Shown in pieces: positions 1 through 64,000 of a stretch of 64,000 bases of DNA. The stretch is from Sphagnum magellanicum (Eukaryota; Streptophyta; Sphagnopsida; Sphagnales; Sphagnaceae). The notes under the pieces are model-generated. The model did no database searches. It had not been told where the DNA came from and saw only the letters and a program-made list of their open reading frames with translations. The position numbers and the translations under genes were made by a program. The stretch is taken from contig CM038910.1 in the NCBI GenBank assembly GCA_021904315.1, positions 868,001-932,000 of the forward strand. Direction: 5' to 3'. Position 1 is the first letter of the stretch; each line of letters starts with the position of its first letter.

Positions 1-118
1 AGATGTTGTGGGGATTTGAATGAGCAATGTTGTCTCTCATGGTACTGTGTTCCCAATTAAGACGTATTGTAAGCTGGTTCAAGGGTTTGAATATTGTCTT
101 TCTTTTGAAAATGGGCAG

Positions 119-3100
119 GTGTAGAATGGACTTTGGAGACAGATGGGAGTGGTGTGGGGTCTGTAGTTGCAAATGAGGCTCAGGCTATCTTTTTGGCATT
201 AGAGGCCTTACTTGCGGTTGTTTTCTCTGTTGCGACCCTTACTGACGAAGCTTTGGATTCTACAGAGGTGAACTTCTCATCCTTAAGTTATGCTTTGCTG
301 GATTCAATAATAATATAGACACTGGACTCCTTTCATTCCATGATGATCGGTAAATTGTATTTGTAGAGCACAGTGGGTAATTTTGGCAATGACTTCACAT
401 AATTAAACAAAGAAGCATTCTGCAAATTGCTGCCACCCCTGTTGACAATATGGTGTTGAGAAACTACAAGTCTCCATTGTTACTGTTGGTGATTGATGTT
501 GTGGTCTCTGAGTTGTGCAGTTGTATGTTAACCCCTGTAGTTTGTAACCTGCAGCATGGCTGATCATAATTTGTAACTCTTTTACTGTCACATGCACTTG
601 GCTTCCCATGCTGGAGGTTAGCGGTCCAGGAATTTGATGCCTACAATATCTGTACTGTGGCTTCTTTTTCCCTTGTCCAAAAGGATATGTCCCTTAGGAT
701 GGAGTTGTACCAGATGTGACACTGTTGTTTTCACTGTATTATATGGTTAACTACATCCATATTTAGTTATGTTGGTTCAGAGTATGGTTTACAGCAGGCA
801 ATATACTGATGAGGATATTCCTTTTACATTGGTCAGCTGGTTCCTCCTGTGCATGAAACAACAACCAAACTTGGGACAACAGTGGAGATTGGCAATGCTG
901 GGGGAATGGTTGCAGTTTGCAAGGCAATGGTCAATTCACTGTGGCACCCATTATTAGAAGCACTTTCCTTCATGCTTGAAAGGTGAATCAGCCAAACTTT
1001 GCATGGTGCTTAGTGGCCACTTCTCAAGAGCCCTCAGTGTCTTACATATCTGCATCATGTCTCTGGAAGGCTTGCTTTGACAAGCTTCGTAAGTGTAGCT
1101 GTGTATATATTGCTGACTGGGATGTAACTGGTTGATGTCATGACTGAGTCTTCCTGTTGCTTCTAGAAATGTGTTGGAAACCCAGGACACAAATTCTTGT
1201 GTCATTTTTTAACTCCAAGTTTTTAGTGTATTATATGGTTAATTACATCCAATTTCAGGAGCTGATGAAGTCAGCAGGGAGAAATGACAGCTAGCTACTG
1301 CTGTTCATGATGAATGTAATGATCTGATACTTGTGTGAGAGTGACAAATCACAAGGTTATGACCACATTTTTCAGGGAGAAATGGCAGCTAGCCACTGCT
1401 GTGCATGATGAATGTGATGATCTGATACTGTGTGAGAGTGACAAATCACAAGGTTATGACTGCATTTTTTTTCTTGTCATGTTTGTTTGTTGGCTGGAAC
1501 TGATGCAACATTTGTTTGCTTGGTTGCTTGTTAGTTTATATGTTTTGGTGGAGTTTCTCTCGCCAATCACATGGGTTTTCAGAGGTCTAATAAAAGTCCA
1601 ATCCTATCAGTCTTCCATCAGTTTTGAAAAAAATACTCTGTGAGTTCCCCATCTTGGAGCCAGGCTGAAGATGGGAAGCTAACCTGTAAACTAATCTAGT
1701 TCAAAACATTTGGGGCTCAAACATTTGACTGCTGAGATGTGGCTAAACTTAGGTCTTCTGACCTTGAGGTGGCCCGTATTCTGTATGGGTTCTTCAGCTT
1801 CAATATTTTTTCAAGGTTTCCCTTCCATGTCTATTATGTTTCTAGAGAAATCCCTTCCTTTGAGGCATTATTCTGGTATCTCTGCTAACTTGGAAATTCA
1901 TTATCAGGTCACAAGGTGAGGTGATTGTGGGTGAAGTCCTGAAGGGCTACCAGGCTTTTACAAAGGTGTGTGACATCTGACCAAATCTATATGACATATC
2001 ACACACATTGATGGAGTCAGTTCACTTTGCATCTCTGCTTGTAAGTCTGCACTGGCAATATTCATCCTGATTTATTTCTAGTCACATCTGCAAATGTGTC
2101 TGATCAAACCCCTAATTTGACTCCCTCTACTTCAGAACATTCTATATTTCAAACTCTTAGCTAGATTGAATAAGGATGATCTTGCTTATCACATGTATTA
2201 GATGTTCCTGACAGGAATCTGCAAATCTTCAATGCAGTTATATGATTGACTCTGTGCAAAACTCTATTGTTTGCACCAAATCTCTCAAGTTCTGTACCTG
2301 TAAATTTTGAACACAGTCCTAAGCCATCAGAACTCAGATAGTTTCTATTCTCAGCTTAGAAGACAGCAACATTATGGTTGCTGGTGGTTCTAAATTTTAG
2401 TCAATTTGTCAGACTTGATTTGCAAGATCAGTCGTGTATGACCTGCAGGTATTGTGGATGGCTTTTGTAGGCTTGTGGCATACTCACTGCAATTGAACCT
2501 CGTGACACTTTTCTTGCATCGCTTGGTAGATTCACATTCTCACCACAAATGAGGGCAAATATATCATGGTATGGTTACATTATGTATGCTTTTTTCTCTG
2601 TTTTCTTCTCCTCAAGTTGTTGATCTTGTGGTGGATGCTGGTACAAAGTTTTGTTTTCAGAAATTTCTAAGCCCTAGAAACTAAATTCACATACCTTCCC
2701 TGGCTGGTCAGTTTGTGTATAGCCAGGAAGTCAGTCACCTATAGTTGCACCCAGATTTCTATGGATGTTTTACTATAGCACTTGGGATTGGGGGGCAGGT
2801 TGGGTGCAATTGTATCTGGTATAAAGCGGCTTGATCCCATTGAACAACGGGAAGCCTTTGTTCTCAGTAACAAAAATGTACAGGTATGGGAAGATTGCTG
2901 TGATGTTGGAATTGCACCATTTGAAGTTTCTGCTTGATATGATGCAAGTAACTGGTGATCAAACTCAGGCTACTTGCATCCAGCTCCTTGTGTTTGGGCT
3001 TTTGAGCACCTCTTTTATGTAAAGTAATTGTTTGCTGCTGTGTTGAGTTTGCTAGGACTATGGAAACCTGTTCCTAGTAGTTTTTTCTCTTGAAAATTGA

Positions 3101-6100
3101 CCACTTTTTGCAGCATTTGCTGAAACTTTTGTACCAAAGGGGTCAAAGTCAGAAGCACATCCATTTCTGTGGGACAAAGCTACATTGTAGAGTGTAGCCA
3201 TATCTAATGCTTGATGAAATTTCATTGCAGGCACTGCGAACTTTATTCAACATTTCTTATCAGCTAAATTCTGTGTTGGGCCCCACTTCCTGGATTCTGG
3301 TTGGTCTCCTCTCTCTCATGGGTGGCACATTTTTCTATATGGATACAGTGTCATGTTGACTTCTTGGTTTGGTTGTGAATTTTTTTATATTTGTTGCTGT
3401 TTGACTTTTCCCCTTCAATTTCAGTTTGTGCCTCTTTACGTATTCGTGATAATCTCTGCTGCCGTTAATTTTCACAATAATCTCTGGAGGATCATTCTGA
3501 GATTCATCTTTGGGTGCCCACATTCATCACATAATAGTGGTGGATCCAAGTGCATTTTGTGCAACTGCAAGGACTTTTGCTGTCAAAGTTTGAAAGGATA
3601 CATTGTGCATTGCCATGTGAATATCCTGCACTGCAATTGCCTTCACTAGAAACATAAATTATGGTAGTAGTGGCTTGATAATTATGACAGAAAAAGTGAT
3701 GCTGTTAGGTGGCAAGTTACTTTCTTGAAATGTCTGTTGTAATGGTGGTCATGTGGTTACTTATCCAGCAGTTCCATGTGGCCAGGTAATGGAGACTTTG
3801 GAAGTTTTGGATGTTATCACGCATTCACCTTATGCCTCTTCACAGGTGAAGTTGTCTAGTTGCATTATTCTTGCATTATTCTTCTCAAGAGGATTCCCTG
3901 ACTGGATACTGGCTGTTACTGAATGCTGGATGTGCTGTTATGTATGAAAAATAATACATCCAAAAATTCAAAAGTTGGGATTAAGTTATAATTTTTTTCA
4001 AGACAGTGCAAACTTGCTGGTTGATTAGGTGTGGTATACATACTGAATATGAAAACTTAGTTCAGTGTATTGTTTCAAATATAGAGGCAGTATTTGTGAT
4101 CCAAGTTCTAGAGCTCAAAATAAACTCTTGGCATGTCAAGGTTGTTGAACACAATAAGTGTGGAGTCTAACATCAGATTCTATTTGTAGAGAAGTATTTA
4201 ACTTCAAATTTCTGATTGGGAATGTATCTCCCTTGCAGGAAGTTCTATCAAGTGCTACACGCACTCAATCCAATGATGTCAGTGTTCTTGCAATGTATGA
4301 TGCTCAGGTGGGCATTACCTTAAGCATGTTGTTGTACTGTGTTCAAGTTCTTTTCACTGATTGCTGGCAGCTGTTGGGTTCTCTTGATGATTGCTCATAA
4401 TCCTGCCATCAGTGTTCCAGTATTCCCTTCAGTTGAATATTGTTGTTGGCCCATTGTGATGGATTTCCATAGTGGTGCCTTTGGATAAATCTTTGTGGTA
4501 AACCACCGATCTACGTGCTGTATCTATGTAGAAAATCTTTGTAACAAATTCTTTTGGTTGCATGCATTGTTCATCTTGATTTACACCATTGGCACTCTGG
4601 AATCGACATTGCTACATAGGTGTTTGAAAGTTCAGGGAAGATGAGCACACTGGCATTATCCTTCTTCCTGGCAGCATTACGGCAAGTCTCCAATAGCTTT
4701 GTGAGTGGCCTAACAAGCCCCAATTTTTCTACAAATAGTAGCCCTGGTGCCAATACCATGACAGGCCAATCAACAAAAATGTTTGGTGTTGAGCGCATGC
4801 TTCTGATACTAATGGTCAACGAGCACCGTAAGCTTTCTCACTCTCCATTGTTTATATGTGTCTGGCCCATCTCCATTTTCTCTTTTTCCTTTTGTTTCCT
4901 CTGCATGTTGTGTTTCTTGAGCTGTATTTCTATAGTTTTTTGTTTTGGTGAATTACCATCTTTAGCAACTACTTTGAGTCTGCTATTATGTTCAGCCATT
5001 ACTGCATCTACATGTTATTCCAGGAATTAAAGCTAAGAATGTTCTTATCAGGTTTGGAGCTTGTTTGGGATCAACTGTCCGCTCATCTGCTGGAGGTGAC
5101 AGAAAAATTGTTCCTCCCCACCAGTTACTTTTAGGCTGCAATGTAATCTGCTGCACATACTGTATGAGCATGTGTTTCTTGACTGGCATTTGAATTGGAA
5201 CCTGTATAGAAAATCTAAAATATCAGATAAGTAGTTGCAGCAGAGTAAAGATCAACATATGACTGATAGAAAATTGTGTGGACAACATTGGAGGGGATTG
5301 TTCTCTTGACAGTATGACACAGGTCTTTTGATTTATTTGCATACCCGAATGGGGTGCTGTGAACTGCTTCCATCTCATATCATGCCTCATGGAATGTCTA
5401 ATGCTTACTGATTGTAAAAGTGCAGCTTGTGGAGCATGATAGCCAGCAAGTTCATACCGTTGCATTAGATGCTTTGGACAGAGCAATCTGTGGTGTCTTA
5501 GGATGCCAACGATTTTCTTCACGAGAAAGCTCCAGAGCTGCCACAGTTATTGAAAAAAAGGGATTGGGTAGAAGTGGCTCAGGCTCTACAACAAATGGTG
5601 CCACAGTGCTATGCAGTAGTGATGAGCAAGGTGTTGGTGATGAGGCTTTTGAATGTGCATTGATTACACCTCTCAGCACACTCTACTATTATGGGCGTAC
5701 CACAGACATCCGAAGTGGTGCTCTCAAAATTTTGCTCCATGTATTGGAGGTGTGTTCTTGTACATATATGGTGATTCTTCATCTGTTGCAGGGGTATCAA
5801 TTAGACTGGAATGACAAAATGGGTGATGGAATTGGAACTTAAGGTTCATGTTAAGAGCAAGGTGAACTTTTGAGTGTTTCTTGGAAACTGATTTTGTATC
5901 TCTTTCCGCCCTTGCAGAGGCATGGAGAAAAGTTGCATCACAGCTGGCCCATCATTTTTGAGCTCCTCAGGTTTTATGGATTCCACGACTGTTCTCCTTA
6001 CTTTCCAATGCAATTGGCATCAACCATAGACCTGAGTTGTATGTTCAAATGTGGTCAGGATTGTGTGTAACTGCTTAGAATGATCTTTCTCGTGAATGGT

Positions 6101-9100
6101 GAAAGATTCTGCAGCAAGTCAATATCGGCAACTGCCTTATAGTGGTGCCAAAAAGTCCTTGATAAGTAGCGTTCCTATATAATGCTTTGATATGGTTGTG
6201 AACTATGGAGCTCACTAGCTATGTATGTTTTTGGCACCAATTCAGAGGAATGCTTGTTAACTCCATAATATTCTGAAACTGCTGCTTCCCATTGCTTCTG
6301 GAAATGTGACAGAAACTCAGGATGCAGGTTTTGTATACTAATTTCTATACTGAATTTTTTGCTGGATTATTACATACGTATCTATACCCACAATGTGGAT
6401 GTGATGAATTCAGTAGATAGTCATGGCAGCTTGTCACTGCTATTCATGATAAGGTTGGTCTGGCACTTTTGTGAATGACTCTCACAAGGTTATGACTGCA
6501 GTCCTCTGTTGTGCTACCTTTAAAAGTGTTGTTTAGATTTTTCTGTTATTAAGGATTAAGTTGCTAAAACTTCAGCCTTAATAACTTTTAACCACCTTTA
6601 AATCAATGATTGCTTTGTAGGTAAACCAGCAGAGCTCAAGAGATAAGATCTGAGTTATTTTGATTTGAGAGCATATGAGTGCCTTTTTGCTTTGGACCTT
6701 TTACTGATGTTGCTGTGCATCTGACAGATCAGTTGCAAATGCTTCAGAAAGAGATGTGGTGCCTTTGGGATTCCAAGTAAGTTCCTCCTTCCCCATTTTC
6801 AGATTTTGGAGTACATGAAGCATGAATTCCTCTCCACCCAGCTTATAAGAAGGGACTCAAGTCATGCAGAATCACCCACTAGACATTTTGAGGCTCTGGG
6901 GAAAGTGAAATAAAGAGTTTTCTTGCAACTCAACCTGCACAGAATCTACTTTGCTTCTGAAGATGTGGAGTCTCAGTTTCATCTCTGATGATACAGGAAT
7001 AGTGGGAATTACTGGATCAACTCATTAAACCTTCTAAGCTCTGCTGCTGAAGGAAGCCATGAAATGTGTTACTGCCAATAGACTCAGCTCTGTTTGTCCC
7101 TGACTATTTGCAGAATCTTAAGGTCATCATGAATGACGGTCTTCTCTCCATTCCTGCAAACACGTTAGGGCTGTAAGTTGACAAGTCATCCCTCCTGTCA
7201 TTTGAGAACCCACTTGTATTATGTTTCTTTAAAGCGAACCATCATCATGACAGAGTCTTCCTTTTGCTTCTGAAAATGTAGGAGAAACACATATGAGAAA
7301 GACAGATTGCGAAAAGCTTATGTTGGTGTAGTTCATGATGCATTCCAAATAGGTGCTAGAAACTTTAAAGCTCTTGAGCTTCTCTGATATGGAGTGCATT
7401 CTGATGCTCTGGAAGTCTTCTTCAGGTGTATAGAAGTTGCGGGAGCATATGGTGCCCAGAGAACTGATGTTAATATAAGCTTGACAGCCATAGGCTCTTT
7501 GTGGACCACTGCTGATTTTTTTGCAAGAGGCGTTAACCATGAGGCTTGCAGAGCACAAGGAGCTAGTATGTGACATTTGTAGACTCAAGCTCTTGCTGTC
7601 TTTTTCAGCGACCTGTAATTTCTGTTTCCTACATTCTGTGGAGTTTATACATGAAGATTGATCAGTCTTTCACAGATCTCAGCATCCCAGCTTGACTCAG
7701 TCTATTTTGCAGAAACTGAACTGAGTCACTCTGAACCAAGGGCATCCACAATAATTGAAGGAGATGAAGAATTTGGAAGATGGATGAGCAAAGGCAAGGA
7801 AGATACAAAGAGTGACCCAAATGAAACTCTTGGCATGGGCTGTGATGCATTTCTATTGGCTGTTTATGGTGTGATCCAGAGTCTGGGCACAGATGAAAGG
7901 CCAGAGGTACTGTTGACTGCTGCTCTTTTTGTTGTTGCACATAGTGACTTGTGGTTTTTCTCCAGGCTTGAAAGATGTGATTGGTGCAACAGTTTGCTAT
8001 CTCATTGGAACTGAAATTGCTGTTTATTTCACATAATTTGAAGTTTCTATCTCAGGCTGAAGGTGACAAAAGTCATGGCAGTGCAGAAAGCCTTGAATGT
8101 GAAAGCAAGAAATCAGAATCCAGCTAGATCCAGGAAAAAAAGGAATGACCAGATTCAGCAGTTTGTGGGCTTCTTTGTGATTCTGATATGATTAGTTATA
8201 CTGTATGCTGCTTGTTGAAGACTGATGTGAACTGATTTAGAAAAACAATAGTTGAAGCTGACAATGAGAATTTGTTGTCTCAAGGTGCGGCACTCAGCTA
8301 TTCGAACTCTTTTCCAGTCTCTAAGCAGTCATGGGCACAAACTTACTTTACCTATGTGGAAGCGGTGCCTTTGGAACCTTGTGTTTCCCTTGGTTGATAC
8401 TGTACGCCACTTGGTAAGTAGACATGTCACATCAATGCAAATATCAGATTATGTCTGATTTCAAATTTACAGATGTTCATTTTGTACCAGGAATTGGGCG
8501 GGATTTTTTTGTTCCAGAAGGCTGTCAAGAGGGATCACAGGAAGAATGTTAACTTCCTTGTTAATTGTGTTTCTTTTTGGATTTTCATGACTTAGGCTTC
8601 AACTTCTTCAAAGGATCAATGGCATGGGAAGGAGTTGGGCACAGAAGGGGGCAAGCCTGTTCACATGCTTGTCCATCACAGGTATATTAGTCTTTTGATT
8701 CAGCATCAGTTGTTGAATTTCCTGATGGGAGATTTTTCACCCAGAATCCAGAAAGTGGACTTTTCCTGGATTGCAAAGCACTTATGCAGAAGCATGCCTT
8801 TCTTTGGGTTGGAGCTGAAGATTCCTGTTAATTCTTCAAATGTGAAGTGCTTAATTGTGAAGCTTTTCACCATCAGCTCATTAATTCAAAGCTTTTAGCT
8901 GTTGTAAGCTTGAGTTTGAGAGGTTATGGTGAAGAGAGATCTGTGTCCTTTGTCACAGGGAAGGTCTTGTATATAGATGTGCATTATCCTGCAATGAACA
9001 TTATTTCAGAATGTGTAATCAGAAACATGAACCATGCCACTTTAGAGGTTAAAAGTTCAATGATTGTAGTGCTGGTCATGAGTGGCATAGCTATGTGGTA

Positions 9101-12100
9101 TCTTTGGGTTCAGTTGAAGTACCCAACATGATCTGTATGTAGGAGGTTTGATTGTTGCTCTATAAATTGCCTCCTTGGAAATTAGAGCATCTGCCTGATG
9201 TGGTGTCAATGGGTAAGTCTGACCTTGAAGCGTGCACTAGACATATCACAATTTCTATTGTGGGTTTACAAGTTGACAGCATCAGCTTTAGTTTTAATCA
9301 GGAAAAGAATCCCAGATATGCCCAGTGAGAAATAACAAGGAAATTGGGTGGTTTGCTTGATAGCCGGAATACAGCACAGAAGCAATGGGACGAGACTCTT
9401 GTCCTTGTACTTGGTGGCATGGGTCGCCTCTTGAGACCCCATTTCAAAATTTTGCATAGGCTCGATTCCTTCAAGCAAGGTAAATCTTTGAGTGGCCAAG
9501 ACTAAATAGAAAATAGCTTCCTAGCTCTCTTGCGCAAAAGTGTTGGATTGGAAGCCTGTTAGATTCTTGGCAACTTAAGAAGCAGATTACTGAATCTTGA
9601 AGACTATGGAGTGTTGAATGTTGGAATGTTCCTTGGCTTGTGAGTCTGGTTTTGCAGTTTCTGTGTATACTGACTCTGGTAAGTCCTTTGTTGTATGGAG
9701 AGTGCCATTCATGTCCACTGTATGTTGGAGCTGCAACCCATGTAATAATTTGGAAAACTTATTTACAGTGAATGGTGGGTATGGTGTGGGTTCAGGCTGG
9801 GATTCTTTCCTGACATTTGTACAAGAAAGTGTGCTAAATGGTAGTGAGGAGGTTGCGGTGGCTGCAATTATGTCCATGCATTCTGTGCTTGTCTTTCATG
9901 ATCTAAAGGTCAGTTTCTTAGGTTTTGTTGTAGTGATTTCAGATCAATTCTCATTCTTTTGGACTCTAGTGTGGAGATTCCACATGTGAAAATCAATGGA
10001 ATGCTGTTACATGTTTTTTCTGTTGTTGCAATTAAAGGCTGTACCATTTTGTTGAAAGTTCTTCTCTCTTCAGCTGTTATTGTTGTCCATCATACACCAT
10101 GCTATGCACATATGATTCTGAACAGTATGAGGATTGAGGATGAAGAAATTCATTGGGTTCAGAATAATTGTAAGAGTCTCTGGATTCATATCTCTTCATC
10201 AGATTCTCTTGTCACCAAGAGACAAAGCTAGGTGATTTGAAACTTCAAAGATCAAAGTCCAAGTGGGGTCTTCTTCTGAAGAAAAGTGAGTCAGAAAGAC
10301 TGAGCACTTTACCAGGGCTGCTGCCAACATAGAACTCTTTGGCCACTCAGTACAACAGTTTCAATTTGGCTTTCTTTGCAGGTTATGCTACCAGGTTATT
10401 ATTTTGAGTCAGCATTCAGTACATATGAAACCATAGCACAGAGTGCTGTTCGTGGTCAAACTGGAATGGCATCCAAAGTGCAAAAGGAGCTTTGGAAAAG
10501 CTTGGGTATGTTATCTCCAAAATTGTCATGAAAGAGTATTGTTCAATATATGCTAGCCACCCAATAGAATGATACAGGGTACAGTACACATAGTAACGAG
10601 TGGATGTAGCTTAGAGATTTTGATTGCTGTTGTGAAAACTGGTCACCATGTTGGGAAGATATGACATGGCCAGTGCACAGTAGCTTGCAAGTCTACAGGG
10701 TACAGTACACATAGCAAGGAGTGGATGTAGCTTAGAGATGTTAATTGCTCTTGTGAAAACTGGGCACAAACGTTGGGAAGATATGACATGGCCAGTTCAC
10801 AGTAGCTTGCAAGTCTGGAAACTAGCAATGCTTTGAGGCTTAATTGATAGGTTAGAGGAGACTTTGTTTTAGTTGATGCATTACTTCAATCTTGATCATC
10901 CATTTCTGATGCGTGCATTGCAAGTTTCTTGCTGATTTAATGAGTTTTCTTGGGTTCTTTTGAGCATTCACTGCTGATGTTTCTTCACTGTTTTATAATG
11001 AGTTTCTTGGATTCTTTCTCTCATTGCAGGGGATCTCTATGCAAATGGACATTCTCTTTTTGGTACAAACAGCTATGTACGGATACTGGCATTGGTGGAC
11101 TTATTCATATGGGCACCCATAGCTACAGTTGGGAAGGTGGGTTCTGAACATTTATGGGTCTTCTAACATCAAATGACAAAAGACTAGAGGGACAGCTGAG
11201 TTTGTGTGTGGACTTGTGAATTTTATGGTCTTTTGAGAGCTAAGGTCTCTTTCATGATGATTATAAGAAAGATAGTTTTGCAGGTATACATAAAATGGAG
11301 CAATTTGTGTGGTTCAATCTATATAGTTTGTTGACATTAAGTGTGATGGTACAGATCCCTTTCACAATCCTGGCCATTTTACCAACGCTGAAGCCAAATG
11401 ATGATCATCTTTTGGGTATGTGGCCAGTTTTCCTTCACCAAGTTTTATCCTACTTACCTGGTGGAAATAACCTGAGGATTGACAAAAGGCGATTCTCCAA
11501 CACACTAGAAGAAGGAAATATAGATGGCAATTTCCAGCAACATCATGCAGCTGGAAAGGGCTCAATTTTGTACACAAATGGACAATCAGGGCATCTTTAC
11601 CATCAGTTGGAGGGTTCCAGTATTAAAGAAGGTGGTGTGGATGAAACTAGTTCACTGGACAGACTCCCTCCAGATTCACCACAAGCGCTTAAATTGGGCT
11701 CCCTAGCTGTGTCAATGTTGTTTTCGGAGAAGTTGATTCCTGTTCTCATGGCATTATACGAGTCCACTCCTGCAGACGTAGCAGCAACAGTCTTGCCAGA
11801 AATTGTAGGAGCTCTGGGAAGGTAACAGGGTTTCTAATTGTGTTGTGCTCAGGTGTAGATCAAGTATGTAGCTTTGTCCAACAAGCTTCAGTGAACAATT
11901 ATGCTAGCATTTGTCATTTCTGCTGTGTTTCTGTCTGTGCATACTGCAAAGCCCCATGAAAGACAACTAACATGCATCAATTGGATCTCAGATGCATGGC
12001 AACACGACGGGATGCCCCTACTGATGGGTTATGGAGGACATCTACAAATGCTTTAGTTACAGTACTTCGGGGAGCAATTGTACGGGACTCTTCCACAGTG

Positions 12101-14356
12101 GAGAAGGTTAATGGAAGAGAGTGCTCAGTTGCTGGGGGAACTGGAACCTCAAGATTGAGATTTTGGAAGGAGGTTGCAGACACATATGAGAAATTTGTGG
12201 TGGGTGCTTGTGGGCGAGCTGTTGCTCTCTCAGCTGGTGCATCAGAAACACTGGAAGAGGATGAACTTTTAGAGTACTGTGTTTTGAATTTTCTGTGCGA
12301 TGAGCTGCTTACGTCATGCCAAGATGCACCTCATGAGGTAAAGATGTTTTCAGCTTGAAATGGCCAGGTGATATGTAGATCTGCATTTATCAGTCTGAAA
12401 AAAGTTAGAGCTATCACTCTAGTAGAGCTATTCATACAGAACTAGTCTCAAAAGTTAGAGCTATCACTCTAGTAGTTCACTGCAGCTTGATTCAAGCAAA
12501 AGGCTACATTTGGCTGCTGATATATGGACTTCATGAATTGGTTAACCTGCAATGGCTGTATTTGAAGGAACCTATGCATTATGTGCTGGATATGTCATCT
12601 TTTTGGGAAATGCTCATAGGAGTGCCACCCCCCACAGTACTTGTATTTGCAAAGAGTTTCAAACAGTAGTTTGTGTTAAAGTTTTGAGTGGTATTTCATG
12701 AAACAGGTGATCCAACGGTTGGTGAGTGTCATTGATCAGTGTGCTGCAAGGACATCAGTTTTACCTTTAGAATCTGTTGCTCTTCTTCCTGCTCACTGTG
12801 GCAGATTTTCTATGACTTGTCTTGAAAAACTTTTCAAACTATGCAGGTTTATCCTCATCCTCTCTCTGCCAACAGTTTGCCACTTTATCACCACACATTG
12901 TGATAGGAGGAAATCCATTGGTTTTCTTGTTCTGCCAGTGTCTTTGAAATGGTGCTGGCTGGAAAATGGGTATTCTTGTTTCTACAGGAGAAAAGATGAG
13001 TATTTCCTGTTTTACCAGTATTGCTGTATTTTAGGGGAAGATATAACTTCAACCACTCCAGTTGTGTTTGTCAAATATTTGACCAAGTCTTGTCCAATAA
13101 TTTTTCTTTTGCAGCTGTGACAATCAACAACCACAGGAGTCCTCAAGAGTAGTTGTGAGTCGAATATCAATAACAATACTCATAGGACGTTGCAAAGCCA
13201 TTCTCCATCACTTTGCTGATGCTGAAAGAGAAGTTGGTAATTGAAATTCTCTTCCTGTTGCGAACTGTTTTCTAGTTGACCAACATGCCCCTTATGCATT
13301 TTTTCCATGGTCTTTTGTGTCTGTGTCTGTATGGCAGTTGGTCAGTTTTGATACTGGTGCAGACTTGGATGATTAGCTCCCAGCTCTTTTGACTGCTTGG
13401 TATCCAGACAATGGACATTCCTATGCTGTTTTCTCTAAACTAGTCAAGATATAGCTGATAATGGTAGCTCATGGTGCTGATTGAATGGGACATGGAAAAA
13501 ATATGATGAAATCAGGCTCTGCACTATTTCATAGTAGTTTTCTGATTGGGGGGGGGGGTGCTGGGGGGTGATGATGAAGGTGAGACATCAGTTCCACAGA
13601 TGACAACAGATGAAGTTGTGTTTGTACTTCGGGAGCTTGCAAAGCTTGTTCTACATCCTGTGACTGCTGATGCTCTCCATATCCCTCTCTATCGCAGAGA
13701 GGAATCCAAATCCAACCATTTACAGACCTCAGAATCAGGTCATGCATCCACTGGGTCTTTCAAAGTACATCAGAAATCGTGGGACCGAGGGCATTTGCTA
13801 CTCCTTTACACAAGTCTTTGTGAACTTGTCACCACGCGGTAAGGCTTTCAGTAGCATCTATTTTCCTCCTTTTACTGTCTGTAAGCAGAGCAGTTGCTAT
13901 AATCATAGCATGATCTAGCACCAATATTCAGCATTTTGGAAACCTTATAGTAATAAGACTAGTTACAGTCTTCTTTCATGGTAACAAGGTTAAAGCTCAA
14001 AGAAAGTACAAGCACTAGCAACACAGCAAACTCATTTGCTACAAGAAATAATGGCATCCATTGTATATTCTGTTTGTACAGAATGTAAAGTGATTGAACC
14101 TTCAGCATAGATTACCAAGAACTCAGCTGCAGTTGTTCAGAGTGCGGAATGCCAAGAATGTGTCAATGCTTTGTCCTTGTCCTCAGATTTATATTTGATC
14201 AGTGATATGCAACAGAGAAGAGTAATATCAAACATGCTGAGTATCATGGATTCTTGTCTTATTCCCATGTGTTTTCTGCTTTCTGACAGGGTGCTAGCAG
14301 TTACACTTTTATTGCAACCACCTTTACAGCTAGTTGGCTCACAACTGGGCCTATAA
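119..14356 (+). CDS. MON2: MON2 homologue, 5'-truncated by the window (28 exons)
   Basis: Large ARM/HEAT-type scaffold of the trans-Golgi/endosome, related to BIG/GBF Arf-GEFs but lacking Sec7. Exons placed from GT/AG sites and similarity to plant MON2: 119-267, 924-982, 1908-1965, 2471-2568, 2868-2883, 3231-3299, 3786-3845, 4239-4307, 4620-4827, 5052-5095, 5426-5749, 5918-5970, 6728-6776, 7114-7172, 7426-7565, 7683-7906, 8285-8413, 8596-8681, 9364-9479, 9769-9908, 10382-10505, 11030-11136, 11355-11821, 11992-12337, 12707-12846, 13115-13236, 13580-13838, 14290-14356. All junction phases agree, giving about 1,259 codons to the TAA at 14354. Recognisable blocks are VATLTDEALD, ALRTLFNI, VALDALDRAICGVLG, LKILLHVLE, AQKQWDETLVLVLGG, FWKEVADTYEKF, LPLESVALLPAHCGRFS and VVFVLRELAKLV. 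The N-terminal part (about 430 residues in homologues) lies before the window. An extra exon between 267 and 924 is possible. Confidence 0.93.
1139..1470 (+). repeat. Dispersed intronic repeat, copy A, with internal 98-bp duplication
   Basis: This MON2 intron contains a sequence family that recurs at 6285-6505 (+), 45166-45410 (-) and 52560-52795 (-). Shared landmarks in order are ACTGAGTCTTCC, TTGCTTCTGGAAATGTG, AGAAACTCAGGATGCA, GCTGATGAAGTCAG, GGCAGCTAGTCACTGC, TTCATGATGA and AAGGTTATGACTGCA. In this copy the 3' part is tandemly duplicated (from about 1275 and about 1373, period 98 bp). No ORF was seen. It could be a SINE- or MITE-like family. Confidence 0.75.
2868..2883 (+). other. MON2: 16-nt micro-exon of MON2
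   Basis: After the acceptor TTCTCAG, 16 bases are followed by the donor GTATGG. They complete a split codon and encode the residues before ALRTLFNI (NKNVQ here, PKNVQ in homologues). Without them the flanking exons 2471-2568 and 3231-3299 are out of phase; with them the frame is continuous. Confidence 0.8.
6285..6505 (+). repeat. Dispersed intronic repeat, copy B
   Basis: This lies in the MON2 intron between 5970 and 6728. It is colinear with copies A, C and D: TTGCTTCTGGAAATGTGACA, AGAAACTCAGGATGCA, then CATGGCAGCTTGTCACTGC and CTCACAAGGTTATGACTGCA. A shorter 5' piece of the same family is at about 7246-7285. Confidence 0.75.
10573..10816 (+). repeat. Two-copy tandem duplication, period 121 bp
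   Basis: Two near-identical copies begin with TACAGGGTACAGTACACATA at 10573 and 10694. Both end in AGTAGCTTGCAAGTCT. They lie in the MON2 intron between 10505 and 11030. A few substitutions separate the copies, so the duplication is fairly young. Confidence 0.85.
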
Positions 14357-15660
14357 CTACAGCAACATGGGGAGAAACTTCTTCTTGAGGTCAATTTCAT
14401 CAGGTAGTTATTACATTAAATCTTTTTTTCCAGTTGGCCTTGAATTCAGTGCTTCCAATTGGTTAATGGATAATTTGGAGCCATTTCCCCCTATTGTGTA
14501 GTCAAAGCAGGTGAAGGAAACTGAGAATCTACAATGTACATTTAGTTGTGTGTGGCCCATTGTTAGTTGTTTCTTTAGGTGCATTACATCCACAATGGTC
14601 TGCAATTTGCGCTGTAGAAAATTTGCTGAACTTTGTTTGTCTAGGACGATTTTACTTTAAAGTAGTGATATATTCTGTTCAATAGGATATGGTGATGCAT
14701 ACACATGGAAGTTACCTGTATGGTGTCCGAGCTGTTGCATTGGACCTCCCATTCCGCATAGCAGTTCCATGCAGAATGATGAATTCTGGAGTGCTAGGAT
14801 AGGTTAAAAGGATACATTGGTTTTTTGCAGCTTCGACTTTTGTTTTTCTCTCTCAAAAGAGCAAGTACTTTTTCAATTGAAAGAACTGATTCACAAAGGT
14901 GGTCCAATCCATCTGCCCAGACTGTAACCAAGTTTTAGCCAGATGTTTTCTTTTATTTCTTCAGAATGTCTGAGTGAATTTGACCTGTTACAAAGCGTGT
15001 GATCGTCACCCACCCTATGAAATAAATCATTGCTGTGTTTTTTGCTTAAACTTGACCTGAGCGTTTAGCTCTTGTAATGTGCAGTGACCCCTTCTCTAAT
15101 TATACCAGGATTCAAAGGATTTCGTGAAATTACTGCTCAGATTTGTATGGTTGCATTTGGTGAAGTTTCAGGCAAGTTCACTTGTTGTGGGCAGTTTGTT
15201 GACTCCTTATGGGGAGATATTATTCCCCTTAGATTTAAGTTCTAATTACTCCTATCTCATTTATAAGAGCTTGCTTTGTATGGCATTTGATTACTTTTAG
15301 AATAGATGTGCTGTGAGGAGGATTGTTGGGCGTATGCCTACTTCTCTTCTTATGGGCAAAAAAGGACATTCTTCTGCAGGAACTCCAGAGTCAACTATGG
15401 TTCAAGGCCAACTAGTCACATTTCTGTGAGACCCAGACAAAGGAGACAAGCTCAACTTGGGAGTTCTGGAGTTAAACAGGAAATGATAGCCTCTACGTTA
15501 AGAGGTTCATGTGAGACAGGTATTGTCACACCTCAGACCGCAAAATTTGTGCTCATAGCTAATAGAATTTCTCAGATGCCCTGCCATTTCAAGCAGTGCT
15601 TTCCCATATACATATAGCTACATCCATATCAGGAACTTGGCCCGTAATAGTCTTATGATA
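14357..15660 (+). other. Region downstream of MON2 stop; probable 3' UTR plus unassigned ORF remnant
   Basis: No gene was recognised. A short open stretch at about 15302-15430 reads RCAVRRIVGRMPTSLLMGKK and ends in TGA after GQLVTFL. It is not part of any MON2 protein I know. It may be 3' UTR of MON2 or debris of another gene. Confidence 0.3.
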
Positions 15661-15667
15661 ACTCTTG

Positions 15668-16515
15668 TCATGAGGGTTTTCTCAGAAGAATATCCCTTGT
15701 CTTCAGCATATTCCAGTAGGGCTTTCTATCTTTAGCATACTCCTGGATACCAAGAATTTCCTTCCACTGCTTAATGTGAGGATGTTTAACCATCAGTCTT
15801 TCTAGAGAGTTATATTCATCTTCTGCAATGAGCCTCCCTGATTGTATCCCAAGTGTAACTTCCTTCCTCAAAGGATACTACTGGGTAAAGCTTGCCAAAT
15901 ACCACCCAACACTTCATTCCTTTATTCTTATAAAGTATGGATGTTCAATTGATTGTTCAGCTTCTTCTAGTTGCCTGATTGTAGGAGGTTTGTCTAATAT
16001 GAGTTCTGCTTCGTTGGCTTGATCTTCTAGGACACTGTGTTACTACTCTCAATTCTTCAACTTCTTGTATTGCCTCTCTTGTAAGATTCTCTCTACCATG
16101 TGTAAGATGATCATTAACTATCGAAGGTAGAACTTTTTTGCTGGGATCTATTGGTATGTTTGGTACCTTTTCTTTTTAGCATGTGAAGGAAAGCCATAAG
16201 CTCTTTGTGTCACTCTTCTATTGATTTATTTCTCTGTTCTAAAGTCTTAAATGCCATATGCAAAGTCTTTATTACGTCAGGCTTTCTGTTCTTGTGGATG
16301 TCACAAAACAGTGAAGCTTTTCTTGCAGTATGATCACATTGTCTGTGATGAACACCATTTTCAACTCTTGCTCTAGACTGTGGAAGCTTTACCAGACTTC
16401 CATCCTTGTTCTTTATTGCAAAAAAGAATGTCAGATAGTCCATTGTGATGTGATAAGACATGCCCAAAGAAATTACAGAACCAGTGTAATTTTTAAGGAT
16501 TCCTTGAAGAGGCAT
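15668..16515 (-). pseudogene. Unrecognised degenerate coding remnant
   Basis: Several short minus-strand reading frames follow one another with intervening stops and frame changes. One includes EVTLGIQSGRLIAEDEYNS, another ARKASLFCDIHKNRKPDVIK. Amino-acid composition looks coding-like rather than random, but no family was recognised. It lies between MON2 and the hAT relic and is probably an old transposon or gene fragment. Confidence 0.3.
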
Positions 16516-17494
16516 ATTTGGCTATTCTGACCTTGAGCTAGTAGCCTAAGTGGCTACAAGCACATGCTTAGATGTCTTAAAATTGGCTACACAGAGAAAA
16601 AAGAAATTGCAAGGTGCCGATTTTCTCCTTATAGTAGTGGGGTCACTGATTCGGCTACAACAAGGTTTTTGGTGTGGGGTAATATTGTCGAATGCAATTT
16701 TAATAGAGTCTGCATTTAGGTGACAGTAGAGAGATTTGAGAAGCCTTTTGGCCATTGTGATGAAATTGGAGTGTCAAATTTTGAAGATTAGCTTCCAACT
16801 ATTGGAGCTCTCAATGTTCATGTGAGGGAGTTCAATCCTTGTCACAAATGACATTGCACCCAGTGGCAGCACATGATCTTACTTGCAACCCACACATTAG
16901 TTCTAGACTCCATTGCTTAAAGAAAAACTTCAAATGGGAGAGGAGAAAATTACCTTGAAGCCAAGCTAGTCGGCATCATGGAAACATAAGGTTGTTTGTT
17001 ACAAGATTCAACCTTAACTTGATTTCTCCACTGTCCAACCACAGAAGTTCAACACACATGGTCCATGATTCACAAGAAGCTAATCCCAAACAAAAAGAAT
17101 CCATGATCCAAAATCCAAAAGTCCATACAAGCAAGAATGCAACATGCAAGGGCTTTAAAGAGGAGATAAAATTTAATAGTAGAATCTATTCATCATTCAA
17201 CCTTTGTTACAATGTAGCAAAACATGCTAGAAAATGAGCCAAGCAATGGCATATTAGCATCCCAACATTTACAATGTGCATCACCAAGGTTTGTGACTTT
17301 ATATGGGCATGGATTCTAGAATGTCTCATGGACTGCAATCACCAATGTAAAACAATTATCTACTTCAAAAACCTAGAACTCTGAGTTTGATGCATGGCAT
17401 TAAGTAATATAACATGCCAAGTGAACCATTGTAGTTAGAACCTAGAAGATAATTCTAAAGCCAAAATCAAAGATGTCACTATGTTGTCCACAAT

Positions 17495-19098
17495 TCAAGC
17501 TAGAAGACCTATCCTGGCTTTCTCATTGGTCCAATCTATGATGGCATCATTGTAAGGAAAGGAATCAATAGTGTAGAAGGGTTGTGCAAACATACGAACC
17601 ACTAGATCCAAATGCTCACAAAGTCTGTTCCACATTCTTGTCTTCATGAAGGTTAAGGTTGAAAAAGTTCTTTCATCCTCAACAAACCCCATGATTTGGA
17701 CCACAACTAATTCTACCACCTTAATGAACTCAGAGAGGCGTGCACATAATAATGCATTGGAGGTAAGCTTTTTCCATAATCTAGAAATTGGATTGAAATC
17801 CATGGGTTGGTCCATAGACCATTGAACGTTTGACATCAAGGATGATCTTGAAGAAGGAGGCTTGCAAGTTTAGAATATTTGCATCAAGAAATGTTGGGAT
17901 CCATGTCTAAGAGGATCCAAGCTTTCTAGGCTAATAATAATTTTTTTTCAAAACATCCATGTGAATAGGGAAGCTAGACTCACACGTGCTTTTGAACCAA
18001 TATTACAAATAAACCACACCTAAAACATCCATCACATCATGTGCATGAAATCATTTTTCAAGTTCATCACTAACCTTTGTTGTAGCTTGGGAACACTACA
18101 TTTGCACATTGTTCATGGAATGTTGGAAGAAAGCATGAGTCACAAGCAGATATAATGTTGTTTCAAGGCAATGACAATGCATCATGGTAAAAATGCTAGC
18201 AATCTGAAAACTAAGATTTTCCAACCCCATATTCAGGTCAAGTGCCCATTCATGCATCACCACATTAGAAGTTTCATTCAACAAATTTCGATAACCATGG
18301 AACACATCACTTAAGTAGGCATTATGGGGGCCATTGTACCAGTAATACAAATATGTGTGGCATAATTTCATAGCAACAACAAAATCACATACAAAACACT
18401 CTTGAAATTGGGAGAATTTCATCAATTCATTCAATCCTTCAAGCATGGGCATGATGCAAAAGAGGCCCAACATTACCTCCAAGTCACAAAGAAGTTTCAG
18501 ATTATGGGCAACCTGTGTGATAGTGTCGACATCTCGATGCATCTTCAAGACCAAGGCATTGTATTCTAACAAAACCCTCTTGGCTATAAGTAGCATTGAA
18601 ATCCAATGCGTCTTGATGTTTATGAGAATCTATTGCCCCCCTATTTCCATGATGTCAACTAGTTTGATGAACTCTTGAGTTTTCTTTGGGCTATAAGAAA
18701 AAGAAGAATACAAGCTCTTCATAACATCTTCAATTTTCCCCACAATGCCCGTCTTAGAAAGTGTTTACACAACCAAATTTGTGTGATGACTCGTGCAATG
18801 CACACCAATCATGAACAATGTAGTTTGGGTTTTAAGTTGGAGTGTCACACCTATTCTAACACCCTGAAAGACATTTAATCCATCAACTCCAAATGTGATC
18901 AACTTGGATGCAATATTTTCTTGTGTTAGATCACCATATAAAACCAAAACATCCACCAAAATGCACTTAAAGTTATTTGAAGTGGCCCCATCAACCACTT
19001 GTTGCAATGACAATCACAAAAAAATTCTTTGCCAACTTCCAACCACATATGCATGTATCAAAACCCATGATTGTTGGTCACAAGTTGTGACTTCATCA
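17495..19098 (-). pseudogene. hAT-family transposase, C-terminal half (degenerate)
   Basis: The minus strand encodes blocks typical of plant hAT transposases. These are CDEVTTCDQQSWVLIHAYVV at the broken edge, KLITFGVDGLNVFQG carrying a conserved Asp, MIGVHCTSHHTNL, then near the C-terminus VEDERTFSTLTFMKTRMWN and CEHLDLVVRMFAQPFY. Stops and frameshifts interrupt the frame, so it is inactive. The N-terminal half lies at 37509-38457 on the same strand. Rejoining across the 19099-37508 element restores SLSC-DEVTT, so this was one transposon copy before the insertion. The hAT terminal inverted repeats were not located. Confidence 0.8.
19096..19098 (+). repeat. Left target-site duplication (TCA) of the CACTA element
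   Basis: TCA directly precedes the CACTA terminus and is repeated at 37509-37511 directly after TAGTG. Three-base duplications are the rule for CACTA transposons. Confidence 0.8.
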
Positions 19099-19245
19099 CA
19101 CTAATAGAAAACCTAGGATTTACGACTGGTGTTTACGACTAGTTTTTAGTCGTAGGCGACATTTTACAACTATTTTGCTATTAGTCGCCTAAGACAAGTC
19201 GCAAGCGACAAATAGTCGCAAAAACCAGTTACATCAGCATGACGT
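19099..19245 (+). repeat. Left terminal and subterminal repeats of the CACTA element
   Basis: The terminus CACTAATAGAAAAC is followed by TTTACGACTGG, TTTACGACTAG, TTAGTCGTAGGCGAC, TTAGTCGCC, AAGTCGCAAGCGAC and ATAGTCGCAA. These are direct and inverted versions of one short motif. The right end carries the same motif family. Confidence 0.8.
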
Positions 19246-19540
19246 CACCAAATGGTGGATGGAGCCTAAATGTAGTACATAGGTAGTATATACGATTTCA
19301 TCCGATGGTATCCTAATCGTGTGAGTAAGGAGTGGCCATGTTTTTTCCGATTAACTAATGGGTTGTTGCCACATGGCATGATTTCTAGTATTTGGGAAAC
19401 CAAATTGTGATATTGAATTTTCTAAATCAAATGGCCAAGAAATGGCCACGTCTTTTCTGTTTGGCTAATCCAAATGTGCCACGTGTCTCAATATGAGCAT
19501 TTTGAACTTTTGAATCGCCATGTGTCACATGGTCCCAATA

Positions 19541-19806
19541 TTAGGGTTAGGGTTAGGGCTAGGGTCCCACTCTTAGGGTTACGGTTAGGGTTAGGGTCTC
19601 ATTATTAGGGTTAAGGTTAGGGTTAGGGCTAGGGCTAGGGTCCCACTATTAGGGTTAGGGTTAAGGTCCCACTATTAGGGTTAGGGTCCCACTATTAGGG
19701 TTAGGGTTAAGGTTCCATTATTAGGGTTAAGGTTAGGGTTCCATTATTAGGGTTAGGGTTAGGGTCCCACTATTAGGGTTAGGGTTAGGGTTTAGGGTTT
19801 AGGGTT
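19541..19806 (+). repeat. Interstitial telomere-like array (TTAGGG with TCCCACTA spacers)
   Basis: Runs of two to four TTAGGG or TTTAGGG units are separated by GTCCCACTATTA or GTTCCATTATTA. The sequence gives a higher-order repeat of about 20-35 bp. It starts about 440 bp inside the left end of the CACTA element. It is too interrupted and too far inside to be a chromosome end. Confidence 0.9.
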
Positions 19807-22800
19807 CATATGTTTTGTTCAATGTGTTATGTAGAATTGCCAAGAGTGCTTGTCAACAACAGATCGATCAACAAAACTCTACAATCACTGAGAAACACAT
19901 GCACAAGGCAAAGAATTGCATATTCCAAAAGGAAAGTTACAAAATTGTGGGAACATTTTCCAAGGTTCAGCAATAGCAAAAAAACATTGTGCAACAGAAA
20001 GGTGCTTTTCAGGCCTCGACTACCAATTGATGCCAAAGAAGAAAATTTTTGCAATGGCCTAGCTTGAGTGCTATCCCTTTTTCCTTGTCTGGGTTCTCGA
20101 ATTCCAGAACACTCTGAGATTCTTGAAGACTCCAGGGCGTAAGACTGCCCCCACATGTTCCTCTCTTGCAAAACCCTGAGCTCAGGTGATGCTTGAATTT
20201 TGAATGCTTTAAATATCTTTACACTACTTATTATCACTAATGACAATGGGGTTTTTTTAATAATTATATATTTTCAAAGTGCCTTGATTTTTCACAAAAT
20301 ACATATATAATTTTGTTGACAACAATGGGGGGTGGGGGTTAACATTCATCCCATGACAACATTTTCTTAATTGCTTAACATTGTCGATGAAAATGATTTT
20401 TTTAATTTTAAAAATTATTTTGGTCCCATCATCATATTTTCCCTTATAGTCATATTATCCATCATTATTAATTGACATTCAAGTTTGAAATATTAATACT
20501 TGGACAACAAATAAAAATGGATATATATTTTTTTTTAATTTTTTTTTTAATTTTCCAATCATGGATGATTTCATCCAATAATTTATTTATTTAATACAAT
20601 TAATAAACAAAATTCATCCATGAAAAATGACATTCATCCATATGAAATCATTCATCTATGGACACGTTCATCCATGTAGGTGGATTAAAATCACATTAAG
20701 CTTTAAATTATAAGTTCCAAACTCCAAGCTCAAGCTTTCCCCTCATGCACAAACCATCTTCTGACAAAATTGGCCCTTTTCACCCCCTAATCGTGAATCT
20801 TTACCAAAAAATTCCTTTGAGTTGGAAATTCCAAATGAAGTTAATCCATTTAAGGGGTTGTGACTTTTAACAAGTCTTGAACCTTCAAAATGTCATTTGA
20901 AGGTTAAAATCTTGTATAAATTGATTGTTTTGGGTGTCATTGGAAATATCTGAAAAGAAAAAATATTTATATTGGGCGCACATTCCTTGAATAAAGGTGT
21001 AACATGATAATTGCAAACATTCAAAAATCAAAACACAAATTATCCAAAAGCTACTCAACCAATCAAAACATGAATTAAATGTGCAAATTCAAAAACTTTT
21101 TATGACATTAGAAAATGGTCATCATATAGGGCATTACTAGAATGGGTTGCATGCCCAAATCAATTGTGTTTTTCCAAAGTTATAACACTTAAATTTTTGA
21201 CACTAGATGTATTTATTTCAGAATTCATATTGCCCTTTTCCCCCACCCCCCCCCCAACTTATATTTGAGTGCACAAGGACACATTGATTTGGTTGAAAAA
21301 TTCAACAATTTTAGAGGCTAAGAGATAGCTTCATTTTGGGCATGTGAGGGCACCTTTTATAGCTCTTTCCAACAAAACAAATAATTCAATAATTGACATA
21401 CACCTTGAAAATGTTATTGTCAAGTTTTTTCCATAGTGTAATAGATATGACATGAATGATATTTTTAATGCTCTTAAGCATGATATATTTTGCTAATTTA
21501 ATCTTGGCATTAGTTTTTTTATAGGTAACATGACATCTAGGTGTATTGAAATCTAAAATGTTTTTGTTAATTGACAATAAATGTATACCTTACTTCAAGG
21601 TTAGATTTGTCATTAAATAATTGTCAAAATAGTGAAATGATTTTTTGTGAAAATAGGAAGTGGCATGTTGAAAATTGTCATAATTATCATAGGCTACACT
21701 TTGAATAATTTCACTACTCGTATGACAATATCATAATATATCATGGAAAATTCAATAATTTCCAATTTTATTAACAAATTGATTCTTTTCATTAAAAATG
21801 TGTTCATAATGTCAATGTGGAAACTAACTTTAGGCTAGGGTAATAACTTAATAAATGAAATTTATGTCTAATAGGTAGAAGGCATTAAATGTGAACACCT
21901 ATTAAATTCCTTGTTTGTTGAGATTATGATGATGTTAAAGGTAGAAATTGATTATTGAATTTTTGTTTACATAGTTACCTAGGGTCAAAAGTGGGTTTTG
22001 TTCACCCTAATGAATAAAGGGGATAAGTTATTTGAAAGTCTACCACTAAATTTATGGATGTTTACATAAGAGGATGATTACATGTGAAAAGTGTCACAAG
22101 ATTCAACAAATTGAAAGATGAATTTTTATTTGATCTTTTGAAGTAACCTTGGCAAGATTTAGTTCATCCTTGGTGGAAAGACGACATGAGGATTCTACTC
22201 AAAATTAATATTTTAAGAAATGATGATTTAAAAAAAGATTAAAAAATCAACTTTTAAGTAATAATTGACACCAAATATTTTTCAATTTATTTCTAAAAAT
22301 AACATCCTTAGAGTTGAGAATATTACTACCAAAGAAATAAGTATTAGTAGATAGGTCAAGCCCAACCTTTTTTTAAAAAAATCTTTTATCTTTAAGTTCA
22401 TTCTTTTTCTTGGTCATTCCATTGATTCCAAACTCATTTTCATATTTTTTGAAATGTTGAAATTTTGTTGGTTGATTTGTAGCTTATGGTTTTTTTCTTA
22501 AAACTCCCATAGGAACAACAAGGTAATGCAAAACACATGTTAATTGTTTAAGACACTTGCAGTAAATGATATGGAGCAAGTTTTGTTTTTAACATTATGT
22601 GTCATGGGTTTGTTTTAGTTTTGTTGGTTGATCTAGTTTTGTGTTATGTGTTAACCCAAAGAGGTGCAATTATGAAGCAAGGCAAGGATTCAGGTATGTG
22701 ATTAATCGGGTATATAAGACTCGATTCTTTAACAAAAACCTATATGGGCAAAAAGGTTCCTTTATCAAGGTTTTTGGATTACCCCCTTCAAAACACATGT

Positions 22801-25193
22801 TGAATCTTCAACGATGTCCTACAAAATCGAGTCTTTGCCAAGTCTTTAAGGATTTGACAAACAATCACAACTCTTTTAAGTTTATAGGGCAAGCTCCTAA
22901 TAGTCTAAAACAACACTAATATTTTGCAACTAAACACATGTGTTACTTGAATGTACAAGCATCAATCACAACTCAAAATGCATATTGATTATTAGTAATA
23001 GCTAAAAGAACTTGAAGAATTTTTTTTCTTTCAATTGGTAGTTAGCACAATCCACATGTATGAAATTGTTATTGATCCAAGTTTTTGAAAGACACCCTAC
23101 CTTGTTATTCTCCTCAAGTAGGGCTGGTTATGGATATTTACATTTTTTTAATCATCGATTATGAGGTGGGGATAGGTGTTAACTTTCAAAAAATGTTGAA
23201 TAGGAGGGGGAGTCTAGGTTTTTTGAAAAAGTAAAACCCAACAAGCATATATGCATATACCTAGTCTAATACTTGGTTAATAACCAATGCAAAAACAAAT
23301 ACCCAACCCACATTGGTAATGACAACTATAACAACAACAAAAGAGATGAAAAAAAGGAAAAAGGGGGGGGGTGGAGCTTAATTCCATCAGTCTTCGAATG
23401 GTGTTTTTCGAGCCTCTCCCAAACCTTGGAGGTGTAGCAAGATCTAAACATTCGTGAGGCTCAAGGGATTACTACAATATATAAAACTACATGCGATTCA
23501 ATCACAAGAAACAATTGTAGGAGATTCAACTATAAAAGATTTAATTATAAAATATGACTACAAAAGATTTTATTGTAGGAAATGGTTGTAGGAAATTGCA
23601 ATATAGGAGATGGTTGTAAGAGATAAGACTACACGAGATTTGATTGCAAGAGATGGTTGCATGATTTGACCACCAAAATCACAGATTTTAAATAAATTAT
23701 ATTTTCCATTTTGGAATTAATTTCCATTTATCCTTTGGAAATTCATATCTCACCTATATGGAGGTAGAATCATAAATCATGTGCGTTAGTGGGCTTTTGA
23801 AGGGGAATACCACCAATGTGGGAAATTTTAATCCATTTGGAAATTTAAAATTTTGGATTATTTTTTTAATGAATTGTGTGGTTGGATGTGGGATGGGTTA
23901 GCAACCATGTTTTGAGGATTCTTTTCCATTTTTGCCAAGTAAACACCCATTCCCATTTATGATAAATGGTGGAGTGTTGTGCCATCAACAAATGTGAAAC
24001 ATTTGAATTTTTATATTGATTATTGTGTGGGGATCACAAAAATGGATATTTGTGTTGCATAATTTGTGCATATTCACTTATGTTTGTTGGGTTGCATTTG
24101 TTTCCTATTAATATGTTGGTTAAATTATCATTTGATTTCAAAGGGTAATGGGGTTGCTAAAACACGTATGACTACAACCTAGGTTGAACACATGTTCTTA
24201 AGATGACCTATTACTGATGTGTGTTTATTACTCATTGTGAAATTCTAAATGAAAGACCATGTGTTTTATCAAGTGTGCCTTTATCACTACAATGAGCTTG
24301 GGTCTGTGATTGACATTTGGTTTGTTGGATCATGTTGATTAAGTTTTAACTAGATTTAAATTATATTGGGATGTGCGATTGTGGATGGTTTCGATTTTGA
24401 TCAATAGGATGTCCCATTGTTTAGTGTTGTGGTGAGATCGGGTTGATGATTAGTAGACCATTTTTGTCATGTTCACAATGTGCTTAAATGTTGTTGGCCT
24501 TGTGAAATGTTTTTGTGGGTGTAGGTGTCTTAGTCATATAGGTGCAGCATCATTGAATTTATGTTAGGGGAGTTATGGTTTAAGGGGTTGATTTAAAGGG
24601 TAGGTTAAGCTACAAGAAGTTCCATATCCTTTTAATTTTTATATAATCCATTACATGTTCAACAAACTTTGGTTACCAAAGGTTCCAGGCTAGACACCCA
24701 AATTAACATTAAGGATCAACATGAAAGGGGTACAAGATTTAAGAACATGGAACATTGTCACCATCACCAATGGTTTACCAAGTGCCAAGTGTGGTTCAAA
24801 CCACCCACACCACTTTCATCATCATTGAGTGGGGGAATTTTCATATTCAAAAACAAGTTCACCTTAGAGGGTTATCACCACACCATTGTTGTGGGACATG
24901 GACAACATGAATGGGGCCACCAAATCATGTTAATATTCAAGGGTGATTAGCACCGTTGAACTAGATGATTTCATCCAATAATTTGATAATTGATGTGATA
25001 TGCAACATATATGAAATCCTTAATTGTTTACACCCTTCATGGCATGGAAGGGTTTATTTTAGCCTATGGATGATTATCACGAGTTTAGGCGTGCCCATTG
25101 GGAACATGATATTTTATATTTTCATTTTTATATATTATTAAATGTGTATTATTTTATTACTTTCTTATGTATTTTGCATAGAAAAATGTAATT
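19807..25193. other. AT-rich interior of the CACTA element, no gene recognised
   Basis: Only short, scattered reading frames are present, for example 22641-22919 (+), which has no recognised family. Short direct repeats around GATGGTTGTAAGAGAT lie at about 23470-23665. No transposase motifs were found. Confidence 0.6.
23470..23665 (+). repeat. Degenerate short tandem repeat (GATGGTTGTAGGA-like)
   Basis: Variants such as AGATTTGATTGCAAGAGAT, AGATGGTTGTAAGAGAT and GAAATGGTTGTAGGAAAT follow each other through this stretch, about 16-20 bp per unit. No coding potential was seen. Confidence 0.6.
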
Positions 25194-27511
25194 CAGTAGT
25201 AGAAATCATGTCGTTTGCAACCAATCACTATGCAACTAATTGTTGGTTGCAACTATTTCGATCATGTTTCCAACTATAAATTTGGTATTGTATAATTTTT
25301 AGGCCAACAATTATGTGTAACTAACATGCAACTAAATGTGTGTAACATGGACATGTGTCATAAAAATAATGATCTAAACTTATACATACTCAAATTAGTA
25401 TACTTAATATATCTACATAGGCTATATATAATAATATTATGTACCTCTAGTACTAAAGTTAAACCCATGCTAATTAAGGTTAACTTAAATTAACCTAGGT
25501 TAAATTAAATTAGGTTAAACTAACTATGGCTAATTTAGATTAAGCTAAATTAAATTAAATTAAAATAACCGTGGTTAAATTAAGTTGAGCTAAATTAATT
25601 ATGCCTAAACTAAATTAAATTAGGCTAAACTAACCAAAACTAAATTAAGTTAGGGTAAAATAATTATGGTTGAATTAAATTAGGCAAAAATTGACCATGG
25701 TTAAATTAAGCCAAGCTAAATTAATTATGGTTAAATTAAATTAAATTGGTTAAATTCCCCATAACTAGATTAAGTTAAGCTAAAATAATCATGGTTAAAT
25801 TAAATTAGGCAAAAAATGACCATGGCTAAATTAAATTAGGCCAAACTAATTATGGCTAAATTAAGTTAGGCAAAATCATTTATGGCTAAACTAAATTAGG
25901 TTATATTAATTATGATTAAACTAAATCAAACTAAATTAAATTAGGCTAAAACAACTATGATTTAATTAAGTTAGGGCAAACTAATTGTGGCAAAATTAAG
26001 TTAGGTTAAAATATTTATGGTTAAACTAAATTAAATTAAGATAAAATAACTATGGTTAAATTAAATTATGCCAAATGAATTATGGCTAAATTAAGTTAAC
26101 CAAAAATATTCATGGCTAAATTAAATTAAGTTAAAATTAACTATGGCCAAATTAAATTAAATTAAACTAATTATGGCTAAAATAAATTATTAAAGTGCAA
26201 AGAAAAGGAGTAATGAAAAATTAACAAGAAGAAAAATAGGAAAGATAAGCTTTATAAATTACAAAACGTTTTCCTTTTCCTTTTTTTTCTCTTTCAACCC
26301 CTCCTACTTTCAAACTTTTTAATTTTCTTGTTTCTTATTCATTTTAAACGATTTAAAGTGTTATAGGAGCGCCACTTGAAGTTATTCAAATCATTTTTGA
26401 AATCTAATAGCAACATAACAACATAAAAGGAACTTTTTTGGTGTTTAAGAATTGGCTTTTGTAGTTTTCTATGGTTTGTTTTTTTGAATTCTAGACCCCC
26501 TTCATTTTGGGGGGCAATAACTTTCTCATTTGTAATCCATTTTCGATGATTCTTGGTGTGTTCGATGTGCTAAAAGGAAGGCTTCAAGTTTTGTTCGGAT
26601 GTCAGAAGCAATAGAGCCCTCCCTAGGTTGGTATATTCTAATACAATAGTTATATCTAATGAGCACATAAGTTGGTTAATGAGGTTTAAAATGGAATTTT
26701 TTATCCCATATCCTTTAGATTCCAATTCAATTTGGCATAGTATATAAATTAGGGGCAATAACTATGTACTAACCAAATACCAAGTGCCATTGGGGATGAA
26801 TGAAAAAAAAAAAAAAAAAAACTTGACCTTTATAAAATGGCTAAACTTAAAAATAAAATTGGATTATTCTAAACCTACTTACATAGCCTAAGCCTACTTA
26901 CTTTTCAACCTACTTACATACCTAAGTAAACCTAGCTACCTAGTAGGGTTTAATAATTACCTAGCTACCACATGTCAACATCTTATAACCTTAAATTATA
27001 CGACTTAGATTTTATTAATTAATATTTTAAAATAAAAAGGCGGGCCTTAATTGCCATATGTCACCATATAATTGGTGTTTAAAATTGAACACATGTCAAA
27101 TGGTCAATGAATGTTCCATGGTGTGACACATGTCATCATCTTAGTGGAAGAGACTTTAATAATTGAGATTAATCCAATGAATTTTTAATTTAAAAAACAC
27201 ACAAATAATTAAAAAGTGACATGTGTCCAACTGCAAGTTGTTCAATTTTTAAACATGTGTCATACTTTGATTAGTTATGTTGTAGTTATAAAGAGAGTTG
27301 CACATAAGGTTCAACTACATTTGGATTAATATGTATGGATGGACATGTATATTAACATTGTATAAACATGTTGCATATGTAGTGTTGCATGCAATTAAAT
27401 GTCACGTGCAACTTGTTTTAGGCAACTACACAAATTTATAGTTGCATATGTCTCATGCAACTGAATTTTAATTGCAAACGACAGTTGCAAAACCCAAAAT
27501 TTGTAATAATG
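25194..27511. mobile_element. Nested TIR element, 2.3 kb, inside the CACTA element
   Basis: The left end starts CAGTAGTAGAAATC. The reverse-complemented right end starts CATTATTACAAATT. Both ends then share TGTCGTTTGCAA followed by repeated TGCAACTA motifs in subterminal positions. ATT flanks both sides (25191-25193, 27512-27514), consistent with a 3-bp target duplication. The layout mimics a degenerate CACTA/MITE-type element. It contains the minisatellite at 25462-26190 and no transposase. Confidence 0.6.
25462..26190 (+). repeat. AT-rich minisatellite of TTAAATTAAATTAGGCTAAA units
   Basis: About 730 bp are made of variants of TTAAATTAAGTTAGG, CTAAACTAATTATGG and CTAAA. The period is roughly 35-40 bp and units diverge by substitutions and small indels. 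The GC content is very low and there is no ORF. Confidence 0.85.
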
Positions 27512-29630
27512 ATTCAATATTAACCAATTTGGTTATGATTTTTTATTTTCAAAAAAATTATACAATTTTTATATGTATGTTTTCTTAAATATCATAATCA
27601 TTCTTGGAAAATTAGTTCAATTATATTTTGCTTCTAAAGTTTGATGGTTTTATTCTTTACAACATTTTTTTTTTATTACAATGAAAAGATGTAAAACAAA
27701 AATGATAATTCAAACTTGTTTTACCTCTAGTTTTAAAAAAATTATAATTCAAATTCAATAACTAATAAAAAATAACCAATATCTAACAAATAACAAAAAT
27801 AATTAAATTATAAGCAAATCAAATTAATAAGCTAAAAAAATATGATTAACACCTATTAGGTTCAAATTTTTAAATGGCACATGTATTGGTCACCCAACTA
27901 TGTGTTTATTACTAGAGTGCCTATGGTCCCCAAACCTACTTCCACTTTAAGTGCAATTATAAAATCTTTAATAATAGTGTGACAAGTGGAATGGCAGTTC
28001 CACTGGAAGTGGTGCTATTGATCCTTCCATTAGTATGCAAGGTCCTTTGCCCACATTCGAATGTGGAATTCTTTCGAGAATTACAATAGAATTATCAAGG
28101 TTTTAAACCAAAAATTTGAAGAGTTTACAAGAATTTCAACATAAGCCCCCATGAGAACTTATAAAAAACCTATGCATAAATGCATAGATTGATCATGGTG
28201 ACACAAGGCATGACAAAAGCCCAAGCAATCCAATTTTGGTATGGGATCCTAGACAAGGAATTTAGGCATCAAGTGAGGGATGCCATGTTACTTCTACCCA
28301 CACAACCCACTTTGGCAAGTGTGTTCCAATATTGGAATTCATAGAAATGAACATTATGGATCTATGAATGGTTACATTTCGTAAGAAGGAAAACCCATTG
28401 AATGCATCCACACTCTCAATTCAACCACCTTATGGCTAGCCAAATACATTGCATTTAAAGTTCCATTATGTTGGTTAGATTTTTAGGCCTTCCACATGGG
28501 GTTTAACTATTGGAGGGTAACATCCACGATCAAGATGTACTCCCATATGGAGAGTGGGCAATGTTAAGAAATGCCATTCATTTAACTTCTTGCATTGGAT
28601 CTTAACCCACAATGGGGTGCATTAACCAAGCTACAAGCATTGGCCAATTATTTTATCAAGTTTGGCACATTTTACTATCACCAAGCTCTAAGACAGTTGT
28701 GGATGTTAGTAATGGGTTGTTAGGGTTAAGCTCATCAAACACCAAGGTTATTCTATTGGATATTTCCAAAGATGGTAAATTTATGGTTCAACCATAATGT
28801 TATAATCAAGGATCCAAGTATGGCGATACAACTATGTGGAGTGGAATCCATAGGTTAGACATGCTTCCAAATGTCATGTTAAGATGTTGTAGCAATGTCC
28901 CATTTTGTTGCCAACATTAGTTATTCAAGGTTATTGACAATTTTTGCCAGACAACATCACATTGTTGGAGGTGCAAAATTTGGATATGATTGGGATAGTA
29001 GATTTGGTCATTTTAAGATGGTCGTGTTCCTCCTATGTAGTTGCAAGACAAATGCTGGGCAAATTGAGTCTGTAGTCTGTGAGACTAGTACTTCCTACAA
29101 TTTTTCAAGTCAGCCCCACCTATACTTGTTGGAAATTGCCTGTGCTTTTCTTGAACCACCTGATGTGAGGGTGGAACAGGTATAATTCTGAGGTGTATGG
29201 GTTGATGCAGGGTTCTCAAACTCTCCGGTGTTCTCTGAAGTGTCCATTGAAATGCATTGAGAGCATTGTGCTGCTCTGGACAGAGCACTGAAAGCAGAGC
29301 CTGCACAAAGATGAACACAAACAGCTTATCAAAGATGTTTCCACTAGACTTGTGAGTGTAGAGCATTGGACAAACATATGAAATTGCAGCTGAAGATATG
29401 AGACATCTTCACAGTCAGAGACAAGTACCCAGTCAGACACCTGTGCAGAAAACAAGAATTCAAAAAGCTACAGCACAAAGAAGGAAAGTCTTTTCCTGCT
29501 TTATCAGACCAAGCACACACACAAATCTCACATGGAAAAGATACAAACCAAGCCAAGGTTGAAAGAATCAGGAAAGAGAGTAGCCTAGACCTCAACAATG
29601 GAGCATAAGCATAGATAAAGTTGGGCTTAC
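27512..29630. other. CACTA interior between nested element and NSF fragment
   Basis: No gene was recognised. A plus-strand open stretch at 28612-28797 and another at 28895-29185 have no family assignment. Expected NSF exons after the D2 Walker A exon were looked for on the minus strand and are absent. Confidence 0.5.
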
Positions 29631-32600
29631 AATTTTAATGAATGGAAAACCACTTTCAATTCCAATAGTTGCTGCCAATGCTGTCTTACCACTGCAGGCA
29701 AGTAAAAAACATGTGACAATATACATGTTACTTCTTATGCTAAAACTGAAAATCATTGCCACTTACTCTGATTGCATGAAGCAAGTCAAACAAGCAGAAA
29801 TGCCTCTTCACATATGGATATTTGCAACTTGCTCATTATGAAAGATGAAGGAAGGAGAAAACACATTTGAAGCATGACTCTGTCCTTGATGCTTTAAGCA
29901 TTTTCTGAGCAAAAGCACCAGCACAGAACTCATAGCAACTGCCTTTAGCATGGAACTCTTGTAGCCTCTCACAATGCATCGAGAGGACTGCACCCAAGAT
30001 AAGATATGTACCTGCCACCAGGTCCTTCAAGGAGGCAAGTGAGCAGAGGTGTTCTCTCACTTTGAATGATACTTGCTCCACAAAAGTCATGATTGTTCTT
30101 TGAATATGTGCATGTCTCTCTCCATAATCCAGCATCCCATTCAATTTGTAATGACCAAACTGAATGAGTAATCCTGCTAAGGTACAGTGCTGCAGTGTTT
30201 ACATGACATCCCCCCAAGACAAATGAGAGTGCCATAAGCAATAAAATCTTTACTGGCTGTTAGACACAAAACCAATCTGAAAGCAATTTGTTTGAAAACA
30301 GTTAGGAAAGATGAACCTGCACATCTCGAGAGTGTTGATGGCTGCACCAAATGCAGGTTTCATCTCATTGAGAGTTGACATGAAATCATCCATGGTCACT
30401 TTGATGTTGTCCTCAACTATTTCCCTTGAAAGGTCTGCAGCACTCACTTGCCTGAAGCAATCACAAAACAAGAACTGGGCTTAGCAGAACAGAAAGCAAC
30501 CATGAATTCAAGAGTGTCTGCAACTCTTGATTACTTGCTTCTTTACATTGTCAGACTTAGTGTATAATCCAGGCAACCAACTAGCTTAACACATGAGAGG
30601 TGTGGTAAAGGTGGCATGGACTGGTCTGCTTTTAATTTCAGTTGATTGGGTTGTTGCTGGTACTGCTAACCTAGAGCAAGATAGGCTTGGGAACGCATTC
30701 TTGATTTTGCCAAAATCTAAATTTCCCAAAATAGAAAAGGATGTCACTTGAAAGTTACAAAACCTGTTGAGAGCAAAAGATGTTGCGCTTTTAACCAGCC
30801 CTTCCAACTTTGCTCCACTGAAATTCTTTGTTTTTAATGCTGCACATTTGATGCATCCAATTGACCAACTTTGGTAATACCCATTGTTGGGCAAATCTAG
30901 GCTTAAAACTTGGTTTGATATTAGTCTTGGTATTAAACAACTGATCAAACTTGTGCGACTTGAGGCAATACCAACCTCATATCAATACTTGCTTGGTAGG
31001 AACTTGAGGTCATATCAATATAATGCTAAGGTTATAGATGTCTCAATACCATATAATATATATGTACCACATACCAGCCAAACATTAGTCTTGGAGCCTG
31101 ATACCAGGAGCAGGTTGATATGAAAGTTTAAAACGAAGGTCGAATACTAGTACCAAGTTTGTATGAAAAAATCTAAAAGGTTTGAAACTAATATGAGTTG
31201 GTATTGGTATGTTTAAAAGTTGATACCTGTTCAACAATGGTAATAACCTTGTGGGTAAGAAAATTGTTTTCACATCTACTTGAAGGAAAATTCGGTTTCT
31301 AAACAACAACTGCACAAGTATAGAGGCCTCTGAAGAAAGCATTGTTCCCATCATCTTGTCATTCCCATGACATTTAGCATCATCCTTGGCATTGTCTTGA
31401 CATTTTTTCCACCTTTGATTCAACCTAGTAAGGATGTCCTTGAACCAAAATGTCCCATCCCAATCCACATTTTTAATATGCACACTTTAATTTAAGATGT
31501 TCAACAAGGTTTCTTGAAAATTGGGTTATCATGCTCTAGTATAATTTGGACATATTGTCCTTTTAATTGGCCCAATTATTTCAAGTTGGAGGTAAAAACA
31601 TCAAACATAATCCATATTTGTTGTGTTGAGCAAATCTCATCCCCTATAATAACTATACCATATTTGGTTCCCATGTGGTTTTGGTCAAGGGCGCCTTAGG
31701 TTGGGATGACGAACTATCCCCATTGCCTTGAGGTTAAAAGCATAACTTGTGGTTATTATGCATAACACTTGGGGCTACCACAATGTCTTGGTGCCCCACA
31801 TCACCAACCTCTTTCCAAACACCCATAAACCCCTCTTGGTGGTCTTAATCCCACATATCTTAAAGATGTGTAATTCATGTTGTAACATCACCTCCCCCTT
31901 GCAATGATATCACTATCCTAACTAGTGGTGTAACAAGTGGAAATGTAAGGTGGGTATGTGGGAAAGATTGGGCCAAATGTGCTTGTTCAGCCAAGGTTAA
32001 ATTAAAATATCATGTGAGGCAATTAAGGTTCATAACTTGCCCCAAAATCCACAAGTATGAATTCTTTTAGGAATGTTGAACATGGTTGGTGCTAATGTGA
32101 AAGGCAATGGCCCATTTTCGTTCATTCACATTAGGGTCCTCCATTTAAAGATAATGGAGTCCCAAATCATCATGGGACCTCCATCCCTAAAAACATGAAA
32201 ACATGAAAAACTCAAGATTGTTAGTAGGGTTGTTCATGGAAAGCCAACCTTATTAACCACCACACAAGGCGGCCATGGCTAGTCATCATGATGAACCACA
32301 TGTCAATGGTAGATTCAATAAGTCATCCACCAAACATGTGGGTCATTTAAGGATGAACAAATATGCTTGCTGGATCACCTTTAATGGTGTTATGTTAATG
32401 CATAACCATTGGAATTGATGGGCGTGTGAACCAACTACAATAACATCCATTTACACGGATCAAGAACTAGCTTCAATTTGGTTTAATAATTCCTTAACAG
32501 TGTGCTAGATGAAACAAACCACCTGTAGTCAATGAAACAAATGCATTGAAATTTCAACCCACACAAAATTGCCAGATTGACCAACAGAGGAGTCTACCAA

Positions 32601-32992
32601 GTTCTTTCAAGTCAACATCAGCACTAAGAAATGAGTTCTCTTTCATCTTGTTAGAATGGCTGCTCAGGATCTGGAACCGCCCTTTCTCATCTGGCAGTCT
32701 AATCTCAATTTGCATTTCCATACGACCTGGCCTGCAACAAAATATAGGGTCAAACCAAAACCCAATGTTGCTCTACAAAGCAATAACATCTTTGAATTCA
32801 TGTGGATGCCCATCCCTGTTCCATTCAACATACAGCTATCCTGTTGCACAACAGTAATGCTGTAGAGTCTCTATCCATGAGAAATGAAAACTCAAATAAG
32901 CATACTTACCGTAACAGAGCCTCATCAAGGAGGTCCTTTCTGTTTGTCATTCCAATGAGCAAAATGTTGTTGAGGGTTTCAACACCATCAAT
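29631..32992 (-). pseudogene. NSF: Captured NSF (vesicle-fusing ATPase) fragment, D1 end to D2 Walker A
   Basis: Exons in transcription order: 32992-32910 ([20 protein letters not shown]), 32731-32598 ([19 protein letters not shown]), 30839-30764 (KTKNFSGAKLEGLVKSA), 30472-30317 (LSREIVEDNIKVTMDDF), about 30145-30012 (MLDYGERHAHIQRTIM, then LLTCLLEGPGG), 29691-29631 (SGKTALAATIGIESGFPF). NSF disassembles SNARE complexes, but this copy cannot. The N domain, the D1 Walker A/B and everything after the D2 Walker A are missing. The acceptor before 30145 reads AA instead of AG, and a 1-nt frameshift lies near 30065. The 1.75-kb intron at 30763-32598 may hold further insertions. Introns are retained, so the source was genomic DNA. 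Confidence 0.88.
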
Positions 32993-33311
32993 CTGTCCAA
33001 CAATTCCAAGATTTGAACACTCTGCCTTAAAATTAGCAAGTTTGAGCTCAGGATTAAGAAGACCTGAACAACCAGCACTTGAAGATTTCTAACTGACCTA
33101 GGGGTATGTCCAATGACAAATGTTGAATGCCTATCAATGTAGGTAGAGCTGCCACAAGTAAACACATCAACCTGTTTGGGGTTGTCACACACACACACTT
33201 AAATCTCAGCTTTGTACTGAAACACCAATTCACAAAAACTCTGTTGATTTTGTCCATCCTATCTTAGATTCACATAGAGCTTGAGCAAAGGTTTTAGGGA
33301 ATAGAACTTAC

Positions 33312-33420
33312 AAGCATGAACACGACCGTACAACATCCTCTCCCCCTTCCACCATTCTAGAGGCTTTGACTTTGATTCGTGTACTAACGCGCTTCCCACC
33401 CTACCATCTTGTCTCTGCCT
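33312..33420 (-). pseudogene. Captured exon encoding a CENP-C motif (frameshifted)
   Basis: One frame reads GGKRVSTRIK and, after a 1-nt shift near 33371, the next reads SKPLEWWKGERMLYGRVH followed by a GTAAG donor. Joined in alignment terms these follow the conserved CENP-C signature (RRSTRIK, then SRPLEYWKGERFLYGR in plants). That motif contacts the centromeric nucleosome. The shift falls inside the motif, so this copy is non-functional. Identification rests on this one motif. The next CENP-C exon was not found. Confidence 0.65.
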
Positions 33421-33539
33421 CTGCACACTTCAATCAAACTGTAAGGGGGCTCCAGTTTCCCAAACCGAAACATGCACACTATCATGATTGTCAGTGGTAC
33501 ATGGTGATTGCACAAAGGATTCACTCTTGTATACCTGTA

Positions 33540-34400
33540 TAAATTTGGAAAAGAATATGAGAGAATGTGAATTTTACCCAAAGGATTGATGTACTGTTTT
33601 TTTCTGTCATATGGTCTTCTCTGCTGTTTTTGTTGTTTTATAGGAGTGACTCCACTGTTACTGGGAGCTGATTCCAACACAATATCTCCACACAAGTTTG
33701 GGTCTACCTGCATAACCAAGAGGTGAGTACAAACACAATGCTTGTTAGAAAGATGAGTCACAAAATGATCTCTTGCTTCCAACACATTTGATAACTTTGG
33801 TAGGTTTTTTAAGATTAAGAGGCAAATGCTACCTGATCATGTCCTTGGCTGCTATGCTAAGCTTCTCCATGCTTCTCAATGGGCATATCAACAGTAGCAA
33901 CATCCTTCTCATTTTCAACTGTTCAGCACCCAGTTATCAGAAATTCCATTGCAACTTTCTACAGCATGGGATCTTAATATAATAAACAATGTCAAACTAA
34001 GAGTGCAAAATCTAAGTCGTTACAAAACCCAACAGAAAAGCAAGCTTGACGAACAGTTTGAGAAGAGTGAGAAAAGACAAGATACCTTCAAGGACAGCCG
34101 GGATCTGGATTGACAGATGGGTCTCCTTGTCAGAAGGCTGTGACTGTAAAACCAAGACACGATAGAAATTAGCACAACTAGAAGCAAGAATCTTGATATC
34201 CATGATTTGGAATTGGAAAGAGGAAAGGGCATCCTCTTGAAAGTCCACATATTTCTCATCTGCAACCCAATCATCAGGAGTCAATACCTGTACACTTGTT
34301 TTCAGCATGTTCGGTTCACAAGGAGTCACATTCGATGGTTGCTCAGATGATAGAACAGAAGAAACCTGGGCCCTGCCACCTGCACTTCCATAAAAGTGTC
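33540..34400 (-). pseudogene. Putative captured exons of unassigned origin
   Basis: Three exon-like minus-strand blocks with plausible splice sites are seen. About 33715-33570 contains DPNLCGDIVLESAPSNSGV. About 34140-34085 (SQPSDKETHLSIQIPAVLEG) lies between CAG and GTATC. About 34380-34190 contains VSSVLSSEQPSNVTP and DDWVADEKYVDFQEDALSSF. They may be fast-evolving upstream exons of the same CENP-C copy, or a fourth donor gene. No family was recognised. Confidence 0.35.
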
Positions 34401-35014
34401 AGGTTAATCCAAGCCCAATTTGATGGAAGGGGGGCTAGTGCAAGCAAAAATGAGTCCCATCCAGAAATTATCCTAGCTTATTTTTGTTACAGTTGGGTAC
34501 AATTTGTAAATCATCAAACAAAGTGGGACCACCTCTGCAAGTAGATTCCTTTCTACCCTCACATGTTCAACCTACCCCATACCATTTCAACCACCCCATT
34601 TAGGCTGCTGGCAGAAAATCATAACATGGACAGAAGTACAGAGGGCATCTGCATGGTACCATACAACAGAGATACACAACAGGGAGAAAGCATGGATTTA
34701 GTCAGACATTACCTGCCCTCTTGACAACATCTCAGACTTTTTCAACTTTTTCATCACATACACGTCCCCAGTTGCTTTCGCTCTACAAAGTCTTACCTAC
34801 ATTGCCAATTTTACCAGTCAGCTACTATAACAGTTGCAAGAAAAAAACAAACGGCCACAGATATACCGCCCATAAATCTATTTGTAGGTTTCTTCCAATT
34901 TGAAGCATCCCCAAATCAGTCCACTACCAGAAATCACTCAAACCCTAATTGAACACTGTAATTACAATGAAGCTCAAACTTGGTGTAAAAAGTTGGATAT
35001 TATCACATTCATAC

Positions 35015-37111
35015 CTGTAGTGATTCGTTTTCTCTGTCCACCAAAAATCCCTCGATGTAGGTCATCACCAACCATAGTATCCGCACACACATCAAGACCT
35101 AATACCTGCAGTAACAATTGAAAGGTAAAAATGGCACCTCCAGTCCATGAATTGTCTCACCTGGGAAGAATTATTAAGCCATAATTGGAATTGCAAACAG
35201 AAACAAATTTTATTTACACTTAAGCTAAAAAAACAATTTTACCATTTTTGAGGGGAGCTGAAATGACCATTTCTCAGGGTTTAGGGTATTGTTTTACAAC
35301 TAACCCTTAGAATGTAGTCTATAGCAATACTGCTTGAGACTCCTTCCAAAGATGTTGCCTACAACCAGCAGAAAAAATCATCACACAGAAACACAAATTA
35401 AAACTCAGATTCCATTACTATCCCCATTGTTGGGACTTTGCTTTCATCCCTGGTGGATAAAAATCTACACAATTTTTTTTATCTATATTCTTTTTTGCAA
35501 CAATTTCAGAAAGTGTAGAAAGTTTCATAACTCACTTTCATGAAGGCGTCCACATCCGCCTCAGGTTGAATGCCAGCCTGCTTCTCTCGTCTGCTGACTT
35601 CCATCAATTCTGTATGAACAAAATTAAATCAATTGTTTCACACATCAGTGGCTCAGACTCCCTAAGTGACCAAAACAGATTCAGCACCTCTCTCACACAG
35701 AAATCAAAAATCACAATATAAAATAAATCCAGACTTTTTTGCAATCTTTGGAGCATCAAAGGAAGAGCTAAAACCATGTGCATAAAACCATCAGTTGGAC
35801 TTCTCAATCTCTTCTTGTGGGGGTAGAAACAAAACATATGTCCTGGAGTTAGCACCCATCAGCTCACACTTTCGCAGGATAGTAGTAACAAAGATTTTTG
35901 TAAGGAAGGATTTTGAACTAACCATATCAGGTACCAATGCCTTGACATTGAGCAGAGAAATCAAGTGTTTCACGAACTATCATTTCACCAACATGAAGAT
36001 CATTCTGGCTAATATAAGCTGCTATTTTCTCAAGCACAAATTCATCATGCGTATGTCCATTATACATGATCTTCCCCTTCACCTGCAAATTTCATCAACG
36101 TAAGTAACCATTTAATTAATGCAGGAAATTAATTCTCAGAAAGCACATAATTATACAAAAGCCTGAAAAACCCTAAATCTTTAGCATAGAGTTATATAGA
36201 ATCCCAGAAAACCCCTAAACCTTTAGGGCTCATTTTTAGCTTTGGTCACAGACTCCATTTAGACAAAGAAAACCAGCTTCTACCAAGTCAATAAGTGTCC
36301 TCCCAATGGCTCTCACCCTTAAATCCTTGTCGAGCTTTCCAGCAAGTGCCAGCAGCAGAGTTGTCTTCCCAGAACTTGGTGGACCAAGCAGCAATGTCAA
36401 TCTATAACAGATCCCCGATTTAATCACCACCAGCAGCCATACATCAGAATGCATTTATGGAAAAAAAACAACAGGGAGGAGGAGAAAGGCCAGACAACAC
36501 AAGAACAAGAAGAAAACTTCTCCAACAAATTTGAAAAATGTGACAAGAAGAAGCAGAAGAAGGAGCACAAAGTCAGTCTTTCATACGTACTTTTGTAGAC
36601 GATTGCGCATCCTGACCAGGATCTACTGGTTTTCATCTTCGCTAGATTTCGGCAAATTGTCAAGAAGCTGGCGGCGATCAGCGGCAGTCAGCAGTCTCAC
36701 GTCCACGGGGTCAGTGTTTCTTGTGGCGGAGTTGAAGAAGACGGAAGTACGCAAGCAATCGTAAGTAGGGAGACTTTCCAAGGCCGCCCACTTGAGCGCT
36801 TCCTCGTCGTCTTGTGCATCCTCTCGTCGCGACACTAACGATCTCGCTAGCGGATTGTCCTGTCCGCCTAACAACTCCCAAATCCCCCGCAAACTCCCAC
36901 TGAACTCCCTCAAACTCCTTGACACAAGACCACCTGAAGAAACACTGCTTCCTCCTCTTGTACTGCCCCTTACCGATCCACCTCCTATCCAAGGTATTGC
37001 GGTGCCGCCACATGCACCGCCACCTTCTGGTAGCACCGCCGATATCTCCCCCGAGGCCATCGCCTCGATGCCACTCAGATCAGGAACTGAAACGCCACCA
37101 AAGAAGTTCAT
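35015..37111 (-). pseudogene. Captured 5' fragment of a PDR/ABCG full-size transporter
   Basis: Exons: 37111-36591 (WAALESLPTYDCLRTSVF, DVRLLTAADRRQLLD), 36401-36317 (Walker A block [20 protein letters not shown]), 36082-35923 ([33 protein letters not shown]), 35609-35536 (REKQAGIQPEADVDAFMK), 35358-35305 (ATSLEGVSSSIAIDYILR), 35105-35015 ([19 protein letters not shown], then [10 protein letters not shown]). PDR proteins are plasma-membrane exporters of about 1,400 residues. Only the N-terminus and part of the first nucleotide-binding domain are here. A TAG (36625-36623) interrupts exon 1 and a TGA (35929-35927) replaces the Arg of GTRYE. The exons between 36591 and 36401 are deleted, and the signature SGGQ reads FGGQ. 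The ATG is about 400 bp inside the right end of the CACTA element. Confidence 0.92.
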
Positions 37112-37259
37112 CTACAAACAGAAACTTGCTAAGACCTTGAGTAATATATGGGTACATCTTAGTATGTACCCATATAACAATGAGTAGAATACATTCAATA
37201 CACAATTGTGGACCCCTTATGCCTAAAATGTGTATAATACATTTGGAATACCCACAGGG

Positions 37260-37508
37260 CTACGACTCATTTGGTGACATTTGTAACTAATGGTAGGTAG
37301 AAGGGTCTTCTTGGATGGAAATTGTGTTGAAAGCTATCCAAATGAAAGGATGAAAAAATCCATTAGTCGCAAGTTAGTCATAAAGTAGTTGCAAGCAAGA
37401 CCAAATGCAAAAAATAGTTGTAAATATGACCAACAATAGTCGTAAATGTCAAATAGTCACAACTAGTCGCAAATTGGTTGGTTACAAAAACCCAGTTTTC
37501 TTCTAGTG
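37260..37508 (-). repeat. Right terminal and subterminal repeats of the CACTA element
   Basis: Read from the end on the minus strand: CACTAGAAGAAAAC, then TTTGCGACTAG, TTGTGACTA, TTTACGACTA, TTTACAACTA, TTGCAACTA, TTATGACTAA and TTGCGACTAA. The same motif family occupies the left end in the opposite sense. Confidence 0.8.
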
Positions 37509-37511
37509 TCA
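37509..37511 (+). repeat. Right target-site duplication (TCA) of the CACTA element
   Basis: TCA follows the TAGTG terminus and matches 19096-19098. Confidence 0.8.
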
Positions 37512-38457
37512 CAAGAAAGGGAAATGAATTGAACACTCTAAACCAAATTCCTTATTTTGTTCATAACAGCCTCATGCATATAGGTTGCCATCTCCCAATT
37601 AATGTTATTGGACCAATGCATTCTAAGATAATTTGGTGCACTAAGGAATTGCAACAACTTGCTCATGTTCTCATAATTGGTCATGGGTTTACCTTTAAAT
37701 AACAAATGAAAACAAATAAAAAATTGGACCAACTTCTTTTTCCTCTCGTCAATAACAACATGGGAAATTTAATTAATAACAAAAATTTTCCTAACTATTG
37801 CGTACAATTGTTCATTCTTAGTATGAACCAAATATTTGTTCATGTAGTATTCACCAACTTTATAGACCCATGCAGTCACAATAACACATACCATAGCAAG
37901 TGTAATGCTTATTTGATTTTTTTCATGTTTTTAAATCGTAATTTAATTTGATGTTGAAATTGAAATATTTTTTAATATTATTATATTTTAAATATATCAT
38001 GGGAACATGTGAATTAATTTAAAATTAATCCAATGAATACAAAATTAACAAAAAAATTCATTAAACATTGTAACGTTTGCTTTTAAGCGGTAAAAGGACT
38101 TGTAAATGGTTTCAGATTTTTTGAAAATGACATTTTTTACCAAAATTTTAACATGAACCTTAATAAAATAGTATGAAAAAAAAAATTTAATTTAAAAAAA
38201 AAATTTCAAGAATATTTCCCTAAAAGCAATCAAAAAGTAGGAGGGTGCGGTTTGTGTTATCTCGTTTGCACCCCCCTTGGATATTGGTTAAAGCTTTCCT
38301 CCTACCACCATGTTTCCAAAGCTTGTCCAATTTAGGGGTTAGTATTTTTTTTTTCCCCTTAATTTTATTGTAGACTTTACATCTGACTTGATGCACTTTC
38401 CCATTTACATCCACCAAAAATTTAGCCCAAGGGAGTTTTGCACTCCAAGCATCTTAA
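37509..38457 (-). pseudogene. hAT-family transposase, N-terminal half (degenerate)
   Basis: The minus strand opens with a BED-finger-like block: LPWAKFLVDVNGKVHQVRC, then LTPKLDKLWKHGGRRK with paired Cys/His positions (C-VY, KH). Further on comes MTNYENMSKLLQFLSAPN followed by NINWEMATYMHEAVMNKIRN, a conserved stretch ahead of the catalytic domain in this hAT group. A stop follows RNLV and other stops lie between the blocks. The frame resumes at 19098 beyond the inserted element. Confidence 0.78.
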
Positions 38458-41400
38458 AACACCTTGTTTCTATTATAGTCCTTGTTTTGTTTTTTTTTCC
38501 TTAAAAAAAAATTCCAAAGATCTACCTCAAAAATAGGCTTAGAAGAAGTTGGGACAATGCATGGGATCTAGTTGCTAAATCCCGCAACTATACCAATAGA
38601 GTCATCTTGCAAAAAGAATCGATGAAATTTAAATTTTATAGAGGTTCTAAAGGTGCCATGCTCTAATGGAAGAAGAGAAAAATTAAAACCCATAAAGAAC
38701 ACTAAACCCTAATCCTTTCCTCTCACTTTAAAAATCCAAACTTGAAACATTCGGTTGTTCAAAGTAAGAATGGAAATGAAAATAATAAAGGATAAACAAA
38801 CAATGATGCGGAAGCAACACACGGAGGTTGCAATAGTGTAATAACTAGCTACAACAAATTTTATACCCTAAACCTCGCTCAAGCTTCAACTCTTGAAAGC
38901 TCATAAGAAAATGCAAAAAACAAGGAAATACAATTTTAGTACCTCATATGATTTGTAAAGGGTCGAGTCATCGATGTTTGTTGTTCATAGTGAATCAAAA
39001 GTTAGAATTTCGAAATCAAGAACCTGTCTTGACTCCCTTTCGCAATCAACCCTAACATCCAAATTTTAAGGCCCAAGTCATGCATCATTAGTGCACTGTT
39101 TGAACTTCATGAAGCTTAAGCTTGAACAATCCAATCTATAGTAGAATCGAGTTGTTGGACACAAGAAATGTAGATTCAACCTTCAACTTGCATTAGGTTA
39201 GAAAATCATATTTAGATTTGGGGGGAGGGGTGTGGGGGCATTGCATTGAACACAAAGCAATCGCTCAATCGATCTGCTACAATTCTCCAACTCAACATTC
39301 ACCAAAGAACTTTGATTACCACCTAGCACCTACTATAGCCCACCCAATGCTTGCTTTGAACTTGTGACATAACAATTGAAAGCCCTAAAGGCCAAAACCA
39401 TGCAGTGTGCACATTGATGATACCCCATTGCAAGAAGTAGAAAGAGGTGACGATACCCTTGTTGTAAGAAGTGGGAAGAAACGACAATACCCTAGTGGAA
39501 AGAAGTAGTATAAGTGGCGATATCCTAGTGGAAAGAAGTAGTATAAGTGACGATACCATGATGGAACGAAGAGCAAAGGAGGGGCGACACAATGTTGACT
39601 AGTTGCACTATTGTTGACGAAAAGCAAAACGACATTGTAAGGTTACAGCAATAATCCTCAACTACAAGCAGCCACTTGGTTATGAGACTTGATGCAAGGT
39701 TGCCACATGTGGAGATGGGAGTTAGGGTTTAAATGAAATATTAGACGAATTATGTGTAGGAACATGTAAGTTTTAGGTGAATCTGGGCAGAAAATGACTC
39801 TTTTTTTTTAGGCTTGCAGGTAGAACACTGCAATTCCAAGTCAAAATCTGGCAATATTTCACTACTGAAAAACACACTGAACAGAAGAGACTACAATGAA
39901 AAGGTACATGGCATAGGTCCCAGAAGAGCTTTCAATGTCTAATGTTCCTATCGAGGGTACAGAGTATTGGAAGACCGATTGTCTAAACATGAAAATATTG
40001 AGAAGCATGTATTCTATTCAGCCTTTGGAATGCACCATAGGTACACATGTTCCCACTTATGGCTGGTCAAGAATTAGATGATCAAGAACATCACTTCTCA
40101 CAATAGTATACTTTTAAAAAAAAACCTTTCTGTACAATACCAAAAAAAGGTTAATATTTGTTCTTTTACTAACCTACTAGAACTCTCTTGTACATTTTCA
40201 AGAGTTTAGTATGGTACTATATGATAAGCTTATGATATTCTTATTCCAGCAGGCCTTGAAGCTTTTCCTTAACTCAGACAAAAACAAAGTCAAGCCTGTC
40301 TCCAAGGAAAGCATCTACTCCTAAAGATTGCAGCTTATCACTATAAAGGGAGAGCTCAAAGTGTTACAAAGTTACAATGCAAGTAGCCACTCTACCAAAG
40401 TCTTTGTTAAGTTACAAGGTCTGCCTGCCATGGGAATCGTATTTCTCTTATGAGAAGGAAGTAGTCTTTCTCATACTAATTCTCGAACCTCATGAGTAGC
40501 AGGCATAGATATCAATATCATCTCTATCACCAAAGAGTAAAGGTATTTAAGAATGCACAAGTGTCTCCTCTCGATACTACTATTCCTTTGTGTATCATCT
40601 TATCCACTGCTAATTTTCCTATATCTCTCTTTTTTGTTATATTATGAGAAGAGTCTCGAATACACTTTCAGAGTTGTGCATCACATAAGAGCCATATACA
40701 GAGTTAGCAAAAACTTGGAAGGCTAACTTCCTCCTCTTGAGCACAACTCTTTCTTTATCTCTTTCCTTTTTGATATCAGACTTATGTTCCCTAGCTACTG
40801 ACTGAATCAATAATGTTCCATAAAATATTGGATTCCAGTTCCCTAGCTAACAACACTGCTTAGCTCAGTTGCTGTGTTTGCTACTCAACTACTAACAACC
40901 CACTTGACCTAACCAGTGTTGGCTCGGTATGTATTTTTGGGGTTGGGTCCAAGTCCAGATCCGGATCAGGTTCTAAGATCTGAACCCGGCGATTCAACCT
41001 CAAGCAAGAATCACCCCTAGACCTGGCCTGATCCAACAAGATTTTTCAAGAATCGAACCCAGACCCAGCCTGACAAAACACACCTCCAGCAAGACTTGGC
41101 CTTGGATCCGACCTTGGCTGGGTCGAGGTCATAGGTCTAATCATAGGGGCCAGGGTCCTAGTCTAGCCTAGGTGTATTACTGTCTTGGGTGTATTGCTTG
41201 CAGGACAGTAGAAAACTTTTAGCTACAAGATCCCAACATTCGTTATTCTGGGTTCCTTCTGTCCGGTTGAATTGGATTCCTTTTCTGGCAAGAACACCTA
41301 AAAGTGATGTTAAGTACGAAACATGGGTGTTGTTTTGATTATTGGGCAAAGAAAACATGAATTTTAGAACTATATAATCATTTCAACAGTGTAGAAGATG

Positions 41401-42658
41401 CAATTTAGACTACATACATGGTTCATGAACCATGTATGAAGTGCGTCACCAACTTCTCACACCTGGACCTACCTCTGATCCGGATCTGAGTGTTTTGAAA
41501 AAATGAAAACCTGTCAAACCCAAAACTGTCATTCCCTAAAAATGAATCCAGATCTGGAATCGACAGGTCTTCATTTTTGAGCATACTCCTTAGAAGCAAA
41601 ACTGACGATTCTGAAATTTTATAAAACAATCTAAACGAAATCCAACGATTCTACTAAAATCCAAGAACTGTCCAACACTGGTCCTAACCTATGTACCAAC
41701 TGCCTACATGAAATCCACTTCACTAGCAATCACCTATTATTCTACCCACCCACCCACTTACCTACCTGCCTACCTACCTACTGGACCTATAAATGATAAC
41801 TTACTGAGGTTAAACCTGAAATCAACTAAGTTGGGGTCCGGCCACAATTGGGCTATAAGAGGCTATCAATGCATGGTGCATGTCTGGCTGGTGGTTCACT
41901 AAAACAGAACAAAACTGGGAACTTGATTTTCACATTGAGATGCAGCAGGAGAGCAGATCATATGGGACCTGGCAAGTTGTCCACCATTGTAAACTCCATT
42001 CCTAACTGCTTTCTTTAAGAATTTTCATCAGAATTTTACATCCAACATGAGCGTCAAGAAGCTTCAACTGGCTGGAATAGTTTGATGTTTGCACATTTGT
42101 TTGCATTCAACTCCAAAAGACTAATGGTATGGAAAAATTCTCATCCTCAACTGATTGATATGTTGAGGAGTTAAATGTTACCCAATATTTGTACAAGGCA
42201 ATCAATAAGTTTTTGGCAATTAATAAGCCCTACAGGAGTCTTCCAAGTTTCGAGTGTAGGCAAAATATCCAGAATCATTCATGGCTTCAAGCTTGCTCCT
42301 TCCTACTCAGGCTGTCTGCCATAAGCAGAGTCCACCAACAGATCAGTAAACAGCTGTGCAATCTATTCCTATTGTGGAGATCTGCTGTGCTGCAGTTTCA
42401 TGCCACATTCAACTTGTAAAAGTTGGTATTGAAGCAGAATTCACAACTTTTAGAAGTGGGTTCATTTCCTGGATTGCATTGAACTTATCTCTGTACCTTG
42501 AAAAGCTACATTTTGTCTATATGTCAAGCATTTGAAGCTTGGTAATGGTCTCAACAAAAGTAAGCTGCTTGGTAACTTGACAACTTAACACCCAAATTCC
42601 AGGAATTGCTTTACCTTCAGTGGAAGGGATCAAATGAAGTGCCTGACAAACAATTCCA
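38458..42658. other. Intergenic, AT-rich, no intact gene recognised
   Basis: The stretch between the hAT relic and the SMP gene 3' end contains a short tandem array at 39418-39571. It also has low-complexity AT tracts and a minus-strand open stretch at 41158-41358 (SYLTSLLGVLARKGI) that may be transposon debris. The 3' UTR of the SMP gene should lie just left of 42659. Confidence 0.5.
39418..39571 (+). repeat. Tandem repeat, about 31-bp unit
   Basis: Four to five variants of GCGATATCCTAGTGGAAAGA plus AGTAGTATAAGT occur head to tail. The two central units are nearly identical. Confidence 0.8.
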
Positions 42659-45600
42659 TCATCCCCCACCCCAATGAGAAGAACCATCAGAATCAGCTTT
42701 TCGCTCCCTCAACTTTTCCAACACAGTGCGCCGCTTCTCATCCAACTTTACACCCATTTTTTTCCCAAGAAAAAGCATCTTGGATCGTCGTGATTGCAAC
42801 TTTGGTTGTGCTTCCTGGATATTGTCATAGGACTCTGCAAAGCTGACCAAATTTGGCACTTCATTGTCAGAAGCTGAACCCTCTGATTGCTGTAAAATAT
42901 CCATGACCACTGAATCGAAGGTCCGATCTGACACACCTCCTTCCAAGTCCCGTCCTGACAGCTCCTCTTTCATGTACTCACTGCCAATGTACTCCCCTCT
43001 TGTACTAGGTACTCCTTGAGCAGCAGAACCACCTTCGCGATAGTCCACTTTGTCTAGCAGTGGGCTTGTTAAATCAGTTTGCAAATCTTGTCTTACAAAA
43101 GAAGCCGGTACAGGATCAAACTGCAGGTCAGGATTTTCAAGGTTAGAAGCTTGAGAAGAACTGCTGGGGATGCTTGAGGTATGATGGGGCTGGTTGATAT
43201 TACTGATTGCAGCGGGGCCCTCAGCTGCTTCAGGCTTGTAGTTGTTGGGGGCCTTGATCTGACTGCCTGGATTCCACTTTGAGCTTTGCTGCTCCTCATC
43301 ATATGCTTGGGCAGGTGTGAAAGCGACAGGAACAGTACTATGTGGTAGCCAGTCGTCAGTTTCAGACATCATCCAGCTCATAAAGAGGTCTTCACAGTTC
43401 GGCATCACTAGTGTGTCCTGTAGTTGTGTCTACAAATTGTCATCCCACAAAACTTATGTCAAAATCATAAACACAGTTGCCTATCCATTGTTTGAAGTTC
43501 TCATCGTGACCAAATGGTACAGTCCATAATCATTCACCTACTTCTCAGAAAGAAAAACAATCAACTTCAGGAAATCACAGAGATTGCATAAGGGGAAATA
43601 GCACACAGCCACTTTAGCCCTAGATGCACATCAAACCAGCTGGTGCCCACTGGGTCAACTGGTCTTCTAGATTGTAGAAACTTAGGGGCTAGTGGGTTAT
43701 AAGAGAAGTGACGGGGGAGAATTAGCCAGCAATCTTTTCCTGTTGTGGCAGTTCATGAGTACCCCTCTACAAAGAGGGATCAGTAAGCTATTTGTCAGCA
43801 GTAACAGCACATTATCTTCTTCTATTCAGGCTGTAAATCCAGACCTTCAGTTGTTGCACTACAAATGCAGCCAATGGGCCACTGCTTATACGGTGGTCAC
43901 CAATGCAGGGCTCTGACACAAGATCCATCTCTGGCATCTCCTTGAATGAAAACCAAACATGGTTCGTTGGTGGTGCCTTCATTTTGACCACCATTGTTCC
44001 CTTTAGCAATGTACAATGAATCCTTAACAATAGTGGTACCTATTGAGCCACCCCATATCAAACCCCATCAGCCACACCCCCAATTGATCAATCACTAGCC
44101 AGTTTGGAATGCCCAAAGGATGTTTCTGTAGAGCTCCAGAGTACAGTCTTTAAACACAATACAGAGATGCCAAGCTTCACAATTTCCTCATTGTCAGGAT
44201 TTCCTGTCAACTCCATTGAAAAGAAAATCCTTTTGAATTTCCCATACACCTCACAAAAAAGTTTTAGCTTTTAAGAAAATCCAGCAGTGTATGGAAATGG
44301 AGGATTGTGCTTCAGTAGTTGTTCTAGTCAACCAGTTGCAAGAACTTTAGACAGTACAGATGCAGCCATGAAAGTAGCACTATTGGCTTTTGATCACAGA
44401 CCATATACTTTCCATGAGGGAAGATCCACATTTGAGTCACCTGTGCCTTCAAAACATCACTCAATGACTTGAGGTCAAGAAAAAACAAGAGACATCACAC
44501 ACCTGGGAGACCTGGTCAGCCACATGCGACATCATGGACTTCATGGACTGAACCCATTTGCCTCTTTTGTTACTACCCTCACCTGCACCTTCAACCCATA
44601 GCCAGCCACAACTCAATACAAAAATACGGAAACCTTGAGACTGAGTGAAAAACATTCCACACTGGATGAGCTAGCCCCAGATTATTTCTGACATAAAAAC
44701 AAGTGCCAAGCTATACCTATAGCTTTTGGGCCTGCCAGAAAACCATTTTGGCTTGCAAATTCTTGTCCAGTGCCGTTGCTTTCCAAATCCTCCTCTATAC
44801 CCGTAAGCAGAGCAGCAGCAGCTGCTCCAGCTAAGCCTGGTTGTGTGGCCTGTGCTGTCACAGACTCCTGTGCCTTGGCATCCCTCACCTCCAGGCCAGT
44901 CTCGCAAGTGATGAAAAAGTTGGTATGCCACTCCACGTCTACCTCGAATGCCAAGGTACCCTCAGAGTCTGCTGGGAGCATGCGTATACTTGTTGCAATG
45001 GGAGGCAAATCCCCAAGCCCAAATTCCTTGACCGTCACCAACTTTATGTAGCTTGGGGTTCTCAATTTCAGCAATTGCCTCTGTAATCAATCCGACCAAA
45101 CAGTATCCAGAGTTATTATATAAGGCTTGATGAAGTTGCAGAGAAATCTCCACAACAACAATTATAGGTAACATAACAATGAGTGCAGTCATAACCTCAT
45201 GAGAGTCGCTCACAAAGTGACAGACCATCACCTTCATCACGAATGGCAGTGACAAGCTGCCATGACTACCCACTGAGTTCATCAGCTCCCAACAGTGGGT
45301 GTAGATAAGCATATAATAATCTTCCCAAAAACTTGGGCAAACCAATATACACAATCTGTGTCCTCAGTTTCTGTTGCCTTTCCGGAAGCAATGGGAAGAC
45401 TCAGATGTGATGTTGGCTAGCACTCAAGAGACATCACTAATAAAAAAAGTCAACAGTATCCTCATTCAAGCTGCAACAAGCTTCTGAAGGAAAGAGTTTT
45501 TATTTCATTTTAGCATGTCCCTGTATATATAAGGCACAACTGAGACTGTGTTGGTTTTCTATGGGTCTCCACTGATGCATTTTTAAGCAATTCTCCAAAC

Positions 45601-48600
45601 TTTGCACCTGGAACCATACTCACAACTATTCCAATGTCCTTGAAGCATCACAATTATAAAACCACCACACATTCCCCTACTGATGTCCCACATCAGAGCT
45701 CCTAAACTCCAAGCAAATGAGTTCCTAGTAGGTGCACAAGCTTCAATGCACACCAATAAACACAAAGAGAAGGAAAGTACTTCAACTTACCTGAAAGAAC
45801 CTCTGAATAGATGCCATCCTAGCTGGACTCTTATGGAAGTCGAAATAGAGTCTTGACACCACCATATTCAAGCAAATCAACCCCTGCTGTATTTCTTTAA
45901 CGGTCGTAAGTTTGGGCTCCGCAGACAAGGTTTTAGGCTCCTCATCCTCATCCTTTTGACTGGTAATCGTGATTTTGTCATGGTCAGCAATAGAGGCATT
46001 GTTTGGTTGGGTACCATCTGTCCCATTGGCAGTGCTACCTGCATCATCAATGCTGGCTATCTCTCCTTCCTGTTCTTGAATGGTGCCATAATCATTCCCT
46101 TGAGAATTAACTGCATTTGATGGTTTGAAAGTTCGACTAGTCAACTTCCTCCAAATTGTTCGCCGCCGTGAAACCCCTGCTACTACATTGGGGGACTTGT
46201 TCTCATAGCTCTTATGTACATTACTAAACTGGTTTTTGTTGCCAAGTCCTGTGAAGAACTTGTTCACATAGGGCATGTGGGCTTCCACTTGGTGTGTGTA
46301 GGCTTGATAGTCTCTTCTTGTTCTATGGATTGTGGAGGTTGATGCTCCTGCTGTTGCTCGCAGCACCTGACACCATGCCTCCTTCTCCCAACCAGTTTCA
46401 AAAAATATTAGAAGATCTTTGCAACCATTAAAGAGCACCCGATCAGGATGGTGGACCTTTATCGGCGCCCTTTTGCCCCTTCATCCAACCAGAAACAAAT
46501 GCCCCAAACCAAAACAGTTAGTGCTCCTGAACCATCATCAATTCAGCACTTGACCCCCTTTGAGGCCCCTCTCGTTGATGAAATAGAAAAAATCATGGGT
46601 AAATGTGCCCCAAAAAAAGAAACAGTGCTTCAGAATCTCATCAGCAATCTGACAGTTCAACACAGTATAAGGCATGTCAAGCCAGCCTGAAATTCTACTG
46701 AGGAACCAGGCCACAAAGTGCTGCAATTTCCAGCTGTCTAACAGGTTCTCATGCTGAAGGGTAGCAAACTCACCATTTCCGACTGGGGCCAGGACTGGTG
46801 GAAATTGCCAAGATCTCACAGCCTTCAAGAGAAACAGTTTCTTCAGTCCCATTGGTTGCTTTCAATGTCAGAATCTGGTTAGAGAGAGAAGCATGTCTCC
46901 ATTTGGGAACTATTTCCATCCCATCATTTCTGCTGTCATGCCTTGATCCTTCCTTTTGACCCTCTTTGTCTCTCCTCTTGTCTTTGCCCACTTGTTTTAT
47001 AGTTGCCTTGCTCCAATTCCCTTCTGGAAGTGCTGCAACCCATACACTTCCCTAGAAGACAAACCATTCCCCTTTTTTGGTAAATTGTAAAACACAACCC
47101 AAATAGAGTATGGAACACAGTTGTTGTGCTCATAAACATAAAAAAACCTCTGGAAATTTTCCAACCCAAAATAACAAATAAATAGCTGACTTAAGATCTG
47201 TCACTCAGCATGAGCAGATCTGAAAAAAAAATTGAATAATTTCAGGAGCATTCATCATAATTCTTGTAAAAAATTTTGGGGAAAGAATTATCGCTGAGGG
47301 CAACATTCACAATCCTTACAAATTGTGGTTGCTCACTGGCACTCAGTAAGAAAAATGAAAGTTGTCAGATGTGTGCGAGATTAGGGATAAACTACATACT
47401 CATTAATCAAGATCAAGGTTTGCAGTAGGATCTTATTCAGCTGCAAGGCTTTAGGGTTTAGAAAAAAGCATTATGACACAGACAATAACACAGGAACCGC
47501 ATAGATTACTGTCTTTCATGGCTTTCAGGAATTGGGCATTCTCACAGGATCTTGCTGAATCTCATTTGACTTGCTTCCTCATAAAATTTAGTATGATTAG
47601 AGTGAACAACAGAACTAAATTTCAATGAGAGTGCTTCTCATTTTGAGTCAGGAAGAGACTACTGCACCAATGATGGCAATGAAAACTAGACCAAATTGCT
47701 GATGTTTGGTCAGTTTTTTCCTGACACAGAAAACTAGATGAGATTGACGACATTTGGCAGTTTTCCTTAGAGCAGCTCCACCAGTGCTCAGTATGTGGCC
47801 CCACAAGAGAAAATTGGATGAAGAAAGTCAAAACATACCAGTTTGGTTTAGCAATATGGTTTTGGCTCAACAGGCAGAACATTTTTCCACAGGATGCTGA
47901 GGCTGGTAAAACACACAGCAGAGCCTGTTGTTGATTGGCTAGATAGTTTGATTGTCCAGGTGGGGTGCTATTAGTAGTCTCCCATCTGTTTGCAGTGCTG
48001 GTTTAGTTTTATGGGTGGGGTTGGAAAAAAGAGTAAATAACTAATCTTGGATGCAAGAAATATTTTTGCAGGGTCACACACTGAGCACTGTTGGAGCTGC
48101 TCTTATGCAGAAAACTAGACCAGATTGATGATGTTTGGTGGTTTTCCTTCTGCAGAAAACTAGACCAAATTAACGATGTTTGGTCAGTTTTCCAGCTTTC
48201 ATGATGCAGGAAACTTACTTGTTTACTAGAGTTAATCGGAAGAAAAACACTCTTCAGACAAGAAGCTGATAATCTCAAAGAAAGCAAATATATATATTTC
48301 CTCACAAGAAGCGTTTCTTGATTTATTTAAGTTTTGCAAAGAGAAATTCATAAACTTCGAAGAGAAAAGCACATATTAGGATAATCGAACAAAAGAAAGA
48401 AGATAAAAAAAGAACCTGAAGATTGAAGCTGATGGCAGCACCTTCAGAGTGAATGATCATTGCAGCAGGAGAGTTAGCTAAAGAATTGGAGTTTTTCTGC
48501 TCCTGCTCCTGCTGCTGCTTTTGCACCCATCTCCTCACCAGCCATACCACTAGCAAAACCTCCGTGAGAGCCAAAAAAAACACTCCCGCCACAAAAGATG

Positions 48601-48616
48601 GCCAGCATTTCAACAT
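42659..48616 (-). CDS. SMP/PH-domain lipid-transfer protein (TEX2/NVJ2-like), about 860 aa
   Basis: Seven exons in phase: 48616-48416, 47051-46774, 46478-45791, 45080-44717, 44588-44503, 44039-43845, 43429-42659. An N-terminal membrane helix (WPSFVAGVFFLALTEVLLVV) is followed by a split PH-like domain (SVWVAALPEGNW, LKGCEILAIS-like SLEGCEILAIS, DLLIFFETGWEKEAWC). A linker leads to the SMP domain (CLNMVVSRLYFDF, LRTPSYIKLVTVKEFGLGDLPP, FEVDVEW, APPTNHVWFSFKEMPEMDL, MPNCEDLFMSWM). The tail is basic (MLFLGKKMGVKLDEKRRTV). SMP domains form lipid-carrying tubes at ER contact sites, and the N-terminal helix would anchor the protein in the ER. The start at 48616 (MLKCWPSF) places the helix at residues 3-25; an upstream ATG at 48664 is possible. 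No defects were seen. Confidence 0.92.
45166..45410 (-). repeat. Dispersed intronic repeat, copy C
   Basis: This lies in the SMP-gene intron between 45791 and 45080, in the sense of that gene. It carries GAGTCTTCCCATTGCTTCCG, ACAGAAACTGAGGACACAGA, GAGCTGATGAACTCAGTGGG, GGCAGCTTGTCACTGCCATT, TGATGAAGGTGATGGTCTG and ATGAGGTTATGACTGCA, all in the same order as the other copies. Confidence 0.75.
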
Positions 48617-49646
48617 GGTGCAACATCCTGCATTCATCATCATCTTTTGAGAAGAACAAATCACAAAACATTTGTATAGGATTCAACAACAACAGTAAAT
48701 CCCAAATCCATGAATCTATGCACAAACAAAAAAGCTTGCGATCCACATCCAGAAATCGCAAGAACTCCAACACCAAACTCTTCTTCTTCTTCTTCTTCTT
48801 CCTTTCTGAATGAAAACAGGATCCAAGCTTAAACCCTACAAGCTTCTTCTTACAGCACAAAACCCACAAAACCCACAATCAAAACTGCTTGATCACGAAA
48901 TCAAAGTCAAACAAAAACCAAACAAACAAAAATTTTCACAGCTTGCAGCCTTCAACAGAAGCTTACAAAACCCTAAAACCCCCCACCCCCAAAACCCTAA
49001 AATAGGGAGAGATTTTCCGAAATTTAAAAATAAAATAAAAATCAGAATGGAAATGAAAAACTAAATTAAATAAAATAGAAAATAATTCAAATTAAACTAA
49101 AATTAGAATTAAAATGAATAGCAAGGGTGTATGAATATGTGTGTGAAATGCATTTGGATGTCTCTTTTCTTGGACCTTGGTCCTTCCTTCTTGGTCCTCC
49201 CTTTACCCTTTTGGATGGATGTTTTTTTTTATTATAAACTTTGGCAGGGTTTCATTTGGATGTTAGGGATGAGAGTTACTATTTAGTTTATTCACCCATG
49301 TTTGGCATAAAATGTTTGGCATAAATTCGGCTAATTTTTCTATTTTTTGGGAATTTTTTGGGCAAATTTTCAATATCACAAAATTGAAAGAAAAAAAACC
49401 TGATTATATTGGCCACCAAAAATACTGAAATAAACTAATATTGAAATATAAATACACCATGTTTGTCACAAAATGTTCGAAAAAGAATTTTTAACACCCA
49501 AAGAAATACAAATTTTCAGGCAGAAAATCCCCAAAAATAAATTTGATAATGAAAGAAATAATACATTCTCTTGTTTGGTAAGAAATGTGTTGAAATAATT
49601 TGACAATTAAAAAAAAAAAAAAAAACCCATGTTGGGCACAATTTAA

Positions 49647-49801
49647 TATGGAAACAATTTTATAACACAAAAAAGAGAACGAAGTCTTCTAATAGTATAT
49701 TGGGAAACAATTTTATGACACAAAAAGAAAAGAAGTCTTCTACTAATAGTATTTGGGAAACAAATTTTTATAACACAAAAAAGAAACGAAGTCTTGTAAA
49801 A
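49647..49801 (+). repeat. Three-copy tandem repeat, about 52 bp
   Basis: Each unit holds GGAAACAATTTTATAACACA, then AAAAGAAACGAAGTCTTCTA and ATAGTAT. It lies upstream of the SMP gene and downstream of CBP60. Confidence 0.8.
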
Positions 49802-49864
49802 GCCCAAATTTTAATAATATGTGAAAAATTTACCAATTTTCAGATGAAGGGCATCAAGCTCATA

Positions 49865-50054
49865 AGGTGAGATGTAAAGATGTTGATAGTTCAAGAAAGA
49901 AGGTGAGATGTAAAGCATGTTGATAGTTCAAGAAGGTGAGATGTAAAGCATGTTGATAGTTCAAGAAGGTGAGATGTTAAAGTATGTTGGTGAGATGTAA
50001 AGCATGTGGATAGTTCAAGAAGGTGAGATGTAAAGTATGTTGATAGTTCAAGAG
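49865..50054 (+). repeat. Minisatellite, about 33-bp unit
   Basis: About six units of AGGTGAGATGTAAAGCATGT plus TGATAGTTCAAGA follow head to tail, with small deletions in some. It lies between two convergently decayed AT-rich tracts and has no ORF. Confidence 0.85.
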
Positions 50055-50455
50055 TGAAAGTTTTACTCAAATTTGATGGTGTGGTGGAGGAGCTTCAGAC
50101 ATTCAAATCAGAGAGAAAAATCAAGGGAAGGAACCGGTGTCACGCACCCGGAAGCCCAAATTGCCACTTGGAACTAGTTAAGGAAACCTCCCTTTTAGAG
50201 CTACTACACATGGCAAGTTTCCTCTCCTGACATGTGGCAAGGTAGGGCTTGCACTATAATATCAAAGCTTATATTGGTCTCTGCAAAATTACAAAAAACA
50301 ATTATATCATTAAAAAAATACAATTTCTAGCTAGCCAACCCAATTTAACTGATCTAAATAGGAAATTATTAAGACTTTTTTTCTATACATGTTTTTTTTC
50401 TTAATAATGTTAAAACTTTGCATTTTTTTTCTGCAATTTGTTTTCTGTAATGCTC

Positions 50456-50610
50456 TCAAAGGATACATTCCTTGTAGAAGAACCCTTGCCATGGAAAGGA
50501 GGACTGCCACATTAAGCCAGTTGGGTTTCCAGCTCCAAAATGAGGCCAGTTATGATGCATTGAGTTCTGGATCCTTGTTGAGCCTGCAAACACCCAGAAC
50601 TGGAACCAGA
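50456..50610 (-). other. Possible last exon of the CBP60 gene
   Basis: After an acceptor GTGTTTGCAG on the minus strand an open stretch reads STRIQNSMHHNWPHFGAGN, then GLMWQSSFPWQGFFYK, before a stop. The aromatic, Pro/Gly-rich composition resembles variable C-terminal parts of CBP60-like proteins, but no motif fixes it. Linking exons from 52127 down to here were not resolved. Confidence 0.3.
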
Positions 50611-51835
50611 GAATGAGATCCACAACTGAACCAGAAACTGACACCAACCGCCACTGGTCCAGACTCCAGACCTGGTTATCACTATTAGAAACATCACATG
50701 AGAACAAAAGAGATGAAACAAAGGATTATGGAACCCTGAACCTTGAGTCTCCAGTTCACACCATTGCATCAATCCGACTAGATTGGGAAAAATGGATCTT
50801 AAGAGTTGCAACATATGCAAAATCATTACCCATAGATATATGCACTTATGTTGAGAACCTCAACTCTTGGCTTCAGCACTGCTTGCTACAGAAGGCAACA
50901 AACAAGTTGCATCTGCTGTACAAAAAGACCATATACAGAGATGCTCAGTTCTTGGAACCAGCTAAATCTTACTGGTTACAACATAGTACACTTTGCTGAG
51001 AATACTCTGTGCTGACATTTCAGGAAATAATGGCTCATCAAATCCAAAATGCTACACCATATCCTGACAGTTCAGCTGGTTCACAACAAATGACCATCCT
51101 TATACCCGGGGCATCACTCAATCCATGGTTACCAGGCCTTTACTTTCCTGCAAAAAAGAACTGTACAAACACTGCAAATGCAGCATTTTCAAGAGCTATG
51201 GTTATCCTTCACCTATTCCTAGTTCCAAAACTGTACATCCTACTCCCTGAGCCCAGTGCACACATTTGTGCAACCTCTTTGTGAAGGAAGTAGGAGGTAG
51301 TATTGTTTCCACATCCTCCAAGCTCTTCCATCTGCACTTGCATTCCAGCTTGAATTCAAATACCATTCTATTCACCCCTTCTGAATTACAACTGGCATCC
51401 CAGCTCCTGCAAGCAACCAGAACCCACATTACAATAGTAAGATCAGGGTCTTTCACACACATCAGCATTATACAGGATCTTGAAGGAATGCCTATCCACA
51501 AGAAACCCAAAGCATGCATGACAACAAACATGTACAAGATATCTCATGGATAAAGAACCTGCAAAAAGGGTGTCAGCATAACAGTGTGCTGACAACTGGA
51601 CATGGTTTGCTGGTGCCCTATAATCTGAATCTGACTTGCTCCTCCTTCAATCCTCCACTTTTCATGACCCTGCCAAGTAATGAATGCTAAATTTATTAGT
51701 ACCTAGGACCAGGCAAAGAAATATGGCTGAGAATAAATTTAGCCCTCCATTAGCTAGGCCATACTCCAGTATGATATTCCCAATTACAACTCTTACTCAA
51801 TGAACTTATGTCATCTGCTACAATAACATCAACTA

Positions 51836-52030
51836 CAGCCTAGTGGTAGGCCTCATGGCCACCATACAAGTGATTGTGGGTTCATACCACCTAGTTCCGC
51901 AGCATGAATTGACCAGAATAGTCAAAATGAAGGTCACTGGGTGAAACCACCATCTTGAATATGAGAACCTACGGCTTCCCAAGACATTGGGAATGCACTG
52001 CCGAACCAAGTGGCTGTCAGCCATGTTTGT
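51836..52030 (+). mobile_element. Probable tRNA-derived SINE
   Basis: CAGCCTAGTGG (51836-51846) fits the polymerase III box A pattern. GGTTCATACC (51879-51888) fits box B, and the two are 32 bp apart as in a tRNA. No cloverleaf with paired acceptor stem was found around them, so a tRNA gene is unlikely. About 150 bp of unrelated tail follows. It lies antisense in the 3' part of the CBP60 transcription unit. Confidence 0.5.
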
Positions 52031-52123
52031 TAGACCATGTCCAGTTCCAAAAAGGAAGCTGTCATCCTAGAGATGAAGAGACACACTCAAACTTGTCAAC
52101 AGCCACATCATTCATCAAGAGAG

Positions 52124-55100
52124 CTATGTGAGAATGTAGATGTATGTCTTTTGATCTGCACCTTGTAGATAGACAGTCCGCCCATTCAGCCCATTGATTG
52201 GATCATCTGTGTATGTGTCCATTCCTTTAGCTGGGTAGGCTTGTACATCTGCAAGTGCCTCTCCTTCATACTCCATCACACTCTCCCAATTTTCGTATGC
52301 TACTTTAACTAGCTTGTCCACATAAACCTGGTGATGCACACAGAAATAATCACAATCTTGTTAGCCAACCCTACTCTATTAATATAAGTGTATGATAGCA
52401 TTCTACAAATTGGTCAGTACTTTTCACCAAATTTAGCAACAGTTCAAGCTGTGACTGAGTATCAATACACCTACAAGATTGCAGAGAAAACTCCACAGAA
52501 ATAATTGAAGGTTATGATTGTGTCAGTTCCAGTAAACAAAGCCAGACATGACAAGAGCATGTGCAGTCATCACCTTACAAGGGCCACTTACAAAGTATCA
52601 GACCATCACCCTCATCATGAATGGCAGTGACTAGCTGCCATTACTCCCCACTCACTTCATCAGGTTGCCACAGTAGTTGTAGATATATATAGTGATCTCT
52701 CCAAATTTTGGGGAAACAATTAAACAAAAATCTGCATCCTGAGTTTCTGTCACATTTTTGGAAGCAATGCAGACTCAGTCATAAAGTCAGTTAGCACTCA
52801 AGACATATAGGTATCACTATGAGCTATTTGTAGTATCGATACTATGATATTCCTTTCTCGGAATCTACTGATGAGGCTCATCAACAGTGAATTTGCAGAA
52901 AGTGTCACCCAGGAAAAAAGGGATTAATTTCAAAGAGATTCCAAGCTGATGTCATTCTCCATCCACATAGTCCTCAAATTTCTACACATCTACAGCTAGC
53001 ACTAGAAAATTCCATGCCAATTCTTATTCAACCTTCAAAAGATTGGCAAAGGGAGGAATTGCTCAGATGTGGTGCACTGGAGTGGTGCTCTTCCTACCTT
53101 CTCACTTTCAGAGAGAGAGTCAACAGACATGTATGAGCCATCAGCAATGAGTCCCATGAGCTGGAAAATGTTGTTGAAGATGACACCAATATTTTGCTTA
53201 TCATCGGCATAGTAGACATGAAGCTTGCCCGATAAAATACACGTCTTGGCATGCTCCACAGTACTGTCCCACATTCTGTTTGACATGCCATTTCCCAAAA
53301 TCTGGTCCAGAGAAACACAAATCTACATGAGAAGTACAGGACTATAATGTAAACAGAAGGCCTTGTACCACTAGCAAGCCTACAATAAGTTTCTCTCAAG
53401 TGCAACCACTTGCAACACAACCATTAACCCTCACAATGTCCTTACTACAGTCATTACAGAACAGGGACTTACATTGCGAAGTCGTTGGGGATCCATGACG
53501 ACCAATCGGAGGAAATCCTCAACAGACCAAAGGCCTGCCTTGTTGAGACGCTTATGGAAAGCACCATCCTTCCCAATCTTGTCTAGACGCCAGACCTCAT
53601 CATTCAGTGCTGGTGGATAGTGCTTCTTGTACACTGCATCCACAAAGATCACAAGAACAAAAAAAACACTTTTGACATCAGGACAGTGGAGACAAACAGG
53701 TCCTCCAACTAGTGAAACACAACCTGCATCTGCTAAAGAAACTTCAGTTCTGTTTCTCATTCACTGACCCAGAAAATTATATGGCTTTCCAAATGCTGAC
53801 ACCACCAAGCAGCAGATTGACTGTTTTCAGATTAGTAGTTAGCATGTCATACAAAGGGCTCTGTGTTCAATGGATTCAAGCTCTCTGCCAGAATTACAGG
53901 AAAGGCTTACACAAGACTTGTGGATGAGCACCAGTGTGTCGTGGCACACAGTTCTTATGGTACTCAATTGCGCAACCCAGTTTGGTGCCCAGATTCAACA
54001 CATTTTCTCCAAAGCAGGGGACCCAAGCATTTGTATTACCTTTAAACCCCAGACTCACTGATTGTAAAATAAATCCCTTGCATAGAAGTTTAGAGATGAA
54101 CTGAGAACCATGGCATGGCTGTAGGGTCTAACTTTGTTTCAATATCCTTATGAATCATGACACTGCAGAATGCCCTAAGCAAGAAAGTAGGGAGACAGTA
54201 ACATACACTCTCCACGATGATCTTTGACAGTAAATGCCTCAGTCACAGCTTCTCGGATCTGCAAACCTTCACAAACACCGTCTGCCACTCTCACTCCAAT
54301 CCGAAATTTGCGACTGCGTATCCAGCTTGAATTGTCAGTGAACGTCAACTCGCCTAGTGTTGCTATCCCATTCTTAAGGACAACAGTTAATTCTCCAGTG
54401 AGCAGTGGTCTTTTCCCATCACGCTCACGAACCAAAGCATTCTCAAACTCCTCTCCGGACCAATTTTCTTCATCATCTGTGGCAAAGTCACCTTCCAGGA
54501 CAACAATATCAAGCTTTGCAGAAGCTTCTGGACCTGTACTCACAATCTGGCCTGTATCAGCATCCAGTAAAGCCACATGAATGCCAGTCCCCTGGTCTCC
54601 ATCCACTTTACTTCCTGTAAAAAGGGGCAGTGCTAACTTGTTCCGAAACTGCAGCTGCAAATTCCGCTGGTTTGGCCCCTGAATCCTCTTTGGCACAGAC
54701 CTACAATGAAAGACAGGACAAGCCATCGTTTACCCAAATTTCATTCTTGAATAAGTCACAGCAGGTTGAGACAAGGAAGTTGATAAATCACCAAGGACAA
54801 CTTCTGGAACTAAAAGACTATGCATTATACCGGAAGCCCACTTTGGGTGGTGCAAAGTTTGCAAGTGCACGTTCAACCTCCTCTCCCACCTGCAGTTCAC
54901 TTACATATTTAAAATATTTCTGGAGCAAATTGCATAAATGTTCAGTCTGAGAACCCAAATAGGAATCCAAACAAAAATGTGGAAATTGGGTAAAAAACAC
55001 AAAGAATTCCTAGGACAAAACCTTCGATCGTATTACAATCCAAAACCATGCAAGCCACAGAAGGAAAGAATAATTGCCACTTGAGAAGTTGCTGTTGTTA

Positions 55101-55552
55101 GACGATTCATAAACCAAATGACTAAAGAAGGCACATAAATCTTGCTGGAATTTTATCCCAAAAAATGGATTTTGAAACAACGATTGAGAGAAGCAGGCTT
55201 ACAACTTTCCGAAGCAATGGTTCCAATGATGAGCACACTGTTTGCACACTGTCCATCTTCACCGCGTCCACAATAACACTGCAAGGACATCCCAAACCTA
55301 GATGAGAAAATCCGCCAAGGACTCCATACAATCTACTTACTACACGAGAGCTTCAAGCAAAAAAAAATTTCAAACCATATAATCCTGCGCTTTGAACAAT
55401 ATTCATCAAAGGAAGAGATTAGCTTTGTGAATTGCATCTAACCGTGCAAGTGCAGGGCGGGATCTCTTTCCATCGTCCATGCCCTCCCTTGCGCTCTCCA
55501 TCTCGAAGGGCCGCTTCTCCCTCCCCATGCCGGTCTTGGTAAAGAACTCCAT
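52124..55552 (-). CDS. CBP60 family calmodulin-binding protein
   Basis: Exons in phase: 55552-55443 ([20 protein letters not shown]), 55278-55203 ([12 protein letters not shown]), 54889-54831 ([12 protein letters not shown]), 54700-54207 ([67 protein letters not shown]), 53633-53473 ([20 protein letters not shown]), 53301-53098 ([17 protein letters not shown]), 52327-52124 ([20 protein letters not shown]). Read to the TGA-type end at 52124 it gives about 435 residues, covering the full conserved DNA-binding core. CBP60 proteins are plant nuclear regulators of immunity and stress genes, many binding calmodulin at the C-terminus. Most family members are longer, so the last exon may instead splice at CTACAAG/GTGCAG near 52165 to exons further left. 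Confidence 0.92.
52560..52795 (-). repeat. Dispersed intronic repeat, copy D
   Basis: This lies in the CBP60 intron between 53098 and 52327, in the gene's sense. It has ATGACTGAGTCTGCATTGCT, TGACAGAAACTCAGGATGCA, CTGATGAAGTGAGTGGGGAG, GGCAGCTAGTCACTGCCATT, GATGAGGGTGATGGTCTGAT and AAGGTGATGACTGCA. It is the closest to a consensus-like full copy. Confidence 0.75.
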
Positions 55553-55730
55553 GTTGCAGACCGCCTTTTTACAGAAACTCCGCTACGTTTTTGGTAATCC
55601 GAATGATCCACGAGCTGAAAGAAAAATCCTTATATTACCTACACAAGGAGAGCCTACCGGTAGATGCAGGCGTGCTACTAACGACACCGCCAAATAAAGA
55701 AAATCTGTAAACTGCCCTCTAAGCCTCTAA

Positions 55731-56225
55731 TCTGAGCCTAATCCAGAGCTGATGCGCAGCAACAAACACTCTTCAAACGACTCTTGTAAGACTGCTGATT
55801 CTGAGCCTCATTCTGAGCTGATGCGCAACAACAAAAGGTCTTCAAGCGGCCGTAACTAAGACTAACTCAGAGCTGATGCGCAGCAAAAAAAAAAAGGCCT
55901 CTTTAAGCAGCGGCTCTAAGCCTGATGTGAGCCTGATTGAGGACTATTATTTTTCAGCAAAACTCTTGAAGCCGCTGTTCTAAGCCTGATCTGGGGCTGA
56001 TGATGTCGACAAAATAAAAATAAAAATCAAGATGCTCTGAACCTCATGCAGCAGGTCTGATGACGTTGATGCGAACAAAACTCTACAAGATGTGATCCCC
56101 CTGCTTCTGATGATTGATTGATGCAGCTGTTGTTGAGCATAAAACTCTTCAAAAGATGGGATACGCCGGGGTCTGATGATGATATTGCTGCAGTTGTTTT
56201 TTAGCACAAAACTCTTGAAGCAAGC
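55731..56225. repeat. Degenerate tandem repeat directly upstream of CBP60
   Basis: Seven or more imperfect units of about 60-75 bp are built on TCTGAGCCTGATCTGAGCTG, GATGCGCAGCAACAAAACTC and TTCAAGC. The array begins about 180 bp upstream of the CBP60 start codon, so it lies in its promoter or 5' UTR. It contains no ORF. Confidence 0.7.
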
Positions 56226-56429
56226 TCATGTGATAATCCAGACCGGAGAGTGCTGATTGTTAGAGATATGAGAGAGAAGAGGAAGTCGAATTCTACAACG
56301 TGCCTCCGGCGGCGGCGAAAAGAATTGCATGGAAAGGGAAGGACTCCGGGAGCGATACGGAACAACAAAAACAGCAACAAGACACTCCTCCAAACAGGAA
56401 ACGGCAGTTGTTGCAAAACCACAACGACA

Positions 56430-56475
56430 ACAGGCAGAAGAGAGAGAGAGAGAGACAGAGAACAAGCAAGCAAGC
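56430..56475 (+). repeat. GA-rich microsatellite and AAGC run upstream of CBP60
   Basis: AGAGAGAGAGAGAGACAGAG is followed by AAGCAAGCAAGCAAGC. On the transcribed strand this is a CT-rich tract, common in plant promoters and leaders. Confidence 0.7.
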
Positions 56476-57186
56476 AAGCACTAGTTACTACTACTACTGT
56501 GCGCACATTTTGCTCCGCCACAAACAACACAGCCACAACGACGCAACAACGACGCAACCGAGACGCACAAAAAGACAAGAGCCGCAGAGACCCGGCCGGG
56601 CTCCACCACCACCACCACCACCGTCGATGAAAACGACGATACAATTCGTCGACTCTCATTCATTCATCCATCACATACGTACCTTTCATCCAACAGCACG
56701 CTCCTATCCATTTCTTTATCCAAGTCAACGGGACGAGTAGGTGAACGGTAAACTGAATCGGATGAATGAGATTAATTCATCCATTCCCCCCTCCCCCAGA
56801 ACAAAAGCAGCTCTGGAATTTTCGAGTTTTCAAAATTTCTTTCCCAAAACCTTTTTCGAAAATTCTTTTCCATTTTTCTCTTTCTTTCTATTTTTTTATT
56901 AAAAAAAATCGTTTTTGGTCTCTGGAGGCTGGCCAAAACTCAGTTCCACATTTCTTCCCAGCTGAAAAACCGGAGTGGAGCGGGTATTAGAAATTGCACC
57001 AACCGCCTTATGGGTATCAATCAGGGTATCAAAGCCGATCGTCATGGTCATAATAACTCAAATAACCTGATTTTGGGACATACTCATGGTTATCAAAAAT
57101 CAACTACTTGGTTATTGTACATAACCGTGGTTCTCAAGACGTTTCAAATATCCTCCTAAAACTGTCCAGTCTTTGCCAGTTCTTTC

Positions 57187-57416
57187 ATGAAACCTGAATG
57201 GTTCTTTGAAGTTTTTGAAATACCCAGATCCGGCGGTTCTTTGAATCTGATTTTTTTCAAAGTACCCAGAACCAGCGGTTCTTTGGATCTGATTTTTTCT
57301 CAAAGTATCCAGAACCAGCGGTTCTTTGATTCTGAAAATCTTCAAATGCCTGGAACCAGTGGTTTTCTTTGATCCGGGTTTTTTTTTCAAATACCCAGGA
57401 CCGACGGGTATCAAAA
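57187..57416 (+). repeat. Tandem repeat, about 50-56-bp unit
   Basis: Four to five copies of ACCCAGAACCAGCGGTTCTT plus TGATCTGATTTTTTTCAAAGT lie head to tail, decaying at both edges. The sequence around CGGGTATCAA at the right edge recurs near 57527-57536. Confidence 0.8.
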
Positions 57417-57599
57417 AAATCAAGTACCCACTCCCACACGTTGCTGCATGGTTTTGGCTAGTGTGTATAGAAAAAGCGCAAATGCATGTGTGGAGTACTG
57501 ACTTGTGTGGTTCCCTTGATACCCTCCGGGTATCAGGGAAGGAAAAAAAAGAAGAAGTAAAGTAAAGACGACTACTTTTTATTCCAAACACTAATTAAG

Positions 57600-59312
57600 T
57601 AATGTTTTTCACTAATTCCTAATTAATCAAAAAAATAATTATTAATTAATGAAAAATAATTTATTAATTAATGAAAATTATTAATATATATATATATTTT
57701 CCATTGTTCTCTCCGAGAGAAGAAAAGAAAAGTTCTTGAAACAAATTGACTTTATTTGAGAGTTGGGAAATATTTGGGCCACCTTGACCACCTACGAGAG
57801 ACACACGGACCCACCCCTCCGATCCAAATCCGTTGAACAAAAAACAAAACAAGATAGGCAGAAACGAGGTAGGCTCGATGGGATTTGGAGGGGCTTTCTC
57901 CTCTCCTCTCCTCTCCCCCCCCACATGGTCTACCGGACATAGCTCGCCATGACAATCGAGAGAAATTTTCTTTTGACGAAAAGGGGGTGTAATGACCATG
58001 CGTGATGCACCAATTTAGTAGTTGAATATTATTCATTTGTACACCAATTCAAATGTTGCCTCAGGCCGAGAATTCGCACGGATTCGGATCCCTTCGTCAT
58101 TGTGCACATCCCAAACCCCAAATTTGCTTGGAATTGGGCCGAGTATTATTAGTGACGACATACATCTCAACCCTATAATTTGCTTGGAATTGTGTTTCTT
58201 ATCGTTCGGCATACGAAAAACCATACCAAGAGCTTAAATTGTTTTCACGTGGGGAAATAAATTAAAATTTTTGAATCCATTTTTATTCAGAAATATTGAA
58301 ATTTATTAATATTTTAAAATTTTTGAAATTTTATTTGTAAAAAAAAAACAAATACATTTCACCTTTGATTTAGTTAACTAATTAACCTTAGTTAAAAATC
58401 AAATAATGACCCTTACCTCGACATGATAAATTGGTGACACCCATTGAAAATTAAATTCTATGAAAATAGAAATGAGATTGATGAATGGGGGCGGGGGGCA
58501 TTATGTGCAAAGATTATTTGAACTTCAGCTTTATGACCACTTTTTCATCTATTTCTCTAACAATCCATGTAATGAAATTTTTGCATTGTCGATTTCAATT
58601 ACTAATTTTTTTTAAAAAGAAGAGCAAACAAGGAAAAAAGAAATCCTAAATCAATAATTTTCATTTAAAGCAATTGCCCTTTTGAATCAACTCAACAAAA
58701 AATTTGAATGAAATTGATTGTGTTTCAAAGAACAATTTTCACAATTCAAATTTTTTTAATGTAATCTTGAAAATGCTCTCATGAAAACATTCAACTCCTT
58801 ATTAACTCTCTCCCTCTCAAGCTTCTCTCAAAAGTATGGATTAGAAATTAGTTGTAATAAGAGTATCCATAAAGTCGCTCACCCTAAGTTCAACAAATGG
58901 CAATTTTGCTTCATACCAATCATAGTCATGACAAAGGATTGTGATGTCAAATTATTGAAATGGTTTAAGACATAAGAAATGTGTGTGCAAAGAAGAGAAA
59001 TAGCAAAAGTGATGACATCAAGTGATTCAAGCATAAGTTTAGATACATAGGTAAGAGTGAAGTCATCACTAGCTACCAAAGCATATGTACATTAGTGTAG
59101 TACAAACTTCACATTGCCATTCGTAATTCTTGGGAATGCCCTTAATTTGGTTGAGCGATATCAAGCAAATGAACCGGAGCTTCCAATATCAGGCTACTAC
59201 TATCCACAAGTCTTGGGAATGACCTCAATTTGGTGGATGATATTAATTTAGTGACATCAAGAACCTTTGCTAAGTATGTGGCCCTCACCCATGCTCGGTA
59301 TGTGGCCTTCTG
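57600..59312. other. AT-rich intergenic sequence, no gene recognised
   Basis: TTAATTAATGAAAAAT repeats and an (AT)n run near 57683-57700 are present. No exon-like structure or transposase motif was seen. Confidence 0.5.
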
Positions 59313-59447
59313 CCAATATTTCTCACATCCAAGCTTAGTTATCTACCATTTTCCAAACCACCCATAACTTTGAAACTGGCCAATATTTCTCACATCCAAG
59401 CTTAGTTATCTACCATTTTCCAAACCACCCATAACTTTGAAACTGGC
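59313..59447 (+). repeat. Perfect 67-bp tandem duplication
   Basis: CCAATATTTCTCACATCCAA starts at 59313 and again at 59380. By eye the two units are identical through ATAACTTTGAAACTGG, so the duplication is recent. Confidence 0.9.
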
Positions 59448-60549
59448 ACTGCTAAAGGTTCGAGAATACTAATAGCCACCCACAAAGACCCACCCAATTC
59501 AAACAACATTCTAGTGAACTAACAGCATGTGTTAGGCTTTGTTGTGCCTTTAGCCAGGCTCAGCAGCATCATGTGCAAAAATGCTGGGCCGAAATCATTT
59601 CGCTGAGTCAAGCTGGCATGTTTTGACTTTTTTTCATCCAAAATTTGATGTACGGTGCACCAATGGGAATTGCTTCATTAAACAGCTTTGACACTCTTCC
59701 TGGATTTCAAACCCAAGAAGAGCCAAACAAACAACTGGTCCTCAACTTTAATAAAGAAACTCTTCACAAAAATTGGGATCTTCCAGGAATGGAATGGGAC
59801 CTTCAGGAAGTGGAAGGTTCTGTTCCGCTTTATGAGCGGGAAGGTTCATTTCTACTTCGGAGGGAATTCTGTCAGACCAGTTGACTGAAATTATAGAGCA
59901 ATTTTTTGAAAAGTCCTTCATGAGTTCAAATGGAGTAAAAATGATGATGAAACCCTAACAAGTTTCATTAAACAAAGCACCCAGCAAAGGGGGAAAGGAA
60001 GAACAAAAGGAGAAGACCCAAGTCAGAGCCGCAAGAGCAAAGCCCAAAATGGGTCACAAAGGGCCAAAGGAACAAATTATTTTCCAGAGCACCAAGTGCA
60101 ATCTTGGCTGCTCCAAGGTGGCACTGGTAGGCTATGGCATACTTTCCTAACACTTTTCCTATGGCAAGGGCATTTTGCTGGCAGGGAATAGTGACCATTG
60201 GTTGGGGCATCAGACCACAGAGCTGAGGAGCTTCTCTCATGTTATGCTGGGGCAGCTGGGGAGCTTCAAACTACCGAATGCCATTCCCTTCCTCCAATGA
60301 TCCTAGCAACCATCTCTGGGTCATTGCAGCTGTCATATTTCCAGCCATTGCTAGACTTTCGCTTGCTCTAGAGTGCCTCACAATCATTTAGGGAAGCATG
60401 TGAATCATCTAGCTCCTTCCTAATATCCACTTCTTCACCACACAGCCCAAGTTTTGATTGGAATGGGGTCAAAAAAACTGATGGCCATCATAAGGCAAAA
60501 GGGAAAGCCAAAAAAGGCCAAACGATGTGTGGCCCACAAGAACCAAAGA

Positions 60550-61461
60550 AGGGAGAGAGCTAGTCCCTTTCATGGTAGGAAGTTATTTCATGCACAACCC
60601 CTCTAATGTCACATGCATGCAAATCATGAGATTTAATAGTAAAAGGAGGTCTAGAATTAGCATTTCTCATCAATGTAATCTTCCTTTCTATAGTAGAAGC
60701 TAAAGGACGTTAAAGAACAATATTAACATGCTACCTGAAAAATTGAATGCAAAAAGACAAAGATAAATGACCTCTCGATCGTGTATTATGAAAAAGAGAA
60801 GCACACTCCTTGATGAAATGATCCATATCGTGCAAAAGTTCACCGTGCACCTCCATGGCGATCGAGATAAAGTGGTGTCTTCATGAAGACCTTTATACTT
60901 GCAAATCTTAGCAATGGTGCTAGGTTTCGCAACTGCACCTACTAGTCGATTAATGACATTCATAATCACCATCTCCCATGTCGAGTCTGTAACCCCCACG
61001 TTGCCAACAAAAACTTAATCTTCACGAGTCATGTAGAGATCAATTCGTATTAAAAGTCCTAACATAAAGACATATCACAATTCTTTCCATACATCGTGCC
61101 CACTTTCTCAAATAATGACATACATGAAGTTTCTAATGGTGTCATGTGTGGTTATGTGTTGACCTCCAAATGGACATCTTGGATGTGTGCCAAATGTGTT
61201 TAACCCATGTTCACACTCACAAGTGAAAAGATTAAATGTTAAGGGCTGAATCAAACTGCAATGACAACACAACATTGAGGTGAAAATAAAATGTGTGATG
61301 TGGAACGAACAAATAGATGGCTTAGCAATCAACCTTAACCCCGTCCCCTTGCCCAAACAAAAGTGAATGTGAGCTATAGAAGCTGAAAAAATGGAGTCAT
61401 CTTCCAAGATTGGAATCACTTTACAATTTGTTCCACCAACTCCATGTTCATCTATTATCAA
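60550..61461 (-). pseudogene. Degenerate retroelement-like C-terminal coding remnant
   Basis: The minus strand reads, with frame changes and stops, ECEHGLNTFGTH, CPFGGQHITTHDTIRNFMY, DSTWEMVIMNVINRLVGAVA, IAKICKYKGLHED, FISIAMEVHGELLHDMDHFI, RGHLSLSFCIQFF, then SHDLHACDIRGVV and SYHERD before a stop near 60555. The block order is that of a repeated, transposon-encoded C-terminal region found in several plant genomes. I think it belongs to a reverse-transcriptase element, but no RT core is visible here. It is clearly inactive. Confidence 0.45.
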
Positions 61462-64000
61462 ATCAATTTTTCAAACTAGTAAGCCCACCATCATAACACT
61501 TACAAAAAATAGGTGTGTAAACAACTATTTGTTGGAACTTGAACAATATGAACCCATAATGCATTATCTTGATTATGAACACCACCAAACACTAATGCCA
61601 CAACAAAATCCTATAGCTTATATTAGTTATTATTTAGCATTCCACTGGAAATATTCATAAGCCAAGGAGAAATGAAACTTTAGCAATTCATAAGGAGAAT
61701 GAAAACAACAGAAACAACCAAAAAGAAAAGGAAATTGGTACTTGTTGTAATGGTGAAAAGTGAAATTAAAATAGATATCAATCAACTTTTAAATACTTTG
61801 AAGCCTCCTCTAAATACATTACCTTAAGGTCAATTTTTTTATTAAATAATCCTCAAAATAATGAAATGAAATTTTGTGAAAATAGGAAGTTGACATTTTG
61901 AAAATCATACTAATTATCATAGGCTACATTGTACATAATTTCACTAGTCATATCACAATATTATGATAGAAGATGGAAAAATTATATAATTTCAAATTTT
62001 CAAAACAAATATATTATTTTTCGTTTTTCAATCAATAATAAGTCATTTAGGTCATAATTAAATCTATTGAATGCACTCCCACAAAATTATTAGTTGTCAA
62101 CTTGACTAATGGAATTCAGAATTCAACTTAAAATGGGACAATAGCCAAACTTGGCAAGACTGATTGTCAATGATGAATTTGCTCACAACTATTTTTTTAA
62201 GTAATGCAAATTTAACATCAAAACTACATCCATGATAAAAATATATACACAAAAAACCAAGGGAATCCATATCATCACATGGAATGAAAAAATTGTAATT
62301 TTCAAGATTACAAACAAATGGCAATTAAGGCTACATGTAAAGGCTTGGAAATGGTGATCATGAACTACTAACCCTCTACAAAATTACTTTTGTTAATTGG
62401 CAAACATATGAAACATTCATGATATAATCAAGTTTTTACATTCAAGTGAATGCGAAATCCTTTCCAATTACATTATACATGGGCCCTTAAAAAATGAGCT
62501 AAACTAATCATTAGTTTGAATCAATAATTGATTCCAAATTTCAATTCTAAGTATTTAATTTTTTTAGTAGATGGACTATGCTAATAAAATCAAGGATACA
62601 ATTGTGGGACCTTGAAGTTGGAAATGCATACTCTTCATGATCCAATGGCAATCAAATATAAACAAATCCTAGTTCACCCATCTCAAAATTTTAAAAATAT
62701 TTAAGAAAAAATCCTTAAGTTGATTTCTAACATATATACACATCTTAAGTATATTTTCAACTCATTGTAATTTCATGCATTGAATGACACCCCACCACAT
62801 TAAAAGGCATACTAGCACTAATTGTAAAGGTGCATATGAACTCAAATGAGCCAAAATTGATGTCAAAACATCAACTTTTCTACAATGCTTGTTGCATTTG
62901 TCTATGTGATGCCACTTTAATGGCATGTGAATTATAGGAAATTGTGCTTATTAAATAATATAATTATTGAAAAATCTAAAATGAATCAAACAAAATTCCA
63001 ATATCAAAATTTGGTTTGAATAAAATACGTTTAACAATTTCATTCAATGACACTACTTTCATAATACAATTTATTTCATCCTCATTTTTTTTTTATAGTA
63101 ATAGGGTATTATTAGACACATCTAAAAACACTAAAACTTTTTTTTTTTAAATTTATTTATTAAAAATTAAGGTTTTAAAAAAGTTCATGAGTCCTTTTCA
63201 ACATGTAAATGTGATGCAATGTATATGTTGCTTAAAAAAACTTGTAGCTTATAATATAAAAAATTAAACTTGAAAGTGTTAACATGTTTTGGTTGATTTG
63301 AAATTATGAAAAGTTTTCAAAACAAAACACAAAATTTGGAAAAATTTGTGCACTTTCACAAATTTGTATTTTTCCAAATTTGATTGTAAAAAAAAAATGA
63401 CATATTGGAGCAACTATAAATACAATATATAAAAAGTTTCAAAACATTTCATTCAAAAATTCCTCTTTAAGAAAACATGTTTTTTGAGAAAAAAAAACCC
63501 AAAAAGGACAATAGTCCTAAATGCAAAGTAAACACATTGGTAGGTTATATGTTGTTTGGACCTTTTATCCAAATGGAAAAAATAAATTTCATTCTTTAAT
63601 ATTTTTCCAAAATGTGCACATTTAAAAAATATATATCAAGTAATTTGACTGAAAATGCATTTGAATTTTCATTATTTCATACAGTTGAACAACAATAATG
63701 TCTTGAAGATATTTTCATAATTTTTTGTAAATAAAACTATTTAAAATCAGCATTGAATTATTTTTGGAAATTTTAAAATAATATATAAGTAAATATTAGA
63801 TTTTCCGACCTTTTAAACATATAATGAATCAGGAAAAGTTATTATAAATGTTGTGTTATATTTATCTATAGTTAATAAATTTATTATATTTAATTTCAAA
63901 ATAAAAAATTTAATCAATGGAAATATAATATTATGTAAAAAAATTTAAATTTTATATAAAGTATTAACATTATGTAAATTTCATAAATATTAATTTATAC
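61462..64000. other. AT-rich intergenic sequence, no gene recognised
   Basis: Very AT-rich sequence with poly-A/poly-T tracts and no supported coding, RNA or repeat-array feature. Around 61843-61950 a stretch resembles 21610-21740 inside the CACTA element (GAAATGATTTTTTGTGAAAA/ATAGGAAGT and ATCATAGGCTACA), a shared dispersed repeat. Confidence 0.5.

Follow-up and report, generated by a model that had tools for sequence, protein, structure and literature searches.

Introduction

The capture of host gene DNA by CACTA transposons has been described in several flowering plants. Published accounts describe Pack-CACTA and other Pack-TYPE elements in Arabidopsis, maize, and rice, where the fusion of two elements has been proposed as a route of DNA acquisition, as for group AB of a rice Pack-Mariner cluster (PMC8903248). 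The soybean CACTA element Tgm-Express1, 5.7 kb long and found in one mutant allele, is described as carrying exon and intron pieces from five genes (PMC1947982). In the Tpn1 family of Ipomoea nil, which belongs to the En/Spm (CACTA) group, non-autonomous members are reported to have conserved ends and insides that were replaced by captured host genic DNA (PMC5105172). The account of the Chenopodium album aggregate describes CACTA elements with captured gene fragments and tandem repeats, in which the fragments lie upstream of the transposase domains (PMC8978399).

Gene acquisition by CACTA and other cut-and-paste elements has so far been argued largely from end products. Limited literature searches found no bryophyte precedent. 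CACTA elements are reportedly the most abundant classified repeats of a published Sphagnum genome. The window analyzed here is the whole stretch of 64,000 nucleotides, and positions 19099–37508 (18.4 kb) are a single CACTA insertion with gene pieces inside. The initial annotation had placed this element in a flowering-plant frame; the host is a peat moss of the genus Sphagnum, in all likelihood Sphagnum magellanicum. It is highly likely that this non-autonomous, gene-carrying element was made by the serial hybridization of CACTA elements.

Ends, Target Site, and Subterminal Repeats

The outer features of the element and the reading of its flanks are as follows.

19096..19098 and 37509..37511, target-site duplication TCA, both copies (read from the flanks)
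19099..19113, plus strand, left CACTA terminus CACTAATAGAAAACC (terminus search and end comparison)
37494..37508, minus strand, right CACTA terminus, CACTAGAAGAAAACT as read on the minus strand (terminus search and end comparison)
19120..19221, left subterminal TAGTCG-type repeats in both orientations (motif scan)
37364..37472, plus strand, right subterminal TAGTCG-type repeats, mostly in one orientation (motif scan)
18765..19095, minus strand, left flank, with the later portion of a degenerate frame that spans the joined flanks (joined-flank reading)
37512..37768, minus strand, right flank, with the earlier portion of that frame (joined-flank reading)

The terminal inverted repeats begin with CACTA and are imperfect, with 12 of 15 positions identical. 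There are 48 near matches to the terminus in the window, and zero mismatch occurs only at the two ends of the element. The subterminal motif was scored as TAGTYGYAA, with at most one mismatch, per 150 bp. The 150-bp stretches that start at 19120 and 37364 contain six and eight motifs, respectively, where the window averages 0.21 per 150 bp; the whole window holds 89 where 57 are expected, a count reached in 0 of 100 shuffles. The short direct and inverted subterminal repeats, the 3-bp target-site duplication, and the related copies at unlinked sites, which indicate mobility, place the element in the CACTA superfamily. It also has the properties of Pack-TYPE and Pack-CACTA elements, being non-autonomous and TIR-bounded, carrying host coding DNA that occurs elsewhere in the genome, and belonging to a multi-copy family with ends in common.

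The scans and the flank reading thus reproduced the CACTA/TAGTG termini, the TAGTCG subterminal motifs, and the TCA duplication of the initial annotation. Its statement that no transposase was seen was borne out by Pfam scans of all six frames, in which no transposase domain was found in the element at E 0.1; matches to AAA and AAA-lid domains (NSF) were obtained. Weak, sub-threshold Pfam matches in the element were to AAA_16, allene oxide cyclase, and Pneumo_M2. The allene oxide cyclase match (23671–23820) is a single one with E 0.005 and might be a relic.

The degenerate frame in the flanks may be a hAT-like transposase remnant, but Pfam found no hAT or DUF4371 domain in the joined-flank frame. 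A terminus scan of viral contigs gave 0 matches. Pattern scans of these contigs gave eight matches for the flank peptide and one for the predicted protein P0122, none of them confirmed as a relative.

Gene Cargo

The cargo derives from four donor genes.

29631..32992, minus strand, NSF gene fragment, exons IDGVE to FPFIKI, approximately residues 383–593 in the numbering of chain 6ip2_B
33105..34530, minus strand, CENP-C gene fragment, introns kept, in which the CENP-C motif KPLEWWKGERMLYGRVH is present (protein matches)
34529..34961, minus strand, NDR-type kinase gene piece of 433 bp, with one exon, an intron, and part of the next exon (STK38 match, E 2e-7)
34962..37067, minus strand, PDR (ABCG) transporter fragment, which begins slightly upstream of the probable start codon at 37060 and extends to the LGLDVCADT exon

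Three donors, namely NSF, CENP-C, and PDR, had been named before. All three stand, and the protein matches confirm what had been called a probable CENP-C exon, but the count does not hold, as the NDR-type kinase piece had been overlooked. The exons at 34378–33578 were considered as a further donor and rejected, as they are those of CENP-C.

The NSF, CENP-C, and PDR exons all lie on the minus strand, and their introns are kept with mostly intact splice sites. Inspection by eye showed that the NSF fragment, whose splice sites are likewise mostly intact, has lost an acceptor AG as well as one reading frame; that the CENP-C fragment has a frame break in the CENP-C motif exon and one in-frame stop; and that the PDR fragment has two in-frame stops. 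Compared by eye with PDR proteins, the PDR fragment presumably lacks the sequence that links exon 1 to the Walker A exon. Since all four fragments are truncated, and those of NSF, CENP-C, and PDR are damaged by stops, a broken frame, or the loss of a splice site, the cargo of the window copy is most likely functionless.

A comparison with possible parental genes was successful for two donors. The CENP-C gene at C10:8963897 is 92% identical over 33570–34390, and the NDR piece is 97.4% identical to a donor-like gene at C12:8772715, where the kinase-domain exons continue beyond it; further NDR-like loci on C4 and C10 reach 95–96%. For NSF and PDR, the gene-like matches in the genome are only 75–80% identical, too low to single out the exact donors. 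Divergence from the best gene-like match is 20% for NSF, 8% for CENP-C, and 2.6% for NDR, although the 20% for NSF need not give the date of its capture.

Hybrid Structure and Joints

Judged from the copy alignments, two CACTA families are combined in the element, with family A on the left, family B on the right, and the NDR piece between them.

19099..34530, family A part, with the left terminus, NSF, and CENP-C (alignment with copies)
34962..37508, right part, from the PDR-carrying family B (alignment with L047)
37068..37508, family B right terminal region; the longest PDR frame starts within it, at the ATG of 37111 (copy alignments)

Apart from inserts found only in the window, the family A part is colinear in six copies (L018–L023) and in a second hybrid, L017, and partly in L024. 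The second hybrid lies near 15.89 Mb on contig C6 (the window copy being near 887 kb on C4), is 8,047 bp long, and is 98.7% identical to the window over 5,045 bp (32464–37508). The two hybrid copies, their joints, and their separate target duplications, TCA in the window and ACC in L017, are directly observed. On the family B side, no fewer than 40 genome copies, the window copy included, match 37209–37508 at 92–100% identity. The family-B element L047 matches 37508–34962 and ends there; its flanks, ACT and CAT, differ, with no 3-bp duplication seen, and it is therefore a candidate, not a proven, complete family-B element. No Pfam match of any kind was found in the four of six frames scanned in another family-B stretch (L046, 6.2 kb). 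The initial annotation would have taken termini from two different elements as a refutation. With regard to origin this is half true, since the left and right ends come from two CACTA families, but today the ends travel together, as is shown by the match of the C6 copy to the window over both joints.

Family A similarity ends at 34530 and NDR gene similarity begins at 34529, which leaves a 2-bp overlap (CC), while the NDR/B joint is blunt (0 bp). The first 31 bp of the NDR query are present in six non-hybrid family-A copies, and the full NDR joint occurs at two genome loci, those of the window and L017. The NDR piece and its joints could reflect template switching in gap repair after the excision of a family-A element, rather than the fusion of neighboring insertions. 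Filler-DNA repair leaves short-overlap or blunt joints of these sizes, and the closest match to the 433-bp filler is a gene still standing at C12. However, an identical product would result if two elements had inserted close together in an NDR gene copy, and the NDR-like loci on C4 and C10 are close to the filler as well. Template switching is therefore a real possibility, somewhat short of an even chance, and a variant compatible with serial hybridization.

Copies in the Genome and Inserts Private to the Window

The search with the terminal sequences found other copies, and their cargo differs (NSF only, CENP-C with NSF, PDR, or hybrids). With 40 of 520 left-terminus candidates scored, the left 300 bp have nine genome copies at 96–100%, including the window. 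Among the same scored candidates, a related left terminus lies upstream of NSF cargo, on the same strand, at 25 of 26 loci, the exception being C1:8202932, and beside none of the nine gene-like NSF matches. The initial reading of a CACTA element with host gene pieces is now backed by these copies. The copy numbers are nested: NSF occurs at 26 loci, the CENP-C stretch in eight of these (adjoining NSF in seven besides the window) and partially in L024, and the hybrid at two. Six of the eight two-ended elements have a clean target-site duplication: TCA in the window and L021, ACC in L017, TTT in L018 and L022, and TAT in L020. L019 has CAA flanks and a damaged left end, and L023 has no clear duplication. 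A tree built from the CENP-C/NSF block has the window copy and L017 as sisters within family A (support 0.925); by private sites, L021 and L023 share four, equal to the window and L017.

Much of the length of the window copy is its own.

20197..29024, 8.8-kb AT-rich insert, window copy only (alignment with copies)
25194..27511, nested, eroded CACTA-like element, CAGTA.../...TAATG, within the 8.8-kb insert, with ATT on either side
30847..31295, extra NSF-intron sequence, absent from eight of eight other aligned copies
31343..32463, extra NSF-intron sequence, absent from eight of eight other aligned copies

The 8.8-kb insert is likewise missing in all eight other family copies aligned. Four other inspected copies, including the second hybrid, have 11 bp at this site, and no flanking duplication was found at the insert. 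The left terminus and NSF are 3.0–4.0 kb apart at 24 loci and 13.5 kb apart in the window copy; at none of the other paired loci (25 in all) is the spacing wide enough for the insert. The ends of the nested CACTA-like element are alike at 10 of 15 positions, and an inner cluster of six TAGTYGYAA motifs at 25215 is part of it. Of the 18.4 kb, approximately 10 kb is missing from the C6 hybrid, this older CACTA included, and the hybrid without the window copy's own inserts would measure approximately 8 kb. The initial annotation proposed that NSF, CENP-C, and PDR had been taken up directly by a single Pack-CACTA of 18.4 kb. The single target-site duplication, the matched termini, and the common strand of the recognized gene pieces agree with such a capture, but the pieces are found separately in two other CACTA groups, and the window-only inserts together with the 8.05-kb second hybrid contradict it. 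As stated, it is refuted, and direct single capture is very improbable.

Predicted Sphagnum Proteins

The mosaic could also be seen as a working chimeric gene under selection, following the automatic annotation of relatives in other species as Vesicle-fusing ATPase. Of 14 Sphagnum protein matches, 12 are predicted CENP-C/NSF chimeras, and Tgm-Express1 is described as giving chimeric transcripts (PMC1947982). However, P0122, P0124, P0125, and P0126, among others, continue in the shifted NSF frame that the window also has, and the CENP-C intron that P0122 takes as coding is, by eye, no less similar to the window than the neighboring exons are. A selected gene is thus hardly to be expected here, and P0122, P0123, P0129, P0132, and P0135, all named Vesicle-fusing ATPase, look like transposon cargo rather than genes. 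Predicted proteins from other Sphagnum species have an NSF exon (VNQLLTK) ahead of CENP-C, which suggested CENP-C inside an NSF intron; this arrangement is not claimed, because the upstream NSF exon is missing in L018 and L020.

That another carrier, such as a Helitron, built the cargo and CACTA ends were added around it is barely credible: plant Helitrons carry several gene pieces, but a simple hairpin-plus-CTRRT scan found no Helitron-like 3' end in 18901–37700, a CACTA left terminus stands beside 25 of the 26 NSF cargo loci (40 of 520 candidates scored), and a clean 3-bp duplication abuts the termini in four of the six family-A copies read at both ends, and probably in a fifth.

Proposed Origin

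Under serial hybridization, an element with an NSF gene piece would have spread first. In one lineage, everything to the right of 33105 would then have been swapped for CENP-C gene DNA and a different right side, giving family A. A family-A element would later have lost its right part and been joined, via the 433-bp NDR piece, to a family-B right part with PDR, after which the outer two termini would have been mobile as one unit and reached at least two sites. Finally, the window copy would have gained the 8.8-kb insert and the two smaller ones. At least three events were probably needed to bring the gene pieces in. Copy-number nesting (26, 8, 2) and divergence (20%, 8%, 2.6%) run in one order, namely NSF, CENP-C, and then the hybrid with NDR, and suggest the order and direction of the steps. 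The joining may have taken place by excision and repair between neighboring insertions or by template switching, and a CACTA transposase supplied in trans would have mobilized the element. In most NSF-only copies, the left 300 bp are 74–79% identical (gaps included) and the NSF pieces 97–99%, so the left ends may also have been exchanged and the ladder may be simplified.

A more general reading, which stands at about an even chance, is a ratchet in Sphagnum CACTA elements: a successful left half persists, and time after time the right half is exchanged for host gene DNA and the end of another element. If this is true, every successful swap starts a new burst, and gene mosaics layer up, more complex each time. 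It would be the first such series described for a bryophyte.

Comparison with Known Systems

Multi-donor gene capture by CACTA elements is now extended to a moss. Like Tgm-Express1, the Sphagnum element is a CACTA with exon and intron pieces of several genes, but the history of its pieces can be read from relatives, with the NSF piece at 26 loci (PMC1947982). It shares captured host genic DNA inside an En/Spm (CACTA) element with Tpn1, which belongs to a flowering plant and for which no stepwise hybrid series was found in what the cited source describes (PMC5105172). Captured gene fragments are also a feature of the Chenopodium album elements, and these, as described, have transposase domains, unlike the Sphagnum element in Pfam scans (PMC8978399).

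The closest counterparts are the Pack-TYPE elements, which, in the account cited, are also non-autonomous and TIR-bounded, contain host coding DNA from several donor loci, and include a two-element fusion; the serial hybrid model is close to the published fusion model (PMC8903248). The Sphagnum element differs from them in its moss host and its kilobase-sized, intron-bearing gene pieces. A further difference is that two hybrids share one genome with relatives of each parent family and with a donor-like gene almost identical to the joining piece (PMC8903248). As these relatives, the donor-like gene, and the base-level joints coexist in one genome, the order of events and the mechanism of joining become testable.

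Boundaries and cargo of the element

The element at 19099-37508 starts with CACTAATAGAAAACC and ends with ...GTTTTCTTCTAGTG. Its 15-bp termini are identical at 12 of 15 positions, TCA adjoins it on either side as a 3-bp duplication, and TAGTYGYAA-type motifs (≤1 mismatch) are clustered at its ends (6 and 8 per 150 bp; window mean 0.21). The CACTA/TAGTG termini, subterminal TAGTCG motifs and TCA duplication described in the initial annotation were thus confirmed, as was the lack of a transposase: six-frame Pfam scans at E 0.1 found no transposase domain in the element. The single clean insertion site that it had also proposed is supported by the TCA pair. With a single TCA left between the rejoined flanks, one reading frame crosses the joint and is kept on both sides, and stays open there for 36 codons from stop to stop; it may be that of a hAT-like plant transposase. 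Pfam gives no match to it, and therefore the continuous frame supports a single insertion only weakly. A telomere-like array (TTAGGG/TTTAGGG; 26-bp higher unit ending GTCCCACTA) lies near the left end at 19541-19806, and family-A elements carry an inverted relative of it near their right end.

All recognised cargo lies on the minus strand.

Cargo of the element (window coordinates)
32992-29631, minus: NSF fragment, exons IDGVE to FPFIKI, colinear with solved NSF/Sec18 chains
34530-33105, minus: CENP-C fragment, exon-by-exon match to two Sphagnum CENP-C proteins (P0130, P0133)
34961-34529, minus: NDR-type kinase piece, STK38 match, E 2e-7
37067-34962, minus: PDR transporter fragment, protein search match

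The NSF, CENP-C and PDR pieces had been recognised previously; the number of donors, given as three, has to be corrected, as the NDR-type kinase is a fourth. Introns were retained as originally reported: splice sites are mostly intact, which indicates that DNA was copied and rules out cDNA as the source. By eye, the PDR fragment lacks a stretch and is interrupted by two in-frame stops, the CENP-C fragment has a frame break and one stop, and in the NSF fragment the frame is shifted and one acceptor is gone. The PDR protein search scored 7,990 candidates of about 441-1403 aa only, which put any longer true donor out of its range. The PDR piece meets the family-B terminal region at 37068; it follows that the ATG at 37111, with which the longest PDR frame opens, belongs to the transposon.

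A hybrid of two CACTA families

The element combines two families, A (carrying CENP-C and NSF; 19099-34530) and B (carrying PDR; 34962-37508). Six family-A elements of 7.5-7.7 kb (L018-L023) align to window 19099-20196, 29025-30846, 31296-31342 and 32464-34530, diverge beyond 34530 and have their own right terminus at the far end. A further locus, L024, has the same order and matches to 33406 only, its sequence having been compared without the right end. The family-B element L047, whose flanks form no TSD, matches from 37508 to 34962 and then diverges. At the A/NDR joint, family A reads ...GTGGGACC, the NDR gene ...GTCCACCTCTG and the window ...GTGGGACCACCTCTG, with an overlap of CC. At the other joint, NDR ...CTGTAA passes directly to family B TTACAATG, with no overlap. 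The NDR piece is 97.4% identical (419/430) to C12:8772715, where kinase-domain exons extend beyond the captured part; the other strand shows none.

Termini of two different elements had been named as evidence against a single transposon. The left terminus is indeed that of family A and the right that of family B, and both joints are shared with L017, an 8,047-bp copy on C6 with the TSD ACC. A tree built from the 2.07-kb CENP-C/NSF block places the window copy and L017 as sisters (support 0.925); four sites are private to them, as many as are private to the L021-L023 pair.

Copies in the genome and order of events

The 439.0-Mb assembly G000 (31 contigs), in which the window occupies C4:868001-932000, was searched with both terminal 300-bp sequences, a search proposed earlier with 200 bp, and other copies were found: among the matches listed, the left end gave at least 49 rows (best 40 of 520 candidates scored), at least nine at 96-100% and at least 21 near-full-length at 74-79%, and the right end at least 40 rows at 92-100% (best 40 of 244). 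Of the 37 rows for the NSF piece 32589-33000, 25 are copies at 95-100%, two belong to a single split copy, and 10, on C5 and C3, are 66-83% identical. Eight NSF-like loci (nine rows, 66-83%), either genes or pseudogenes, are clustered within 0.18 Mb at C5:5549770-5727943. For pairing, 35 of the 37 NSF rows (26 cargo loci, nine gene-like) were set against 40 left-terminus rows, leaving out one of the two rows of the split copy (its second half), one short C5 row and nine second-piece left-terminus rows. The left terminus lies upstream on the same strand in 25 of the 26 cargo loci and beside none of the nine gene-like loci; only C1:8202932 lacks a paired one among the best 40 of 520 candidates. 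The distance is 3.0-4.0 kb (13.5 kb in the window copy).

CENP-C 33570-34390 gave 10 rows: eight element copies at 98-100%, the gene at C10:8963897 (92%) and one short 72% row. The S. magellanicum CENP-C protein is CY35_10G054300 (P0133); the CENP-C gene of this assembly is on C10. NDR 34500-34820 gave 12: the two hybrids, C12 (98%), C4 (96%), C10 (96%), C6:6654413 (80%) and six 31-bp rows from the family-A side of the joint. PDR 36588-37111 gave 19: five element copies (one, on C14, partial), two gene-like at 75-76%, ten confined to the terminal region and two short ones. Of the parental genes that were to be sought (NSF, CENP-C and PDR), a CENP-C gene was located, as was a donor-like gene for the NDR piece; NSF and PDR are represented by gene-like rows only.

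Locus counts nest, from NSF (26) to CENP-C (8, plus one partial) to the hybrid (2), and divergence from the best gene-like match follows the same order (NSF 20%, CENP-C 8%, NDR 2.6%). In L043, an NSF-only copy, the match to the window ends at 33105 and upstream NSF exons come next; at that point L018 and the window have CENP-C DNA instead. Read in this way, the right part would have been replaced twice, each time with the left part retained. Between NSF-only and CENP-C copies, most left ends are 74-79% identical (gaps included) and NSF pieces 97-99%. This speaks against a simple ladder, as exchange may have affected left ends too.

An 8.8-kb insert (20197-29024) was seen in the window copy only. 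It is absent from all eight other aligned copies, and in the other 24 paired loci the distance from left end to NSF is too short to accommodate it. It stands in place of 11 bp of the four other copies inspected, with no duplication in that comparison, and contains one further element:
25194-27511: eroded nested CACTA-like element, ATT on both sides
TGCAAC-type subterminal repeats mark its left end; the right end is weak, as 4 of 20 shuffled sequences also had at least one site at the scan threshold. An AT-rich array with a 15-bp period (TAAATTAAATTAGGC) occupies 25469-26190 within it. Elsewhere in the insert are a degenerate allene oxide cyclase match (23671-23820, plus strand, E 0.005, under the curated cut-off) and a plus-strand frame at 28180-28344, possibly gag-like and of retrotransposon type, to which Pfam has no match.

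Spread in Sphagnum

The host is Sphagnum, very probably S. magellanicum. For the CBP60 gene at 54175-54729, the best eight of 120 matches listed are Sphagnum proteins, the closest at 93% (S. jensenii). A 67-bp unit stands in two exact tandem copies (100% identical) at 59312-59447. In a published Sphagnum genome, the most abundant repeat types are unclassified (7.8%) and CACTA (6.8%) (PMC9946827).

The CENP-C pieces, compared with 5.8 billion proteins, gave 14 matches (E up to 1), all from Sphagnum: two CENP-C proteins and 12 predicted chimeras of CENP-C with NSF, which come from S. jensenii, S. troendelagicum, S. fallax, S. tenellum and S. balticum. Eight positions set the window and the chimeras apart from both CENP-C proteins (8-11 of 12 chimeras with letters per position; one variant at one position). 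These shared differences suggest one founding CENP-C capture, the chimeras being known here as predicted proteins. Five of the public entries (P0122, P0123, P0129, P0132 and P0135) are named Vesicle-fusing ATPase and look like transposon cargo.

Mechanism and comparison with known systems

According to the Pack-TYPE model, two adjacent elements move as one once their inner ends are gone (PMC8903248; restated in the review PMC13317346). The anatomy of the hybrid is consistent with this fusion: two neighbouring CACTA elements would have lost their inner ends and become mobile as one unit. Gap repair with template switching would be another route to the 433-bp filler. No description of such elements in bryophytes was found in literature searched by title and start of abstract, with most subscription papers beyond reach, and the words "moss" and "bryophyte" are absent from the main text of PMC8903248, PMC13317346 and PMC8978399. 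The element is real and well resolved, and its history is unusually readable. Capture of multiple genes or gene fragments by CACTA elements is already known from soybean (PMC1947982), morning glory (PMC5105172) and Chenopodium (PMC8978399); the present case is a known type of capture in an unexpected host, a moss.
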